A DNA stretch of 64,000 bases from Gracilariopsis chorda. Lineage: Eukaryota > Rhodophyta > Florideophyceae > Gracilariales > Gracilariaceae. Below are positions 1 through 64,000 of the stretch, piece by piece; the first letter of the stretch is position 1, and each line of letters starts with the position of its first letter. Under the pieces are notes generated by a model that had not been told where the DNA came from, did no database searches, and saw nothing but the letters and a program-made list of their open reading frames with translations. Where the stretch lies: positions 1-64,000 of the forward strand of contig NBIV01000233.1 of assembly GCA_003194525.1 (NCBI GenBank). The letters are read 5' to 3'. The position numbers and the translations under genes were made by a program.

Positions 1-1616
1 GGCGATGACCACTCTGCGCCCCTACCTTATGGGAATTCACTTCACCGTGTACACGGATCATTCCTCATTGAGGTGGTTTGATGAATATCTCCGACCCGTC
101 GGGACGCCTCATGCGCTGGAGACTCCGCCTCGCGGAATATGACTTTCAAGTCATTTTATAAAAAGGGTGCGCAGAACACTCAGGCCGACGCTTTATCGCG
201 GTTACCACAAGTGGGGAAGCACTCCCAACGGAGGATGATGAAGTCCCATGCTTCATGGCTATAGACCCGGATGATCCGGAACATGCCGTCGAGGCTAGGC
301 CAGAAACCTGGGACGAGGATGCTGATTTTGACGAACTACTCGCATCGCGAGATAAATCTGAGAACCCGTTACCGGGAAACTTTGTACCGGTATCACCGGA
401 AGAAATGATCCGAGAACAATTCGGCGACCCATTCTGTACGAGAATTCGTGCCCGTATCAACGGTGGTGAAGATCTCCCTTTCGGGGTAAACGACAAAGGC
501 TACCTCGTAAGAAAGGTCGAAGCCCGCCCACAGATTGTGGTACCACATTCCCTGCAATCGTCGGGTGTTACATCTATCACACTACGCCCCCATTGGAGGT
601 CACCCAGGTGGGAGGAAACTCTACCTAACCCTGCGAAGGGATTTCTATTGGCCCGCAAGGCGGTGGATTGCTACGCAACTGTGCGGTTTTGTAGCGAATG
701 CGCGAAGAATCGCGTCAAACTCCGCAAAAATGCGAAGAAGATGAAACTATTCCCCGCAAGGGCGCCGCTCGAGTTTATTGCGATCGATATTCTCGGACCA
801 TTACTCACCACGAAACGTGGAAACAAGTTTCTACTTGTCATTACCGACCGCTTTTCTAAGCTGGTACGGACTGTCCTCTTCGGAGGATAACCGCTCTCAC
901 GGTGGCCCAGGCTCTGGTGACGCACTGGATTTTTGTCTACGGTCCCCCTGTAGAGGTGCTCTCTGACAACGGGAAGCAGTTCGTGAGCAAGTTCTTCCAG
1001 GATGTTTGTCGCATCCTGGATGTCAAGAACTTGTTCACGACTACCTACCACCCCCAGTGTAATGGGCAAGTTGAACGGTTTAACCGGACGTTACTCGCGG
1101 CGTTACGTTCCTACGTCGCTGACCACCCAGCGAATTGGGATCTCTACGCTGATGCGGTACCTACGCGTACAATACGCAGGTACACCGGACTACCGGAGTT
1201 TCGCCATTCGAGTTAGTTCTATCTAGAACACCCCGCCTGTGGCGCTGGAACCCCAAGCTACCTTGGACAATTTCCCATCTGTGGGTATCTACCGGCAGCA
1301 ATGGAAGCGATGGCTTTCCAAGCTGGTCCCCGCTGCGCGGAAGTCTATGGCACGGGCCCAAGCCGCTTACAAGCGGGATTTTGACGCTCGCGTGCGAGGA
1401 AAACCATCCCCGATTCGGGCAAATAACTACGTCTTCATCAGGAAGGAATACTACAACCCGGAACGGGAGAAGCGTCACAAACTCTCACCTGTGGCGGATG
1501 GACCCTTCAAGGTGATCTCTGTTAACACCGACACTGTCGTGGTAGAGATGGGGGACACGCACGAACGGATTTCCCGTGATCGTGTTGTCCTCGCCCTCCT
1601 CCCTCGTCAGAGGTAG
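1..1616 (+). pseudogene. Pol of A1: RNase H end and integrase (frameshifted)
   Basis: The first about 240 bases encode the end of reverse-transcriptase RNase H (YTDHSSLRW at about 50-80, then a region resembling the 'KKGAQ.NQA.ALSR' tether) with a frameshift near 80. Integrase follows: a zinc-binding H2C2 region at about 540-740, the first catalytic Asp in FIAIDILGP (about 773-799), the second in LSDNGKQF (about 958-981) and the Glu in NGQVERFN (about 1063-1086). The DDE triad is therefore intact although the frame is not: breaks are seen near 555, 870-900 and 1160. Residues downstream (LSPVADGPFKVISV) match the integrase C-terminal GPY-like module. Homologous to 22582-24714 on the other strand. 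Confidence 0.88.
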
Positions 1617-3240
1617 TCCTGGATCCAGGCAACCCCGTTTCCACGGACTCCGCTACACCGGAACAATCCGGGAGTACTAGACCTACGGTACTACCACACC
1701 CCAGCCGGGGACTCTCAGACCTACCAACTCTGTCGGACTCACCGGCTCAGCCGGGTAATTCGGGCCCCTCAGCGCCCGCCCCTACCACGTCTGCCCCACT
1801 GGCGCGCATCTATACCCGCCAGGCGGGGAATGTTATCCCTTATCCCGCCGCTCCGTCTAAGGAGGGGGAGGAGAACACTCGTTTTCGAGGAACGATATCA
1901 CCTTCGCAACGGGAAACACACCGTAACATACGGAACACTGACCGTGGAGCACGGAGTATGTCACGCGATACTAATCCCCCGTTCCCGAGCAGTGCTGTGC
2001 AACAGGAACCAGACGCGCAGGCCCCGCAAAAGCGGCAAATACACCGTTTGTCACGGGAAAACGAGAAGCCTCACTCCAATACCGCAGCAGCGAAAAGGCA
2101 ATCGCCCGATGCCTCGAAGCCGCCGCTGGCGGAAGTCCCCGCGGAAGCGGTTCAATCAGGTCGATCAGACCCGCGCCCTGCGGAGAAGGGGCGCCCAGAT
2201 ACGCCGGCCTCACAGGGGAATACCCACACCCCTCTTGGGGAAAAAGGCGGCCAAGCTGCAGTCGAAGCTTTAAGCCCAGGCTCGCAAGCACCAGAAACGC
2301 CTCCCGTCGTTGACGGAATCAAAGCCCCGCTACGGGGAATAATTTGCGCCAACCCCCGCATCGCTGCGGCGAAGAACCGAGGAACTCGGGAATAACGCGC
2401 GCCATCGCACGCTCGAAACCGGTCGTACCGGACGCTGCTCCTCCTCACGGAGATGGTGCACTGCGCTGAGCGGCAATTCCCCTGAAAAGGGTGTCATCGG
2501 CACCTGCCCGGAACCCCCCAGAGGGGAATTTTGACCAAAATACCGGTGTACCGGAGTTAGCCCCAGGCAACCCGTCAGTAGCCGGGGACACCACGGCATC
2601 GCCGGAACGTATGGTGCAGAGCGCTCGTGCGCCTGGCAGGGAGGCGGTTTGCCACCCAATCACCGTGTCGCACGGGACCCCCCAGGGGATTGTGGAAATG
2701 CCGATCCCGCAGGAGCGGTCATCTTCCCGCAAACTCGCGGTTCGTGCGCTCAACCGCGAAGGCGGAACCCAAGTCCCCCGCCGACTGGCGGCTCGCCCGG
2801 CCTACCGTGAAGACGGAAACAACGACACCCCTCTGGGGAACGACTTGCCGGTGAAAACCGTGGCACCACACACCCTCTTGAGGGATATTTTCCCGCATGA
2901 GCAGCGGCCACTAGGACAGCGCACGGCAACGTCGGAGTTATCGCCGAACACCCTGCTAAGGGACATTATACCGCACCGCGGGCAACCCTCGCCAGGGATT
3001 ACAACCACCACCCGGCACGGCCGGCAGGTCTACGAACGAGAGTTCGTAGTAGACCGACTTGTCGGACACACCTGGGACCAGGATGGTATTCTACAATACC
3101 GCGTCCGCTGGTACGGGTACGACCCCAGTGGGGATACGTGGGAGCCAATGGAACACCTCCCACGGTCGCAGGTCGTGCGATACCACCGTCAAACGGGAAC
3201 TGCAGCTCCAGCCACGCTGGTAAATGCCCAAGTTGGGTAA
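1617..3240 (+). pseudogene. Pol C-terminus of A1: proline/arginine-rich linker and chromodomain
   Basis: After the integrase comes about 870 bases of low-complexity, Pro/Ser/Arg-rich sequence in shifting frames. An open frame at 2491-3240 (249 codons) then ends with a clear chromodomain at about residues 178-235 (FVVDRLV, then YRVRWYGYDPSGDTWEP). In other chromoviral integrases such a domain targets integration to particular chromatin; that role is inferred here. The linker carries two copies of a short peptide (TLLRDIFPH and TLLRDIIPH, about 70 bases apart). The stop at 3238-3240 lies about 190 bp from the stop of the convergent ORF. Confidence 0.85.
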
Positions 3241-3338
3241 CGTTGCCGCGCGAGCGGAGAGCGAAAGGAAAGGATAACAAGACAAGGTCCGTCGAAGACG
3301 TGGAACTAAACCGAGAAGCACCGTTCTAAACGGGAAAG

Positions 3339-3344
3339 TTTATT
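3339..3344 (-). promoter_or_regulatory. Poly(A) signal of the convergent A1 ORF
   Basis: AATAAA on the minus strand, about 90 bases past the stop of the minus-strand ORF at 3432. The same hexamer in the same context is at 21125-21130 in copy A2. Its conservation supports the antisense ORF being a separate transcription unit. Confidence 0.55.
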
Positions 3345-3431
3345 CAAGGGAGCAGCTAGCTCCCCACAATACTACACTACACTAACTGGCATAGCCAGGG
3401 AAAGAAGAACCAGGAAACTGGACTAGAGGTT

Positions 3432-5218
3432 TCACTCACCCCCATCGTCCGGGGCGTAACCCCCAGCAAGGCGGTAGGCCAACGCGTCCGCCATGGTGGT
3501 GACATCCCCCGATACCTCGGCAGCGCTAAGACCGGCACCCCGGAGGAAACGTGCGATGATTTCGTTTTCATTCGCCGTCACCCCGCTGGGGATAGAAGGT
3601 CCGGCACTTGCCGTTGAAGGGTCAGCAGCCGGCTCGGCCGGAGATACCCCCTCTGGGAAAGCTTCCGCGCTAGCGCCGGTTTCCTCTACGTCCATCTCCC
3701 CGGGTTCTTCCGGTTCGTTATCGACCATTGGGTCATCCCCGCCGTATGCGCGGTAGTAGTCGTCAGAATCGACGTACCCCACCGGGTGGTCTTCCGGCAC
3801 ATGCCGGGGCGTATCGCGAAGCTCTCGCGCCTCCTCGGAGGAAATTTCCCGGAACTCCCAGGGGTCGAAGTAGATAAAATCCCCCGCAAGGGCGGTGTTT
3901 CTACCGAGTCCCGGACCACCGGTGTTACCGCTGCCGCCATCCAGACGACCGCTTTGCTCCAGCGGGACCTCACTCCAGCTAACGCTGTCGATGTACCCAA
4001 GTAATTGGAGGACCTCTTCATTGTTGGCCTGGCCCCCAAGGGGGATGCGAAGATCCAGGTTTCGGATCGCTGCCCGCACACGCGGTTGAAGGAACCAGAG
4101 ACGATACTGGTCGTACGCCTCGTTGAGGATATAAGCCGCACTGCGGGCCGCCCACTCCGTAACCAATACGGACCACAACCCCGACCGGGGATCCTGCATG
4201 AGCAGCGAACCGAGGTACGTAAGTACCGGCGGGAGTTCTATGTAGCACCCCCGGCAGGCTTCATGGAAGCGCCACCACTCGGGGAGTGCTACATACCGAC
4301 CTAGTCGGTGAGGCGGCGCAATCCGCTCTATCTCCACGTTCTGATACGGGATAAAGTACCCGAATCGGGATCGCCAACGCCGCTCGTAGCGGATGAAGTT
4401 TTGGAGAAAGTTGGACCGGTATTGCCGGGGAAGGTACCTGAACTCCGCCCGAATAATCGGTCGCTCCCAGCAAAGGGCCTCTTGCCGCGCTGCGGGGAAA
4501 TTTTTCCAAGCGAGGGTCTCGAGGCGGAACAGGTTCTCGCCGTACCCAATCTCCCCGCGAGTGCGGAAGTAGCTAACGTCGAAGCCAAACTCCGGTGGGA
4601 CCGGTACATCGAATGGAGCCCGGCTCTGCCGTTGGTACGCCATCCGCGTCAACGCGGTCTGCGCCGAGCGACGGTCTCGCCCGAGTTTCTTCGGAGGTGG
4701 TGACGCGGAATCGCAATCCGGTGACGCCAATCCCACGATGTGGTGACTGCTCTGGGCAGATCCCCCGGAAGGGTGTCTGAACCATCCGCATAAGCGGTGA
4801 CCAACCCCTCATTGAGGACAGTGACCGGGTGAAACCACGGGGCAAGGCGCAGGCGCGACGCGTGATTCCGATTCATCGGGTTGAGCCCCACCAGGGTGTT
4901 GTAGGTTGGCCAGTTGGACACCGGAGTGGTTCCGGAGGACACCACCGAAGGTGGTAGTGCGAAGGGATGGTCGGCTGCAGCAGCCATATTCCCCGGTTGT
5001 ACCGGATTTCGATCGCCCTGAGGCAGGGGAACTGACCGGAAACCGGTGGTGTACCGCCCGAGAAGTCTCGGCGGTTGGCTGTGGCTGTTGATATGGTTGT
5101 CGTCGTTCATTTGTCCCTTTTGGAGGGTGGCTGTTGTTGTCGTTTGTGTGCTTGATGACTCTGGTGCAGAGGGATTTACCGGAGAACCGGAGACAAAGCA
5201 CGCGCTTTTATCACCCAT
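3432..5218 (-). pseudogene. Convergent extra ORF of family A (copy A1), one frameshift
   Basis: This is a minus-strand gene between the pol stop and the 3' LTR. It reads from an ATG at 5218 (58 bases inside the LTR) in one frame to about 4650, then in another frame from about 4736 to the stop at 3432, so a single frameshift near 4670 splits a protein of about 595 residues. The sequence is nearly co-linear with 19481-21037. It is rich in Trp, Tyr and Arg in the middle (RRWRSRFGYFIPYQNVEIE) and acidic, Pro/Ala-rich near the C-terminus, ending in a small predicted helical motif (EIIARFLRGAGLSAAEVSG). No signal peptide, zinc motif or known catalytic signature is seen. It is homologous to the antisense ORFs of families B and C. 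Function unknown. Confidence 0.8.
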
Positions 5219-5262
5219 TTTCGTCTGGGAATCCTCCGCGCCCGCGGTCGTTTTCCCGTCTT

Positions 5263-5275
5263 AAGGGGGGGGATA
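5263..5275 (+). other. Polypurine tract of A1
   Basis: A run of purines (AAGGGGGGGGA then TA) directly precedes the LTR start TGAAG, as expected for the plus-strand primer of an LTR retrotransposon. Copy A2 has the equivalent GGAGGGGGATA next to its LTR. Confidence 0.75.
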
Positions 5276-6082
5276 TGAAGTGCAACGCCCTCAGGGAGGG
5301 ATTCTGGGTACTTGAACGCTTTCCCGATATTATCGGTTGTGTAGTGTGTATATGAACTACGCCCCACAATGGTGGGTATGGACACGTGGGACACGGTTTT
5401 GGGTCAATTGGCAGTTGGCCACAGTAGTGGATGTTGCCACGGAATGTGGAGTATTTTAGTTAATTTTATTTATTATTTTCACACCCATTTCTGGGAAGCT
5501 AGTACTTAGTGCGACGGCGCACTGCCGTCGCACCAGTAAACCTTCCCCAACAAGGGACCCCAACCTGGGGAATTGGCTCTGAGCTTTACCGCCTCCGCGT
5601 GTTCTCAACTCCTCCTTGGAGGGAAGCACCGTAGTGTACGGAAGTTCACCCCCCTTGCACATCTAAAGGAGACCCATCATTGGGAGTACTAATTGTTCCA
5701 ATCATATTGGTGTTTCGCCCTGTATAGGGAGTCCTGTCCACCGGCATTGCCGTATCTACTCGTCGCTCTCGCGACCCACTCGTCCTTCCTCTTTCCCCTT
5801 TTTAGGGTAGCACCTCCCGCTATCCGCGGCCCTCGTGTGCGCATCCGCTCACACACCCCCACTTACGTGGAAACATACCTCTACTGAGGATCACGCCCCG
5901 CTCACGCGGATACCGATTCTTCGCCTTCACCTCCCTGCGCGAGTCGCGACAGGTGTCCCTGGTCTTACAAACCGGCTTCGCCGTGACACCTCTGGGAGGG
6001 CTCTACCCAACTGGGTTCACCTCGTGAGAGGAAGATCCCGGACGTCTTTCGGTGTTTTTCCCCTTTGGGGCATTGCACCACA
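5276..6082 (+). repeat. LTR of family A, 3' LTR of A1 (807 bp)
   Basis: Starts TGAAGTGCAACG and ends CACCACA, giving TG...CA termini. The boundaries were fixed by comparison with the copies at 18305-19136 and 62539-63342; the latter has a target-site duplication exactly at these ends. It contains a perfect 10-bp stem hairpin at 5509-5533 and a TATA-like TGTATAGGGA at about 5721. It has no AATAAA on its own strand. Confidence 0.9.
5509..5533. repeat. Perfect hairpin in LTR-A (copy 1)
   Basis: GTGCGACGGC and GCCGTCGCAC form a 10-bp perfect stem around a 5-base loop. The same hairpin is kept in the two other intact LTR-A copies, with the loop sequence inverted in copy 2 only because that LTR is on the opposite strand. 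Confidence 0.85.
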
Positions 6083-9000
6083 TAAAGTACTTGCGGTAAA
6101 GCAAGTCGCATTGTCAGAGATGATCAGATGAGGAGGCCCAAAGGAATATATTATTTCCTTCTGCACAAAGTCGATAACAGCTTGAGCTGTGGCATTTTGT
6201 GTAGCCCTAGCAAGAGGCCATCCAGTTAGATGCTCAACTGCAACTAACATGAATCTATTTCCTAAAGTTGTGGCTGGGAATGTTCCGGCAAAGTCAATTG
6301 AAAATGTGTGAAACAAGCCCGTGAGAGGATACTTCAGTGTCGTCCTGTATGTTGGTATGGACACAGCTAGTTGACATCCGTCACAACTGTTCACATAATC
6401 AATGATATAACGATGAACGTTCGGCCACCAGTACCTGTCCAAAACGATTTTCTTAGTGCATTGAACATCCCAGTGCCCAATATCATCATGAAATGTTTTC
6501 AGAGCAAACGTTCTTGAAGCTAGTGGAGGGATTACTCGGAGGCCCTCGGCGGTACGTCTCATCAGTCTATCATTCCAAGCAGCAAACATCTTCGCGTTTC
6601 GGCGGATAGTTTCTCGACGTTTGGGGTCTTTCTCTAAGATGTATTTACCGTTGAGGTATCTCAGAGTATCCTCCAAATGATTCTCCATTCTCAATGACTC
6701 CACGCTTTCCATAGCGATACAGCTCACATCATCATACTGTTCTTCGATAACATCAATCGTAATTCGTGATAAATAGTCGGCCGCTTGGTTCTTCTTCCCC
6801 GAGCGGTACTGAATCTTGAAATCGTATTCGGCTAGAAAATCCATCCATCTCGCAAGTCTTCCGTGTATATCTTTCTTCTTATATGCGTACTGCAGCGCTT
6901 GTTGGTCAGTTACCAATGTAAAAGGAAGGACTGACAATAAGTACACCCTCAATTTCTTGAGCGCAAATATGACTACAAGTGCTTCACGTTGGCATGCTGA
7001 ATAGTTTCGTTCTGCCGATGTCATAGTCCGACTGGCATATTGTATGGGGTGCACCTTGTTATCTTCTTTTCTCTGAGCAAGAACAGCACCAAGCGAAACA
7101 GAAGATGCATCTGTTTCTACGACAAATGGCGATTCGAAGTCAGGAAATGCGAGGACAGGTGGCGTAATCAACTTCACTTTCAGTTCTTCAAATGCCTTCT
7201 GCATATCGGAGGTCCAAATCCATTTCTTCTTTTCTGATGTAGCTTCATGGAAGACTGCCGAAGTTTCTGCGAAATGTGGTATGAAACGACGACAATACAT
7301 GGCTAGTCCCAGAAAATTTCTTAATTCAGATGCGTTGGATGGCTCGAATTCTTTCTGTATTACTGTAATCTTCTCTGGATCTACTTGAATTCCATTACCA
7401 TCAACAATGTGGTCGAGGAGTCGCACTTTGGATTGAGCGAAGCTGCATTTCGTAACCTTATTCTTCAATCAATTAGATTCAACTAGGTTAAACACTTGTA
7501 AGCAATGATCTATATGGGCTTCAATATTCTTCGAGAATATCACAACATCATCCACATATACCATGGCGAATTCTAGTCCTTTCAAGACAATGTCCATCAT
7601 TCTCTGAAAAGTAGCAGGGGCATTCATAAGTCCAAATGGCATGACTTCACATTGGTAGGTACCGTATCTGCAAACGAAAGTGGTCTTCTCTTTGCAATAG
7701 TCAGCCATTCTTACTTGCCAGTATCCAGAGAATATATCTAAAGTTGTAAAAATGATTGATTCTCTCAGGTCATCAAATATCTCTTCGATCTTCGGTAAAG
7801 GCCAACGATCGGCTTTCATCACTGCATTCAGGGCTCGATAGTCAACACAGAAGCGAGGTCTGCCATCCTTCTTCAGTGCAATGACGACAGGAAAAGACCA
7901 CTCAGAAGCCGACGGGGTAATTATACCAATGCGCAGAATGTCATTGATCTCTTTTCGTACAACATCATTATATTTCGGAGGCAGACTTCGCACCCTACTG
8001 TATATTGGTGTTGGATCATTCAGCTCGAACGAGTGTTTCACTGGAACATCAGATGGGCGCAGGTCTCCCAAAGACCAGGCAATGATGTTTTTGTTCCTCA
8101 TTGTCGAGCTTAACACTTGCTGTGCATGTAGTGGTAAATGTTTCAACTTTGTCGCTAAATGAGCAGACCTTTCATCTTCTTCTTCAGAAACAGTCTCCGA
8201 TGCGGTGTTTTCATCATCTTCATTATGATTTTCTTCATCGGCATCTTCTTCTAGCAAATCAGGAATCCTTTCCTCTTCTTCAGCATGAAATATGTCTGGT
8301 TCGAAAGGGATCTCATCCCTTATTGAAAGCACAAGATCTTCCTCACTCTCGCTCTCGGAGGAGCTTGAGAAAGGAGCAATATCAAAATCGCTTGTGAAGT
8401 CTTCACTGTCAGTACCAGAGTCGAGTAGGCTCGGTATTTTGTAATCATAATCCAAGTCTAGGACAGATGTCTTTCCATCGATGGTAACCGTCACATTCTG
8501 ATTACCAAGGTCTAGACAGGTCTGTAATTCCTCCAATGTCGGTAATCCTATGATGACATCGAACGGGGGTTCCTCAACAACTAGGAAGTTCAAATGTGTT
8601 CTCGAACTTCCAAAGGTCACTGGTATATTCCGTAATATCCCCTTCACAACAGATGAGGTTCCATCAGCCACCATTATCTTTCTAGTGGTAGATTCTGGAG
8701 ATAAGCCAACTCCTTCTGCGAATGACAGGGACATAAGATTCGGTACTGCTCCCGAGTCCAGTAACGCTGCAACAGACGTTCCATATACCTTCACTGAGAC
8801 AACTTTTAGTCTTCTGGTGGGTGAATCTGTCTGCGTAGCAGTCATTGCTCGAGATGCAACATTCTTCACGAATAACTTCTTGATTTGCTTTTTGGCTTCT
8901 TCAGCGTCTCCACGCAAAAGTTGTCCAAACGTGAGGCCACATGAGGCATTGGCAAGTTCAATCAACACGTTGTACTTCCCAACATGATCCGGTATGGATG

Positions 9001-10204
9001 TCTTGCGTTTAGTTGAAGCTTTCTTCTTTTTCGCTGTTCTTCGAGTGGAAGTACTCTTCCGAATGGAGGGGAGTCACATAAGCTCTTTCTCTCTGATGTT
9101 CATAGGAACGCGCTCTATTGGATTCAGCAAGGGCGGAAAATCAATTTCTGATGCCTTATGTTGCTTTGGCAGGGCCTGGCCATCAGGACCACGTTTGGTA
9201 GTATTCACAATTTCTACTTCTTGACATTCAGTGACCACCGTTACCTGATTATTTCCAGATGGGCCTGCATGAGAATCAGAGGAGGATTTCGGGTTCCTCT
9301 CGGGTTTCGATTCAATATCAGCCTCGGCAATCCGTACTTTCTTCGGCTCCGGAGCTGGAATTCTTGCCCAACATGTAGCTTCAGAATGCCCCAGTTTGTC
9401 ACATCTTCGGCAACGAGTGTTTCTGTGTGGGTTGTCGGGGCACCTTGAGGCTCCATGACCGGGTTTCTTGCAATACGAACAGGTGCGAATCACACTCTCT
9501 TGTGTTGGCTCACTCTGTGTTTTCTTTACTAACAGAGAGAGTTGTAAAATCTGCTCAGTCAGATCTTCCACCTTAATTTCCAAGGACTTTACGGCCTGTT
9601 CTGGACGACGCATGATCTTCTTTGGTTCATCTCGACGAGATGATGAACCGTGAGCAAAGTGATATGAAGACTGGAAAGACTTCACACAATTCACATAGTC
9701 TTTAACTGTTTTCTTCAAAGACTCATAGCCATCTGCTCCTCTGACCAGGACGAACTGAGCAAGATCCATATGTTCCACCACAGCGTTCCGAAGAAGTCCA
9801 TACTTGGCTTGTTCGTTGAAACCCTTCTCGAAACACTGATCAATTTCCTTCAAAGACTCAACCAGTTCCAGGGGTCGAAGCTTACATGCCATTGCTTTCC
9901 TAATAAGCTCTTGCGGCTCTTCAACAACTGCAAACCTTTCGAGTAACTAACGTTTCACTTCAGAGTAGTCCAAAGCCTCTACAGACAAAGCGCCATCAAT
10001 GGCATACGTATCATAATAGAAGTCAAGTGCTTCACCATCAAGATATCCGATGATTTCTGACGCTCTCTCTTCCGATGACTTTCCCTTTATAATGAAATTC
10101 TCATAGTAGAAAAAGAATTTGACGACATCATCTTGTGAACTGCCGTCGAAAATATATATGCGAGAGCCCGCACTAGAGGCGTCGGCCCTCCTCGAGAGTA
10201 CCAT
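6083..10204 (-). pseudogene. Gag-Pol of element D in one frame with three nonsense codons
   Basis: From an ATG at 10204 one frame runs to the truncation at 6083, broken only by TAG at 9949-9947, TGA at 9076-9074 and TGA at 7471-7469. Domains in order: capsid-like gag; two CCHC zinc knuckles (CSYCKKPGHGASRC and CRRCDKLGHSEATC, about 9495-9365); aspartic protease with LLDSGAVPN (about 8755); an acidic Ser/Glu-rich linker (about 8430-8160); reverse transcriptase with MPFGLMNAPATFQ and YVDD (about 7550); RNase H with VVETDASSVSLGAVL; integrase H2C2 (HDDIGHW...CDGC) and the first two catalytic Asp residues (SIDFAG and ISDNATCF). The catalytic Glu is lost. The gag/pol boundary stop at 9076 may be a natural readthrough or later decay; the other two are probably decay. 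Confidence 0.85.
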
Positions 10205-10307
10205 GTTAGCGCTGCACAAGAGCGGCGCCGAGAATATTTATTATTGTCTGTCTGTGTCTCCTCTTCTTTGAGTTCATTGTGCAGCCGAAGGCAGTGAAGC
10301 AAACCTA

Positions 10308-10315
10308 CTTATATG
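10308..10315 (-). promoter_or_regulatory. TATA-like box upstream of element D gag
   Basis: CATATAAG on the minus strand, about 105 bases upstream of the gag ATG, in the region expected to hold the 5' LTR promoter. Confidence 0.4.
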
Positions 10316-10395
10316 CTTCTCGGTTGTAACAGAAATCTTACACGTGGCAAGTAGCTGGAGGGTTACTTGCCATGCTACCCAATAAGATACGGAAT

Positions 10396-10426
10396 AGCAA
10401 TGACATTGCTAACTTATGTCATTGCT
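10396..10426. repeat. 11-bp inverted repeat in the element D leader/LTR
   Basis: AGCAATGACAT at 10396-10406 is repeated in perfect inverted form as ATGTCATTGCT at 10416-10426. The sequence ACACGTGT also recurs close by at about 10430-10450. This is probably promoter structure of the element D LTR. Confidence 0.7.
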
Positions 10427-10552
10427 GTCTTACACGTGTCTGACACGTATGACAGTACACTAGCACATGTCTCCGCGTAGGGCTGTATGCAGCCCAATTA
10501 CACCGACTCGTTTCAAGGACTTATCGCTACGAAAGCATGTGAATTTTTACTT

Positions 10553-12133
10553 TCAAGCTTTGTATTCTTTGGAAATAGTGTCAGCCATGTACTCCGCAAG
10601 CATTACAATTGACGCTAAGGGCCCCGCAGAAATCGGCATCTCCCTGAGGGAAGACGAATCTATAACCCTCAGCCCATTGACACCTCTAACCTCCAGTCGT
10701 TCCGTTAACACCTCACCGACCGGACAACCGCTAACGAAATGGGCCCCCGTGTTGATAGTGCTTCTTATCCAATCTTCAGTGAGCTTTCCTTGTTCTGGTT
10801 TGGTGAAAGTCATGTTGAACCGTTTCGGGAAACTCTCATGAACGCGCATTAATGACCTTAAACACCGATCCATTCTATCCATATCTTGTTTGGTTCCGAG
10901 CAAGTTGTTCTGAACAAAAGGTGGCGAGAAAGGGTTTGAATCTCGAATTCTTATGAACCCTCTGGACTCGACATTGCTGTGACAAAACGATCTTACTTCT
11001 GGAATACCCGGCCAGTAGGGTATGAAAGACGACCCAAAGTATCCATCTCGCCCAGCTCGTCCATTTGCAGCGGATACTGGAGTACGCAGAACACTAGGCT
11101 CTCCTCGCTCCCATCTAGCGCGTTGCTCAGGATCTTCAACTAGAGAGAAATTATTCGAAGGTTCGTTGGGCACGCCCGTATACCTTGATGAAATCGACCC
11201 GGACGTTCGGCAAACAGTTTTAGCTCCCACTGGCAAGTCAAGTAGGCATGACACGTTGGCTTCTTTCAGCACCTCTTGTGGTCCAATGCCAGATAACTGC
11301 AGAATTTTTGGGCTCCCATAAGGCCCAGCTGCAAGAATAGTTTCCCTTCTTGCTCGGAACGTTAGTGATTGTGTTCTATTTCTGTCAGAAGTTTGCATAG
11401 CCTCTACACCATGCGCCTGAAGTGATGGGCCAGATCTACTTAGGAGCAGTTTGGAAACTGTCACGTTCTGTATAAGCCTTAGATTGTGTGCGCATCGGCC
11501 ACCCAGAAGCGGTAATACATAAGCGCTACAGGAATCTGTTCGACGAAATTGGCTGTCAATAGTAAGGCGGTTCTGCCAAACTGATCTCTCTATAGAATCC
11601 AAATGGTCTGCAGATCGTGAGAAACCTGCTCGAACAGCCGCATTGATGTAATCCGAGGCATAAAGCAATGGGCTTGCAGGGACAGACACTGAAAGCTGAT
11701 CGTATGCTCTCTCAAAGTACGCGCGAGCACTTTCTGTTGTCAGACCCTCTATACCCCAGTTTTCGATAGAACCCGGGAGCGGAACAGTCCACTGCAAACC
11801 TGTAATTGCTGAAGTCCCACCCAGAGTGGCACCAGTAAGAACTGTATGTGAGCGGTTAAGGGCAGGGTTCGGGAGGGACTCAAATGTCTCGAGAAGCTCT
11901 GGGGACACCCATGTCGAAAACAATTTCCGTGGCGCTCGCACATAGAATTCGGCGTCAGGGCTCCGTGGAGATGCTCTCTCCAGAAGAGTTATCGTTAGAT
12001 TGGGCAGAGCGGTGCATAAACGGGCTGCTAGGGGACAACCAGCGGTACCCGCGCCAACGATAAGAATGTCAGAGTCTTGAGCTAGCACAGGAGCAATGAA
12101 ATAGAGCAGAAGAAGGCGAAGAAAGACTTCCAT
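10553..12133 (-). CDS. Secreted GMC-type FAD-dependent oxidoreductase
   Basis: An uninterrupted 526-residue frame from ATG at 12133. Residues 1-18 form a signal peptide (hydrophobic, cleavage probable after VLA), followed at once by the FAD-binding Rossmann motif VGAGTAGCP (26-34). TLGGTSAITGLQW (about 102-114) matches the GMC motif that contacts the flavin, and AAGPYGSPKILQLSGIG matches the second GMC signature. The C-terminal half has GAHFVSGCPVG (His465), at the position of the conserved catalytic His of the family, and GVNGLRVIDSSSL near the end. The second catalytic His/Asn, normally about 40 residues later, is not obvious: the segment reads ISAGPLAS. Glucose-methanol-choline enzymes oxidise alcohols or sugars, and some are hydroxynitrile lyases; the substrate cannot be told. 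Length is normal for the family, with several N-glycosylation sequons and no intron. Confidence 0.9.
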   Translation of the reverse strand: MEVFLRLLLLYFIAPVLAQDSDILIVGAGTAGCPLAARLCTALPNLTITLLERASPRSPDAEFYVRAPRKLFSTWVSPELLETFESLPNPALNRSHTVLTGATLGGTSAITGLQWTVPLPGSIENWGIEGLTTESARAYFERAYDQLSVSVPASPLLYASDYINAAVRAGFSRSADHLDSIERSVWQNRLTIDSQFRRTDSCSAYVLPLLGGRCAHNLRLIQNVTVSKLLLSRSGPSLQAHGVEAMQTSDRNRTQSLTFRARRETILAAGPYGSPKILQLSGIGPQEVLKEANVSCLLDLPVGAKTVCRTSGSISSRYTGVPNEPSNNFSLVEDPEQRARWERGEPSVLRTPVSAANGRAGRDGYFGSSFIPYWPGIPEVRSFCHSNVESRGFIRIRDSNPFSPPFVQNNLLGTKQDMDRMDRCLRSLMRVHESFPKRFNMTFTKPEQGKLTEDWIRSTINTGAHFVSGCPVGEVLTERLEVRGVNGLRVIDSSSLREMPISAGPLASIVMLAEYMADTISKEYKA

Positions 12134-13981
12134 GATGTTTGACTCCGACAGGTGTTCGAAAGGCTCTCATGCTGTCTCACCTTTATCTATCTCACACTCT
12201 GCGACAAACGAGAGAGCGCAAATCCCCGTAACTCGCTGTAATCTTTTGTGTATGTGCATGCTCGTATTTCTCTTGCATGCATGTCGTCGGATGTGTGTGG
12301 CGAAGGGGTCGAAGGAAAGATGAAGCAGCTTCGTTCGGTTTTCTCCACAAGAGATGCAGAGTTCTTGCTTTGCGCCTCTTGAAACGGACGAGTCTTCCAT
12401 GTTTGTTACATATGCCTGCCATGCTACCGGGTTGATACTGGTAGAGTACGAGTATAACGAGTACAGGTTCATATCATGCATTGTTGGCATTACAGAACGA
12501 TAGACGAGCCATAGCTCGCAGAGATTGGTTGACCACATAGCCACCATGAAACGAAATTTGCAATGGTGGACTCGATGAGTTTAATGAGAGACACTGGGTG
12601 GTACACCGAGTAATGCCATCGTGCCATTGACCGAGATGTCACCAATATGCAAGTCACGCATTATCAAAAGAGGGCAGCAGAAAACATCGTCTCTCAACAA
12701 GCTCTCCTGACAACATCACAATGATAAGCAAATAAGTCAATACTTACGGCCCTTTTGTGCAATGGTGCAGACGTTTCATAGATGTGGCTAAAATCAATAG
12801 AAAATAGATCGCCGTTACCACTGTCTCTTAGCTGCCCACTATAGGTGTGGCATGCAGTCCGGGGTAAGTTGGGTAAAAAGTGAATTGCTAAATATTTGCA
12901 ATATTTTGAGGAACGCACTACTCAAAGTGGTATTATTCGACGACCCCCCTTCCTGCAACATCACCTTCCCAACAAATTTAGCAGCTGTCCATCAGGGACA
13001 ACTGTTTCCATTTGTGCCGACGTGGATAACCACGATGGCGTTTTACACTGCTGTTATTGAGGTTACACAATTGTGTTGTGTTCACTAACTATACAACAGC
13101 AATTATTATTATACTAACAGTCCATTTCCAAATCGTGCAGGAACGAAGAACTTCTTCAATCCCCATTAGTTTTGAGAGACCCTAATGTGCTAATAAACCC
13201 ACAGTGAACAAATGTATTAAATCTAAGGTGAACTCCGGATATATCTGACCGGCATGTGCGCCTAAAAAACCTAATAGAAACAGATAGTGCACAAGCGATC
13301 TGTAGCTATGGTCCTGTGCTTTGTGAGCTAAAGTTGCTTTGTACTTCTTGGTTTTTTGAAAATTTTTTAGTATATGATATAGTTTGTAGTATAGAGTACT
13401 TTATCGTGGAAATTCACGGTTCGACACCTACGCAGAGATGGCTAAATACTGCTGAAGGCTGGAGGGAGGAGGAAAGACGCGAGGATAGTTGAGTTGAGTT
13501 GTTGAAGAGGCCACTCAAATCGAGTTGACATAGAAGTATAACGTGCCTTGAGAGGTCTACAAGCAACCCTTTCTAAAACTAGCTGAAAGATCTAGACTAT
13601 GATACTAACACGTATTGTCACTCAGCCGTTTTGGTTTTCTCTCTATGTCTCTTTCCTTGTTTTGCCATTGCCCTGCGTTTTTGCCCTAACAAAAGGCGCG
13701 GGTTTGTCCTTTCCTATATATCTCTTTCACTGATCCTACCATTGCCCTGCGTGCAACACAATGAGTGATACGAAGCGTCGAACGTGTTCGTTCTTGGAGT
13801 CCGACTGGACTCAGCCAGATCCATTGGACAGGACCTTTATATAGTGGTGGCCTTCTATCATAAAGATACCGTTGTACTTGCATCGTTCATACTGCTAGAG
13901 CTATCGGTCATGGCGGGGGAGCTAGAATCGTTCTACAGCGGACAGTAACGTTCTGTTACACTCAGTACTCCCTTGAATGGG
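12134..13981. other. Intergenic region, nothing recognised
   Basis: About 1.85 kb between the GMC gene start and element E. Short open frames exist on both strands (for example 12167-12547 minus) but show no domain, codon pattern or context that would support a gene. The right part (about 13500-13981) may be the 3' end or LTR of element E, but no second copy is available to prove it. Confidence 0.5.
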
Positions 13982-15435
13982 CTACTGTCCCAGTAGGCTT
14001 CTGGTATAGTTGAATTCCTTCACAGCAGCTTTACAGTTTTTCAAAGCTGTAGTGGGCAACCAAACCGCATCATCTGCAGAATCGTTTGTAAAACGAACCA
14101 AGTGATAGACGCGGCGTTGAAACTTGCGCTTCTGAAGGACTTCAGCGACTTCTTGTTCGACCTCGCCGTCGTTATTGACAACAATATCCAGAGTTCCGGC
14201 AGAGTCTGCGTGATATGGCTTCAATTTAGAAGCATGTACGACGTCGTGCGCTTTCTTCATATTATGCGGTGGTTCAATGCCGTACGTGACAAAACCAAGA
14301 ACCTGTAGGATTTGGAAAGGATCAACAAACCGAGGCTACCACTTTTTCGGTAGAGTTGCGCGTCTTGCCAAAGAAAGCAAATCAGTTTCAAGCGACATCA
14401 AATCGACCTTCTCAAATACCACGTCTCGTCTGCGCATGCCAAGATAATACTTCTGTCTGGCGCTAGAATTGGCAAACTGATCGCGCGCTAACGCTTGTAG
14501 AGCACTGCGACGGTCAACCAAGTCGGCGGCTTCCTGTGATCGAACGTTGCAGTGTTGAAGCTGGCTAGTAAAAAGCGTGTGCGGAATAAAACCACGTCCA
14601 ACCTCAAATGGGGCGCCCTTTGTTGAACCATGTCGGGAGGCGTTGTAATCAAACCAGAGAGTTGAAAGCGATAAATCCCAGGTCCTGAGGTCTTTCTGCA
14701 CGATCGCAAGGAGTATGGATGAAACGGTTCTTATGATGTTTTCTGACTGGTCATCCGCCTGCGGATGGTTTGTAGAGTAAACGTTGCAGCGAACGTTAAG
14801 TAGCTCAACTAGAGATTTCCAGAAGTTCGAGGTGACCTTCTAATCGCGATCACTGACCATGGTATGCGGCATACCATATAACTCAAAGAGTTGGGTGTTG
14901 AACAAGTGCATAGTATCGCAAGCAGCTGCAGTCTTCGTGTTTGGGATGAATATACCTTGCTTCGATAGTTTGTCGACGATAACGAGAATAGCATCATACC
15001 CACGGTCTAAAGTCGGGATATCAGTAAGAAAGTCAAAGGTTACAATTTCTCAACAACGATTAAGGATTGGGAGGGGCTGTAACAGTCCCTGTGGTTTGCA
15101 ATTGGACGACTTGTTGGACTGACATTTTCAACAAAAACAAACGTACTTGAGTACTATTTCGTACATGTTTGGCCAGAACACGTATCGATAGGCGGCAAAG
15201 TACGTCTTATCAGCGCCCATATGACCAATGCCATGGAAATACTTCATAACCGTAGTACGGTCGGTGAGCTTTGGGATATACAATCGGAGGGAGCCGGTTC
15301 CCATCCATTAAAGCGTATCGTTAGAGATCTTATAATTGCGTAGGTGGCGTCGGACGATATCCGATGGTTGGTGTGATGGATGGCGCAGCGCGTGGAGCAT
15401 TTCTGTAGCAAAAGAATCATCCGAGTATGCGGCAC
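13982..15435 (-). pseudogene. Element E integrase and chromo-like C-terminus
   Basis: In pieces across frames: an H2C2 zinc region (HGIGHMG ... CxxC, about 15240-15110), the first Asp in VTFDFLTDIP (about 15040), the second in MVSDRD (about 14855), and the Glu in DDQSENIIR (about 14750), so the DDE triad survives. A C-terminal piece at 13982-14260 starts with HDVVHASKLKPYH, typical of the integrase end, and is followed by a chromodomain-like segment (EVEQEVAEVLQKRK ... YHLVRFTNDSADDAVWLP). Several internal stops and frameshifts are present. Confidence 0.78.
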
Positions 15436-15439
15436 GCAT

Positions 15440-17400
15440 TCAAGTCATGAAGTTTGGAATGTGAGCATCGAGAGAGCATAATTGGGGAACATGATCGGGT
15501 CTACGGCTGAGAGCGTCTGGAACAACGTTCAAATGTCCGGCGAGATGTTCGATGTCGAATGAATGTTCCTGGATTTCATCCAGCCAACGACATTGGCGGC
15601 CGGTGAGCTTCGGTTTCGTTTGTAAGTATCGAATTGGATCATGGTCAGTGCATAGTTTAAAGTGGCGACCACGAAGGTAGGGCGCCCAAGTACGTAGAGA
15701 AATCATAACAGCGAGTAGTTCCTGATCTCCCGTGTCCCAACGAGATTCGGTCTCGGAGAGATGGTGGGAAGGAAAAGCGATTGGGCGCTCATCATGTGGC
15801 TGCGTAGAGCCGACTGCGTATTTCGACGCTTCAGTAGTGAGAATCAGCGTTCTGTCGGGAGAGATATGTGTCAGGACGGAGGCAGTAGCTAGAGCAGCCT
15901 TGATGGACTGGAATGCTGAATCCTGAGAATCTGTCCATTTGAATACCCTAAACCGAAGAAGGTCTGTAATTGGTTGGAGAATATGAGTGTAATCCTTCAC
16001 AAAGTGACGGTAAAAGTTCGTGAGGCCCACGAACTGCTGGATATGACGAATATTTGTCGGAGGTGGCCATTCGTTGATGGCAGTGGTTAGTTTCCCTTGT
16101 GTAGAAACGCCTTCATCCAAAACATGGAAGCCTAAGAAGTATAATTCCTTCACACCAAAAGCACACTTGGTGAGCTTGGCGTAGAGTTTGTGCTTTCGTA
16201 ACGCGGTGAACACTCTTCGTAGATGCTCTTTATGTTCAGATATCGACTCACTGTATACCAATATATCGTCTATATACAGCACCAGACATTCTCCGTTTAG
16301 GTCTTAAATGCCGAGGCGATCAAGCGACAGAAGGCAGCTGGAGCGTTCGTGAGACCGAAGCATAGAACCTTCCATTCGAAAGAGCGAAACCGCGTCCGTA
16401 ATGCGATTTTGTGACAATCTTCGTCACGGATTCGCCTCTGGTGGTACGCTCCCACCAAGTCCATCTGGGAGAAGATCTGGGCACCACCTACCTGGTCGAT
16501 GGCCTCGTCAATGAGGGGTAGCGGTGTTGAATCAGGTATGTTAATGCGGTTCAAGGCGTGGTAGTCACATACCATTCGTAGCTGACCGCCCTTCTTTCTC
16601 ACAAAAAACACGGGTGCACCGAAAGGAGACGAAAAGGGCCGAATGAGTCCCTTGCATAGAAGCTCAGCGAAGATATTTCGAAGCAATTGAAGTTCCTCAT
16701 TGGATAGACGAATCACCGGACGGACAGGGGGCGGCTCGTCTTGTTTGAGGTTGATCTCGAAGTCATGTTCTCGGCGTGGCGGAAGCTCATACGGAAGCTC
16801 CTCCCTGAAGATTTCTTTGAATTTATAAACAACTGCGGCAAGTTCCTGGTGACAGTCCACTGCGATTGAAGGCTGTATCCGGAGAGCAAAGAGTTCACAC
16901 GCTCGTTGTTTGACGAGCTTGTGCAGGCGTTTGAACGTAATCGTCTTGATGACGGGCGGCTTGGAGCGGAGAGACACTACATTAATTTGACGGGGAAACA
17001 CAGTAGCTTTCGAACCATTTGCGCGCGCGATGGTCATGGTATGCGTCTTCCAGTATACATTCGGGTTTAGCTTGCTAAACCATTCACGCCCGACGGTTAT
17101 GAGAGCAACATCGTCATGCTCCTGGTTCATAACAGTGACTTAAACGGGTAATGAGGCTTTGGTATCATGACGATTGACTTTCGCGGAAGCTTCGTACAAC
17201 ACTGGCACCGTACTGTGGTCACCAAACTGGCCTTGCGTGCATGCGGAAGGTTTGAGGAGCAGGTTGCAGCGCTTGGCGGCCTCTGGGGACATGAACGCAT
17301 GCAAAGCACCAAGATCAAGATGGAATGCCACCTCGATACCGTTGATGTAAGCATGGTCGAAGAGATCCCCGCCATAGTTTGTATTGACCGCCGAATGTTG
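15440..17400 (-). pseudogene. Element E protease, reverse transcriptase and RNase H
   Basis: The protease is recognisable at about 17310-17340 (FHLDLGALHAFMSPEAAKR), but the active-site triad reads DLG instead of DSG or DTG. Reverse transcriptase occupies 16297-17130 (GAPVFFVRKKGGQLRMVCDY, LCFGLTNAPAAF) and, after a one-base frameshift near 16300, continues with LYIDDILVYSES at about 16275. RNase H follows (LTTEASKYAVGS..., LCTDHDPIRYL...) to about 15500. There are stops between protease and RT. It is a dead copy; catalytic residues of RT (YIDD) are intact. Confidence 0.82.
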
Positions 17401-17435
17401 CGGGATACAGGTCTCAAGATCGGGAAGAGCGGCAC

Positions 17436-18304
17436 TTGGGTGCGGCGTGGTTTTTCTCTTTCTGTTTTAGTTTCTTACCGCACTTCGCGCGATATTGATA
17501 TAGTATCCTTCTCTCTACAGATCAACAGAGCATCCGATTGTCTAATAATGCATTTCTATTACTAATTCTTCGGACACATTTTCCGTAAGATTTTGTAAAT
17601 AGTTTTCATAACAAGCAAATATAATATACCTATCTTAAACTACAACTTTTGAACCATATTCATGGTAATATCCTAGAGATATGCGTAATACATTCCAGGC
17701 TATAATGGTTTGGAGATAAAAATCTCTTTCAATGGGATAAGGATAGTCGGAAAATGAATACTTCGCAAATTGCATATTACGTAGCTCTCCATTTGGAAGC
17801 AGCCTTGTGTCTTATCATACAGCGTACCATATTCAATTTTTTCTCCGTTTTGTCCGAGGCCACTTATGACAATGTAGTGAAACTGTAGTAGAAACCCCTC
17901 CTATAGTTCAGAGTATATGTTCTTGTTGTATGCTCTTCAAATCTTAAATAGATCCTTTATGTGTTTAACGCCAACAAAAGGTTCTTACGTCTGCTAAAAC
18001 CAGAGACCTATATGTAGTATAGTCCAAACTGTAACATTCTGTATATTAGGATTAAGTAAACTTGCGCGTATATGGCTTGCCATTTAGTTGTCTCTTAAGT
18101 AGTACAGACAGCATTCAAGTATCAGATACAGGTTCAAGTTTTGTTCTTGAGCAGGTTTATCAGTGAAGGACAAGTGCTTAAGAGCTCTTCAAATTTACAG
18201 CCTTTTTTACTCTTCTTGTAGTCATCTAACATTGCTGGTGATAACTGGGGCCTGTTTTCTGTAACACAGAATTCCTCGACGTATTCCCCTTTTTTTGAAG
18301 TATT
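17436..18304. other. AT-rich intergenic region
   Basis: About 870 bases, clearly richer in A/T than its surroundings, between element E and the LTR of A2. The minus-strand frame ending at 18134 (about 55 codons up to the LTR) could be the last exon-like tail of a disrupted host gene, but nothing supports it further. Confidence 0.45.
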
Positions 18305-19136
18305 TGTGGTGCAATGCCCCAAAGGGGAAAAACACGGAAAGACGTTCCGGATCTTCCTCTCACGAGGTGAGCCCAGTTGGTTAGAGCCCTCCCAGAGCTG
18401 TCACGGCGAAGCCGGTTTGTAGGACCAGGAACACCTGTCGGGACTTGCGCAGGGAGGTGAAGGCGAAGAATCGGTATCCGCGTGAGCGGGGTGTGATCCT
18501 CAGTAGAGGTATGTTTCCACTTAAGTGGGGATGTGTGAGCGAGTGCACACAAAAAGGCCGCAGGTAGCGCGATGTACTACCCTGAAAGGGGGAAAGGAGG
18601 AGAGTGAAGGGAAAGGAGGAAGAGTGGGCGAGGGTGAGTCGCGAGAGCGACGAACAGATACGGCAATGCCAGTGGACAGGACTCCCTATACAGGGCGAAA
18701 CACCAATGTGACTGAAACAATTAATCTGCCAAGGATGGGTCTATTTAGGTGTGCAAGAGGGTTAGAGGTCCCGTGGTTCACGGCGTTTCTGTCCCAGGAG
18801 GAGTTGAGAACGCGCGGAAGCGGCAACAACCAGAGCCAATTCCCCAGGTTGGGGTCCCTTGTTGGGGAAGGTTTACTGGTGCGACGGCAGTGCGCCGTCG
18901 CACTAAGTACTAGCTTCCCAGAAATGGGTGTGAAAATAATAAATAAAATCAACTAAAATACTCCACATTTCGTGGCAACATCCACTACTGTGGCCAACCG
19001 CCAATTGGCCCAAAACCGTTTCCCACGTGTCCATACCCACCATTGTGGGGCGTAGTTCATATACACACTACACAACCGATAATATCGGGAGAACGATCAA
19101 GTACCAGGAATCCCTCCCTGAGGGCGTTGCACTTCA
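18305..19136 (-). repeat. LTR of family A, 3' LTR of copy A2 (832 bp)
   Basis: On the minus strand it begins TGAAGTGCAACG and ends CACCACA, matching the copies at 5276-6082 and 62539-63342. It includes the conserved hairpin at 18879-18903. It is slightly longer than the other two because of small insertions in the middle. Confidence 0.9.
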
Positions 19137-19148
19137 TATCCCCCTCCT
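19137..19148 (-). other. Polypurine tract of A2
   Basis: On the minus strand GGAGGGGGATA lies directly before the LTR start, the expected plus-strand priming site. Confidence 0.7.
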
Positions 19149-19480
19149 GAGACTGGAAAACGACCGCGGACGCGGAGCACTCCCAGAAGAAAGTGGGTGA
19201 TAAAAGCGCGTGCGCCGTCTCCGGTTCTCCGGTAAACTCCTCTGCATCAGAGTTATTAGCCCCTGATATCGCAGCCATTGTATCCTCACCCCGCCTTCGC
19301 ACCTCCTCGTCACCGAGCGCACCAAAACAACCAACAACAACCACCCTCTAAGAGGGAGAAATTAGTGGCGACAACTACATCAACAACCGTCAACCACCGA
19401 GGTCTCTCGGACGATACACCACCGGTTTCTGGTCAGTTCCCCTGCCTCAGGGCGTTCAACCTCTAGTACAACCGGGAAAT

Positions 19481-21037
19481 GTGGCAGTTACGACCGACCA
19501 TCCCTTCCCACTACCACCTTCGGTGGGGTCTTCCGGAACGGCTCCGGTGATGAACTGGCTGACTTTTAACACCCTGGTGGGGCTCAATCTGATGAATCGG
19601 AATCACGCGTCGCGCTTGCGCCTTGCTCCGTGGTTTCACCCGGTCGCTGTCCTAAATGAGGGGTTGGTCACCACTTACGCGGATGGCTCAGACACCCTTC
19701 CGGGGGATTTGCCCAGGGCAGTCACCATCTCGTGGGATTGGCGTCACCTGATCGAGATTCCGCGTCACCACCTCCGAAGGAATTTGGGCGAGACCGTCGC
19801 TGTGGCGCAGAGCGCAATGGCGCGGATGGCATACCAACGGCAAAGCCGGGCTCCCTTCGATGTACCGGTCCCTATGGAGTTTGGCTTTGACGTTAGCAAC
19901 TTCCACACTCGCGGGGAGATTGGGTACGGCGAGAACCTGTTTCGCCTCGAGACCCTCGGTTGGAGGAATTTTCACGCAGTGCCGCAGGAAGCCCTTTCTT
20001 GGGCGCGGCCGATTATTCGGGCGCAGTCCCGCTATCTTTCGTGGCAATACTGGTCAAACTTCCTCCAGAACTTCATCCGCTATGAGCGGCGCTGGCGATC
20101 CCGATTCGGGTATTTCATCCCGTACCAGAACGTGGAGATAGAGCAGATTGCGCCGCCTCACCGACCAGGTCGGTATGTAGCACTCCCCGAGTGGTGGTGC
20201 TTCCATGAAGCCTGCCGGGGGTGCTACATAGAACTCCCGCCGGTACTTACGTACCTCGGTTCGCTGCTAATGCAGGATCCCCGGTCGGGGTTGTGGTCCG
20301 TAGTGATTACGGAGTGGGCGGCCCGCACTGCGGCTTATATCCTCAACGAGATGTACGACCAGTACCGTCTCTGGTTCGTTCAACCGCGTGTGTGGGCAGC
20401 GATCCGAAATCTCGATCTTCGCATCCCGCCTGGGGGCCAGGCCAACAATGAAGAGGTCCTCCAATTACTTGGTTACATCTACAGTGTTAGCTGGGGTGAG
20501 GTCCCGCTGGAGCAAAGTGGTCATATGGATGGCGGAAATGGTAACACCGGTGGTCCGGGACTGGGTAGAAACACCGCCCTTGCGGGGGATTTTGTCTACT
20601 TTGACCCCTGGGAGTTCCGGGAAATTTCCTCCGAGGAGGCGCGCGAACTCCGCGATGCACCCCGGCATGTGCCGGAAGACCACCCCGTGGGGTACGTCGA
20701 TTCTGACTACTACTACCGCGCATACGGCGGGGATGAGCCAATGGTCGATAATAAACCGGAAGAAGCCGGGGAGATGGGCGTAGAGGATACCGGCGCTAGC
20801 ACGGAAGCTCCCTTACAGGGGGGACCTCCGGGGGAGCCGGCTGCTGAGCCTTCGGCGGCAAGTGCCGGACCTTCTATCACCAGCGGGGTGACGGCGAATG
20901 AAAAAGAGATCATCGCACGTTTTCTCCGGGGTGCCCGTCTTAGCGCTGCTGAGGTATCGGGGGATGTCACCACTATGGCGGACGCGTTGGCCTACCGCCT
21001 CGCTGGTGGTTACGCCCCGGGCAACGGCGAAGAGTGA
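19481..21037 (+). CDS. Convergent extra ORF of family A (copy A2), longest intact form
   Basis: A 518-codon open frame on the strand opposite to the element's pol. It opens at a GTG at 19481 with no stop for some way upstream; the homologous start in A1 corresponds to about 19194 here, but the 5' end has drifted, so the true start is uncertain. Visible features: SRLRLAPWFHP (45-54), a Trp/Tyr/Arg-rich core (YERRWRSRFGYFIPY 201-215), GRYVALPEWW (230-239), CRGCYIELPP (245-254), an Asn/Gly-rich loop (about 350-365), an acidic Pro-rich region (about 385-475) and a helical tail near 480-500. The block at 326-342 (VLQLLGYIYSVSWGEVP) aligns with the B and C antisense ORFs. No known domain was recognised; it is not env-like, having no signal peptide or membrane anchor. 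Confidence 0.82.
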   Translation: MAVTTDHPFPLPPSVGSSGTAPVMNWLTFNTLVGLNLMNRNHASRLRLAPWFHPVAVLNEGLVTTYADGSDTLPGDLPRAVTISWDWRHLIEIPRHHLRRNLGETVAVAQSAMARMAYQRQSRAPFDVPVPMEFGFDVSNFHTRGEIGYGENLFRLETLGWRNFHAVPQEALSWARPIIRAQSRYLSWQYWSNFLQNFIRYERRWRSRFGYFIPYQNVEIEQIAPPHRPGRYVALPEWWCFHEACRGCYIELPPVLTYLGSLLMQDPRSGLWSVVITEWAARTAAYILNEMYDQYRLWFVQPRVWAAIRNLDLRIPPGGQANNEEVLQLLGYIYSVSWGEVPLEQSGHMDGGNGNTGGPGLGRNTALAGDFVYFDPWEFREISSEEARELRDAPRHVPEDHPVGYVDSDYYYRAYGGDEPMVDNKPEEAGEMGVEDTGASTEAPLQGGPPGEPAAEPSAASAGPSITSGVTANEKEIIARFLRGARLSAAEVSGDVTTMADALAYRLAGGYAPGNGEE

Positions 21038-21124
21038 GCCCCTTTTGTCCAGTTTCCTGGTGTTCTTTCCCTGGCTATGCCAGTTAGTGTAGTGTAGTAT
21101 TGTGGGGAGCTAGCTGCTCCCTTG

Positions 21125-21130
21125 AATAAA
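21125..21130 (+). promoter_or_regulatory. Poly(A) signal of the convergent A2 ORF
   Basis: AATAAA about 90 bases past the stop at 21037, just after a palindromic stretch (GGGGAGCTAGCTGCTCCC). It is the same arrangement as at 3339-3344 in A1. Confidence 0.55.
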
Positions 21131-21228
21131 CTTTCCCGTTTAGAACGGTGCTTCTCGGTTGAGTTCCCCGTCTTTGACGGGCCTTGCCTTGTTATCCTTT
21201 CCTATCGCTCCCCGCTCGCGCGGCAACG

Positions 21229-22581
21229 TTACCCAACTTGGGCATTAACCAGCGTGGCTGGGGCTGCAGTTCCCGTTTGACGGTGGTATCGCAGGACCTG
21301 CGACCGTGGGAGGTGTTCAATTGGCTCCCACGTATCCCCACTGGGGTCGTACCCGTACCAGCTGACGCGGTATTGTAGAATACCATCCTGGTCCCAGGTG
21401 TGTCTGACAAGTCGGTTTACTACGAACTCTCGTTCGTAGACCTGCCGGCCGTGCCGGGTGGTGGTTGTACTCCCTTGCGGGGGCTGGCCGCTGTGCGGTA
21501 TAATGTCCCTTAGCAGGGTGTTCGGCGATAACTCCGGCGTTGCCGTGCGCTGTGATAGCGGCCGCTGCTCATGCGGGAAGATATCCCTCAAGAGGGTGTG
21601 TGGTACCACAGTTTTCACCGGCAAGTCATTCCCCATTGGGGCAGGTTCATTTCCGCTTTCGCGGTATTGCGGGCGAACCGCCAGTCGGCGGGGGACTTGG
21701 GCTCCGCCTTCGCGGTTGAGCTCACGAACCGCGAGTTCGCGGGAAGATGACCGCTCCTGCGGATTCGGCATTTCCACAATCCCCTGGGGGGTCCCGTGCG
21801 ACACGGTGATTGGGTGGCAAACCGCCTCCCTGCCAAGCGCACGAGCGCTCTGCACCATACGTTCCGGCGATGCCGTGGTGTCCCCGGCTACTGACGGGTT
21901 GCCTGGGGCTAACTCCGGTACACCGGTATTTTGGTCAAAATTCCCCTTTGGGGGGTGCGGGGCAGGTGCCGATGACACCCTTTTCAGGGGCTTGGCCACT
22001 AAGTGCAGTGCACCGTCTACACGCGGAAGAGCAGCGTCCGGTATGACCGGTTTCGAGCGTGCGATGGCGTGCGCTTTTTCCGAGTTCCTCGGTTCTTCCC
22101 CGCAGCGTTGCGGGAGGTGGCGCAAATTATTCCCCGGAACGGGGGCTTCAATTCCGTCGACGACGGGAGGCGTTTCCGGCGCTTGTGGGCCAGGGCCTGA
22201 AGCTTCGGCTGCGGCTTGGCTGCCTTTTTCCCCAGGTTGGGTGTGGGGATTTCCCAGCGGCGCTGGTGTATCTTGGCGCCTCTTCTCCGCAGGGCGCGGG
22301 TCTGATCAACCTGATTGAACCGCTTCCGCGGGGACTTCCGCCAACGGCGGCTTCGAGGCATCGCCCTGCTCAAGGGATTGAGGGCGATCGTCGCCGTACT
22401 CCCGTAACGGGGATCCCTCCCTGACAGGGGTGTGCGGTAGCTGCATTTCAACTTCCCGTTGCGACGGCGATATCGTTCCTCGAAAACGAGTGTTCTCCTG
22501 CCCCTTCTTAGACGGAGCGGCGGGATAAGGGATAACATTCCCCGCCTGGCGGGTGTAAATTCGTGCCAGGGGGGCGGGCGC
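21229..22581 (-). pseudogene. Pol C-terminus of A2: linker and chromodomain
   Basis: The open frame 22125-21229 (298 codons) contains the same repeated TLLRDIFPH/TLLRDIIPH peptide pair as A1 and ends with a chromodomain (FVVNRLV ... YRVSWYGYDPSGDTWEP, about residues 225-285). The linker upstream (22538-22017) is basic and Pro/Arg-rich in a different frame. The frame to integrase is broken near 22582 by a stop. It is highly similar to 1617-3240. Confidence 0.83.
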
Positions 22582-25500
22582 TTAGAGGCCCGAATTATCC
22601 GGCTGAGCCGGAGAGTCCGACAGGGTCGGTAGGTCTGAGAGTCCCCGGCTGGGGTGTGGTAGTACCGTAGGCCTAGTACTCCCGGAGGATTCCGGTGTTG
22701 CAGAGTCCGTAGAAACGGGATGTTCTGAATCCAGGATTACCTCTGAGGAGGGCGGGGGGGCGAGTACGACACGATCGCGGGAGATCCGCTCGTGTGCTCC
22801 ACCTATCTCTACAACGACAGTGTCGGCATTAACAGAGATGACCTTGAAGGGTCCGTCCGCCACAGGCGAGAGTTTGTGACGCTTCTCCCGTTCCGGGTTG
22901 TAGTACTCCTTCTTGATGAAGACGTAGTTATTTGCCCCAATCGGGGGGGTCTTTCCTCGCAAGCGAGTGTCAAAATCCCGCTTGTAAGTGGCTTTGGCCC
23001 GTGCCATAGACTTCCGCGCAGCGGAGACCAGCTTGGAAAGCAATGGATTCCATTGCTTCCGGGAGATACCCACTGATGGGAAATTGTCCAAGGTAGCTTG
23101 TGGTTCCAGCGCCACAGGCGGGGGTGTTTTAGATAGAACGAAATCGAATGGCGAAACTCCGGTAGTCCGGTGTACCTGCGTGTTGTACGCGTAGGTTACC
23201 GCATCAGCGTAGAGATCCCAATTCGTTGGGTGGTCAGCGACGTAGGAACGTAGCTCCGCGAGTAACGTCCGGTTAAACCGTTCAACTTGCCCATTATATT
23301 GGGAGTGGTAGGTAGTCGTGAACAAGTTCTTGACATCCAGGATGCGACAAACATCCTGGAAGAACTTGCTCGCGAACTGTTTCCCGTTATTGGAGAGCAC
23401 CTCCGCGGGGGGACTGTAGACAAAAATCCAGAGCGTCACCAGAGCCTGGGCCACCGTGAGAGCGGTTATCCTCCGAAGAGGGACAGTCCGTACCAGCTTG
23501 GAAAAGCGGTCGGTAATGACAAGTAGAAACTTGTTTCCACGTTTCGTGGTGAATAGTGGTCCGAGAATATCGATCGCGATAAACTAGAGCGGCGCCCTTG
23601 CGGGGAATAGTTTCAACGTCTTCGCATTTTTGCGGCGTTTCACGCGATTCTTCGCCCATTTGCTACAAAACTGCACGGTTGCGTAGCAACCCACTGCCAT
23701 GGCGGGCCAACGGAAATCAGTTTGCAGGGTTAGGTAGAGTTTCCTCCTACCTGGGTGACCTCCAATGGGCGCATAGTGTGATAGATGTAACACCCGCGAC
23801 TGCAGGGAATGAGGTACCACAATCTGTGGGCGGGCTTCGACCTTCCTTACGAGGTAGCCTTTGTCGTTTACCCCGAAAGGGAGATCTTCACCACCGTTGA
23901 TACGGGCACGAATCCTCGTACAGAAGGGGTCGCCGAACTGTTCTCGGATCATTTCTTCCTGTGATACCGGTACAAAGTTCCCCCATAACGGATTCTCAAA
24001 TTCATCTCGCGATGCGAGTAGTTCGTCAAAGTCAGCATCCTCGTCCCAGTTTTCTGGCCAAGCGTCAACGGCAAATTCTGGATCATCCGAGTCTATCGCC
24101 ATGAAACATGGGACTTCTTCATCCTCCGTTGGAAGTGCTTCCCCACTTGTGGGTGACCGCGACAGAGCGTTGGCTTGGTTTTCCTGCGCGCCCTTTTTAT
24201 AAATGACTTGAAATTCATATTCCGCGAGGCGGAGTCTCCAGCGCATGAGGCGTCCCGACGGGTTGGAGATATTCATTAACCACCTCAACGAGGAGTGATC
24301 CGTGTACACGGCAAAGTGAACTCCCATAAGGTAGGGGCGCACAGTGTTCATCGCCCATACGAAGGCGAGGCACTGTTTCTCCGATACGGAGTAGTTCCGC
24401 TCATGAACATTGAGCGAGCGCGACCAATAACCAATTGGATGTCGTTCCCTCTCAGGGGTGGTGTGAACAAGAGCACACCCGACCTGGTAGTCGCTCGAGT
24501 CCGTATCTACGGAGTATGGCAACCCAAGTTTTGGGAGATGTAGGATTGGTGCTGATGTGACAGCCTCCTCCTTCAAGGAGTTAAAGGCCTCCAATTTCTC
24601 GGGCGTAAATGTTCCCAGTTTTGGGGGGTTTCCCTTGCGCAGTAGCGCGTTGAGAGGCGCCGCAGTGTCCGAAAAGTTTGGTATAAACCGTCGATAGACG
24701 TTGACCAGCCCCAAAAAAAGCGCAGTTCCGTTTGAGTACGGGGCTCTTTCGCCTCAACGAGAGATTTGACTCGAGCTTTCTCGATCGCTAACCATCCAGG
24801 ACGGATAATGTGACCCAGATCCTTCACAGTGTCTGTGAAAAACTCTCATTTCCTCAACTTGAGGGTAATTACCGCATCGCGGAGTACGCTCAGCACGTCT
24901 CCGATGTGAGTGAGGTGGTCGTCCAACGATTTGGAGAAGATGATTATATCATCAAGGTAGACCAAACAACTCCGCCACTTAAAGCGGTTATGTAGACTAT
25001 CTACTGCACGCTGAATGGTGGCGGGGGCGTTGGTCAGCCCAAATGGCATCCGCTTGAAGTGGTAGGTCCCCGCGTGGCAGGTGAATGCGGTTTTATTGCG
25101 ATCCTCCTGTCTAACAGGTACATACCAATATCCCCAATTGGCATCGAGGGCCTTGAAAATGGTGGCGTCTCCAAGGGAGTCAATGCAATCGCCCATACGA
25201 GGGATGGCGTATGTGCCCCTAACAGTCACGGCATTGAGCCGCCGGTAGTCGACACAGAACCTCCAGGTTCCGTCTGCTTTCAAATCGAGTACAATTGGGA
25301 ACGCCCAGGGTGATTGGGCGGGCTTCATCACCCCTGCGCAGAGCATCTTGTCCACTTGGGACTGTTCCCCTTCCCGAGCTTTCGGACCTGTCCTGTAAGG
25401 GGGTTGCGCAACCGGTCGCGCACTGGGGATTAGATCAATCCGGTGTTCCGTTGCATTAATCTTGCCAAGCGAGCCATCTCACATAGTGGTGAATTCCCTT

Positions 25501-26034
25501 AACATTGTACGGAATTTGTCGCGGTGCGACTCTGGCACATGGCTGATGTCCAGCCCTTCAAGTGCCTTATCTGGATCAATCCAGTCGTTGCTCAACGGAG
25601 CATTGTCCTCTTTCACAGTTCTCGGTCGCAATTCCGAGTTACTCGGTACGTTCGACGCTAAAGTAGCGGTTTCCTCCCCCTCCTTAGACTTGACGTCTTC
25701 GGACGGCGGGGCGAACTCCTCAGAAGAGGTGGAAACTCCGATTACATTGGCGGCTTTCATCTTCATTGGCAGCATTCCCATAGGATGGGGGGTCACACTC
25801 CCCATTACTTGGTGTTTAACCAGATACTGGGGGTGTTTGCCAAGGTTGGCAACCAATATCTGGAAAGGAACATCCGGGGAAATGGAAACAATTCCATTAG
25901 CCAGCGCCAGCTGGGATTTCTCGTACAACGAGGCAAGAGGTTGTATAACCCGAAGACCGTGTTGACGGGAATTTGCCTGCACCCAGACTTAGGAATCAGG
26001 CGGTAGAGGAACCGAGGCAGCGAGGTGGAGCTTA
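22582..26034 (-). pseudogene. Pol of A2: protease-RT linker, RT, RNase H and integrase
   Basis: Minus-strand order: a pre-RT linker (25982-25479, VIQPLASLYEKSQLALANG), reverse transcriptase (25355-24846, MPFGLTNAPATIQ and LVYLDDIIIFSKS with intact YLDD), RT thumb and RNase H (24827-24150, FIPNFSDTAAPLN, VDTDSSDYQVGCAL, VYTDHSSLRW), and integrase (24100-22700). The protease and gag zinc region are missing, lost at the chimeric junction. Breaks: a stop after VITLKLRK at about 24846, a frameshift near 24720, and GAG to TAG at about 23584 just before FIAIDILGP. In integrase the second catalytic Asp is changed (LSNNGKQF against LSDNGKQF in A1), so this integrase would be inactive even if the frame were open. 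Confidence 0.87.
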
Positions 26035-27994
26035 TCCTCTCTACGGGCCATGAAGGCCTTACAGATGTCCTCAGGCATAACTTTGACGCAGTCAAATGGA
26101 CGGGCCATGGACAGGCAAATGAAACACGGCTGATTTGACTACGTAAAACTATCCTTTCGCGGGGCCACTGGAGACAATTTGGGAGTAGCCAGAGCAGATA
26201 GTGTGGTCGTCCCTGAGATCAGAACCGATAGTGCAACAGATGGGGCCTAAGAAAAGCTCACTGCAAGTGTCTCTGCAGTTTCGGGGTATCCATAGCCTGA
26301 GTCCGTATTGGTCTGCGAGTCGACCAGATGGGCACTTCCTCCCTTCGCCAGGGGTCTGGCGCGTCTCCTGGTATCCACATCACCCGCTTGGCGGGAGATC
26401 CTATAGGTCTTCCGGTATCCTTCGGCGAACATCACCAGCTGACGTAACGAAAGGTCCGGATGGGCGGTGTAATGGTCACGGACGGGGGTCCGTATGGCCA
26501 GTAACAGACCTGCGATGAAGTATCGCTTAAGTCGACCTTCGGAAAAAACGTTTCCGCAATGGCGGGCCCGTGTCCAAATTCGGTCAGAAAGTCCGTTCCG
26601 GTCACATTGGAACCTTGCTGGTATCCAATGACGTCCTGATAGGTATCCATTTTGTGATCGTCAGAGGCATAGGTCCCTAATAAATAATGAACGACCTCAG
26701 GGTAGGTTAGTAAGAGCTCCCTGTCGCGGGCATCCAAAGGATTGTCAGAGCCAGATATCTTGGCAACCACATGGTCTTTCGCTTGACCACTGAAGAAGAA
26801 CTGAAATAAATACATTGCAGCTTCTCCATGGATACCGTTCTGGTCACAGGCCACTTGGACCGAACTCAGAAACCTGAGGAATGTAATAGGATCCTTCCCA
26901 GAAAACTTGTTTTGGATGGTCACTTGCATCCTCTTGGCCCACCTAGCAATATTCTTGGCGACAGATGAGATATACCTCTTGGACCGATCCAACAGGCGGT
27001 ACGTGTCCACGTCCAAGACCTTCTGGAAAGGCTCATTACTCGTGGCCAATGGTCTGAGGCGCCGAACGTCTGCCTCATCCGCATCGGTTTCGGAGGTGCT
27101 GGAGGAGTCCGAATGGTCGTCATCAATAAATTTCGAGTGGTCTCTCTTCCAACGGCTCGACCTCTTTGACCTTCGGTTTCTGTTCTTTTTCCTCTGGTCT
27201 TTGGCACTTCCATAGTCCCTCGGGACAGGCTCTTCACTGACCCGATGGTATTCCGCGGCATGGCGAATGCCGTATTGACCAATGGGCTCATCTCCAGCGC
27301 GGTCTCTCTGCCTCTGAGGTCTCTCTACCCCAGGCGGAGGATGGTCCAATGAACTTTCCTGATGGTTTCCCAGGCTAGGGGCTAATTCTGTAGCTGCTTC
27401 CTGGGGTCTGGTCTGGTCTGAACGATGGAAAACCGACGGTGTACTTTGAGAAACAGCTCGAGAGCTGTCGAGTTGGCCTACTTTGCGTGTGATTTCTCCC
27501 TGGATGGTCGTGGCGACTGACTCCACTAGGACATCCGAGTGAAAGACCTGAGAAATTAGTCGGTCACCCAAAACGGAGAAACGGTGGCGAAGTTTCCTAT
27601 CCAACCGGTCCCTTAGAACTTGCTGCACTTTGTCTTCACACCAAGAAAGGAGTTGCGGCCATAGAAGAGCGACAACCTCGTCGACCTTTTGGGCATCAGG
27701 GGCAATTGCAGCTGGGTCCTGAGGCTGTAGTGCAATAGTCCATTGGTCGACCGGCCCGTTCAACTGTTCGAACTTCTCGCCAAGGCGAGCGACCAATGGC
27801 GACTCCCGGGTGATTCGTTTGGATTGGTCCACTGGGTTAATGGTACGTCCACTGGAACGGCTGCGCTGGCTCCTGTGGTCACTTGCACTGTCTTTTCGGT
27901 TGGGTACCGGTACAGGAGTGTCTGAAGCGGCCACGGTGGCTAGTGGGGATCCTTGTTGTGCGTGTGTGGTGGGTTTGGGTTGTTGGTTATCCAT
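26035..27994 (-). pseudogene. Gag of family B in the chimera (copy B1)
   Basis: A 520-codon frame from ATG at 27994 to 26432, followed in a second frame by 26435-26247. It has a Pro/Gln/Ser-rich N-terminus, a helical block (about 110-185, VVALLWPQLLSWCEDKVQQV), a very basic segment (KKNRNRRSKRSSRWKRDHSK), an acidic run and then a capsid-like part (MQVTIQNKFSGKDPITFLRF ... GIHGEAAMYLFQFFFSGQAK). The frame break near 26545 is one missing T in a T-run (six T against seven in copy B2 at about 32560). No CCHC knuckle is visible. It is nearly identical to 31110-33072, which lies in opposite orientation. Confidence 0.85.
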
Positions 27995-28121
27995 GCGGTC
28001 ACGGTTGCTTCCAGGTCAGAAACAACGACAAGTAGTCCAATGGTAGAAGTCCTATTGGATTTCATTCGGTCTTAAGATCCCAAACGCCTATCCTTGTAGG
28101 ATTGTAGGTTGGGAGACGAGA

Positions 28122-28651
28122 TGTCGTAGAATACTAGTCCAAGGGTCAAGGGGGGAAGTAGTACCTACTAGGGGTAGCGGTGGCAGAGTACCAGCCAATA
28201 GGGTGACAGTCCACTGGGGTCTAGTTGTGTCATGGGCACCTTCTGAATGGCAGGCGCAATGGGCAGGCGTTATCTAAGGTCCCTACACTTCGGAAGCACT
28301 CGTAAGGATGGCTTGGAAGCCTTTGTCCGCTGGAAGCTTGAAGGCGACTAGAGGACGGAGGTGGTGCTTGCCTTAACTCCTCAGTGGCCGGCTGCACTTG
28401 AGCCTACTAATATAGTAGGCGAGATGCACTAGACAACCGGTAACTACTACTAAATAATTAAATAGAATACTACACTACTCTACCGTGCACTGTGCGGCAA
28501 TGCCAGGTCCACCGGGGGTCACACTTCAGATCACAATTATCTCCGACCGACGTGGCTAATATTGACACGAGCCAGTGGTGCTCTGTTCCTTCTTCCATCT
28601 TTTCGGCACTCCACCTTACCCGCCGTCTGACCGTAGGGCTATTGAACTACA
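28122..28651 (-). repeat. LTR of family B at the right end of the chimera (530 bp)
   Basis: On the minus strand it starts TGTAGTTCAATAGCCC and ends TTCTACGACA, matching the LTRs at 30456-30982 and 40701-41230. Its last roughly 200 bases and the following gag are far closer to the 5' LTR of B2 than its first 330 bases are. Confidence 0.88.
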
Positions 28652-29039
28652 GGTATTGTCACCTTTCCTAGGATTGGCGACACCAAATTGCGATAAACGC
28701 ACATTAACTCTGACAAAGCTCGAGCAAATCCATCATTGCTGCTCACACAGCGATGTTACGTACTGCTTATCAAGTGCAAAGCCAGGCTTCGTTCGAATTG
28801 CCAGTCTTCTAGGACGATGCATTCTACATCATCTTATTCTGCAGTTAGTTTGAGATTGGTTACGGCGAGCGTCTAACAAACCTCAAATATTTGGCATGGA
28901 AGAGTTCTTCTGCTGCGTGACACGAAGCTCTAAGCTAGGACAGGCCCATTCGTAGAGCAGAGTTCCGAGAACTTTCCCGGCAGTCACGGTCTGACTTTCT
29001 CCAAAACGTAATCCGTCATAAGCGGGCGGTGCTGGAGAT
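28652..29039. other. Unrecognised sequence between LTR-B and family A debris
   Basis: About 390 bases with no supported gene. It is the flank of the chimera's right LTR. Confidence 0.4.
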
Positions 29040-29310
29040 ACAGATTTGGGAATTTCGTTCAGTACCAAACTGAAACTATTGAGCAGATGGCTCCACCTCA
29101 CCGACAAGGTCTGTATTTCACGGTCCCCGAATGATGTCAATTTCATGATGCTTGCTTGGCCCGTTATACTGAGCCTTCACTGTTGCTCAATTACTTCAGT
29201 TCTGTTCTTATATTGGATCCCCGGTCGTGACTTTGGTCGGTAGTCATAACAAAATGGGCTGTGCCCACTGTTACTCGCAACACCCTTGAGTAACTCTTAC
29301 CGGGAAATTT
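29040..29310 (+). pseudogene. Fragment of a family A-type convergent ORF
   Basis: The plus strand encodes, with stops, IEQMAPPHRQGLYFTVPE followed later by LDPRS and LWSVVITKWA, matching residues about 220-285 of the A2 antisense ORF (IEQIAPPHRPGRYVALPEWW and LWSVVITEWA). It is highly decayed. Its orientation is opposite to the C-terminal fragment at 30000-30455, showing rearrangement. Confidence 0.72.
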
Positions 29311-29329
29311 TGAGCTGTTTACATCGATG

Positions 29330-29700
29330 GAATTAATTCGAGAGCAATTCGTTGATTCCTTCCGTGCAAGGATTCGTGCCTGCCTGAAGGCAAAGAACTT
29401 ATCTCCCGTTTGAGGTAAATGACAACATATATCGCGTTTGGTTGGTCGAATCCAACCAAAAAGTCATGGTACCACACTCCCTGCACTCGCGGGTGCTCCA
29501 TTTATCCCATTACTCTAAACTCGGTGGCCACATCAGTGGACGAAAGCTCTACCTCACCTTGAGAAGTGCGTTTTACTGGACCGCCATGCCGCCTGATTGC
29601 GAAAGAACTGTGCGGTTTTATACGACATGCGCGAATAGTCTGTTGAAGCTCTGCAGCATCTTCCTCGGTCCAAGGTCGTACATTTCCACCACAGATTGGG
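29330..29700 (+). pseudogene. Fragment of family A-type integrase (H2C2 region)
   Basis: The reading LIREQFVDSFRARIRACLKA, then VMVPHSLHSRVLHLSHYSKL and RKLYLTLRSAFYW aligns with the integrase N-terminus of A1 and A2 (IREQFGDPFCTRIRARI, VVPHSLQSRVLHLSHYAPI). It is more diverged than A1 and A2 are from each other and contains stops, so it is an older relative. Confidence 0.78.
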
Positions 29701-29959
29701 TACCGCGACACCAGAAACGCCGTGCAAAACACAATTGGGATAGAAACTGTGATAATGAAAGGTGATGAGGAAGAAAGACGATTTAATATGAAGTATAACG
29801 TAAGGGACGGGAGTTATCGAAGACAAGCCGTCCGAAACAGGGGTCTTTACTTTAGAATCCAGTGCAAGTCTGCAAACTATACTTAAGTACGGGGCAAGCG
29901 AAGAAGAAGATACCAAGATTAAGAAATAGAAGCCTGTGCTGCCCTCGTCACTCGCGAGT

Positions 29960-30455
29960 TGACCAACTGCTCGGCGGTATGTTATGGCATCCTCCATTGC
30001 AGTTACGTCACTCTATACTTCGGTAGAGCCAAGGCTGGCACTATGGAGAAACCGGGCAATGATTTTGTTTTAATTGGCCAAAAAACAGTGAGAACTGAAG
30101 GCACTGAAGAACCTGAGGGCCCGGCGTTTGGAATTGTAGAACCAAGTGCCGCTGCTGCAATTACGGGAGATTCTTTGGCGACATCTTCGCCCCCCCTGTA
30201 TGTCCATAGCTTTCGTCTCTTTGAGATCTTTATTCACTATCTGGTCATCTGCGCTACAAGCGCGGTAATAGTCTTCGGAATTGACGTCCCCATTTGTATG
30301 ATTATGCGGCATGTGCCGTGGCGCATCATGGAGCTCTCCCGCTTCAGCGGCAGATATTTCCCCGATATCCCACTGTTCGAAGTATACAAATATGCCCACG
30401 ACAGCCCTGTTTCTACCAAGAACTGGACCGTTGGCACCACCGCCGCCGTTACGCC
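29960..30455 (-). pseudogene. C-terminal part of an old family A-type convergent ORF
   Basis: The minus strand encodes NGPVLGRNRAVVGIFVYFEQ and GELHDAPRHMPHNH, matching residues about 357-400 of the A2 antisense ORF (GGPGLGRNTALAGDFVYFDP, RELRDAPRHVPEDH). It is cut on the right at 30455 by the 5' LTR of element B2. The N-terminal part of the same kind of ORF reappears on the same strand just beyond B2 at 41231. Confidence 0.78.
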
Positions 30456-30982
30456 TGTAGTACAATAGCCCTATGGTCAAAGTACTGGCAAGCTGGAGTG
30501 CCAAAGAGGTGGACGAAGGACCAAAGCACTCCTGGCTCATGTCAGTATTAGCGACGTGGGTCGGAGATAATTGTAGTCTGAAGTGTGACCTCCGTTGGAC
30601 CTGGCACTGCAGCACAGTGCCCAGTAGAATATTGTAGTAATCTATTTAATTATTTAGTAGTAGTTGCAGGTGGTCTAGAGCGTTTGGAAGTCTATATTAG
30701 TTGGCTCGGGTGCAGCATGCCACTGAGGAAAGGCAAGCGCCACCTCCGTCCTCTAGTCGCCCTCAAGCTTCCATCGGAAGAAGGCTTCCAAGCCATCCTT
30801 ACGAGTGCTTCCGAACTGTAGGGACCTTAGATAACGCCTGCTCACTGCGCCTGCCATTTAGAAGGTGCCCATGACACAACTAGACCCCAGTGGACCGTCA
30901 CCCTATTGGCTGGTACTCTGCCACCGCTACCCCTAGTAGGTACTACTTCCCCCCTTGACCCTTGGACTAGTATTCTACGACA
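30456..30982 (+). repeat. 5' LTR of B2 (527 bp)
   Basis: Starts TGTAGTACAATAGCCC and ends TTCTACGACA. The boundaries follow from comparison with the two other LTR-B copies. Confidence 0.9.
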
Positions 30983-31109
30983 TCTCGTCTCCCAACCTAC
31001 AATCCTACAAGGATAGCCGTTTGGGATCTTAAGACCGAATGAAATCGAATAGGACTTCTACCATTGGACTACTTGTCGTCGTTTCTGACCTGGAAGCGAC
31101 CGTGACTGC

Positions 31110-32859
31110 ATGGATAACCAACAACCCAACCCCACCACACACGCACAACAAGGATTCCCACCAGCCGCCGTGGCCGCTTCAGACACTCCTGTACCGGTAC
31201 CCACCCGAAACGACAGTGCAAGTGACCACAGGAGCCAGCGCAGCCGTTCCAGTGGACGTACCATTAACCCAGTGGACCAATCCAAACGAATCACCCGGGA
31301 GTCGCCATTGGTCGCTCGCCTTGGCGAGAAGTTCGAACAGTTGAACGGGCCGGTCGACCAATGGACTATTGCACTACAGCCTCAGGACCCAGCTGCAATT
31401 GCCCCTGATGCCCAAAAGGTCGACAAGGTTGTCGCTCTTCTATGGCCGCAACTCCTTTCTTGGTGTGAAGACAAAGTGCAGCAAGTTCTAAGGGACCGGT
31501 TGGATAGGAAACTTCGCCACCATTTCTCCGTTTTGGGTGACCGACTAATTTCTCAGGTCGTTCACTCGGATGTCTTAGTGGAGTCAATCCCCACGACCAT
31601 CCAGGGAGAAATCACACGCAAAGTAGGCCAACTCGACAGCTCTCGAGCTGTTTCTCAAAGTACACCGTCGGTTTTCCATCGGTCAGACCAGACCAGACCC
31701 CAGGAAGCAGCTACAGAATTAGCCCCTAGCCTGGGAAACCATCAGGAAAGTTCATTGGAACATCCTCCGCCTGGGGTAGAGAGACCTCAGAGGCAGAGAG
31801 ACCGCGCTGGAGATGAGCCCATTGGTCAATACGGCATTCGCCATGCCGCGGAATACCATCGGGTCAGTGAAGAGCCTGTCCCGAGGGACTATGGAAGTGC
31901 CAAAGACCAGAGGAAAAAGAACAGAAACCGAAGGTCAAAGAGGTCGAGCCGTTGGAAGAGAGACCACTCGAACTTTATTGATGACGACCATTCGGACTCC
32001 TCCAGCACCTCCGAAACCGATGCGGATGAGGCAGACGTTCGGCGTCTCAGACCATTGGCCACGACTAATGAGCCTTTCCAGAAGGTCTTGGACGTGGAAA
32101 CGTACCGCATGTTGGATCAGTCCAAGCGGTATATCTCATCTGTGGCCAAGAATATTGCTAGGTGGGCCAAGAGGATGCAAGTGACCATCCAAAACAACTT
32201 TTTCTGGGGAGGATCCTATTACATTCCTCAGGTTCCTGAGTTCGTTCCAAGTGGCCTGTGACCAGAACGGTATCCATGAAGGAGCTGCAATGTATCTATT
32301 TCAGTTCTTTTTCAGTGGTCAAACGAAAGACCATTTGGTTGCCAAGAGATCTGGCTCTGACAATTCTTTGGATGCCCGCGACAGGGAGCTCTTAAGACCC
32401 TACCCTGAGGTCGTTCATTATTTATTGGAGACCTATGCCTCTGAAGACCACATAATGGATGCCTATCAGGACGTCATTGGATACCATCAAGGTTCCAATG
32501 TGATCGGAACGGACTTTCTGACCAAAGTTGGACACGGGCCCGCCATTGCGGAAACGTTTTTTTCCGAAGGTCGACTTAAGCGATACTTCATCGCAGGTCT
32601 GTTACTGGCCATACGGACCCCCGTCCGTAACCATTACACCGCCCATCCGGACCTTTCGTTACGTCAGCTGGTGACGTTCGCCGAAGGATACGGGAAAACC
32701 TATAGGATCTCCCGCCGAGCGGGTGATGTGGATACGAGGAGACGCGCCAGACCCCTGGCGAAGGGAGGAAGTGCCCATCTGGTCGACTCGCAGACCAATA
32801 CGGACTCAGGCTATGGATACCCCGAAACTGCAGAGACACTTGCAGTGAGCTTTTCTTAG
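31110..32859 (+). pseudogene. Gag of B2 (one frameshift)
   Basis: The frame 31110-32261 (383 codons) is followed in another frame by 32251-32859 (202 codons). The break near 32200 is one extra T in a T-run compared with the B1 copy (NNFFWGG against NKFSGKD). The domain layout is as in B1: Pro/Gln-rich N-terminus, helical block, basic RNA-binding-like segment, acidic segment and capsid-like helices (GAAMYLFQFFFSGQ, FIAGLLLAIRTPVRNHY). The same capsid motifs occur in element G at 63520-64000. The presumed role is virus-like particle formation and RNA packaging. Confidence 0.85.
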
Positions 32860-32997
32860 GCCCCATCTGTTGCACTATCGGTTCTGATCTCAGGGACGAC
32901 CACACTATCTGCTCTGGCTACTCCCAAATTGTCTCCAGTGCCCTCGCTAAAGGATATTTTTACGTAGTCCAATCAGCCGAGTTTTATTTGCCTGTCC

Positions 32998-33639
32998 ATG
33001 GCCCGTCCATGTGACTGCGTCAAAGTTATGCCTGAGGACATCTGTAAGGCCTTCATGGCCCGTAGAGAGGAGAAATATCGGGAGCACCACGCGGAAGGCT
33101 ATCACCGAAGGCCAACTATCCAGAGTACCACAGGAACCCCGGGGAGTTCAAAGTACGTAACAGCCCTTTCGACCCCCGTGCAGCAAACTCAGGTCAATAT
33201 GCTGGACGAGCCTGTCGATGCAGTCGAGCACCCTGACCATCAGAAACATCCCGTGGCAGTGGAGCCACAGGAAAACGACAGGAAGGACGCATAGACGCGT
33301 GCAGTTCCTCTAACCATCAATTGCCTCAGTACGCCCTAGCGGAAGACCCAAGAAAAGAAGAAGAAGTTGAAACCAAAGGACGGAAAGTATCAGGACTCCA
33401 GCCATGCGTACGCCGTAGACCCGTTGGAAGACCTTGAGCACGCCGTATGTGTCCTACGGAAGGAGAATTATAGAGTGCACGGGACCCTTGCACTGCAAAC
33501 GAAAACCACGAGGATTTTCACTGCCGTGCTGGACAAGGGTGCAGGCCCAAACCTGGTACATTCTAAGGTCTTACCGTTGGGCTGGGAGAGGATGCTGCAG
33601 GAAAGAGAGTCGTCAACGGTGACGGACGCGTCGGCCTGA
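32998..33639 (+). pseudogene. Post-gag region and protease of B2
   Basis: The frame 32998-33294 encodes a short basic, Pro/Gln-rich segment with no CCHC knuckle (MARPCDCVKVMPEDICKAFM); its start is the point where the chimera at 26034 leaves family B. The next frame (33367-33639) includes a retroviral-type aspartic protease core, FTAVLDKGAGPNLVHSKVLP, in which the active-site triad reads DKG instead of DSG/DTG. The protease is therefore probably inactive. Confidence 0.72.
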
Positions 33640-33642
33640 CCA

Positions 33643-35650
33643 ATGGATATCCGCGGAGCCATCCCGCTTTACATCCAGTTCGGTCACCCGAAAGTCAGGA
33701 CATGGTTTCTTGTCTGTCCGAACCTGGGGACAGGTGGTATCCTAAGGGCGAGTTTTATTGATAGATATGTAAAAGCTATCTATTCTGGCCAAAGAAAAGT
33801 TGCATTCCATCTAAGAACTCCATTGGCCATTGTTAGAGCACGCCCCGGACCCCATGCCACCACCTCAAGACCGATGTTTCCCAAGCGGATGGTATCCAAT
33901 AAGGTACGCTTGGCCAAGGCGATAGTAATACCACCGATGACCCAAGTAGTGGCCACTGCGGTGTGTGAATCCTCAGGCTTTGTGTCGTTGCAGAATCACC
34001 CGAAGCTGGTCACGAATCATTTATCGTTGATGGCCAATGGAGTGATGAATTTTGTGCCCAATATGCCATTTGCGGTTAAGATGAGCAAGTTCCGCGATAA
34101 ACCTAGTAGGCTGCCCAAAGGTACGGTAGTTGGCACTACCCTACCTGCCCCAGTGGCCATCATGGATGTTCAGCTCGGAAACCTGCCGTCGAGTAGCGAA
34201 ACAGTGGCCAATTGGGAGAACGCAGTTAACATCGGTGAGGATTTCGAGCCCTATAACAAACAGGTCATTGACCCCCTGAAGGACTATGCCGGAATGTGGA
34301 GTGGCAAGCTAAGACAGAAATATGCGACGAAACAACGCATCGACCTCAAGGATGGTGCCGCGGTGCAGTACCAGCACCCTCATAGGACCGCCCTGAAAGG
34401 GAGAGAAATAGTGGCGAAAAGAATGGAGAAGATGCGGACCGCCAGAGTGGTTGAACATGCCCCACCCAATGAGGCCAAATGGGCAAGCTCTTTTGTCCTT
34501 GTGGCCAAGAAAAATGGTACCGTATGGTTGTTCATTATTACCGTAAGCTCAATGCCGTGACTAAACTGGACACCTATCCTATTCTGAGGATGGATGACTG
34601 CCTTGATTCCCTGGGTGAGGCGCAGTTGTTACCACGTTGGACGTAAATTGCAGATAATGGCCAGTACCAGTGGACTACAAGGCTAAGGTCTTGACTACCT
34701 TTAAGACCCACGAGGGACTGTTCTGATTCCAGCGGATGCCCTTCGGACTGATGAACGCACCGGCGACCTTCCAGCGGGCAATGGATATCATACTATCCAG
34801 GATGAAATGGAAGTTTGCCCTGGTCTACTTGAATGACGTAATCATCTTTTCGAGGTCCGTTGGTGAATACTTCGCTCTTGTGAAGGCTTTCCCAAGGTTA
34901 CTCCAGCAGGCCAGTGTAACCCTAAAGCTGAGGAAATGTATTTTCGTCAAGCCGTTTATGGATTATCTTGGGAATGTGGTCTTATCTGGTAAGATCCAGT
35001 TGGCAAAAACTACGACGAACTCCATCAGGGATGCGAAAAACCAGAGGAAGCACACAGAACTGCGATCCTTTTTGGGTCTATGCAATGTGTACCGAAGGTT
35101 TGTCCCTGGGTTCGCGAATATTGCATTTCCGCTGAACGAGATGCTCAAGAAAGGGACCCTTTCGAAATTTGATGACCTAACGGACGAGCAGTTCGAAGCC
35201 TACCAGAGCCTCAAGGACAATTCGGTAAACCCCCCAATCTTGGCCTTACCCAGTGCAAACAAACCGTTCATCCTCGATACGGATGCCTCGGCAACCCAGC
35301 TTGGATGCGCACTGCTCCAAGAGCAGGATTTTTCCAAGGAATATCAACGGATTGGATACTGGACCCGTTCGTTAACGAAGGCTGAAAGGGACTACAGCAC
35401 GTCCAAACGAGAATGCTTGGCCATTGTCTGGTCAGTTTTGCACCTGCGGCCTTACCTGGAGGATACTGGGTTTACCATTACGACAGACCACAATGCCATC
35501 TGATGGCTTCTGAATATGACCGATGCGTCATCCCTTTTAGCCCTCTGGAGACTCCTGGTGGCCGAATTTGAGTACCAGGTTACCTATAGGACTGGCTAAA
35601 AGCACCAACCAAGCTGCTGATGCGTTATCTCGTATCATGATCGATGGCAC
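33643..35650 (+). pseudogene. Reverse transcriptase and RNase H of B2
   Basis: The frame 33643-34560 is the end of protease plus the pre-RT linker and the first RT motifs (WASSFVLVAKKNG). After frameshifts and stops between 34520 and 34736 the RT continues with MPFGLMNAPATFQRAMDI and LVYLNDVIIFSRS: the catalytic YxDD box is YLND, a loss of a metal-binding Asp. The thumb (LRSFLGLCNVYRRFVPGF) and RNase H (LDTDASATQLGCALL, TTDHNAI followed by a stop) run to about 35650. Dead by several independent lesions. Confidence 0.85.
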
Positions 35651-35686
35651 GGATTAAACCCCAGTGGACAACGAGATTCCCACCAT

Positions 35687-36703
35687 ATGGAAGCTCCACA
35701 AGATGCAGACGATGATTATGAAATGAATGACCTGGTGGGAGAAGGAAATGGAGAAGAACCCAAGGTCATGTTATGCACTATTGACTGGGAGGACCTATCC
35801 TTGGAAGTTGACGTGGCCGGGACGGAAATGGGAGACTTCACCTCCATATCCCTCGAGGAATTCCTCGCGACCCAGAAGGGTGATGAACAGTGTGTCCAGT
35901 GGGCTCATCCAGTCGGGACCGCTGGGTCCTTGTTTTATTATGACCGTCATGGAATGTTCTGCAGTCGATCTCCACTTGATGGGGCAATACAGCGCGTTGT
36001 TCCAAAGGCCCTTCAGGCAAGGCTTCTATATCTGGCTCATTACTCTCGGTTGTCTGGCCACCTAGGCAGGACGAGAATGTATCAGACCTTAAGGAGATTG
36101 TTCTATTGGCCCCTCATAGCCAACTATATAATGGAGACCACACGGAGATGCACAGCATGGGTTAGAAATCGGGGGACACGAGCGCTGTACCATAGGAAGC
36201 TTAATTTATTCCCCGCGGTAGGACCTTTGGAATTCGTTGCCATGGACATCCTATGACCTTTCCCTAAATTGACCCATGGGCACTGCTTCATCTTGGTTAT
36301 TACCGACAGGTTTTACAAGATGACGCGTGCTATTCCCCTACGGTCCACCACGGCAACTGATGTTGCTATAGCGTTTCTGGTCCACTGGATATACCCGTAT
36401 GGTCTGACTTTATATCTGTTGACAGACAATGGCCCACAATATGTCTCAAACTTCTTTGAACATGTGTGCTTGGCCTTAGGTCTAAAACACCTCCTGGCCA
36501 CCGCCTACCACCCGCAGACCAATGGGCAAGCTGAGCATTTTAAAAGGACGCTGGCCTCTAGGTTGAGCCACTATGTGGCTGAGCACCAGTTGGAATGGGG
36601 CGATTACGTCCAACCTTTAGTCTATGCCTACAATAATCAATTCCATCGGTCCACGGGTACGACACCCTGTGACCTTACCCTGGTCCGGGCGCCTTCGCCG
36701 TAG
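35687..36703 (+). pseudogene. Integrase core of B2
   Basis: The frame 35687-36256 has an acidic linker and an H2C2 region (LAHYSRLSGHLG ... CTAW), in which the last Cys is Trp. The first catalytic Asp is in EFVAMDIL, followed by a stop at about 36254. The frame 36269-36703 carries the second Asp (LLTDNGPQY) and the Glu (TNGQAEHFKRTL). The triad is intact but the protein is interrupted and its zinc site damaged. Confidence 0.85.
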
Positions 36704-37625
36704 ATGGTCGACCTACAGGATACAGGCATCCATCAGGACGCTACTTGTGAAATGAAGCCAGCTCAGGCAAAAAGGTATTCGCGTAAGTCAGTCGATTCTA
36801 TCCTGAAGGCCACCCAGACCCATTTGGACAAAGCGCAGAAGCGCAACAAAACGGAATTTGATAAGGCCATCTGGTTTGTGCAACAGTTTTCCCCAGGGGA
36901 CTATGTCCATTTGGACCGGCCAACAAAGGAAAAACACGAGGCCAAGGACATTGCCGCCAAGTTGGTACCTCGTTCCATCGGACTATATAGGGTAATCAAG
37001 TCCACTGACCATACGGTTACAATAGAACGAGACGGCCTTCAGGATATTGTGTCGACGGACCGCGTGTATATGGCGCCTCGCCCATTAGTCGTACCAATGC
37101 ACCACCCTATCGGAAGTGCAAGGGTACAGCAGGCCGTTGCGCGCATATACCCACGCGTTCTGACAACGCCACCTCCCGCTCCGCGCTCACCAAGCACTCT
37201 AGTGGTGGACGCGCCCCTCAAGGCTGCCCGTACTATCCGAACCGACGACATTGGTGGCACCGCCTGGTACACTCGCCGTTACCGCCGACCCTCTTGGACC
37301 TAAGGTCAATAGAGCGGGTCCACAGGGTACCATTGCTGAAGACTCGGCGCAGCCTGCCGCGTTTTTTGAGACAGACCATGGACAACGCGGCCGCAAAACC
37401 GTCTCGTCAGACGATGGCTATTTAGCCTTCGAGGACATGTATTTACCAGAGGAGGACCGCCTCGAATTTGTCGTAGACCGCATCGTCTCCGTTTGGCTTG
37501 AAGAAAAAGGGGAGGTGCTCTACAAATTCCGCTGGTATGGCTATGGCCTGGAGAACGACCAGTGGATACCGCCTGAAAACATCCAGGCTAATTTTATAAG
37601 TCGCTACTGGACCAAAATGGGCTAG
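36704..37625 (+). pseudogene. Integrase C-terminus and chromodomain of B2
   Basis: The frame 36704-37303 holds the integrase C-terminal module (FSPGDYVHLDRP, IGLYRVIKSTDHTVTI). A frame change near 37290 leads to 37251-37625, which ends with a chromodomain (FVVDRIVSVWLEE ... YKFRWYGYGLENDQWIPP). Its position as the last pol domain is the same as in families A and C. Confidence 0.82.
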
Positions 37626-38397
37626 ACGGAGCGCGATCTCCGAAAAGTGCGTATCCCTGACCACACATTCACGGCTAAGGCGCTCCGAAGCGGCACTGGC
37701 CAATAGGCACGCGCGCGTGCCACGTTGCATCGGCAATCCGCCTCCTGGCCACGCCGCTCGCTCCAACTTCCTCGAAACTTCCGCATGGAGAACAGTGGCA
37801 ACGCCAAATTCGGACCCATGGAACCGGCATTAGAAAAGCATACCCGAGGAGTCTGTGAAATGTAAATCGCACTTTGAGAACCAAGGTGTATCTCTACCAG
37901 AAGCCAACCATGGGGATTCAGCCGTTGGTCAGGGCCGCCCTGTGGAATTTCTCGCTAAGCATATCGCGGCATCACCCCACCATGGGCCGCACGGAGCGTG
38001 CCCTTAAAGAGGATTGGGCAATTATGGCCACAGAGGTTATTTTCGGCACTAACCACAAACCGCCCCCGACCAATAGGACTGCGCGCGTGCCACGGCGTGC
38101 CCTTGAACCGCCTTTCACGGAACCGCGTTCACCGTCTTTCTCAGGCCAAACTATGGCCGAACTGGAAACGCAGCGACTTCAGTCCCCCGTAGTTGAACTT
38201 CAAAAAAAGGTCCCAAGGGGTGTGGAGGGCACGAATGATGGCCAAAAATGTAAGCTTTGACCTCACAAGACACGGAACAAGGGACTTGAATAAAAACTCA
38301 GGGCCTGAGGGACGAATATCAGCGAAGCAATTCCGAACTAGCACTCATGTGGACAGTGTGGAAGACTCAAGGCTTTACTTAGTACGCCAGCGACCAT
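37626..38397. other. Pol-to-antisense-ORF spacer of B2
   Basis: About 770 bases between the pol stop and the end of the convergent ORF. It contains a partial duplication: a CCAATAGG ... GCGCGCGTGCCACG block at about 37697-37725 recurs at about 38070-38095. A plus-strand AATAAA at 38289-38294 could end the pol transcript. No gene is supported. Confidence 0.5.
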
Positions 38398-40115
38398 TTA
38401 GGGCGAAGGAACGGCGGAAGAAACGACGCACGTGCACTTGTGAGCTGGGGTGTGGGCCGACGCGGACGAGTGAGCCGGAGAATTTTCGGTGTCTGTCAGG
38501 TTCAGACCGGTTCTGTTATCCAAGTCGGCTGCCACGGAAGTTGAAAGAACTTTAGTGTTCTCCTCCAGAATGGTCGCCAATGCCTCCTTGACCTCTTGGT
38601 TCCTACCCACCATGGAATCGTCCCGTGAAGCCCTACGGACCCGCGACTGCGCCGCACGCAACCCTTCGACGACCCCAAGGGGTGCGGTTACGGCTGCCGA
38701 ACCGCAAACCCCGACGAGCTCCTCATAGGCTCGAGTTACAGCCACAGATATCGCATGTGGCGGAGGAGACGCTGGCGAACTGACCGCCAAAGAACGGAGT
38801 GGACTAGTAACGGTGGCCGTTGGACCAATGGAAGTCTCAGGAAGCTCGACCACGAGGTGCTCTGAAGGTGGCTCCCAAGAGGAAGCAGGGACAGGCACGG
38901 TTGGCGAACCGTCGGAAGGAGGTCTCAGGCAAGCAGCATCAAACCCAATGGCCTGCAGATATTAGTCCAGGATGGTCCGATGCGGTAAATAGACTGGGGT
39001 ATCCAATAAGGGCCTCGCCTCGTATGCCTTGCCATCGTCGCGACCCAAAGGATGCTCCGGAATCGCCCAGAACTTGTCTGCGTCGTAGTTGTACCACAAT
39101 TTCCAGGGGTCTTTGCCTAATCGACATGCAGGACATAACCTAAAAGCTCCTCGGTGTTCTCCGCGCTATACAAGGTCCCTCGGACTATGTTCTGAACCCC
39201 TGGCACGCCATATGAACGCAATGAGGCGGAGAGGCGGGGGCACCAATCGGCCCTCAGGACTCGGAATGATTTCCTCCTTCCAAATAAGATAGTCGGCCTC
39301 ACGGACTTTCGCCTGCACGCTGGTACTAGCAGTATGCAAAAAACCATGCGGCAGAATACCGCTCATTTCACAAAGAATACCTGCCTGGTAAGCCAGGGGA
39401 GTCGCTGACGGAAATTGCCCTGGATTTGGGGGGTGTGGTAAGCCACAATGGAGGGAGTAGGGACCATGAGGAGATTAGATAAATGAAAAATGGACGCCTC
39501 AGGGCTCGCAGCGACCGGAGGCATGGGAACATAGACGTTGGCCCTACGGTACAGCGGCATGTCGTGGAATTAGATCTGAAGCCAGCAGAAGAAGTACTTC
39601 AAATTTGTCCAGATACGGCCGTCGGGTTCGATCATGTCATTCCAAAAGGACCTGTTGGAATTTCATTACGGCCAATCATAAGGCGGTTTGTAGCACATCA
39701 GCCCCAGGAGGTTATGGTCGCCAGGTGGGAACAAAGACCGGGGGTCACCGTGTAAGAGATATAGGTCCGCGAGGAGCCGATTAACCCTCCATGGGTAATC
39801 TTCTTCTTCGTCACATTGGACGTACGGCATGTCCATTCAGACCAAAGTACGGCAACGCGCCACCGCCCGGACGTCTGCGGTGAGATGTAGCCTGCGGTTT
39901 TACCAAGAGGTCTCTCTCGCGTTCTTCTTCTCACGGACATAATTCAGAATTGCCGCAAATCTATGGGCGTCCAAATATTGGTCCTGGTAGCGGATGCGTT
40001 CCTCGACCGAACTGGGCAAATGAGTACTCCTCACGGCCATGGGATTGCACCCCAGGTTATGTTCATACCTCTCCCCAGGATGGGCGTACGCGCTGCTGGT
40101 GGGGACTAAAGCCAT
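38398..40115 (-). pseudogene. Convergent extra ORF of family B (decayed)
   Basis: Minus-strand pieces in several frames (40115-39900, 39560-39363, 39347-39117, 38898-38398) together make a protein of roughly 570 residues on the strand opposite to pol. Matches to the family C antisense ORF include PSIVAYHT (C: RPIVAYYS), GVQNIVRG (C: DVQNIVGR), LLGYVLHVD then AKTP (C: LLDYVLRIDWAKTP) and LWYNYDADKF with DDGKAYE (C: LWYDFDQDHF with DDGKEYL). LLGYVLHVD also aligns with LLGYIYSVS in family A. There are several stops and frameshifts; function unknown. Confidence 0.78.
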
Positions 40116-40700
40116 TGGAGGGGATTCAACAGTGACGGTCGACCGCGGGATGGGGTTGGCTGTGGTCGCACAGTGGGCGAGGGCCCCAAGGGGTTAAGTA
40201 CCAATCTGTTGTAAAGGACATGCAGATTGGATTAATCGCCAACTAGAATGGCCAAGGGTCGTAATGGTAGGTCCCCCGGGTGCACTATAACGTGAACACT
40301 AACGGACTCCGCGCTCAATCGCCGTGGTGGTAGAAGGGGCGACCCGGAAGAAGTGGAGCGAACGAAATAGTTGCGAACGCGCAGTAGCGACACCCACAGC
40401 CGTAGACGTGGGTACCTAATGTATTCACAAGTGATGCAATCATCTCCGTGGCCACAGGCATTTGATACGGGACAAAAATGCGGGCACGAACAATGGGCGA
40501 TCCATGTCCCTTCCCAGCCCTTACTAAGGCCTAGTAGGGGGGGGGGGTGCTAAACGAGTTAATCGACCATTGGGATCGTGGCCAGCGCTAATGCAGCTAT
40601 CTACATCAACATTTAAACAGGAGTACACGGAAATGGGCGTCAGGGAGAAGTTTGCCTACCGTGAATTCTGCCGAGGCGGCAGAATCTAAGTGGGTGAGTA
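40116..40700. other. Region between the family B extra ORF and the 3' LTR
   Basis: Probably the upstream region of the antisense ORF and the end of the internal part of B2. A run of ten G at about 40540 is notable, but it is not next to the LTR, so it is not the functional polypurine tract. Confidence 0.45.
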
Positions 40701-41230
40701 TGTAGTAAAATAGCCCTAAGGTCAGACGGCTGGCTAGCTGGAGTACCAAAGAGGTACACGAAGGACCAGAGCACCACCGGCTCGTGTCAATATTAGCCAG
40801 GTGGGTTGGAGATAATTGTGATATGAAATTTGACATCCTGTGGAACTGGCACTGCATTACAGTGCACGGTAGAATAGAGTAGTATTTAATTTAATTTTTT
40901 AGTAGTAGTTACTGGTAGTCTAAAGCACCTCGCCGACTATATTTGATGACTCGAGTGCAGCAGGCCAGTGAGGAGTAAAGGCAAGCACTACCTCCGTCCT
41001 CTAGTCGTCCCCAAGCTTCCAGCGAACACAGGCTTCCAAGCCATCTTTATGAGTGCACCCGATCTGTAGGGACCTCATATAACGCCTCCCCATTGCGCCT
41101 GCACGTCAGAAGGTGCCCACGACAAAACTAGACCCCAGTGGACTGTCACCCTATTGGCTGGTACTCTGCCGCAGCTAACCCCAGTACGTACTATTTCCCC
41201 ACTTGGATTTTGGACTAGTATTCTACAACA
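40701..41230 (+). repeat. 3' LTR of B2 (530 bp)
   Basis: Starts TGTAGTAAAATAGCCC and ends TTCTACAACA. It is clearly diverged from the 5' LTR of the same element, indicating an old insertion. Confidence 0.9.
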
Positions 41231-41600
41231 ATACCCTGTAGCTCTTCCGGTAGGATTTTGGACCCATATGCATAGGTGGCGATCAAATCCCCGTCCAGCA
41301 CAGCTGTCGGATGGAAGCATGGCATGAGTTGGAGACGGAAAATATGGCTGTGGTTCATTTTATTCAGCTGCACAATGGCGTAGTATGATGGCCACTGCGC
41401 AACCGTAGTCGGTCCGGTAGGGGCCATTGCGGGTAGAAGTTGAAAGTGCTGCTTTTGAGCAGCACCAAGATTGTCCAGTTGCACTGGAGGATTTTTTCTT
41501 TCGGGCACAGACCGAAAACGCTTTGTGAAGTTGGCTCCAGAAATTATCTTGTTTGCGAGTTTTCTTCTCCTACAGATAGAGATACTCCGTTTTACACGGT
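41231..41600 (-). pseudogene. N-terminal part of an old family A-type convergent ORF
   Basis: The minus strand encodes VAQWPSYYAIVQLNKMNHSH and LQLMPCFHPTAVLDGDLIAT, aligning with residues about 22-67 of the A2 antisense ORF. It is cut by LTR-B at 41230 and is on the same strand as the C-terminal fragment at 29960-30455. About 250 codons between them are missing, so the host element was deleted or rearranged besides being split. Confidence 0.8.
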
Positions 41601-42010
41601 TCTCTGACCCTCTTTGCACAACCAAAGGCACCTATCATTTGGAGTCTTTTACCGAACATTGTGATTTCGCCCTTGAGTAAGTTTTCAACCGGCCATTGCT
41701 ATTTGTCTTCTCACTCTTGTGACTACCCCATAGGTATCTCTGGTCCTCCCACCTTACTAAGGAAGTTTTTCATTATCTGTGGCTCGTGCTCGCCCGCACT
41801 CGCACGTGCCGCCTCTTGTGGAACCGATACCTCTAAGAGAGAGACAAACACTGCTCAGGCGGATAAAAGGTTCGTAACCCCGTTTTCCTGCGCAATTTAC
41901 AAAGCAATGGCCTTGGACGTACACCAGACTAAGTCGTGTCGTTTCGGGGAAGGGCTCAACCACTGTGTTACCCTCAGTACAGAAAGATACCGAGCTTCTT
42001 CGTAAATTTC
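41550..42010 (+). repeat. Diverged LTR remnant related to LTR-A
   Basis: The stretch follows the order of landmarks in LTR-A (CACCTATCATTTGGAGT, then a CTCTTGTGAC...CTCC segment, then GATACC, GCTCAGGCGGAT and a GGTTCGTAACC segment), with many substitutions and small gaps. Its position next to the antisense ORF N-terminus is as in intact family A elements. Boundaries are approximate. Confidence 0.6.
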
Positions 42011-44639
42011 CCCGACTTCTGGTCTTGCACTACAGTTATTACGTAAAGACTTATTTTTCTCAAGTATAATTTCATAATTCATGTGTTCTAAGCAAGGGGA
42101 TATGTTTTTTAATAAAATAACTTCGATTGCTAGGCAGTTATCGCGGTATATGTCTCAAGCATGACACTCGTAAATATCAGTAGGCTGAGCGTGACACTTT
42201 CCAGTTTCAAGATGCTTTAGGGGCATGCCCTACTCACTTTGCCACTTTCGTAAGGCTTGTACTAATACGGTTCAGTAAATAGTTTTGCTCTTTTCTCTCA
42301 AATGACGACGGCTGTAGATCGTCAACCATGACAAAGTGTGCTTCGTATATTATGTTACGCCATAAACATTGAGACTCTCTACTGGTCCCATGACCTCCTT
42401 CGGCTAGATGGCTGTCTCAGTCAGTCCGTAAAGGACTACGGTTAACGAAATTGCCATTTCCGACCGCCAACAAACGCACTGTAAGGTTCTGTCGTAGAGC
42501 GGTTCGCGGGATTCCCGCGTTCGTTTCCGGTTATGACGATTCGCCATGGTTGTGCGTTTCAAAGGATGTTAGGCTCCGGCAGTTGCGACGGCTTTGCCTT
42601 AATTTTTGCGTGAAGACCACGTGAGCGGAGGAAGCGCAAGTGTTCGTGTAGGATTTCGATCGGGAGATCACTTCAGGAAGTGCGCGAGGGCGCTGCACGC
42701 TGAGAGGAGATTGATGTAGCGCTGTGGGCCTTGCCTTTATAGAGAGGCCAGAGGTCTGGCAGTTACGGTGCAGTGCACCGCTAATTTAGAGGGCGGTGCC
42801 CTGAAGTTGTTAGTGTTTGGCGGCACTGCCGCCCTGCACTACGCACTCACCAGGCGTGTCTACGTGTGGCACTGGCCCTTAGTTGACTGCAGCACATGGG
42901 CGCGTGTACACTTGTACAATTATGTCCTTATTTTAGTATAGTAGACTAATCATAGGACAGCTGTCGTAGCGGGTGTCGATACTAGCATGCCAAGCTCCCG
43001 CTCCAGCTTCGTAGTAGAGCCCGCCGGATTCTTGGTGCATTCAGAACTCCAGTTCTCGTTTTGCAATTCAAATCCTCCCGTACGTATTCCCGTGTCTACG
43101 TGGAGAATACTGGCTATAGCCTGCGCAACTATACTCGAGGTCGACAGGTATTACCTGTTTAGTCCTCGTCTATACTGGACTTCGGCCGCCAGTAGTGCGC
43201 GTTGTGGAGCAATATCCCTAGGCGGGAAATCCTCCCAAGTTGTTCGCAGCCTTGCTCTCTTGTGAGATAGGCGCAGCGACAGGGCCCTCCATACCACACG
43301 GTGTTCAGGTGTAAAACCGATGTAGCTTCTGGGTATACCAACGGAGGTGATATGGAGAATCGGGTTACCAGCTGGTCAACGCAGTGCACAGGTCCGTATG
43401 AGCGGTGTTCCGGTGTACGGAGAATCCAGAAAGGGAAAAGTGAAAAAGGGGAGAAACCAAAAGGGACGGTACAACCCAGCGGGTCGTGCGGAAAGCCAAA
43501 AGAGACCCGGCGGTGGGAGGTCTTGCTGGCTAAGCCCGCACAGCAAAATTCAACACTGAGTCGAACGGCTATCTGTTCCCACGATAGAAAGTAACCAAAG
43601 TGGTGAAAGCAGTGAACACTGTGCGAACCAACGTGGTAACAAAGATCAGCGGTCCTTCGTGATACTGCGCGGGTGAGTATAAAGAGACCAAACGCGGTCA
43701 AACCCCAGCAGGAGTTGGTCACTTCGCACAGGCGGTAAACTCAGAGCCAAGTCACAGCTTGTCATTAATACATGGTGAAACGACAAGGCCGTCCTCCCTT
43801 AAGTACTATTGGGTTACTATAAACTACGAATACTACTACTGTAGTTTGTTACACTTGTGTGGTTCACACTCCTGTGTCACTTGGTAGCACTGCCGGCCAC
43901 GGTGCAACACGACACGTGTGAATCGTCCCAACCATGAACAATATCCGTACGCTTGCCACGCGTCCATCTGATCCAGATACCACAGAAATCACCGACGAAG
44001 GTTCCAAAAATACCAATTAAAGTTCATATCGAATTTCACCCAATATTTCCGAGGGGCCACTCATACCTCAGTTGAACCGATGCCACGTCAGCATTGAATC
44101 ATTTATGATCCACCTCGCCTGAGGGTATGCGCGCACGCATTGATCTACACGTTTTGCGCTGTCGCTTAGCTAGCTAGGCTAATGACAACCTTGCCTTCTA
44201 AGTAGACAGCCAACCTATTGTGTTGACCCCGACGCTTGGGTGCGAACACGAACCTCGGTTTGTGAGCATCGCTCACTTTGAGTGCCAGAAGGCACAGCCG
44301 TAGCGGATGTATACCTCTGGGCTCTGGCGCAATCTCAGGAGTACCTGCGTTCCTGTTGCCATCCGTTGGGTGTTCAAGTTTCCACGTTCTCCGTTGCCAC
44401 GTGACGTTACAGTTCGACTGACAGTTCTTTTGAATAGCTTAAAACATTGGTGGTAAGTGTTTGAGACACTTCTTCCTCCGGAATGGGTGGGATGAGCCCA
44501 GTAGCCGTACTTCCGTTGGAAATATAGAACCGAGCTCGGGACTCGAACTATTCTGCCCTTTTTGGGATACTTCTGTCAGGTTCTGACTGCTGTTAGCGCC
44601 GAAGATAGTGTCTGGTTTCCCGAGTAGCGCATTGGACTA
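42011..44639. other. Long region without recognised genes
   Basis: About 2.6 kb. At 42600-42960 there is an LTR- or promoter-like patch with a TATA-like CCTTTATAGAG and two perfect 15-bp palindromes (42766-42780, 42819-42833). At 43290-43560 a purine-rich plus strand (GAAAGGGAAAAGTGAAAAAG) resembles a polypurine tract. No coding homology was seen; the minus frame 43722-43159 shows no domain. This could be remains of another transposon family. Confidence 0.45.
42766..42833. repeat. Two perfect 15-bp palindromes
   Basis: CGGTGCAGTGCACCG at 42766-42780 and GGCGGCACTGCCGCC at 42819-42833, each a 7-bp inverted repeat around one base, spaced 38 bases apart. Confidence 0.75.
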
Positions 44640-45241
44640 TAGTAAGCATCTACAGCTGCCATCAAAGGAGGCAATGATAGCAAAGAAGGTGGGCTTTTTC
44701 TTGGGACTCTTGTGAACGACTTCAGAAGCAAGCAGTTTGACGATAATAATATTGAGAACGATGATGAAGCGCACTTTAATATCAAAATGGATAATTGAAA
44801 AGCAATTGTGTTCTCTGGAGAGACAAAAGCTAGGTACGCAGAAATGGTATCTGGTAAAGAGGGGATTGAAAACCTCGTAAGAATCAGCGGTGGAAAGGAA
44901 GTCAAAGTGAAGTTTTTCTTCATGCTGTTCAAGAATGGCAAGCACGGCTACCGTATCCGTTACATTCCAGATGAAATTACAAATCTACCTTATCGCAACG
45001 GGCCCAAATAGTGGATCTATACAATATTGATGCCTCAGTGCCTTGCAGGAAATATTTGGCCGTGTTTTTGCCAAATGGTAGTGAAAATCTTATATAATGA
45101 TATTCTAAGCGAAAAAATGAGACTGCGGAATTCAAAGAAGCCTCGGATGAGATTAACGTGTATATTTGATACTTTTCCGTAAATAAAACACACCTTGTTT
45201 AAACTGTAGATTATGTTGTGATTAAAAAGATTAAAATTGCT
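44640..45241 (+). pseudogene. DDE transposase remnant, pogo/Tigger-like
   Basis: Plus-strand frames encode DDNNIENDDEAHFNIKMDN, then (after a stop) KAIVFSGETKARYAEMVSGK, an LVRISGGKE segment, IRYIPDEITNLPYRNGPK, and after a frameshift NETAEFKEASDEINVYI, YFSVNKTHLV and DYVVIKKIK. The order and motifs fit the DDE endonuclease core of pogo-type transposases as I know them from protist genomes: the E/D-rich start with an NMD-like first Asp, the 'Y R.GPKGWM' motif, the region after the second Asp, and the 'YFPPNATHL.QP.D' motif. There are at least three in-frame stops or shifts. The N-terminal DNA-binding part and the ends were not identified. Confidence 0.62.
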
Positions 45242-45864
45242 TGAAACTCACATTCAAATTCATGTAAGATGAGAAAATTTGGAGAAAGTGCATATCGGCT
45301 ATCAAGAATATGTGTAATTCTAGGAGAGCATTTTTACATCGTTCAGTCATATTGACTGTGCAGGAAGTGAATCGGTAGCGTAACATGCATAGGTTGACTT
45401 ACGCTAGAGAGAGCATGAGACATACAGTGATGTCTTTACACGGAAACGAACTGTGAGAGGAACGTTACCTTTATACAAAACTGTAGAGAATTGTCGCAAA
45501 GCATCGCAATTATTCGAGGGCTAAGCCATGCAATATTGCCAGGGATACTGCGAAAGATTCGTAGAGCTCGCAAAATGTAGCTGTATTTGCCTAAAGTATT
45601 TAGGTTAGAACCAAATAATGTGACCCACGTCAAATTGTGTTGTATCTTAAATAGTGTGGTACCGTTGAACGTATGGCCCACTCTAATAAAGGTTTCCTTG
45701 GTTCCGAAACTCTTTCTTTAATTAGTGTGGGCCACGTTTAATGCAGTCACTGGGTGTAGGGGTAGAGAAGAAAGGGTGAGTGCGAGTGTTTTAAGAGAAG
45801 CGGCGATGCTGAGAGTCAAAGATAGGAGAGGGCCTAGGACGAAGACGTCGGACTCCGGGCAATT
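45242..45864. other. Region without genes, with an inverted repeat
   Basis: About 620 bases, AT-rich at the left. It contains the imperfect inverted repeat at 45668-45739. No gene is supported; it may hold the end of the decayed DNA transposon. Confidence 0.4.
45668..45739. repeat. Imperfect inverted repeat
   Basis: AACGTATGGCCCACTCTAAT at 45668-45687 is mirrored by ATTAGTGTGGGCCACGTTT at 45721-45739, matching in inverted form except for one mismatch and a 2-base gap. The loop is 33 bases. It could be a small foldback or MITE end. Confidence 0.55.
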
Positions 45865-46335
45865 TTGCTTACTCCTGTGTTTTCAGATTATATATTGATG
45901 TCGGTGATTGAAATGGAAACTGAAAAACTCACAAGCTCTCATCAAGTCACCTGCTGTAAGCCACGTGATTCTGTGAAGTATGGTTTCTGTCAGGCATTCC
46001 CCTCCATCTGTTCCCCTAGGTGGAAAAGGCGGGGAGGGGGTGGAGTCCATATGAGATTCGATCTCGTTTTAAGGACCAACCAACTCTCGCCGCTTCCGCC
46101 CAAGCCAACAGCCTCCGCCGTGCCGCACCCCAACGCCCCTTGTGAGTGCTGCACAAAGGTTCACAAGAAGAGCTATGGCTCCGGCTGCTTCTGCTCCGTC
46201 CACTGCGCCCGCCGCGTCGCCGCTACTCGCAAATGGGAGAAGAGTCGCAACGAAAAGTCCAAAACACTGATAACTATTCGTCCCGCTATGCTCGCTCCTC
46301 GCCGATCCACTCAGCAGTGTGCGTTGCCATTTTGA
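45865..46335 (+). CDS. Gene fragment with CxxC...GSGxFC Cys/His motif
   Basis: A 156-codon frame whose middle encodes CECCTKVHKKSYGSGCFCSV followed by HCARRVAATRKWEKSR (about 46140-46250). This CxxC-x2-H...YGSGxFCSxxCAR pattern resembles a short zinc-binding motif found in many copies in protist and algal proteins (CxNCxKxHDGSYGSGRFC-type). The first 60 codons are low-quality and the true start is unclear; the frame ends in unrelated sequence. It may be a truncated gene copy. A diverged second copy of the same stretch follows at 46660-46830. Confidence 0.45.
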   Translation: MLTPVFSDYILMSVIEMETEKLTSSHQVTCCKPRDSVKYGFCQAFPSICSPRWKRRGGGGVHMRFDLVLRTNQLSPLPPKPTASAVPHPNAPCECCTKVHKKSYGSGCFCSVHCARRVAATRKWEKSRNEKSKTLITIRPAMLAPRRSTQQCALPF

Positions 46336-46536
46336 ACGGGTAAACGCCGTCGAGTGCTAGTCAGTACTGAGCTGGAGCGCTGGCACATCTCAGACTCACC
46401 GCCGTCGTTCTACATGCTGCAACCACATCTGCCGTAACCGATCAATTTGCCTACCAACACCCCACCACCACCGGTCTGTCATACACCGCTACTCCGCTCT
46501 TCCATACCTATTCTGCTTTCCGCCGCTCCTTGTACG

Positions 46537-46618
46537 CCGCTTCAGCACGACAGCTATCTGCCGCTTCAGCACGACAGCTATCTGCCGCTTCAGCACGACA
46601 GCTATCTGCCGCTTCAGC
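46537..46618 (+). repeat. 24-bp tandem repeat, 3.4 copies
   Basis: The unit CCGCTTCAGCACGACAGCTATCTG-like 24-mer starts at 46537, 46561 and 46585 without differences, with 10 further bases at 46609. A multiple of three in length, it keeps all frames open through the array. Confidence 0.92.
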
Positions 46619-46659
46619 CCGCACTCCCGAATCATACCGTACATTATTTGAAATCAATC

Positions 46660-46850
46660 GCACGTGCCAACCCCCTCTCGCCACTTCCACCCAGGGGGGA
46701 ACAGCCTCCACCGTGCTGCACTCGGTCTCCACAGCGCCCGCAACTGCTGCTACCAGAGCTCCAAATCGTGGCCGCACAACGTCCGCCGCGCTCTGCGTGC
46801 TCGTGCAGTCATGCGAGCAGCTCCTGCAGCGCTACAGACTCCGGCGCCGC
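46660..46850 (+). pseudogene. Diverged duplicate of the Cys/His gene fragment
   Basis: DNA from CCAACCCCCTCTCGCCACTTCC onward parallels 46078-46240 (CCAACTCTCGCCGCTTCCGC): both continue with an ACAGCCTCC(A/G)CCGTGC(T/C)GCAC block and a later CCGC-rich (C/T)GCCG stretch. The cysteine pattern is only partly kept and the frames differ, so it is a decayed second copy about 590 bases downstream. Confidence 0.5.
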
Positions 46851-47052
46851 CACCCGCAGTACCGCATCGCTACTGCAACGTATACACGACAGAAGAAGCT
46901 GCTAATCGACGTAATAGGGAAGCATGGCAGCAAATATTAATTTTGTCGCTGCAACTCTTCATCTATTGCTCTGGCCACTGCGAGCATAACACCCCTCAAA
47001 AGAGGACACCGACGAATTCGCGCCACGAATATCATTCCTCCCAATACAACTT

Positions 47053-47064
47053 GTATATATAAAA
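47053..47064 (+). promoter_or_regulatory. TATA box candidate
   Basis: GTATATATAAAAGG at 47052-47065 is a strong TATA consensus on the plus strand, but no convincing gene follows (the first ATG, at 47081, opens about 20 codons). Possibly the promoter of a lost element or a non-coding transcript. Confidence 0.35.
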
Positions 47065-48227
47065 GGGGGAAGCGCTCCAAACGATGTCGAAGAGAGTATT
47101 ACAGCTCATTTACTTTCTGGTGGCCATATGCCAGACCCACCGGTAGGCCAACAAACTGGGCAACTTTTTAACATCGTAAGATGGATTGATAGCGCTATCC
47201 TGAGGCGTCAAACGATACTGTGCCTGAATTGAGAGCGCGTCTTCGGTAGAAGGCCCTGCATTGGAGCCTTCGTCGTCAATAAAACGACTAGGCCAAAGGG
47301 ATGGTTCTGGGGAAGAATTGTCAGATATATCTCGAACGAGCCTGATAAGATTCGACTGTGGATGCTTACCCATTGTATTATGGCTGTAAAACTGTTGCTG
47401 AAATTATTCAGGACCGTCAAAAGATATGATATAGACAAAAATTACCCTAAAAAGTATTATATCTTTTGCCAGGTTGGCCCGACATAGAAAAGATGTGGCC
47501 CATGGCAGTCTATTATGAGTTTTTGCTTAGAAATAGTATGCGTAACTAGAGATTATGTGCCTAGCCTAAATGTCCATAAAAGTCCGAGGTCAGCGGCTTC
47601 CAAGCCAATTCAGACCAGATAATTTCTCTTTTGTTTGGCGAAACCGTGCTTCTCTTAAATTTTTCTGCTTCTCTTTGCTTCAAACACTACTCAACTCCAC
47701 TTTTTTGCATAATCGTGCAGCTTGACTTTTTGCACGTTTTAAGTGACTTGCCTGGTTTAGTCTTTTAAGAGATCAGTTAGCGGACTGATTTGCTCTAAAC
47801 TACGCATTTCACTTAAGATTTTGGTAGTGCGTGCTAATTGAAAGCATTTGTATCCTTATAGCGCTATACCTAAGTTTTTGGTCGCGCATCTTTTGTCTAC
47901 ATTTTTCTTCTCTACCGCTGCTAGTGGGCTGCTGTCCTGTGTACACTTTTATCATCATCTATTTCCGCCTTGCCTTATTCGAGGCCGTGTATTTCTTGTG
48001 CCTGCCGCCGCAGTACTCACGCTGCTATGAACCCTTTTCGGTTTACTTTCTATTGGCATTGCACGCCAGTGCTGGTACTCTCGAGCTACGAACATATTTT
48101 CAAGCTACTCTCCAGCAAAGAAGGGTACAAAAAGGGCTGTTGTCGTCTGTTGTCATGAAATCGTGCAACATGACACTCCCAATACCTGTAGTAGCCTACT
48201 ACTAGTAGGTATGTAATATAGCGTTGA

Positions 48228-48233
48228 TATAAA
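48228..48233 (+). promoter_or_regulatory. TATA box of the SDR gene
   Basis: TATAAA (within GATATAAAGG) 48 bases upstream of the ATG at 48281. The spacing is suitable for a core promoter with a short 5' UTR. Confidence 0.5.
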
Positions 48234-48280
48234 GGATTCTTCTCCCAGCTTTCATTTGCGCGCACATTCGTGAGAGAAAT

Positions 48281-49243
48281 ATGGCGTTTACGATCGAGGG
48301 CGTTCCGCCGCAGACTGGAAAAGTGGTCATAATCACGGGCGCCAGCTCCGGCATCGGACTGGAGGCAGCGCGCGTCCTCGCCAAGAAGGGTGCGCACGTC
48401 ATTATGGCCTGTCGCAACCTCGGAAAGTCGCAGCCGCTTGCTGACGAGATCAATTCAGAATGCGCCGAAACCGGCGGCAAGGCCACTCTCGTGAGGCTTG
48501 ACACTACTGATCTCGACTCCATCGATTCCTTCTCAAACGAACTACAAGCTGCCTCAATCACTCAATTGGACGTGCTGTTGCTCAATGCGGGTATAATGAT
48601 GGTCCAGTGGGCTACTCGGCCCTCCCGAAGCGAGCTACATCCAGAAATCGAGTCGCAGATGTCTTGTAATGTCGTCGGTCACTTCTATCTCGTGCAGAAG
48701 ATGTTGCCGTTAATCAGAAGCACTCCGGGCGCACGCGTCATCACCGTTTCCTCCTTAGCTGCCGATCAAACCAATCCCACCGACAGCATCAACTACGACG
48801 TCTTTCTCGCAAAGACGCCCGAAGAATACAGCAAAATGAACTCATACTGCGAGAGTAAGCTCTCTTGTCTGCTCTTGGCACATGAGTTAGATCGTCGTTT
48901 CAAACAGGCAAACATCGACGCCTTTGCGATATCAGCCCATCCAGGCTACTCGCGAACTTCCCTGCAGCCTCGTTCTGATTCGTTCCTCTTCAAGATCTTT
49001 TTGTATGCAACACTCCCTTTCAGCATGAAGGCGGAAGGAGGGGGGCTTGTGTTATCTATGGCCGCTACCGCAGATCGCTCCGAAATCCCACCGAACCCGT
49101 ACTTCACCCCGGGCGGCTTCCAAGGCTTAAGCGGCGCCCCTATTGCAAATGGAAAGATGTGCGCTCATGCAAGAGACGACGCGCAAGCGTTTAAGCTGTG
49201 GGAAACATGCGAAGAGCTTTGTGCCGTCACCTCGGACATTTGA
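48281..49243 (+). CDS. Short-chain dehydrogenase/reductase
   Basis: An intact 320-residue frame with the complete classical SDR signature: nucleotide-binding TGASSGIG at 19-26, LLLNAGIM around 99-106, structural Asn130 (SCNVVGHF), catalytic Ser (VITVSSLA, 153-160) and YCESK with Tyr189 and Lys193. R45 in ACRN, after the second beta strand, suggests a preference for NADP(H). The overall pattern (ACRNLGK, NYDVF, HPGYSRTSLQ) resembles retinol dehydrogenase/WW-domain oxidoreductase-like SDRs, which reduce or oxidise carbonyl or alcohol groups of lipophilic substrates; the substrate cannot be named. There is no signal peptide and no intron. The gene has its own TATA box and no operon-like neighbour. 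Confidence 0.93.
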   Translation: MAFTIEGVPPQTGKVVIITGASSGIGLEAARVLAKKGAHVIMACRNLGKSQPLADEINSECAETGGKATLVRLDTTDLDSIDSFSNELQAASITQLDVLLLNAGIMMVQWATRPSRSELHPEIESQMSCNVVGHFYLVQKMLPLIRSTPGARVITVSSLAADQTNPTDSINYDVFLAKTPEEYSKMNSYCESKLSCLLLAHELDRRFKQANIDAFAISAHPGYSRTSLQPRSDSFLFKIFLYATLPFSMKAEGGGLVLSMAATADRSEIPPNPYFTPGGFQGLSGAPIANGKMCAHARDDAQAFKLWETCEELCAVTSDI

Positions 49244-49999
49244 ACCAGACCACCGTGTCCTACCAGTCTCAGTGATGAGTGATCACTGATTACCTACACC
49301 CACCATTCTGTCGTCAAAAACCACTAGTTTGAGCTTGTACTCGTGCCGCCGTTCCCTTGCTACAATTATCAAGGGACATTCTTGAACGCGTTCAACCACG
49401 ACTACCCGGTCACCTGCTGTTCACAATAAACCGAAGATAAGATATAGTATTCCCATTTCGAGAAAGGGCCCAAAACATCTTGTTCGCACCTGCGCCACAA
49501 GAAAGGCCAGTGCGCAAGATGAACAGCCGCGTGCTACTAAACACAGGGCTCCTCAGTAAGACATATATCCGCACCTCATTCGAGCTCAACATAAGCGTCT
49601 CTCAAAGCTTTCATTTCATGGGCAGAGACAAGACCACAGAGCGAGTGTTCCAACGCACCGCCAACGTACGTTTTCAGCCACGAACGCTGGTGAACGCCTT
49701 TGCTCCTCGTAGTAAATATGTCAGGAGTGAAGCTCTTTGAGTCACAAGCGTGGCTATGAGAGCTCAGTGATTCGATCTGTTCACCCTGGGTGTGAAGGCT
49801 ACTAATTCTGGAGGCATGTAAGCCAGCAAGTATGGGTCCAAAAGAAATCTTCTCTATAACATGTTGTTCGCGCTGTCCTGGTTACCAAGGCACGCACAGG
49901 TCAGATTGGTGCTATATATTGAGGAAGGCAGTAGTGTTCATGTAAACACACAAAGCGATACCACCTTGAGAGACAAAAAAAGGAAAGCCCCGCACCATT
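49244..49999. other. Intergenic region between the SDR gene and the glycine-rich gene
   Basis: About 750 bases. One short open frame (49480-49740) has no recognisable features. A TATA-like TATATATT at about 49913-49920 lies 80-85 bases before the ATG of the glycine-rich gene and may be its promoter. Confidence 0.45.
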
Positions 50000-51388
50000 A
50001 TGAAACGCGTAGCAGCAGCACTTTCCGTCACTACATGTGTACTACTTATATCGAGCGTGGTAAAAGGTGCAACTATTGCAAGGAAACGTCCGCCTCAGAA
50101 GTCTCACAAGGAGTGCCAAAAACTTCGAAATCGACGTGCGGCAGCAGACGAAGAGGCGTTGATACTTCCACAAAACCTGGACAGCAGATCTTCAAGAGAT
50201 GAGGAAACAAGTTCGTCCCACACGGTCGTCAACATCACTCCCGCTGAAGAGCGGAGAAGTCGACACCTTGGAGCAACGGCTTACTTGAACAAAAGTAACC
50301 ACCGTAGGGGTGAGAATAGTAGCGAGAAAGAAACGCAAAGTAAAAATGCAAGGCGACGAAGGCAGGAAGAGCGTAACTCGGGTTCGCAGAGTCGGGAGAG
50401 ATCACTGCAAGCAAACTTGATACAAGCAGCAGAGCAGGAAAGAAACAGAGACCATTCGCAAGGTCCAGATCAAACTGCGACAGGAGTGCGTCCGGTTGGA
50501 GTTGCCGATGGACAGGGTACCGTAGAAGAGTTGAGACCAATAGTTGTTTCTTCGCAAGCTGCAGTGACACAGCCAAACAAGGAAGAGTCGGAACAGTCGA
50601 GGCCCGAAAGGAGACAAGCATCAACTTCCCAAGCACGGCGAAGGGGCAACAGGAGCATGCCGCAGGTGGGCGGGAACGGCGGACATGGCGGAGTAGGAGG
50701 ACTATTCGGTGTCGGGGGAACTGGCGGACGTGGCGGGACGGGAGATGTCGGCGGCAGAGGTGGCAGGGGGGGACCAGGCGGAGTAGGTGGAGATGGCGGA
50801 CGAGGGGGAGACGGAGGAGCGGCTCGAATGCGCGGTGGGCGGGGTGGAGAGGGTGGAAGTGGTGGTGACGACGGTGGTGAGGGCGGCAGAGGAGGCGGCG
50901 GGGGGTTTGCAGTCGTTGATGGATCAATGGGCGGGGAAGGTGGGGATGGCGGGGATGGAGGGAACGGTGGGGGTGGTGGAGATGGTGGGGACGGTGGGCA
51001 CTCGTTTGGAAGAGAGGGAAACGGTGGGGATGGCGGGGATGGTGGGGAAGGCGGGATTGGAGGAGATGGTGGGGACGGGGGAAAGGGTGGCGAGGCGCCC
51101 GAATCAGGGGTGGGTGGGGATGGGGGAGACGGCGGGGACGGCGGTCGACAGGGAGGTGAAGGCGGCGATGGTGGGAATGGAGGGGAGAACGGCGACGGCG
51201 GGGACGGCGGATACGGGTATGGCGGCGGACACGGTGGTGACGGGGGAGATGGCAGTGGGTCCGGCGAGGGGGGAAATGGCGGTGACGCGTGGGGAGGAGG
51301 AATTGGAGGGGACGGCGGGGATGGGGGTAACGGGAGAAAGGGCGGACGAGGCGGAAGACCGTGCGGGCAACATGGGCGCGATGGATAG
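50000..51388 (+). CDS. Secreted glycine-rich (GGX repeat) protein
   Basis: A 462-residue frame from ATG at 50000. Residues 1-23 form a signal peptide (MKRVAAALSV..., cleavage probable near VKG/ATI). Residues about 24-219 are polar and charged, rich in Arg, Glu, Gln and Ser, without a known domain. From residue 220 to the end the protein is almost only GGX triplets, where X is mostly Asp, Glu, Arg, Asn or another small or polar residue (for example GGDGGDGGEGGIGGDGGDGG), with a few breaks (GFAVVDGSM, HSFGRE, EAPESG). The sequence is secretory and probably extracellular. GGX strings can pack as polyglycine-II helices and appear in cell-wall glycine-rich proteins and PE_PGRS-like proteins. Function unknown. 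Its stop is 7 bp from the stop of the convergent folE-like gene. Confidence 0.85.
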   Translation: MKRVAAALSVTTCVLLISSVVKGATIARKRPPQKSHKECQKLRNRRAAADEEALILPQNLDSRSSRDEETSSSHTVVNITPAEERRSRHLGATAYLNKSNHRRGENSSEKETQSKNARRRRQEERNSGSQSRERSLQANLIQAAEQERNRDHSQGPDQTATGVRPVGVADGQGTVEELRPIVVSSQAAVTQPNKEESEQSRPERRQASTSQARRRGNRSMPQVGGNGGHGGVGGLFGVGGTGGRGGTGDVGGRGGRGGPGGVGGDGGRGGDGGAARMRGGRGGEGGSGGDDGGEGGRGGGGGFAVVDGSMGGEGGDGGDGGNGGGGGDGGDGGHSFGREGNGGDGGDGGEGGIGGDGGDGGKGGEAPESGVGGDGGDGGDGGRQGGEGGDGGNGGENGDGGDGGYGYGGGHGGDGGDGSGSGEGGNGGDAWGGGIGGDGGDGGNGRKGGRGGRPCGQHGRDG

Positions 51389-51395
51389 CTCGTAG

Positions 51396-52310
51396 TTAGA
51401 ACAGATCTGCTCCGGAAGGCGTACGGAAGAGCGACCAGAGCTGCTCGCGAAGCGCGGCGTCGGTGCGAAAATCGCCCAACATGACGGAGGTTAACATGGT
51501 GGAATCTGTGCTGCGGACGCCGCGAATAGAAGCGCACAAATGACGACCCTCAACGATTACGGCCACGCCACGTGGACGCAACACGGCGTTGAGAAAGTGC
51601 GCAATTTGACGCGTGAGGCGTTCCTGAAGTTGCAACCTCTGAGCGAACATTCGCACTATGCGCGGCACCTTGCTGAGACCTATGACTCGGCCATCGGGGA
51701 TGTATGCCACATGAACTCGACCGGAAAAGGTGAGCATGTGATGTTCACAGAGGGAGGAGAAGCGAATACCGCGAATGTGAACGGCGTCTGTGGCGGCTTC
51801 GTTGAAGATGGCGCCGTTGAGGAGCGCGGTGGCATCGACGCGGTATCCGGAGAGCAGCTCGGAGAACATGAGGGCGACGCGACGGGGAGTGGAATCGAGG
51901 CCCGGACGGGACGGATCTTCGCCGAGCGCGAGGAGAAGGGAGTGCACGGCGCGTTCGGCAGATGAGGTGTCGACGGGCGCCTTCTGCCCGGGTTGGACGG
52001 CGAGCAGCGCGTCTGGAGAGTCGGCGTCATTCTTGTCGTCGCGTTCGGAGCGGCGTCTCTTTCGCGGCGACGGCGACGGCGACGGCGAGGCGTGTCCGTT
52101 TGCGACGGCGGGGGCGGAAGGTGTTCGCTCCATAGGGTCAGGGGGCGGAGGTGGAGGTTGAGGCAGAGGCGAAGGCGAAGGCGAAGGCGAAGGCGGAGGT
52201 CGTTTAGCGACGGCGGCGCCCGCGCCGTTTTGGTGGCTTCGTTGTGAATCACATTTGGTGAGGCGAGTGATGCTGCAATTGTGGCCGCACACGTTGTTCA
52301 CACGGCGCAT
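51396..52310 (-). CDS. folE: GTP cyclohydrolase I
   Basis: It converts GTP to 7,8-dihydroneopterin triphosphate, the first step of folate/pterin synthesis. The catalytic domain (about residues 113-304) has FSSLCEHHMLTFSGRVHVAY and GLSKVPRIVRMFAQRLQLQE, and RHLCASIRGV. The zinc ligands fit Cys188, His191 and Cys259, spaced as in the bacterial enzyme (Cys to Cys 71 residues), with catalytic His190 and His257 present. The 304-residue frame starts at ATG 52310, but the first 59 residues are low-complexity (SPSPSPSP, PPPPPPP) encoded by a GGCGAA-type hexamer run, and the tRNA start is only 47 bp away. The internal ATG at 52133 (Met60) is an equally good start. A basic PRKRRRSER segment follows. 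No transit peptide is obvious. Convergent with the glycine-rich gene. Confidence 0.95.
   Translation of the reverse strand: MRRVNNVCGHNCSITRLTKCDSQRSHQNGAGAAVAKRPPPSPSPSPSPLPQPPPPPPDPMERTPSAPAVANGHASPSPSPSPRKRRRSERDDKNDADSPDALLAVQPGQKAPVDTSSAERAVHSLLLALGEDPSRPGLDSTPRRVALMFSELLSGYRVDATALLNGAIFNEAATDAVHIRGIRFSSLCEHHMLTFSGRVHVAYIPDGRVIGLSKVPRIVRMFAQRLQLQERLTRQIAHFLNAVLRPRGVAVIVEGRHLCASIRGVRSTDSTMLTSVMLGDFRTDAALREQLWSLFRTPSGADLF
52160..52200. repeat. GGCGAA-type hexanucleotide repeat in the folE N-terminus
   Basis: GGCGAA units repeat about five times at 52168-52195, encoding Ser-Pro dipeptides on the minus strand. A second (GACGGC)n-like run at 52068-52088 encodes the other SPSPSP segment. Length variation here would change only the disordered N-terminal tail. 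Confidence 0.8.
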
Positions 52311-52357
52311 TTGCGATTGTGTGGGGATAAAAACGCGTATGGCTCCATTACAGACTT

Positions 52358-52437
52358 GGAAGCGTGGCCGAGTGGTCTAAGGCGCTAGTTTAAGGCACTA
52401 GTCCTTCGGGGCGTGAGTTCGAATCTCACCGCTTTCA
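52358..52437 (+). tRNA. tRNA-Leu (AAG)
   Basis: A class II fold can be drawn by eye: a 7-bp acceptor stem GGAAGCG/CGCTTTC with one G-T pair and A as discriminator base, a D arm GCC...GGC with a GAGTGGTCTAA loop, an anticodon stem CTAGT/ACTAG with loop TTAAGGC giving anticodon AAG, a short variable arm and a T arm GTGAG-TTCGAAT-CTCAC. No intron. It lies head-to-head with folE, and TTTT follows at 52442. Confidence 0.93.
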
Positions 52438-52441
52438 CTTC

Positions 52442-52445
52442 TTTT
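52442..52445 (+). terminator. RNA polymerase III terminator
   Basis: TTTT five bases after the tRNA 3' end, the expected termination signal. Confidence 0.6.
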
Positions 52446-53846
52446 GATCTCGCTCATGCCTTCCGTCCATGCCTATTTCTTTTTATTGACTTGGAGAGCA
52501 CACTAACTATCATTGCCCCCGAGTGTTCATCTTCAGTCGAGCAAGTGACCTGGAAGAACCTTGCCTGCATGAACTATCAGGTCAGCTGTTCGCACCTTCA
52601 ATCCCTCCGTCTCAGCTCAAGAAATGCATCTCGTATTACTAGTATCGTCGAAACAGCATCTTTTATGTGTACCTCGTGGCCTAGTCACAACACCAACCAC
52701 ATGCACGGTCTTCGCTGATCCCAGGCTCATCTTCACCACAAGACGCGCTCCTCAGTCGCATCAATACCGCAGCCCTTCCCTTCCTTTCATATAACGTCCA
52801 GATCAGTCTCCCCCACTTCCGGCTATTCACCAATACCTTCGAAGAACATGACGGCCAGCAATCTGAAGAAACTGCAGCTCTCTCCTGATTGGAATACCAA
52901 AGAACAACTCCGTCAACTTATGCATATCAACGCTTCACGTTTCCTTGTATGTTTCAGAGCTCAACTAAAACTGATTGCACCCTTTTCACAACATCTTTAA
53001 TTCTACACTTAAATCTCGTGGAGGGCTTACAAAACAGATATCCTTCTTGTCGAATGGCTTGCAAACAGAGAACTGGAGTGTCTAAGATACTTTTCACCGT
53101 CTTGGGAATAAAAAAGCGTATTGTGGTCCTACGTAGTGCCATAGAATGTATTGTATTATAATTCGTGAGCTTACAATTTTTTTCCAATGTCCATCTGAAA
53201 CTATCGAAGCTGCTTCTAGAGAGATAACTCGAGTTCCTAAGACGTACCAGCAACCCCTTTGGCTACTGTCTAACGAACGTGAATATGCTCCTTTCCATTC
53301 TTTCCATTGTAGATGGTAGCTCTTGATGGCGAGCAGCTTGTTTGTATCATCGGAGCACAAAGAGTTCAACCGTGTTGTTCACTCCTGTCGTCCTCTGCCG
53401 CTGCAAATGATAGAATCTCGACCAATACGATGCCATGGGATGCATTTTCGAAGTATGTCCGATAGATAACTGAAGCAAGAGCACTTCGACTTTTGTAGAC
53501 TTTTACCCCGATGTTGCAAAATCCGATCTCTCGTTGAGTATAGAAGAACCTTGGTTCGATATCATTAGTCCTGCTCTCACATCTGTACCATCAACAGGAA
53601 CTCCGATTTGGTTCTGAAACAGTGCCTCTATTCCTTTATGCGCTTGCCTATTCGCTCTTGCAATGTCATCCACAATTTGCCAGACCACATTTATTCTTGT
53701 ACAAGAAAACGCAACGGCACTGATAAAAGCAGTTTACAAAGATGAGGAGCTTACTCACCTAGCTCGTTGAATCCTTGTAAGCTTCCATTATGGCGAGGCA
53801 TGATTGAGAGGAAGACCATTGAAATTATGTCTCGACAGCGATAAGG
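52446..53846. other. Region without recognised genes
   Basis: About 1.4 kb between the tRNA and the retroelement cluster. Short frames on both strands show no domain or composition bias that supports a gene. Confidence 0.45.
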
Positions 53847-54493
53847 TCAGCTAGGGGGCGCAACGTATACTCTGATAATGGCAAAGAACGCGTAAAAGTT
53901 ACACAGCTTAAAAAAAGCCAAGAAAGAGCCAAGATAGAGCCAAGAGAAAACGAAGGCAGACTCTGGGCTTTTCTGTGCTGGTTCCAGCGCTACATCAATC
54001 TGATGCATACCGTTGTAACTAAGATAGAATCTGTGTTGGTCAGAACGGGGAATCCGACAGTATGTCGTGGTAACGCAATGGCGATGGCGCGGACGAAAGA
54101 ACAGGCATAAGGACCTTGGAAGTCCCTCCAAGGATGCCTCCGATCCCTCATCTTCCACGACGGATCGAGCTTTATATACTGCATACAATAGCGTCGATTT
54201 CTGTACTACTACATGTAGTACAAGCCTTCTGGCTGTTTCCGCGATTTCAAAGGGCTGGCCTAGTACTACGAGCCAGCTCGGCTACGTCCAGTTCAAGCTC
54301 TACCCGCTTGAAGCCTCTCGCGGCTAGCACGATCTCTCACTGCAAGCCATCACAGTTGCGTCCACTTCAAGCTCTTCCCGCTTGAAACCTACTACGGCAC
54401 CCTCAGCTAAGCACATGTTTCTATTCTATGTCAGGCATACGAAACCGAGTGTGCAGACATCAACAGTCTCCCATATCCAACCTCCGTGGTTGG
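53847..54493. other. Probable 3' region/LTR of element F
   Basis: Sequence downstream (in element sense) of the F chromodomain. It contains a TATA-like GCTTTATATACTGC at about 54168-54181, a perfect 14-bp palindrome TACTACATGTAGTA (54207-54220) and a duplicated hairpin (54285-54316 and 54359-54390). A second LTR copy is not in the window, so boundaries are unknown. A minus frame here has SPESAFVFSWL, similar to SPENVLFVFSWL downstream of element C at about 58750. Confidence 0.45.
54285..54390. repeat. Duplicated short hairpin
   Basis: A 32-base unit (CGTCCAGTTCAAGC ... GCTTGAAGCCT) at 54285-54316 recurs at 54359-54390 with three or four changes. Each copy contains the inverted repeat TTCAAGC/GCTTGAA around a 7-base loop. 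Confidence 0.85.
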
Positions 54494-56130
54494 TTATTTG
54501 CGCTCGATGGTGGCGATCGCGTTTCGTTGTCTGCGTGTTCTCGCCTTTTTTGTTTCCTCCAGGTACTTCTGCAGTAGATCAGGGACATCGTGTTTCAATG
54601 ATTCGAAGTCTATCCAGTCCGCCTCGTTTATGTCGAAACCAGTCCACTTCACCAACAGTTGGAAACTTCCCTTCCGGCGACGGATATCTTCGAAATCCTC
54701 GATGACCAACAATTCGTTTTATTGGTAGGCCAAATGTTGTTGTAGCTCTTCCGATACTTCGTGGTCCTTGTTACTAAAAAGCGTCAATCTTCTCCGGTGA
54801 ACGAGCTCCTTCTATACTTCACAAATGTACTGTTCTTGGCAGTCCGTAACGCGGAAGGGTCCTTGCCATCTCACACTCGTCTTTGATCGGATCTTGTTCT
54901 GCATCAAGGCTTTCAGCACGTAGTCTTTTTTTGTAACGTCAATTGGTCTGTTGCCAGTTCGTCGCTTATGGGCATCGACGGATGACTTCCGCTGCTTTTC
55001 TAATCGTTCTGCGCACTTGCTGTGGATGTCCTTAAGCGCACTTTGTAGCTTCTCGACCTCTCTGAGAGCCTCTATGCGTGAGCGGCCGATGTTTTGAACG
55101 GTTCGTGCTTCCTCCTGGCTTTTAAGAATGGCTTTGAGTTGTGAGTCTTGGGGCAGTTCTATGAAAATCGTGAGCGGGAATTTTCCGTTGAGCTTCTTCG
55201 TCGGTGCGCTGTTGAGGCCTGACCTTACTGGATGAGCGGTAGTACAGAGGGCCAGGCGGATTGAGGCAGTTGGAACTCCAAAAGAAGCGCCCGGCATGGC
55301 CTCAGTAGTTCATGACAGACCACCTCGACTAAACCATTGCTCCACGGGGAGTACGGTAGTGTTTAATGGTGGTGTGCTCTCAGCTTCTGTGCGAGTACTT
55401 TTACCAGCTTGTTCATGAAATTGCTGCCTTGATTTGATACCCATGACAACGAAACGCCAAATGCTGCAAAGCAGTCTACGAGTGTTTTGGCAGTCGTTTC
55501 TGCTTCTGCGTCAGCTTCCGCCGCCCCTCTAAGCTACACATAGCCGGAGAGATCATCCGTAATGATAAGTGTGTACAGTTTCCCGTTATCGCCTTTGGTG
55601 ATATAGCAGTAGTCAAAATTCAACAGCTCGTTTGGTTTATTGGCGTACATTGTATGGCCAAGATGTCTTGGGAAGACTCTTCCGGATTCAGTGGCGACAC
55701 AGTGAAGACAAGAACGGTTAAACTCGACAGTATGGTTCCTGAGGTCTTTCTACCAAAATTGCGTGGCCACAGTATCGAATATGCGATCTGTCGCTCGGAG
55801 TCCTCCTTTTCCATTTTGAGCGGCAATCAGGATTCTAAGCTGAAGCTTGGCCTCACCGTCCGGTATCCAAACCTGTCCTTTTTGCGTTCTTACTACTCCG
55901 CCAATCGTCTTTTATAGCTTCGGGGGCGCAGTATCGCTTCTCTGATTTGACGTGGTGCGGTCTTGCATAGATAGCCAGTCGTAATCCTCGTTCGTTCCCA
56001 GGCGGATAAGAGCTGACATTAGTACTCGAATGCATACCACCCTGGTCGCCTCCATATTCTTCTTAGCTTCCACTCCCCAGCTCATAAGCATATTGGCCCA
56101 GGCATGGCGTTCTAAAGGCACATGTTCAAT
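54494..56130 (-). pseudogene. Element F: retrotransposon integrase and chromodomain remnant
   Basis: Minus-strand order: the end of an RNase H/tether region (ERHAWANMLMSWG, about 56110), an integrase zinc region (FNRSCLHC, about 55720), the first Asp in LLNFDYCYI (about 55620), the position of the second Asp read as Asn in WVSNQGSNF (about 55430), and PYSPWSNGLVEVV containing the Glu (about 55340). The integrase C-terminal part (55297-54812) includes VRWQGPFRVTD. A chromodomain-like piece follows at 54712-54550 (LVIEDFEDIRRRKG, LLVKWTGFDINEADWIDFE). Several stops are present. The sequence is unlike families A-E, so it is another lineage. Confidence 0.75.
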
Positions 56131-56779
56131 AATGATGTGAGCTAATATGCACGGGTGTCCTGCTCAGGTGACTTGTCCGGGAACAGTGGTGGTGTATATC
56201 GTGCGACGGGTGTAATGCCGTACGGCTACGAACGCGGAAGAGGCGGAACGGTGAGGGTGCGGAGTGGAGCAAAGCCGCCTGTGGTGAGGCCGAGGACGGA
56301 GACACGCGTAATCCAAAGAAGTACCACGCGCCTAAGCAGGGAGCCTATGTAGCGGTAGATATCAGATACGGCGCAGCCTGTACAGAAATTTGACGAGCTG
56401 CGAGTTCTACTATGACTTAGGACCCGTGCCAAAGAACTAAGACGAAGCGCCTACTAGTAAACACTTTGAGATTTCTTGGTGAGAGCTTCGGCCGTGCTAG
56501 CGGAGAGTAACTATCTATCTAGGCCACGCCACACGTGATTGGTTACCGTTCGCGAGGCACAAGCTTCCACAGGCATACAAGTGCACTACTACAAATAAAA
56601 CATTAACCGACTAGCGAAAGGGCTCTTACAGCCAAAACACCACTCTGATAACCGGTATTCACTTCCTTACAGACCCCCTTTCTTAACCGTTGTACGTCCG
56701 CGGACAACCTTTCTTCATCTTTGTTCCGCTCTTCTCTGCTGCTTACCGTGACAGTCATCCGTTGCCGGTCATAATGCCA
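56131..56779. other. Junction region between elements F and C
   Basis: About 650 bases; the right part may be the upstream region and LTR of element C. No gene is supported. Confidence 0.4.
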
Positions 56780-58297
56780 TTCGTTAATGGGCAGTAGTTT
56801 TCACAGTATTCGGAGTACGTCCACCACCGCTATGGGGGTCATACATCTATTGACTGCCGTAGCGTCGTTAAACCGTCCTCGGCAGACCATTACGCCATTC
56901 TGGGCGCGGAGTGGTTTGATGTCGGGCGCTTCTCCGAGATTCCTGTTAATTTCGTCCCCGTTTACTTTGCTGGCAATAAACGACTTCGCGAGAGCGTCTG
57001 GAAAGCCCGTAAGGGACACATACGTTTCCATCTGAGCGATGGTCATACCTTTATCGGTGTCCGCGTCGAGGCTGGTATCCCAGTGGATATGCCGTGAGTT
57101 TGGTGTGTTTAGGAACACGAGTACCAACATTGGTTAGCTCCTATCCTGGTGCGGCTTCGTGAAGACTTTGCAAGCCCCTCCGCTTTCGACGACTCCAACG
57201 TATTCACGCCACCGGGCCACAGTCTCTACGCTCTCGTTACGGTTGCGTGGAGGGCGCCCTTAGACAGGTTCTATCCATTCTTGGAGCGTGGGCACTCGGG
57301 CTATGACATTAGCACCGAGGCGTGCATCCGTTCCGGGCATGAGTAATTCTTATCGTGCCACAACCAGTAGTTCCATTTCTTGGTGCGACCGAAGCGGAAG
57401 TGATACTATGTCCCAGTATATGGCAAAGAGCTCTACGCCTCTCCTCGGTATCTATGCGTTCCGACACGGCCAATCGTCGCATATTACAGCGGTGTACTGC
57501 TATCCGATTTCCCTCTGTCGTTCTTTGCGCGTGTGATCCTTACCATCGAATGGGTGGTCCTTGTATTCTTCAGTTTCCTTTACGCTGCCCGTGACGGTAT
57601 TTCGATGCAGCTAAAGTACTCCGATTGGCGGCTTGGCCGGGACAAAGACTTAGATGCTCCACGAGGTCGGTTGATGAGGTTTCCGTGCATGCTAGTGAAG
57701 CTTATCCGAGGTCTCGACGTACAGAACATCGTGGGCAGAACTGCCTTCGGGGCTGTCGAGGGGGATGCCCTTCTCGACTATGTTTTGCGCATCGACTGGG
57801 CAAAGACACCGAGTCCTGGGTACCTGTGGTACGACTTCGACCAGGACCATTTTCCGGATATGCCGAGGCCCCCAGCCGGGGAGGACGACGGGAAGGAGTA
57901 CTTGAACAATCCACCGTATGCTCCGATGTTGGGCTGGATGGATGCTCCGCGCGATAAAGCTATTCACTATTCTCCGCAAGCGGTCGGCTTTGTTTGGGAG
58001 TGCTTAACTGGTGGGCATCTTCCCGAACAGGTGCCTGAGAATGGTGTAAACTTTGGCCAGAACGTGTTGATGGGCGTCGCTGCCCGGGTTCGAACGCCTC
58101 CATCGTCGGAAATGAAAGTGCGCGGATGCGACATTAAGCCAAAGCTGCGCGTTTCGGGGCTATCTGAGGTTCAACTTGGGTCCGTCAACATTCCCCCCTG
58201 TACCGGAGCGCTGTTCGCCAACTTTGCCGCTTTGAGCCGGTGCTTTGTGGAGCTTGGGGTACCGAGATCCGCGAAAAAGAAGGAGTTTCTCGGCTGA
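56780..58297 (+). pseudogene. Convergent extra ORF of family C
   Basis: Plus strand, opposite to the element's pol. One stop-free stretch at 56803-57104 reads VVKPSSADHYAILGAEWFDV and FVPVYFAGNKRLRESVWKAR; a second at 57150-57345 reads FTPPGHSLYALVTVAWRAPL; the third and longest (57533-58297, 254 codons) contains LIRGLDVQNIVGRTAFGAVE, LLDYVLRIDWAKTP, LWYDFDQDHF and GEDDGKEYL. The last block is homologous to the family B antisense ORF, and LIRGLD...LLDYVLRIDWAKTP aligns with AIRNLD...LLGYIYSVSWGEVP of family A. The two N-terminal breaks mark it as a pseudogene; the C-terminal 254 codons are still open. No known domain was recognised. Confidence 0.78.
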
Positions 58298-59410
58298 GCG
58301 ATGAGTTGAGTGGAGGATTCTTGCCGTCTTGGGATGCACGGAGAGCGCCTAGACGTATTCCGTTCGTTAGTTACCGTCCGGTATCGGGAGATGTGGAGGG
58401 CAATTTGGCGTACCACAGACTCCGTTATCCAGGATTTAACCGTTTCGTTGGGCTTCGAGCCACTCTAGGAAGGGGTTCTACTGAGCCGTCCTACCGATAC
58501 CATACGCGCTTATTCTGAACATGAAGCGCAGGTTTGAATGGCGACGCGGGTGGCAGCCGGACTGGTGGAGGCGGATGCGAAGTGGGAGGTGCATGGTGAT
58601 TTCCAAAGGCAGAGCACATGCTGACCGAGTGCAGTTGATCAACTAAAGTAAATGAACAATTCTTTGAACAGTGCCACATGTGATCGAAGGTGTTCATCCG
58701 CCCAAGCTCCGAATGCCAGCCAGGAGAACACAAACAGAACGTTTTCAGGAGAGTTCAAATCCACGTCCAGATTCGTTCTGCGACTCCTAGAAGCCGAGAT
58801 ACGGGCCATAGTTTCTTTCGGGCACTCTTTCGGCTTGCAAGCCGGTTTCAAAAAAATCTGGAAAATTCCGGGGTAGATTATTTGATACTCTGTTGTGCGC
58901 AGTGGCAAAGCATTTTGGGCTGTAAGCGTCTATCCTTTCCAGGTTAGCTTCTCAAACAGTGAACCTTTAGCATTGTTGACGCCGTTTCGGAGCTGGTAGT
59001 AGAACCGCCTTGTCATTGCTGCTGTGCGCTGCGTTCGGATTATGACGCAGTACTAGTTTGGGTTTTTAAGTAGGAGCTTTGGTGCCTTCTGCCTACTCTG
59101 TTGAGCCGGTATGCCAAGACGGCTTCTGCGCATCATCAGTAGAACGAATAAATTTCACAAATGCAGCTGCCTGTTTTGGGATGCCGCCTACTGTGCACGA
59201 CATGGGAGGAGCACAAGTGGCATTATCTGAATCCATGTAATTCCGAATGCCGGTCTTGATCTGTTGTCTAAATAGTCTGTGTGCTTCCGTGGAGCCAGGG
59301 CAGAGACTGACGCTGTATAGGAAGTGTGGAAAGTTAACGTGGGTAAACTTGATTCGGGGTCCCGTTCTGGTGCTATCTTAAGATCAAATTGGATTTACAG
59401 ACTTCCTTGT
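58298..59410. other. Spacer between the family C extra ORF and pol
   Basis: About 1.1 kb between two convergent stops. It includes a minus frame (58908-58639) with SPENVLFVFSWLAFGAW, similar to a segment downstream of element F. The plus frame 58240-58518 continues past the extra ORF in another frame and might be part of it. Otherwise nothing is recognised. Confidence 0.45.
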
Positions 59411-59716
59411 TCAGCGTTCAGCACCCCCCTTTTCTATGGACGACGCGTCCTCGCGGCAAGCCATCCTTCGGAAATAACATTCTACAACGTTGTATGGAAT
59501 GTTCTGATTCGGTTCCCATGTGGGCTTCTTGAATCCGTACCACTTGACGCGGAAGATTTCTTCTCCATCTTCGGCAACTCCGTGGTCAATGACCTTCTCG
59601 ATGACCCATTGCTTTTCTGCCGATGTCGGATCAGAAGACTTGTTGTTACGGTTCTCCGCGTCTGGGACTGTGTCAGAATCAACCAATACCAGTTTTTCTG
59701 TGATTGCAGAGTCCAT
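59411..59716 (-). pseudogene. Chromodomain of element C pol
   Basis: The frame contains QWVIEKVIDHGVAEDGEE and FRVKWYGFKKPTWEPNQNIP, a clear chromodomain, as the last pol domain on the minus strand. It faces the plus-strand extra ORF. Confidence 0.82.
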
Positions 59717-59739
59717 TCGATATTGGTTTGCACCTGGAA

Positions 59740-61115
59740 TCAGGAAGCGACTGTTCGACTGTTCCGTTCGAACTTCACTTCCTCCGATTTGTCGGGTGTA
59801 GCCGTGTTAGGTGAGACCTTGTCAAAACCCGAAGGTCCAGCTGCCGTCACCCAGTCAATACTAACAATATCATTTAGCCCATCAACGTCGATGGTGACCG
59901 TACTCTCAGTAGGATGGATAACGTTATAAGGGCCTTCCAAGTTCGGCAGTAGTTTCCAGACAATATCCTCGTACTCGGTTTATGCTTTCTTCCGAGGCGG
60001 GATGTCCAAGTAGACCATATCACCTTCCTCAAAAAATTGGCTCGTACTGTGTTCGGGAGTCGTAGGAGGCTTTGCAGTGCTCCTGTGCCGTACTAAATTT
60101 TGTTTAGGCCAGCTTCATGAGTTCGAAGATCCGGGCGTGCGTGACGCGCTTGGTTTCTTCCGGTGTCGGGACGAGAGGTGCCGTCTGCGGAAGTGCGGAT
60201 GTAGGGTCATCCAGCAGGATACCTGGAGAGTGCGGAGTGAGGGAGAGGTCGAAAGGAGTGAGAACCGTTGATCGGTGAACTTGCAGATTATACCCGTAAA
60301 CGAAGGCTGAACCAGGTTGTCCCATTCCTTTTGGTGTTCGGATGCGTAGTGCCGCAAGGGGTTGATCAACACTTTGTTAAACCTTTCGGCTGGCTCGCTC
60401 GTCTGCAGATGATAGGCGGCTGTAAGTACATGCCTAATTCCGAGATTGACTACAAGCGAATTGAAATACTTGGTGACGAACTGTGGGCCGTTGTCGGTAA
60501 ATGCGTACGTAGGACTTTCGTTAGGTGAAACTAAGTTCTCCAAGAAATCGATGGCAATGTCAGTCACCTTCGTATCTCACAGCGGTTTGGCTCTGGTGAG
60601 CTTTTTAAAGAGGTCCGTTATTACCAGTATGTACTTGTTTCCGTGTCCAGTTTTCTGCAGTAGGCCAAGGACTTCCATAGCCAAGAATTCGAATGGTCCC
60701 GGTGCCGGAAACAACTTCAAGTACTTCTCATTCTTGAAGTAGGTTCCGCGAACGGCTGGACACGGTTTGCATTGTGAGACTGTCTCATACACATGTTGCA
60801 ACATAAGGGGCCAGTATAAGTCCCGTCGCAATGTTTAATACATCTTTACTGAGCCCGGATGGCAAGCCAGGTGTGAATAGTGAGAAAGATAGAGCACCTC
60901 CTCCCGTAGAGACTCCGGTACGACCCGTTGCATGGCCCCTTCAATCGGCGAAATTCTGCAGAATATTCCGGAATGGTTGTAGTCAAACTGGGAATTTGTG
61001 TAGTACAGTCGGTACTATATATGCTCCTAAGGAATTGGCTGTTATGGAAGATTCCTAACGGAGTACTTGTATTTTCTAACTGTTCCCACGTAGCACGCCA
61101 CTCCAGAGGAATCAT
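59740..61115 (-). pseudogene. Integrase of element C
   Basis: Minus-strand pieces: an H2C2 zinc region (LYLSHYSHLACHPG ... CKPCPAV, about 60915-60755), a first catalytic position read as Glu in FLAMEVLGLL (Asp in the other elements), the second Asp in AFTDNGPQFV (about 60490) and the Glu in AERFNKVLI (about 60385). The C-terminal module (GPYNVIHPTESTVTI) is at about 59935. Breaks occur near 60850, 60570 and 60290. The upstream RT part is not found: 61116-61729 changes into the 5' region of element G. Confidence 0.83.
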
Positions 61116-61729
61116 TCCAGCGGACTGTAATTCAATTAGGTAGAATAACCAAACTTAGATTTTTATTGTGTAAAGTAGACAGTTTCCGTCGAGATCAGCT
61201 CGCGGCACTGTATATACTGCGCCACTGGATCTCCACCTCCGGGGAAGTAAACCAAGCACCCCCGAGGCTAGTTCTAATTCGTCTGGTTCAACCTCGTGAT
61301 AATCACTTTCATGTACACTGTTACGTCATCCTCTAGGTGTGGTTTCTAAGCTGTCGATACCCAGCACGTCCCATAGCAGCGCCTGTAGGATTATCGCTCG
61401 CCCAGTGAACCCTCTCTCCGCTTGGTGCTTGCGGATCTCCTTTCAGGGTTCTCCCGGTAGCTGCTCCTATCTTATGGAGACCACCACCTATTGGAACCCA
61501 TCTGTTAGGCCGAATCTAAAAGTCCTATTTTACGAACATTGTGCTCACAGATTCGTTCCTGAAGGTTTATCTAACGGAGTGCGACAGAGAAGCACTACAC
61601 TCGCACCGACCGGACCCCCCTGTAGTGGAATTTTCTTTATGCCTATTTGGAATTGGAAGCAAACTATCCCGACTTACTCCTCTATGGACCCCCCAAGAAC
61701 CTACCCTGGAAAAATCCTCTCAGGCTCCT
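61116..61729. other. Junction of element C with element G, possible 5' LTR/leader of G
   Basis: About 610 bases. A TATA-like CTGTATATACTG at about 61208-61219 and the position directly before the G gag suggest an LTR promoter and leader, but there is no second copy to set its limits. Confidence 0.4.
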
Positions 61730-61779
61730 CAGGTGCTGGACTCCTAGGGTGGACGCAGCACGCGCAGTGCCCTTCTGGG

Positions 61780-62538
61780 AGCCACTGCCGTGATAGATGA
61801 TCCTGAACGCCTTCTACGGAATGCCGGCTCCAGTGTCGAACGGTTCCGACAACGCCTAAGGAGATTACACGATCCGAAAACAGCGGATACCCACGCCACG
61901 CCTCAGGAGACTTCCGCTGCGGAAGTTGAAGAACTGCAGACGGCGTCACAACTGCCGCCGCCTCAGGACATCCAGGCTCGGGCGCGATAGAGCCCAATAC
62001 ACTTATCGAATCTATGGCCTCACGCCTCATCCACTGGCTCTCGCAAGAGCTCTCCGAATGGATTTCTGCAGGTGTTGAGGCGCATCTTCGATCCCGCCAC
62101 CATGCCCTAGTGGACGAAATGGTGATCGAAAGTGCGCACCGCACAGCAGACGCCCTCTTGGACTCGGATGCTTTCTTAGAGGTGATTTCTGATGTTATTC
62201 GGGCGGAGCTTTGCTCTCAAACCACGCAGCTACAACCGGTAGCTGCGTTTCAAATTGCATCTTCCGGTTAGGATAGGTTCCGTCTATCCACACCTAAGGT
62301 AACGCCGGGCAGCGGCGGACAGAATACTGCCATTCCTCGCACCCAAGAAGGACATGATACCACCACAAGAAAATTAAGAAGCCTACGGAATACGGCTATG
62401 AACGGTTTGGACCTGACAACCCACGGAGGAGGACAGGATACCGGTCGCGACAAAACTCTCCTTCGGCGAGGAGGACAGAAGAAGAAATAGAAGACACGCT
62501 GATTCGGAGAGTAGTACGGGCTCCGAATCCGAGAAGAG
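61780..62538 (+). pseudogene. Element G gag, N-terminal part
   Basis: The frames 61790-61990 (RNAGSSVERFRQRLRRLHDP) and 62014-62271 (LIHWLSQELSEWISAGVEA, VIESAHRTADALLDSDAFLE) correspond to residues about 65-185 of family B gag, and a short stretch up to the LTR to the basic region. The acidic/basic zone just before the LTR (RRGGQKKK) is short compared with B. Confidence 0.7.
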
Positions 62539-63347
62539 TGAAGTGCAACGCCCCCAGGGAGGGATTCTTGGTACTTGAATGCTTTCCCGATATTATCGGT
62601 TGTGTAGTGTGTATATGAACTATGCCCCACAATGGTGGATATGGACACGTGGGACACGGTTTTGGGTCAATTGGCGGTTGGCCACAGTAGTGGATGTTGC
62701 CACGAAATGTGGAGTATTTTAGTTGATTTTATTTATTATTTTCACACCCATTTCTGGAAAGGTAGTACTTAGTGCGACGGCGCACTGCCGTCGCACCAGT
62801 AAACCTTCCACAACAAGGGACCCCAACCTGGGGAATTGGCTCTAGTTGTTACCGCTTGCGCGCGTGCTCTACTCCTCCTTGGAGGGAAACGCCGTGAACC
62901 ACGAGACATCTAACCCCCTTGCACATCTAAAGGGACCCATCACTGGGAGTCATATTATTCCAATTGCATTGGTACTTCGGCCTTTATAGGGATATTGTTA
63001 CCGGCATCGCCGTTCGCCCCCGTCACTCTCGCCTCCTCTTCGCCCTTCCTTTTCCCCTTCTTAGGGTAGCTCCTCCCGCTATCCGCGGCCCTCGTGTGCG
63101 CATCCGCTCACACACCCCCATTTACGTGGAAACCTACCTCTGGCGAGGACGCATTCCCGCTCTTGCGGATACCGATTCTTGTCCTAAACCCTCTTTGGCT
63201 AGTCGCGAAGGGTGGCCTTGGTCTTACAAACCGGCTCCGCCGTGCCACCCCTAGAGGAGCTCTACCCAACTGGGTTCACCTACACGGAGGAAAGATCTCG
63301 AACGTCTTTCGGTGTTTCTCCCCTTTGGGGCGTTGCATCACAAAGAG
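62534..63347 (+). repeat. Solo LTR of family A with 5-bp target-site duplication
   Basis: LTR-A copy of 804 bp at 62539-63342 (TGAAGTGCAACG ... GCATCACA), directly flanked by AAGAG at 62534-62538 and AAGAG at 63343-63347. No internal family A sequence is present, and gag of element G continues on both sides. This is the product of LTR-LTR recombination after a full insertion. The hairpin is at 62772-62796. The exact duplication fixes the ends and the 5-bp target size of family A. Confidence 0.95.
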
Positions 63348-64000
63348 CTCCGACTCAGGGGATAACGCACATCTGAAGGAGAAACGACCAAAAGGCAAGA
63401 AGATCGTCCCGGTAAATGATCTATTCGCCAAGCTGGTGGATTATGAAACCTACTGGTTGAATGATCGCTCTACAGTTTATGACAGTTCAGTCGCTTAACG
63501 ACTTACGAAGATTCAGCGCCGAATGGATATTGAAATGAAGAAATACACATTTTCAGGCGAAGACACCATCTCAGTTCTAAACCTTACACACTTCCATTCG
63601 GCGTATGACACCAATGGCGTGCATGAAAATTCCACCATGTGTTGCTTTCAGTTCTACTTCACTGGGCAGGCGCACTCTCTCGTACAATCTCGCCTCATAG
63701 GTGAAAGCGCCATTGTGGATGATCCTGGAACGGAAGTTCTGATGACTTAGCCCGACTAGGTCACCTTCTTCTTCAAACTGTACGCCACGGAAGAGGTGAT
63801 TACGGGTGCCAGCACTGACGTCAACTCCTACCGACAGAGCAAGGAAATGACCGAAACGGAGTTTTCCCAGATCCTCTGGAGCAAGGCCTTAAGGTTTGGA
63901 AACATGTACTCCGAACGGTGGTTAAAGTCACTGTTCGTCGAAGGACTCCTCCTTTCGATATGCACGAGGGTGCGCAACCATTGGACCACGCATCATTTCA
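63348..64000 (+). pseudogene. Element G gag, C-terminal (capsid-like) part
   Basis: It continues gag after the solo LTR: IVPVNDLFAKLVDYETYWLN (stop at about 63496), MDIEMKKYTFSGEDTISVL, then after a stop near 63748 VTFFFKLYATEEVITGASTD and LWSKALRFGNMYSERWLKSL. It corresponds to residues about 320-500 of family B gag. Probably reads on into pol beyond the window. Confidence 0.75.

Follow-up and report, generated by a model that had tools for sequence, protein, structure and literature searches.

A selected antisense gene convergent with pol in Ty3/gypsy chromodomain elements of the red alga Gracilariopsis chorda

Ty3/gypsy chromodomain elements in the genome of Gracilariopsis chorda carry a protein-coding gene on the strand opposite to pol, convergent with it and placed between pol and the 3′ LTR. 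The encoded proteins are homologous across three element families and are under selection in one of them (family A), part of the element has been exchanged between lineages, and in one subfamily a form of the element without the conserved core of the gene has multiplied. We think it probable that this is a true, selected accessory gene whose antisense mRNA would be started by the LTR and whose product would act in trans to regulate or protect element expression. The analysis began from a window on contig C233 (by which we mean the whole stretch of 64,000 nucleotides) and was extended to the 91.3 Mb genome.

Results

Antisense genes in the 64-kb window

The antisense genes of the two A copies (A1 and A2) and of the B (B2) and C copies are each opposite and convergent to pol, as had been claimed in an earlier note on this DNA for all four loci (Table 1). 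The note had also described a long gene at 3432–5218, and while antisense coding matter is present there, it is not a single reading frame: the A1 gene is split over two overlapping frames and this copy is therefore broken by a frame change. In A2, an in-frame stop lies immediately upstream of the open 561 aa, at the expected N-terminal part, B2 has LLGYVLHVD and LWYNYDADKF...DDGK in separate frames, and C holds LLDYVLRIDWAKTP and LWYDFDQDHF...DDGK. None of the four genes is intact, all being broken or incomplete.

We note that a 258-bp direct repeat (85%) at 30725–30982 and 40973–41230 frames the B element, with A-type antisense fragments immediately outside the repeat on both sides, and the B element may have been inserted within an old A-type antisense gene. 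The segment at 62539–63292 repeats portions of the A1 LTR region in two pieces (96% and 83%), and a further element of the same kind may start at the right edge of the window. AT-richer, gypsy-like pol stretches were also seen at 6092–7978 and 14600–16731 (-); at E 1e-4 the antisense gene has no match close to them, and perhaps some gypsy lineages here are without the gene.

Table 1. Antisense genes, pol genes and related features in the 64-kb window.
Feature	Position	Strand	Remarks
A1 antisense gene, C-terminal two thirds	3435..4808	-	96% identity with residues 191-609 of the 609-aa protein of copy C66
A1 antisense gene, N-terminal part, different frame	4652..5260	-	95% identity with residues 1-197 of the C66 protein
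A1 pol (RNase H, integrase, chromodomain region)	2..3237	+	Truncated at window edge; converges on antisense gene; chromodomain ~3037-3198
A1 3′ LTR	5276..6082	+	LTR of copy C66 ~99% identical; partial repeat at 62539-62838
A2 antisense gene	19352..21034	+	561 aa open; 86% identity to nearest intact copies; N-terminus lost
A2 pol	21232..26048	-	Converges on A2 antisense gene, gap ~200 bp; chromodomain ~21271-21432
Older A-type antisense fragment	28651..29263	+	51-53% identity
Older A-type antisense fragment, C-terminal part	29962..30426	-	40% identity
B2 pol with chromodomain region	33445..37646	+	Converges on B2 antisense gene
B2 antisense gene, degenerate, several frames	38437..40151	-	56% identity over 358 aa with the L050 relative
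Older A-type antisense fragment, N-terminal part	41239..41529	-	44% identity
C antisense gene, degenerate, several frames	56726..58186	+	52% identity over 496 aa with the L033 relative
C pol (integrase and chromodomain region)	59435..60996	-	Converges on C antisense gene

The antisense proteins and their relatives

Homology between the A, B and C proteins had been claimed from short shared motifs, with the proviso that a shuffled-sequence comparison might reveal it to be chance. It is well above chance: an hhalign comparison of a profile of seven A-type proteins with one of six B/C-type proteins scored 110.2 (Prob 98.0, 200 columns), whereas reversed columns gave 18.7 and the highest of 60 column shuffles 24.5. 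The six B/C proteins were taken from other loci in the genome, leaving out B2 and C of the window, which these profile proteins match by tblastn at E 5e-115 and E 2e-141, respectively, and an intact 774-aa B/C protein matches A1 directly (tblastn E 1.9e-10). Conserved features, to which single members make exceptions, include an R-x-x-x-G-Y...N-x-E...R-x-G-x-Y stretch and a PP...Y segment as well as a W...P turn that precedes an aromatic-acidic motif. Judged by these profiles, the antisense proteins of A, B and C are one family.

Complete copies encode ~600–770 aa, arranged as a variable N-terminus, an arginine- and aromatic-rich conserved core of ~200–270 aa, a variable linker, and a short C-terminal part that looks helical. 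The failure to recognise a known domain by eye was matched by our searches, as nothing credible was found in Pfam, PHROGs (three proteins), NCBIfam (four proteins) or the PDB sequences, where the best matches were at chance level (PRC2_EED_ins E 0.046, DUF6220 E 0.06–0.1, and one PDB chain E 0.3). None of the 12 members scanned matched TRP28 (PF04195), even at E values as high as 10 (within HMMER's filters), and the Pfam scans gave no bZIP match. A coiled-coil-like window at the B/C C-terminus was reached by 7 of 200 shuffles for the 738-aa protein and 5 of 200 for the B fragment of the window; as a C-terminal leucine zipper this is weakly supported, and the 647-aa type, one of nine proteins, shows none (71 of 200 shuffles).

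A search of the genome with the A2 protein gave at least 78 A-type matches including A2 itself, all with at least 83% identity, and 62 of the 78 listed are without an in-frame stop, most in the 609-aa frame (78 is a lower bound since these were the ones scored among 1848 initial candidates). Other queries listed at least 132 matches (C), at least 149 (the B C-terminal part), and at least 99 (an Agarophyton protein), with stop-free open frames that include 592–647, 738 and 770–829 aa. Protein searches, in which 8000 candidates were scored each from a database of 5.8 billion, found six relatives in all, including P0002 from G. chorda (50% identity) and P0003 from Agarophyton chilense (33%); the others are P0001, P0004, P0005 and P0006, and P0004 is close to the protein of locus L052 and the two may be from one species. 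In viral contigs, pattern searches gave 76 and 50 matches, and tblastn found no relative there.

Element architecture and the convergent layout

By their domain content these are Ty3/gypsy chromodomain (chromovirus-like) elements. Pfam matches in the pol of the A copy C66 are to RVT_1 (2.3e-35), RT_RNaseH (2.5e-34), rve (1.6e-10) and Chromo (4.7e-10), giving the gypsy order of RT, RNase H and integrase with a C-terminal chromodomain, and the pol end of the B/C copy C69 matches Chromo (1.8e-10) and, under the curated cut-off, rve_3 (5e-05). Paired LTRs were found for seven A copies (C82, C290, C8, C206, C42, C123 and C66) as direct repeats with 91.7–99.6% identity and starts 10.4–10.8 kb apart (the alignment for C82 is of 478 bp and the second LTR of C206 is truncated at the contig end), and the C31 element is nested. 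The C66 LTRs are 99.6% identical, its pol stop is 200 bp from the antisense-gene stop, and ~55 nt lie between the antisense ATG and the LTR edge; in C69, ~830 bp separate the pol and antisense stops. The gene is antisense to gag-pol and between pol and the 3′ LTR, which is the aORF-3R position.

Upstream of the antisense gene there is an AT-rich tract in the C66 LTR (L028 2139–2165) and in the presumed C69 LTR (last 300 bases of L060), which is a possible two-way core promoter.

The convergent layout had been described as conserved on the basis of four loci, and neighbour counts across the genome agree with this for both A and B/C elements. Among the matches listed, 21 of the 78 A-type genes have a pol neighbour, and all 21 are convergent with gaps of 198–203 bp, while 57 have no partner among the pol matches listed (73 of 96 pol matches were used, leaving out 23 second pieces). 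A second A-type list of 76 genes (from 99 matches to the Agarophyton protein, 23 of which were already in the A2-protein list) has a single partner, convergent with a gap of 357 bp, and 75 genes without one among the matches listed. For B/C elements, 107 of 121 pol matches were used (14 second or short pieces were left out), and 73 of these have a convergent antisense match downstream, one has a same-strand match, and 33 have none among the matches listed, with antisense matches taken from the B C-terminal search only. Pol was also found in the flanks of 18 of 20 loci from the C search, always opposite and downstream (L047 and L048 are without pol), and the 614-aa (L054) and 647-aa (L053) types are likewise convergent with it. 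There was no pol match in L052, L057 and L058, where there is little or no downstream flank.

Selection on the antisense gene

We used 11 A copies to estimate selection, ten of which form five disjoint pairs. Codon maximum likelihood for these pairs gave ω 0.323 (κ 4.8, 2ΔlnL 48.3 against ω = 1), the pooled NG86 value for all pairs of the 11 copies was 0.32 (19 individual pairs span 0.20–0.82), and A2 against C66 gave ω 0.39 (2ΔlnL 32.5). The earlier suggestion of selection on the protein, which a dN/dS near 1 would have undermined, is therefore sustained for family A. In the other types, close pairs of the 614-, 647- and 738-aa proteins gave ω 1.74, 0.71 and 2.87, none of them different from 1 (all 2ΔlnL <2, with 8–35 differing codons), and the few changes may be mostly post-insertion. 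For A against the 614- and 647-aa types, synonymous sites are saturated and the estimate collapsed to zero, which makes these values unusable.

Two recent pairs, C66–C206 and C66–C363, have ω ~1 towards the 3′ end of pol, with 14 and 13 differing codons, compared to 0.22 and 0.30 in the antisense gene (41 and 51 differing codons). The antisense gene of these pairs therefore carries older selected variation that is absent from their pol. For the older pair C66–C31, ω is 0.45 in pol (161 differing codons) and 0.35 in the antisense gene (32).

It should be noted that, of the other frames, frame -2 alone showed a comparable bias of substitutions in the A pairs, its third positions being those of +1. 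This raised the question of whether the sense strand codes as well, which we reject because there is no long open sense frame over the gene, with none of at least 133 aa in A1 and none of at least 250 aa in the genome copies examined.

Exchange between element lineages

Eight A copies (C66, C82, C290, C8, C206, C42, C363 and C701) share at least 99.4% identity in an integrase segment and 99.0% in the gap, and have at least 98.1% identity with C66 in each matched pol segment, some matches being partial. The N- and C-terminal ends of their antisense genes form different allele groups with ~95.4–97.4% identity between groups (the N-terminal segment of C82 was not scored). Between A1 and C66, identity is 99.5% over the final third of the antisense gene and 98.9% over the LTR, yet it falls to 77% for the integrase segment; there A1 instead matches C31 at 98%. 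A module has thus been exchanged between element lineages, either the integrase part or the antisense gene together with the LTR.

The gag-side proteins of A2 (26432–28015, -) and the B element (31089–32261, +) are by eye nearly identical over long stretches, despite the two elements having antisense genes of different families, and the gag side of C66 has ~28–33% identity with both where matched. The elements seem to be mosaics.

A core-deleted form in one B/C subfamily

In the B/C subfamily with C69-like pol we found 17 copies, among the matches listed, that have a C-terminal remnant of the antisense gene only (192 aa in 16 and 172 aa in one), and at least ten listed copies with the 738-aa gene, one of these with an in-frame stop (17 and 10 are counts among listed matches and no census). 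Pol is the convergent neighbour of all 17 core-deleted copies and of nine of the ten 738-aa copies, with 93–100% identity to C69 (31 pol matches of at least 93% identity were used), and lies 940 bp from the matched part in 13 of 17 core-deleted and six of nine full copies. Pol frames of at least 1400 aa are retained by ten of 17 core-deleted copies, one of these with a stop in the match, and by four of nine full copies.

The core-deleted copy C61 is identical to C69 over 590 of 590 bp at the element end (the presumed LTR) and lacks ~1.9 kb, a stretch that begins close to the edge of the presumed LTR and extends to the C-terminal part. No more than ~12 bp are shared at the junction, and the other 16 probably have the same junction, given their similar match limits. 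The deleted form retains the C-terminal frame with an in-frame ATG and could produce a short protein, so that null status is not proven. Such copies were formed and spread recently, alongside complete ones in the same genome, and this indicates that the core is not needed in cis in that subfamily.

Discussion

A necessary role for the antisense protein in every element is not supported, as core-deleted B/C copies have multiplied. The conservation of the protein in A together with this multiplication fits a trans-shared factor, and trans action would allow copies lacking the core to spread for as long as complete copies remain in the genome. The antisense mRNA would most likely begin in the 3′ LTR, since the first ATG in C66 is only ~55 nt away from the LTR edge, and would be translated into a soluble accessory protein that works in trans on the element population by regulating or protecting element expression. 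The preference for regulation or protection is made by analogy with Grande gene23 and trans-acting transposon proteins. A bolder version, which we hold only tentatively and regard as doubtful, is that the trans factor frees the element population from host repression, perhaps including silencing by the element's own convergent transcript, with core-deleted copies acting as cheaters and the gene as a module exchanged between pol lineages.

A structural or replication protein expressed in antisense (acting in particle assembly, envelope-like, or as a nucleic-acid chaperone) is unlikely but deserves consideration, as the second quarter of the protein is positively charged in three A-type proteins here (+9, +10 and +7; the charge is lower in P0002, at +3, and P0005, at +2), and the gene is positioned like env. 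However, an env-like gene would be in the sense orientation and encode membrane segments, whereas here the orientation is reversed and no convincing membrane segment was found in seven proteins, where the highest 19-residue hydropathy was 1.85 for a stretch containing E and K, and Pfam gave no match. The multiplication of core-deleted copies also argues against this, although particle proteins can be shared in trans too.

Slightly less likely still is that the convergent transcript is itself the functional product, a regulatory antisense RNA that tunes gag-pol through double-stranded RNA or interference with the protein being secondary. The gene is between pol and the 3′ LTR and would thus be crossed by a full-length sense RNA, non-coding antisense transcripts are known from other elements (in the part of PMC7264820 available), and the core-deleted copy C61 retains the presumed LTR, but RNA alone leaves unexplained the amino-acid constraint in A and the similarity of the proteins across families and species. 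We give a similarly low probability to dispensable cargo, in which a captured gene owes its persistence chiefly to recent amplification and is in the course of being lost. The excess of core-deleted over full copies listed in the one B/C subfamily and the three young pairs with ω not different from 1 agree with this, and one possible meaning of the deleted form is that elements can simply do without the core. Against it are the ω of 0.32 across A copies and the 33–50% identity retained with the A. chilense and G. chorda proteins, with many invariant residues. Finally, a chance open frame or shadow of sense-strand coding is scarcely credible, for although the elements are GC-rich in places, which lengthens spurious frames, and there is the frame -2 bias, pol ends short of the gene (by ~200 bp in C66 and 830 bp in C69), the sense strand has no long frame over it, and the cross-family homology is above that of shuffles.

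The trans-acting accessory protein is the reading we favour. Elements with and without the core have nearly identical pol and form a natural pair, making the role of the antisense gene testable in one genome.

Comparison with known systems

The algal protein would resemble the VANC anti-silencing proteins of VANDAL transposons if it is trans-acting for its own family, though those belong to another class of element (DNA transposons) and, on the partial description available, are likened to it here by inferred behaviour and not by sequence or effect on silencing. HBZ of HTLV-1 is a bZIP protein and overlaps other viral genes, unlike the algal protein, which has no bZIP or other credible Pfam match and comes from a stretch without long sense frames. 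What they share is an antisense gene that is probably started in the 3′ LTR with a small gap to it, and the 3′ LTR of HTLV is described as containing an antisense promoter in the available part of PMC7264820. The brtn gene of the Boty-like elements of Botrytis cinerea (Zhao et al. 2011, from partial accounts in PMC8365987 and PMC7264820) is likewise an additional antisense gene of a retrotransposon, although the host is a fungus, in another kingdom, and we liken the two by description only.

The literature searched, which excludes most subscription journals, contained no account of such a gene in retrotransposons of red algae, and the parts of PMC12502185 and PMC12477816 available mention none. 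The closest parallel is with the plant Ty3/gypsy elements, as the earlier note had anticipated: the accessible parts of PMC7264820 and PMC11963269 describe antisense aORF-3R genes between pol and the 3′ LTR in Grande (gene23), RIRE2 and Retand, for which function is not established, with gene23 reported as a nuclear protein (PMC7264820). These are like the algal gene in position, orientation and conservation across related families. In contrast, Retand antisense proteins have TRP28 (PF04195; PMC7264820, PMC11963269), which none of the 12 algal proteins match, and Retand is of a non-chromovirus lineage (PMC11963269, in the part available) while the algal elements have a chromodomain. Antisense ORFs at this position are already established in plants and fungi, and it is the protein family and the host group that look new. 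The same layout in a red alga, with a protein of no recognised family, suggests that this position has been occupied on more than one occasion.
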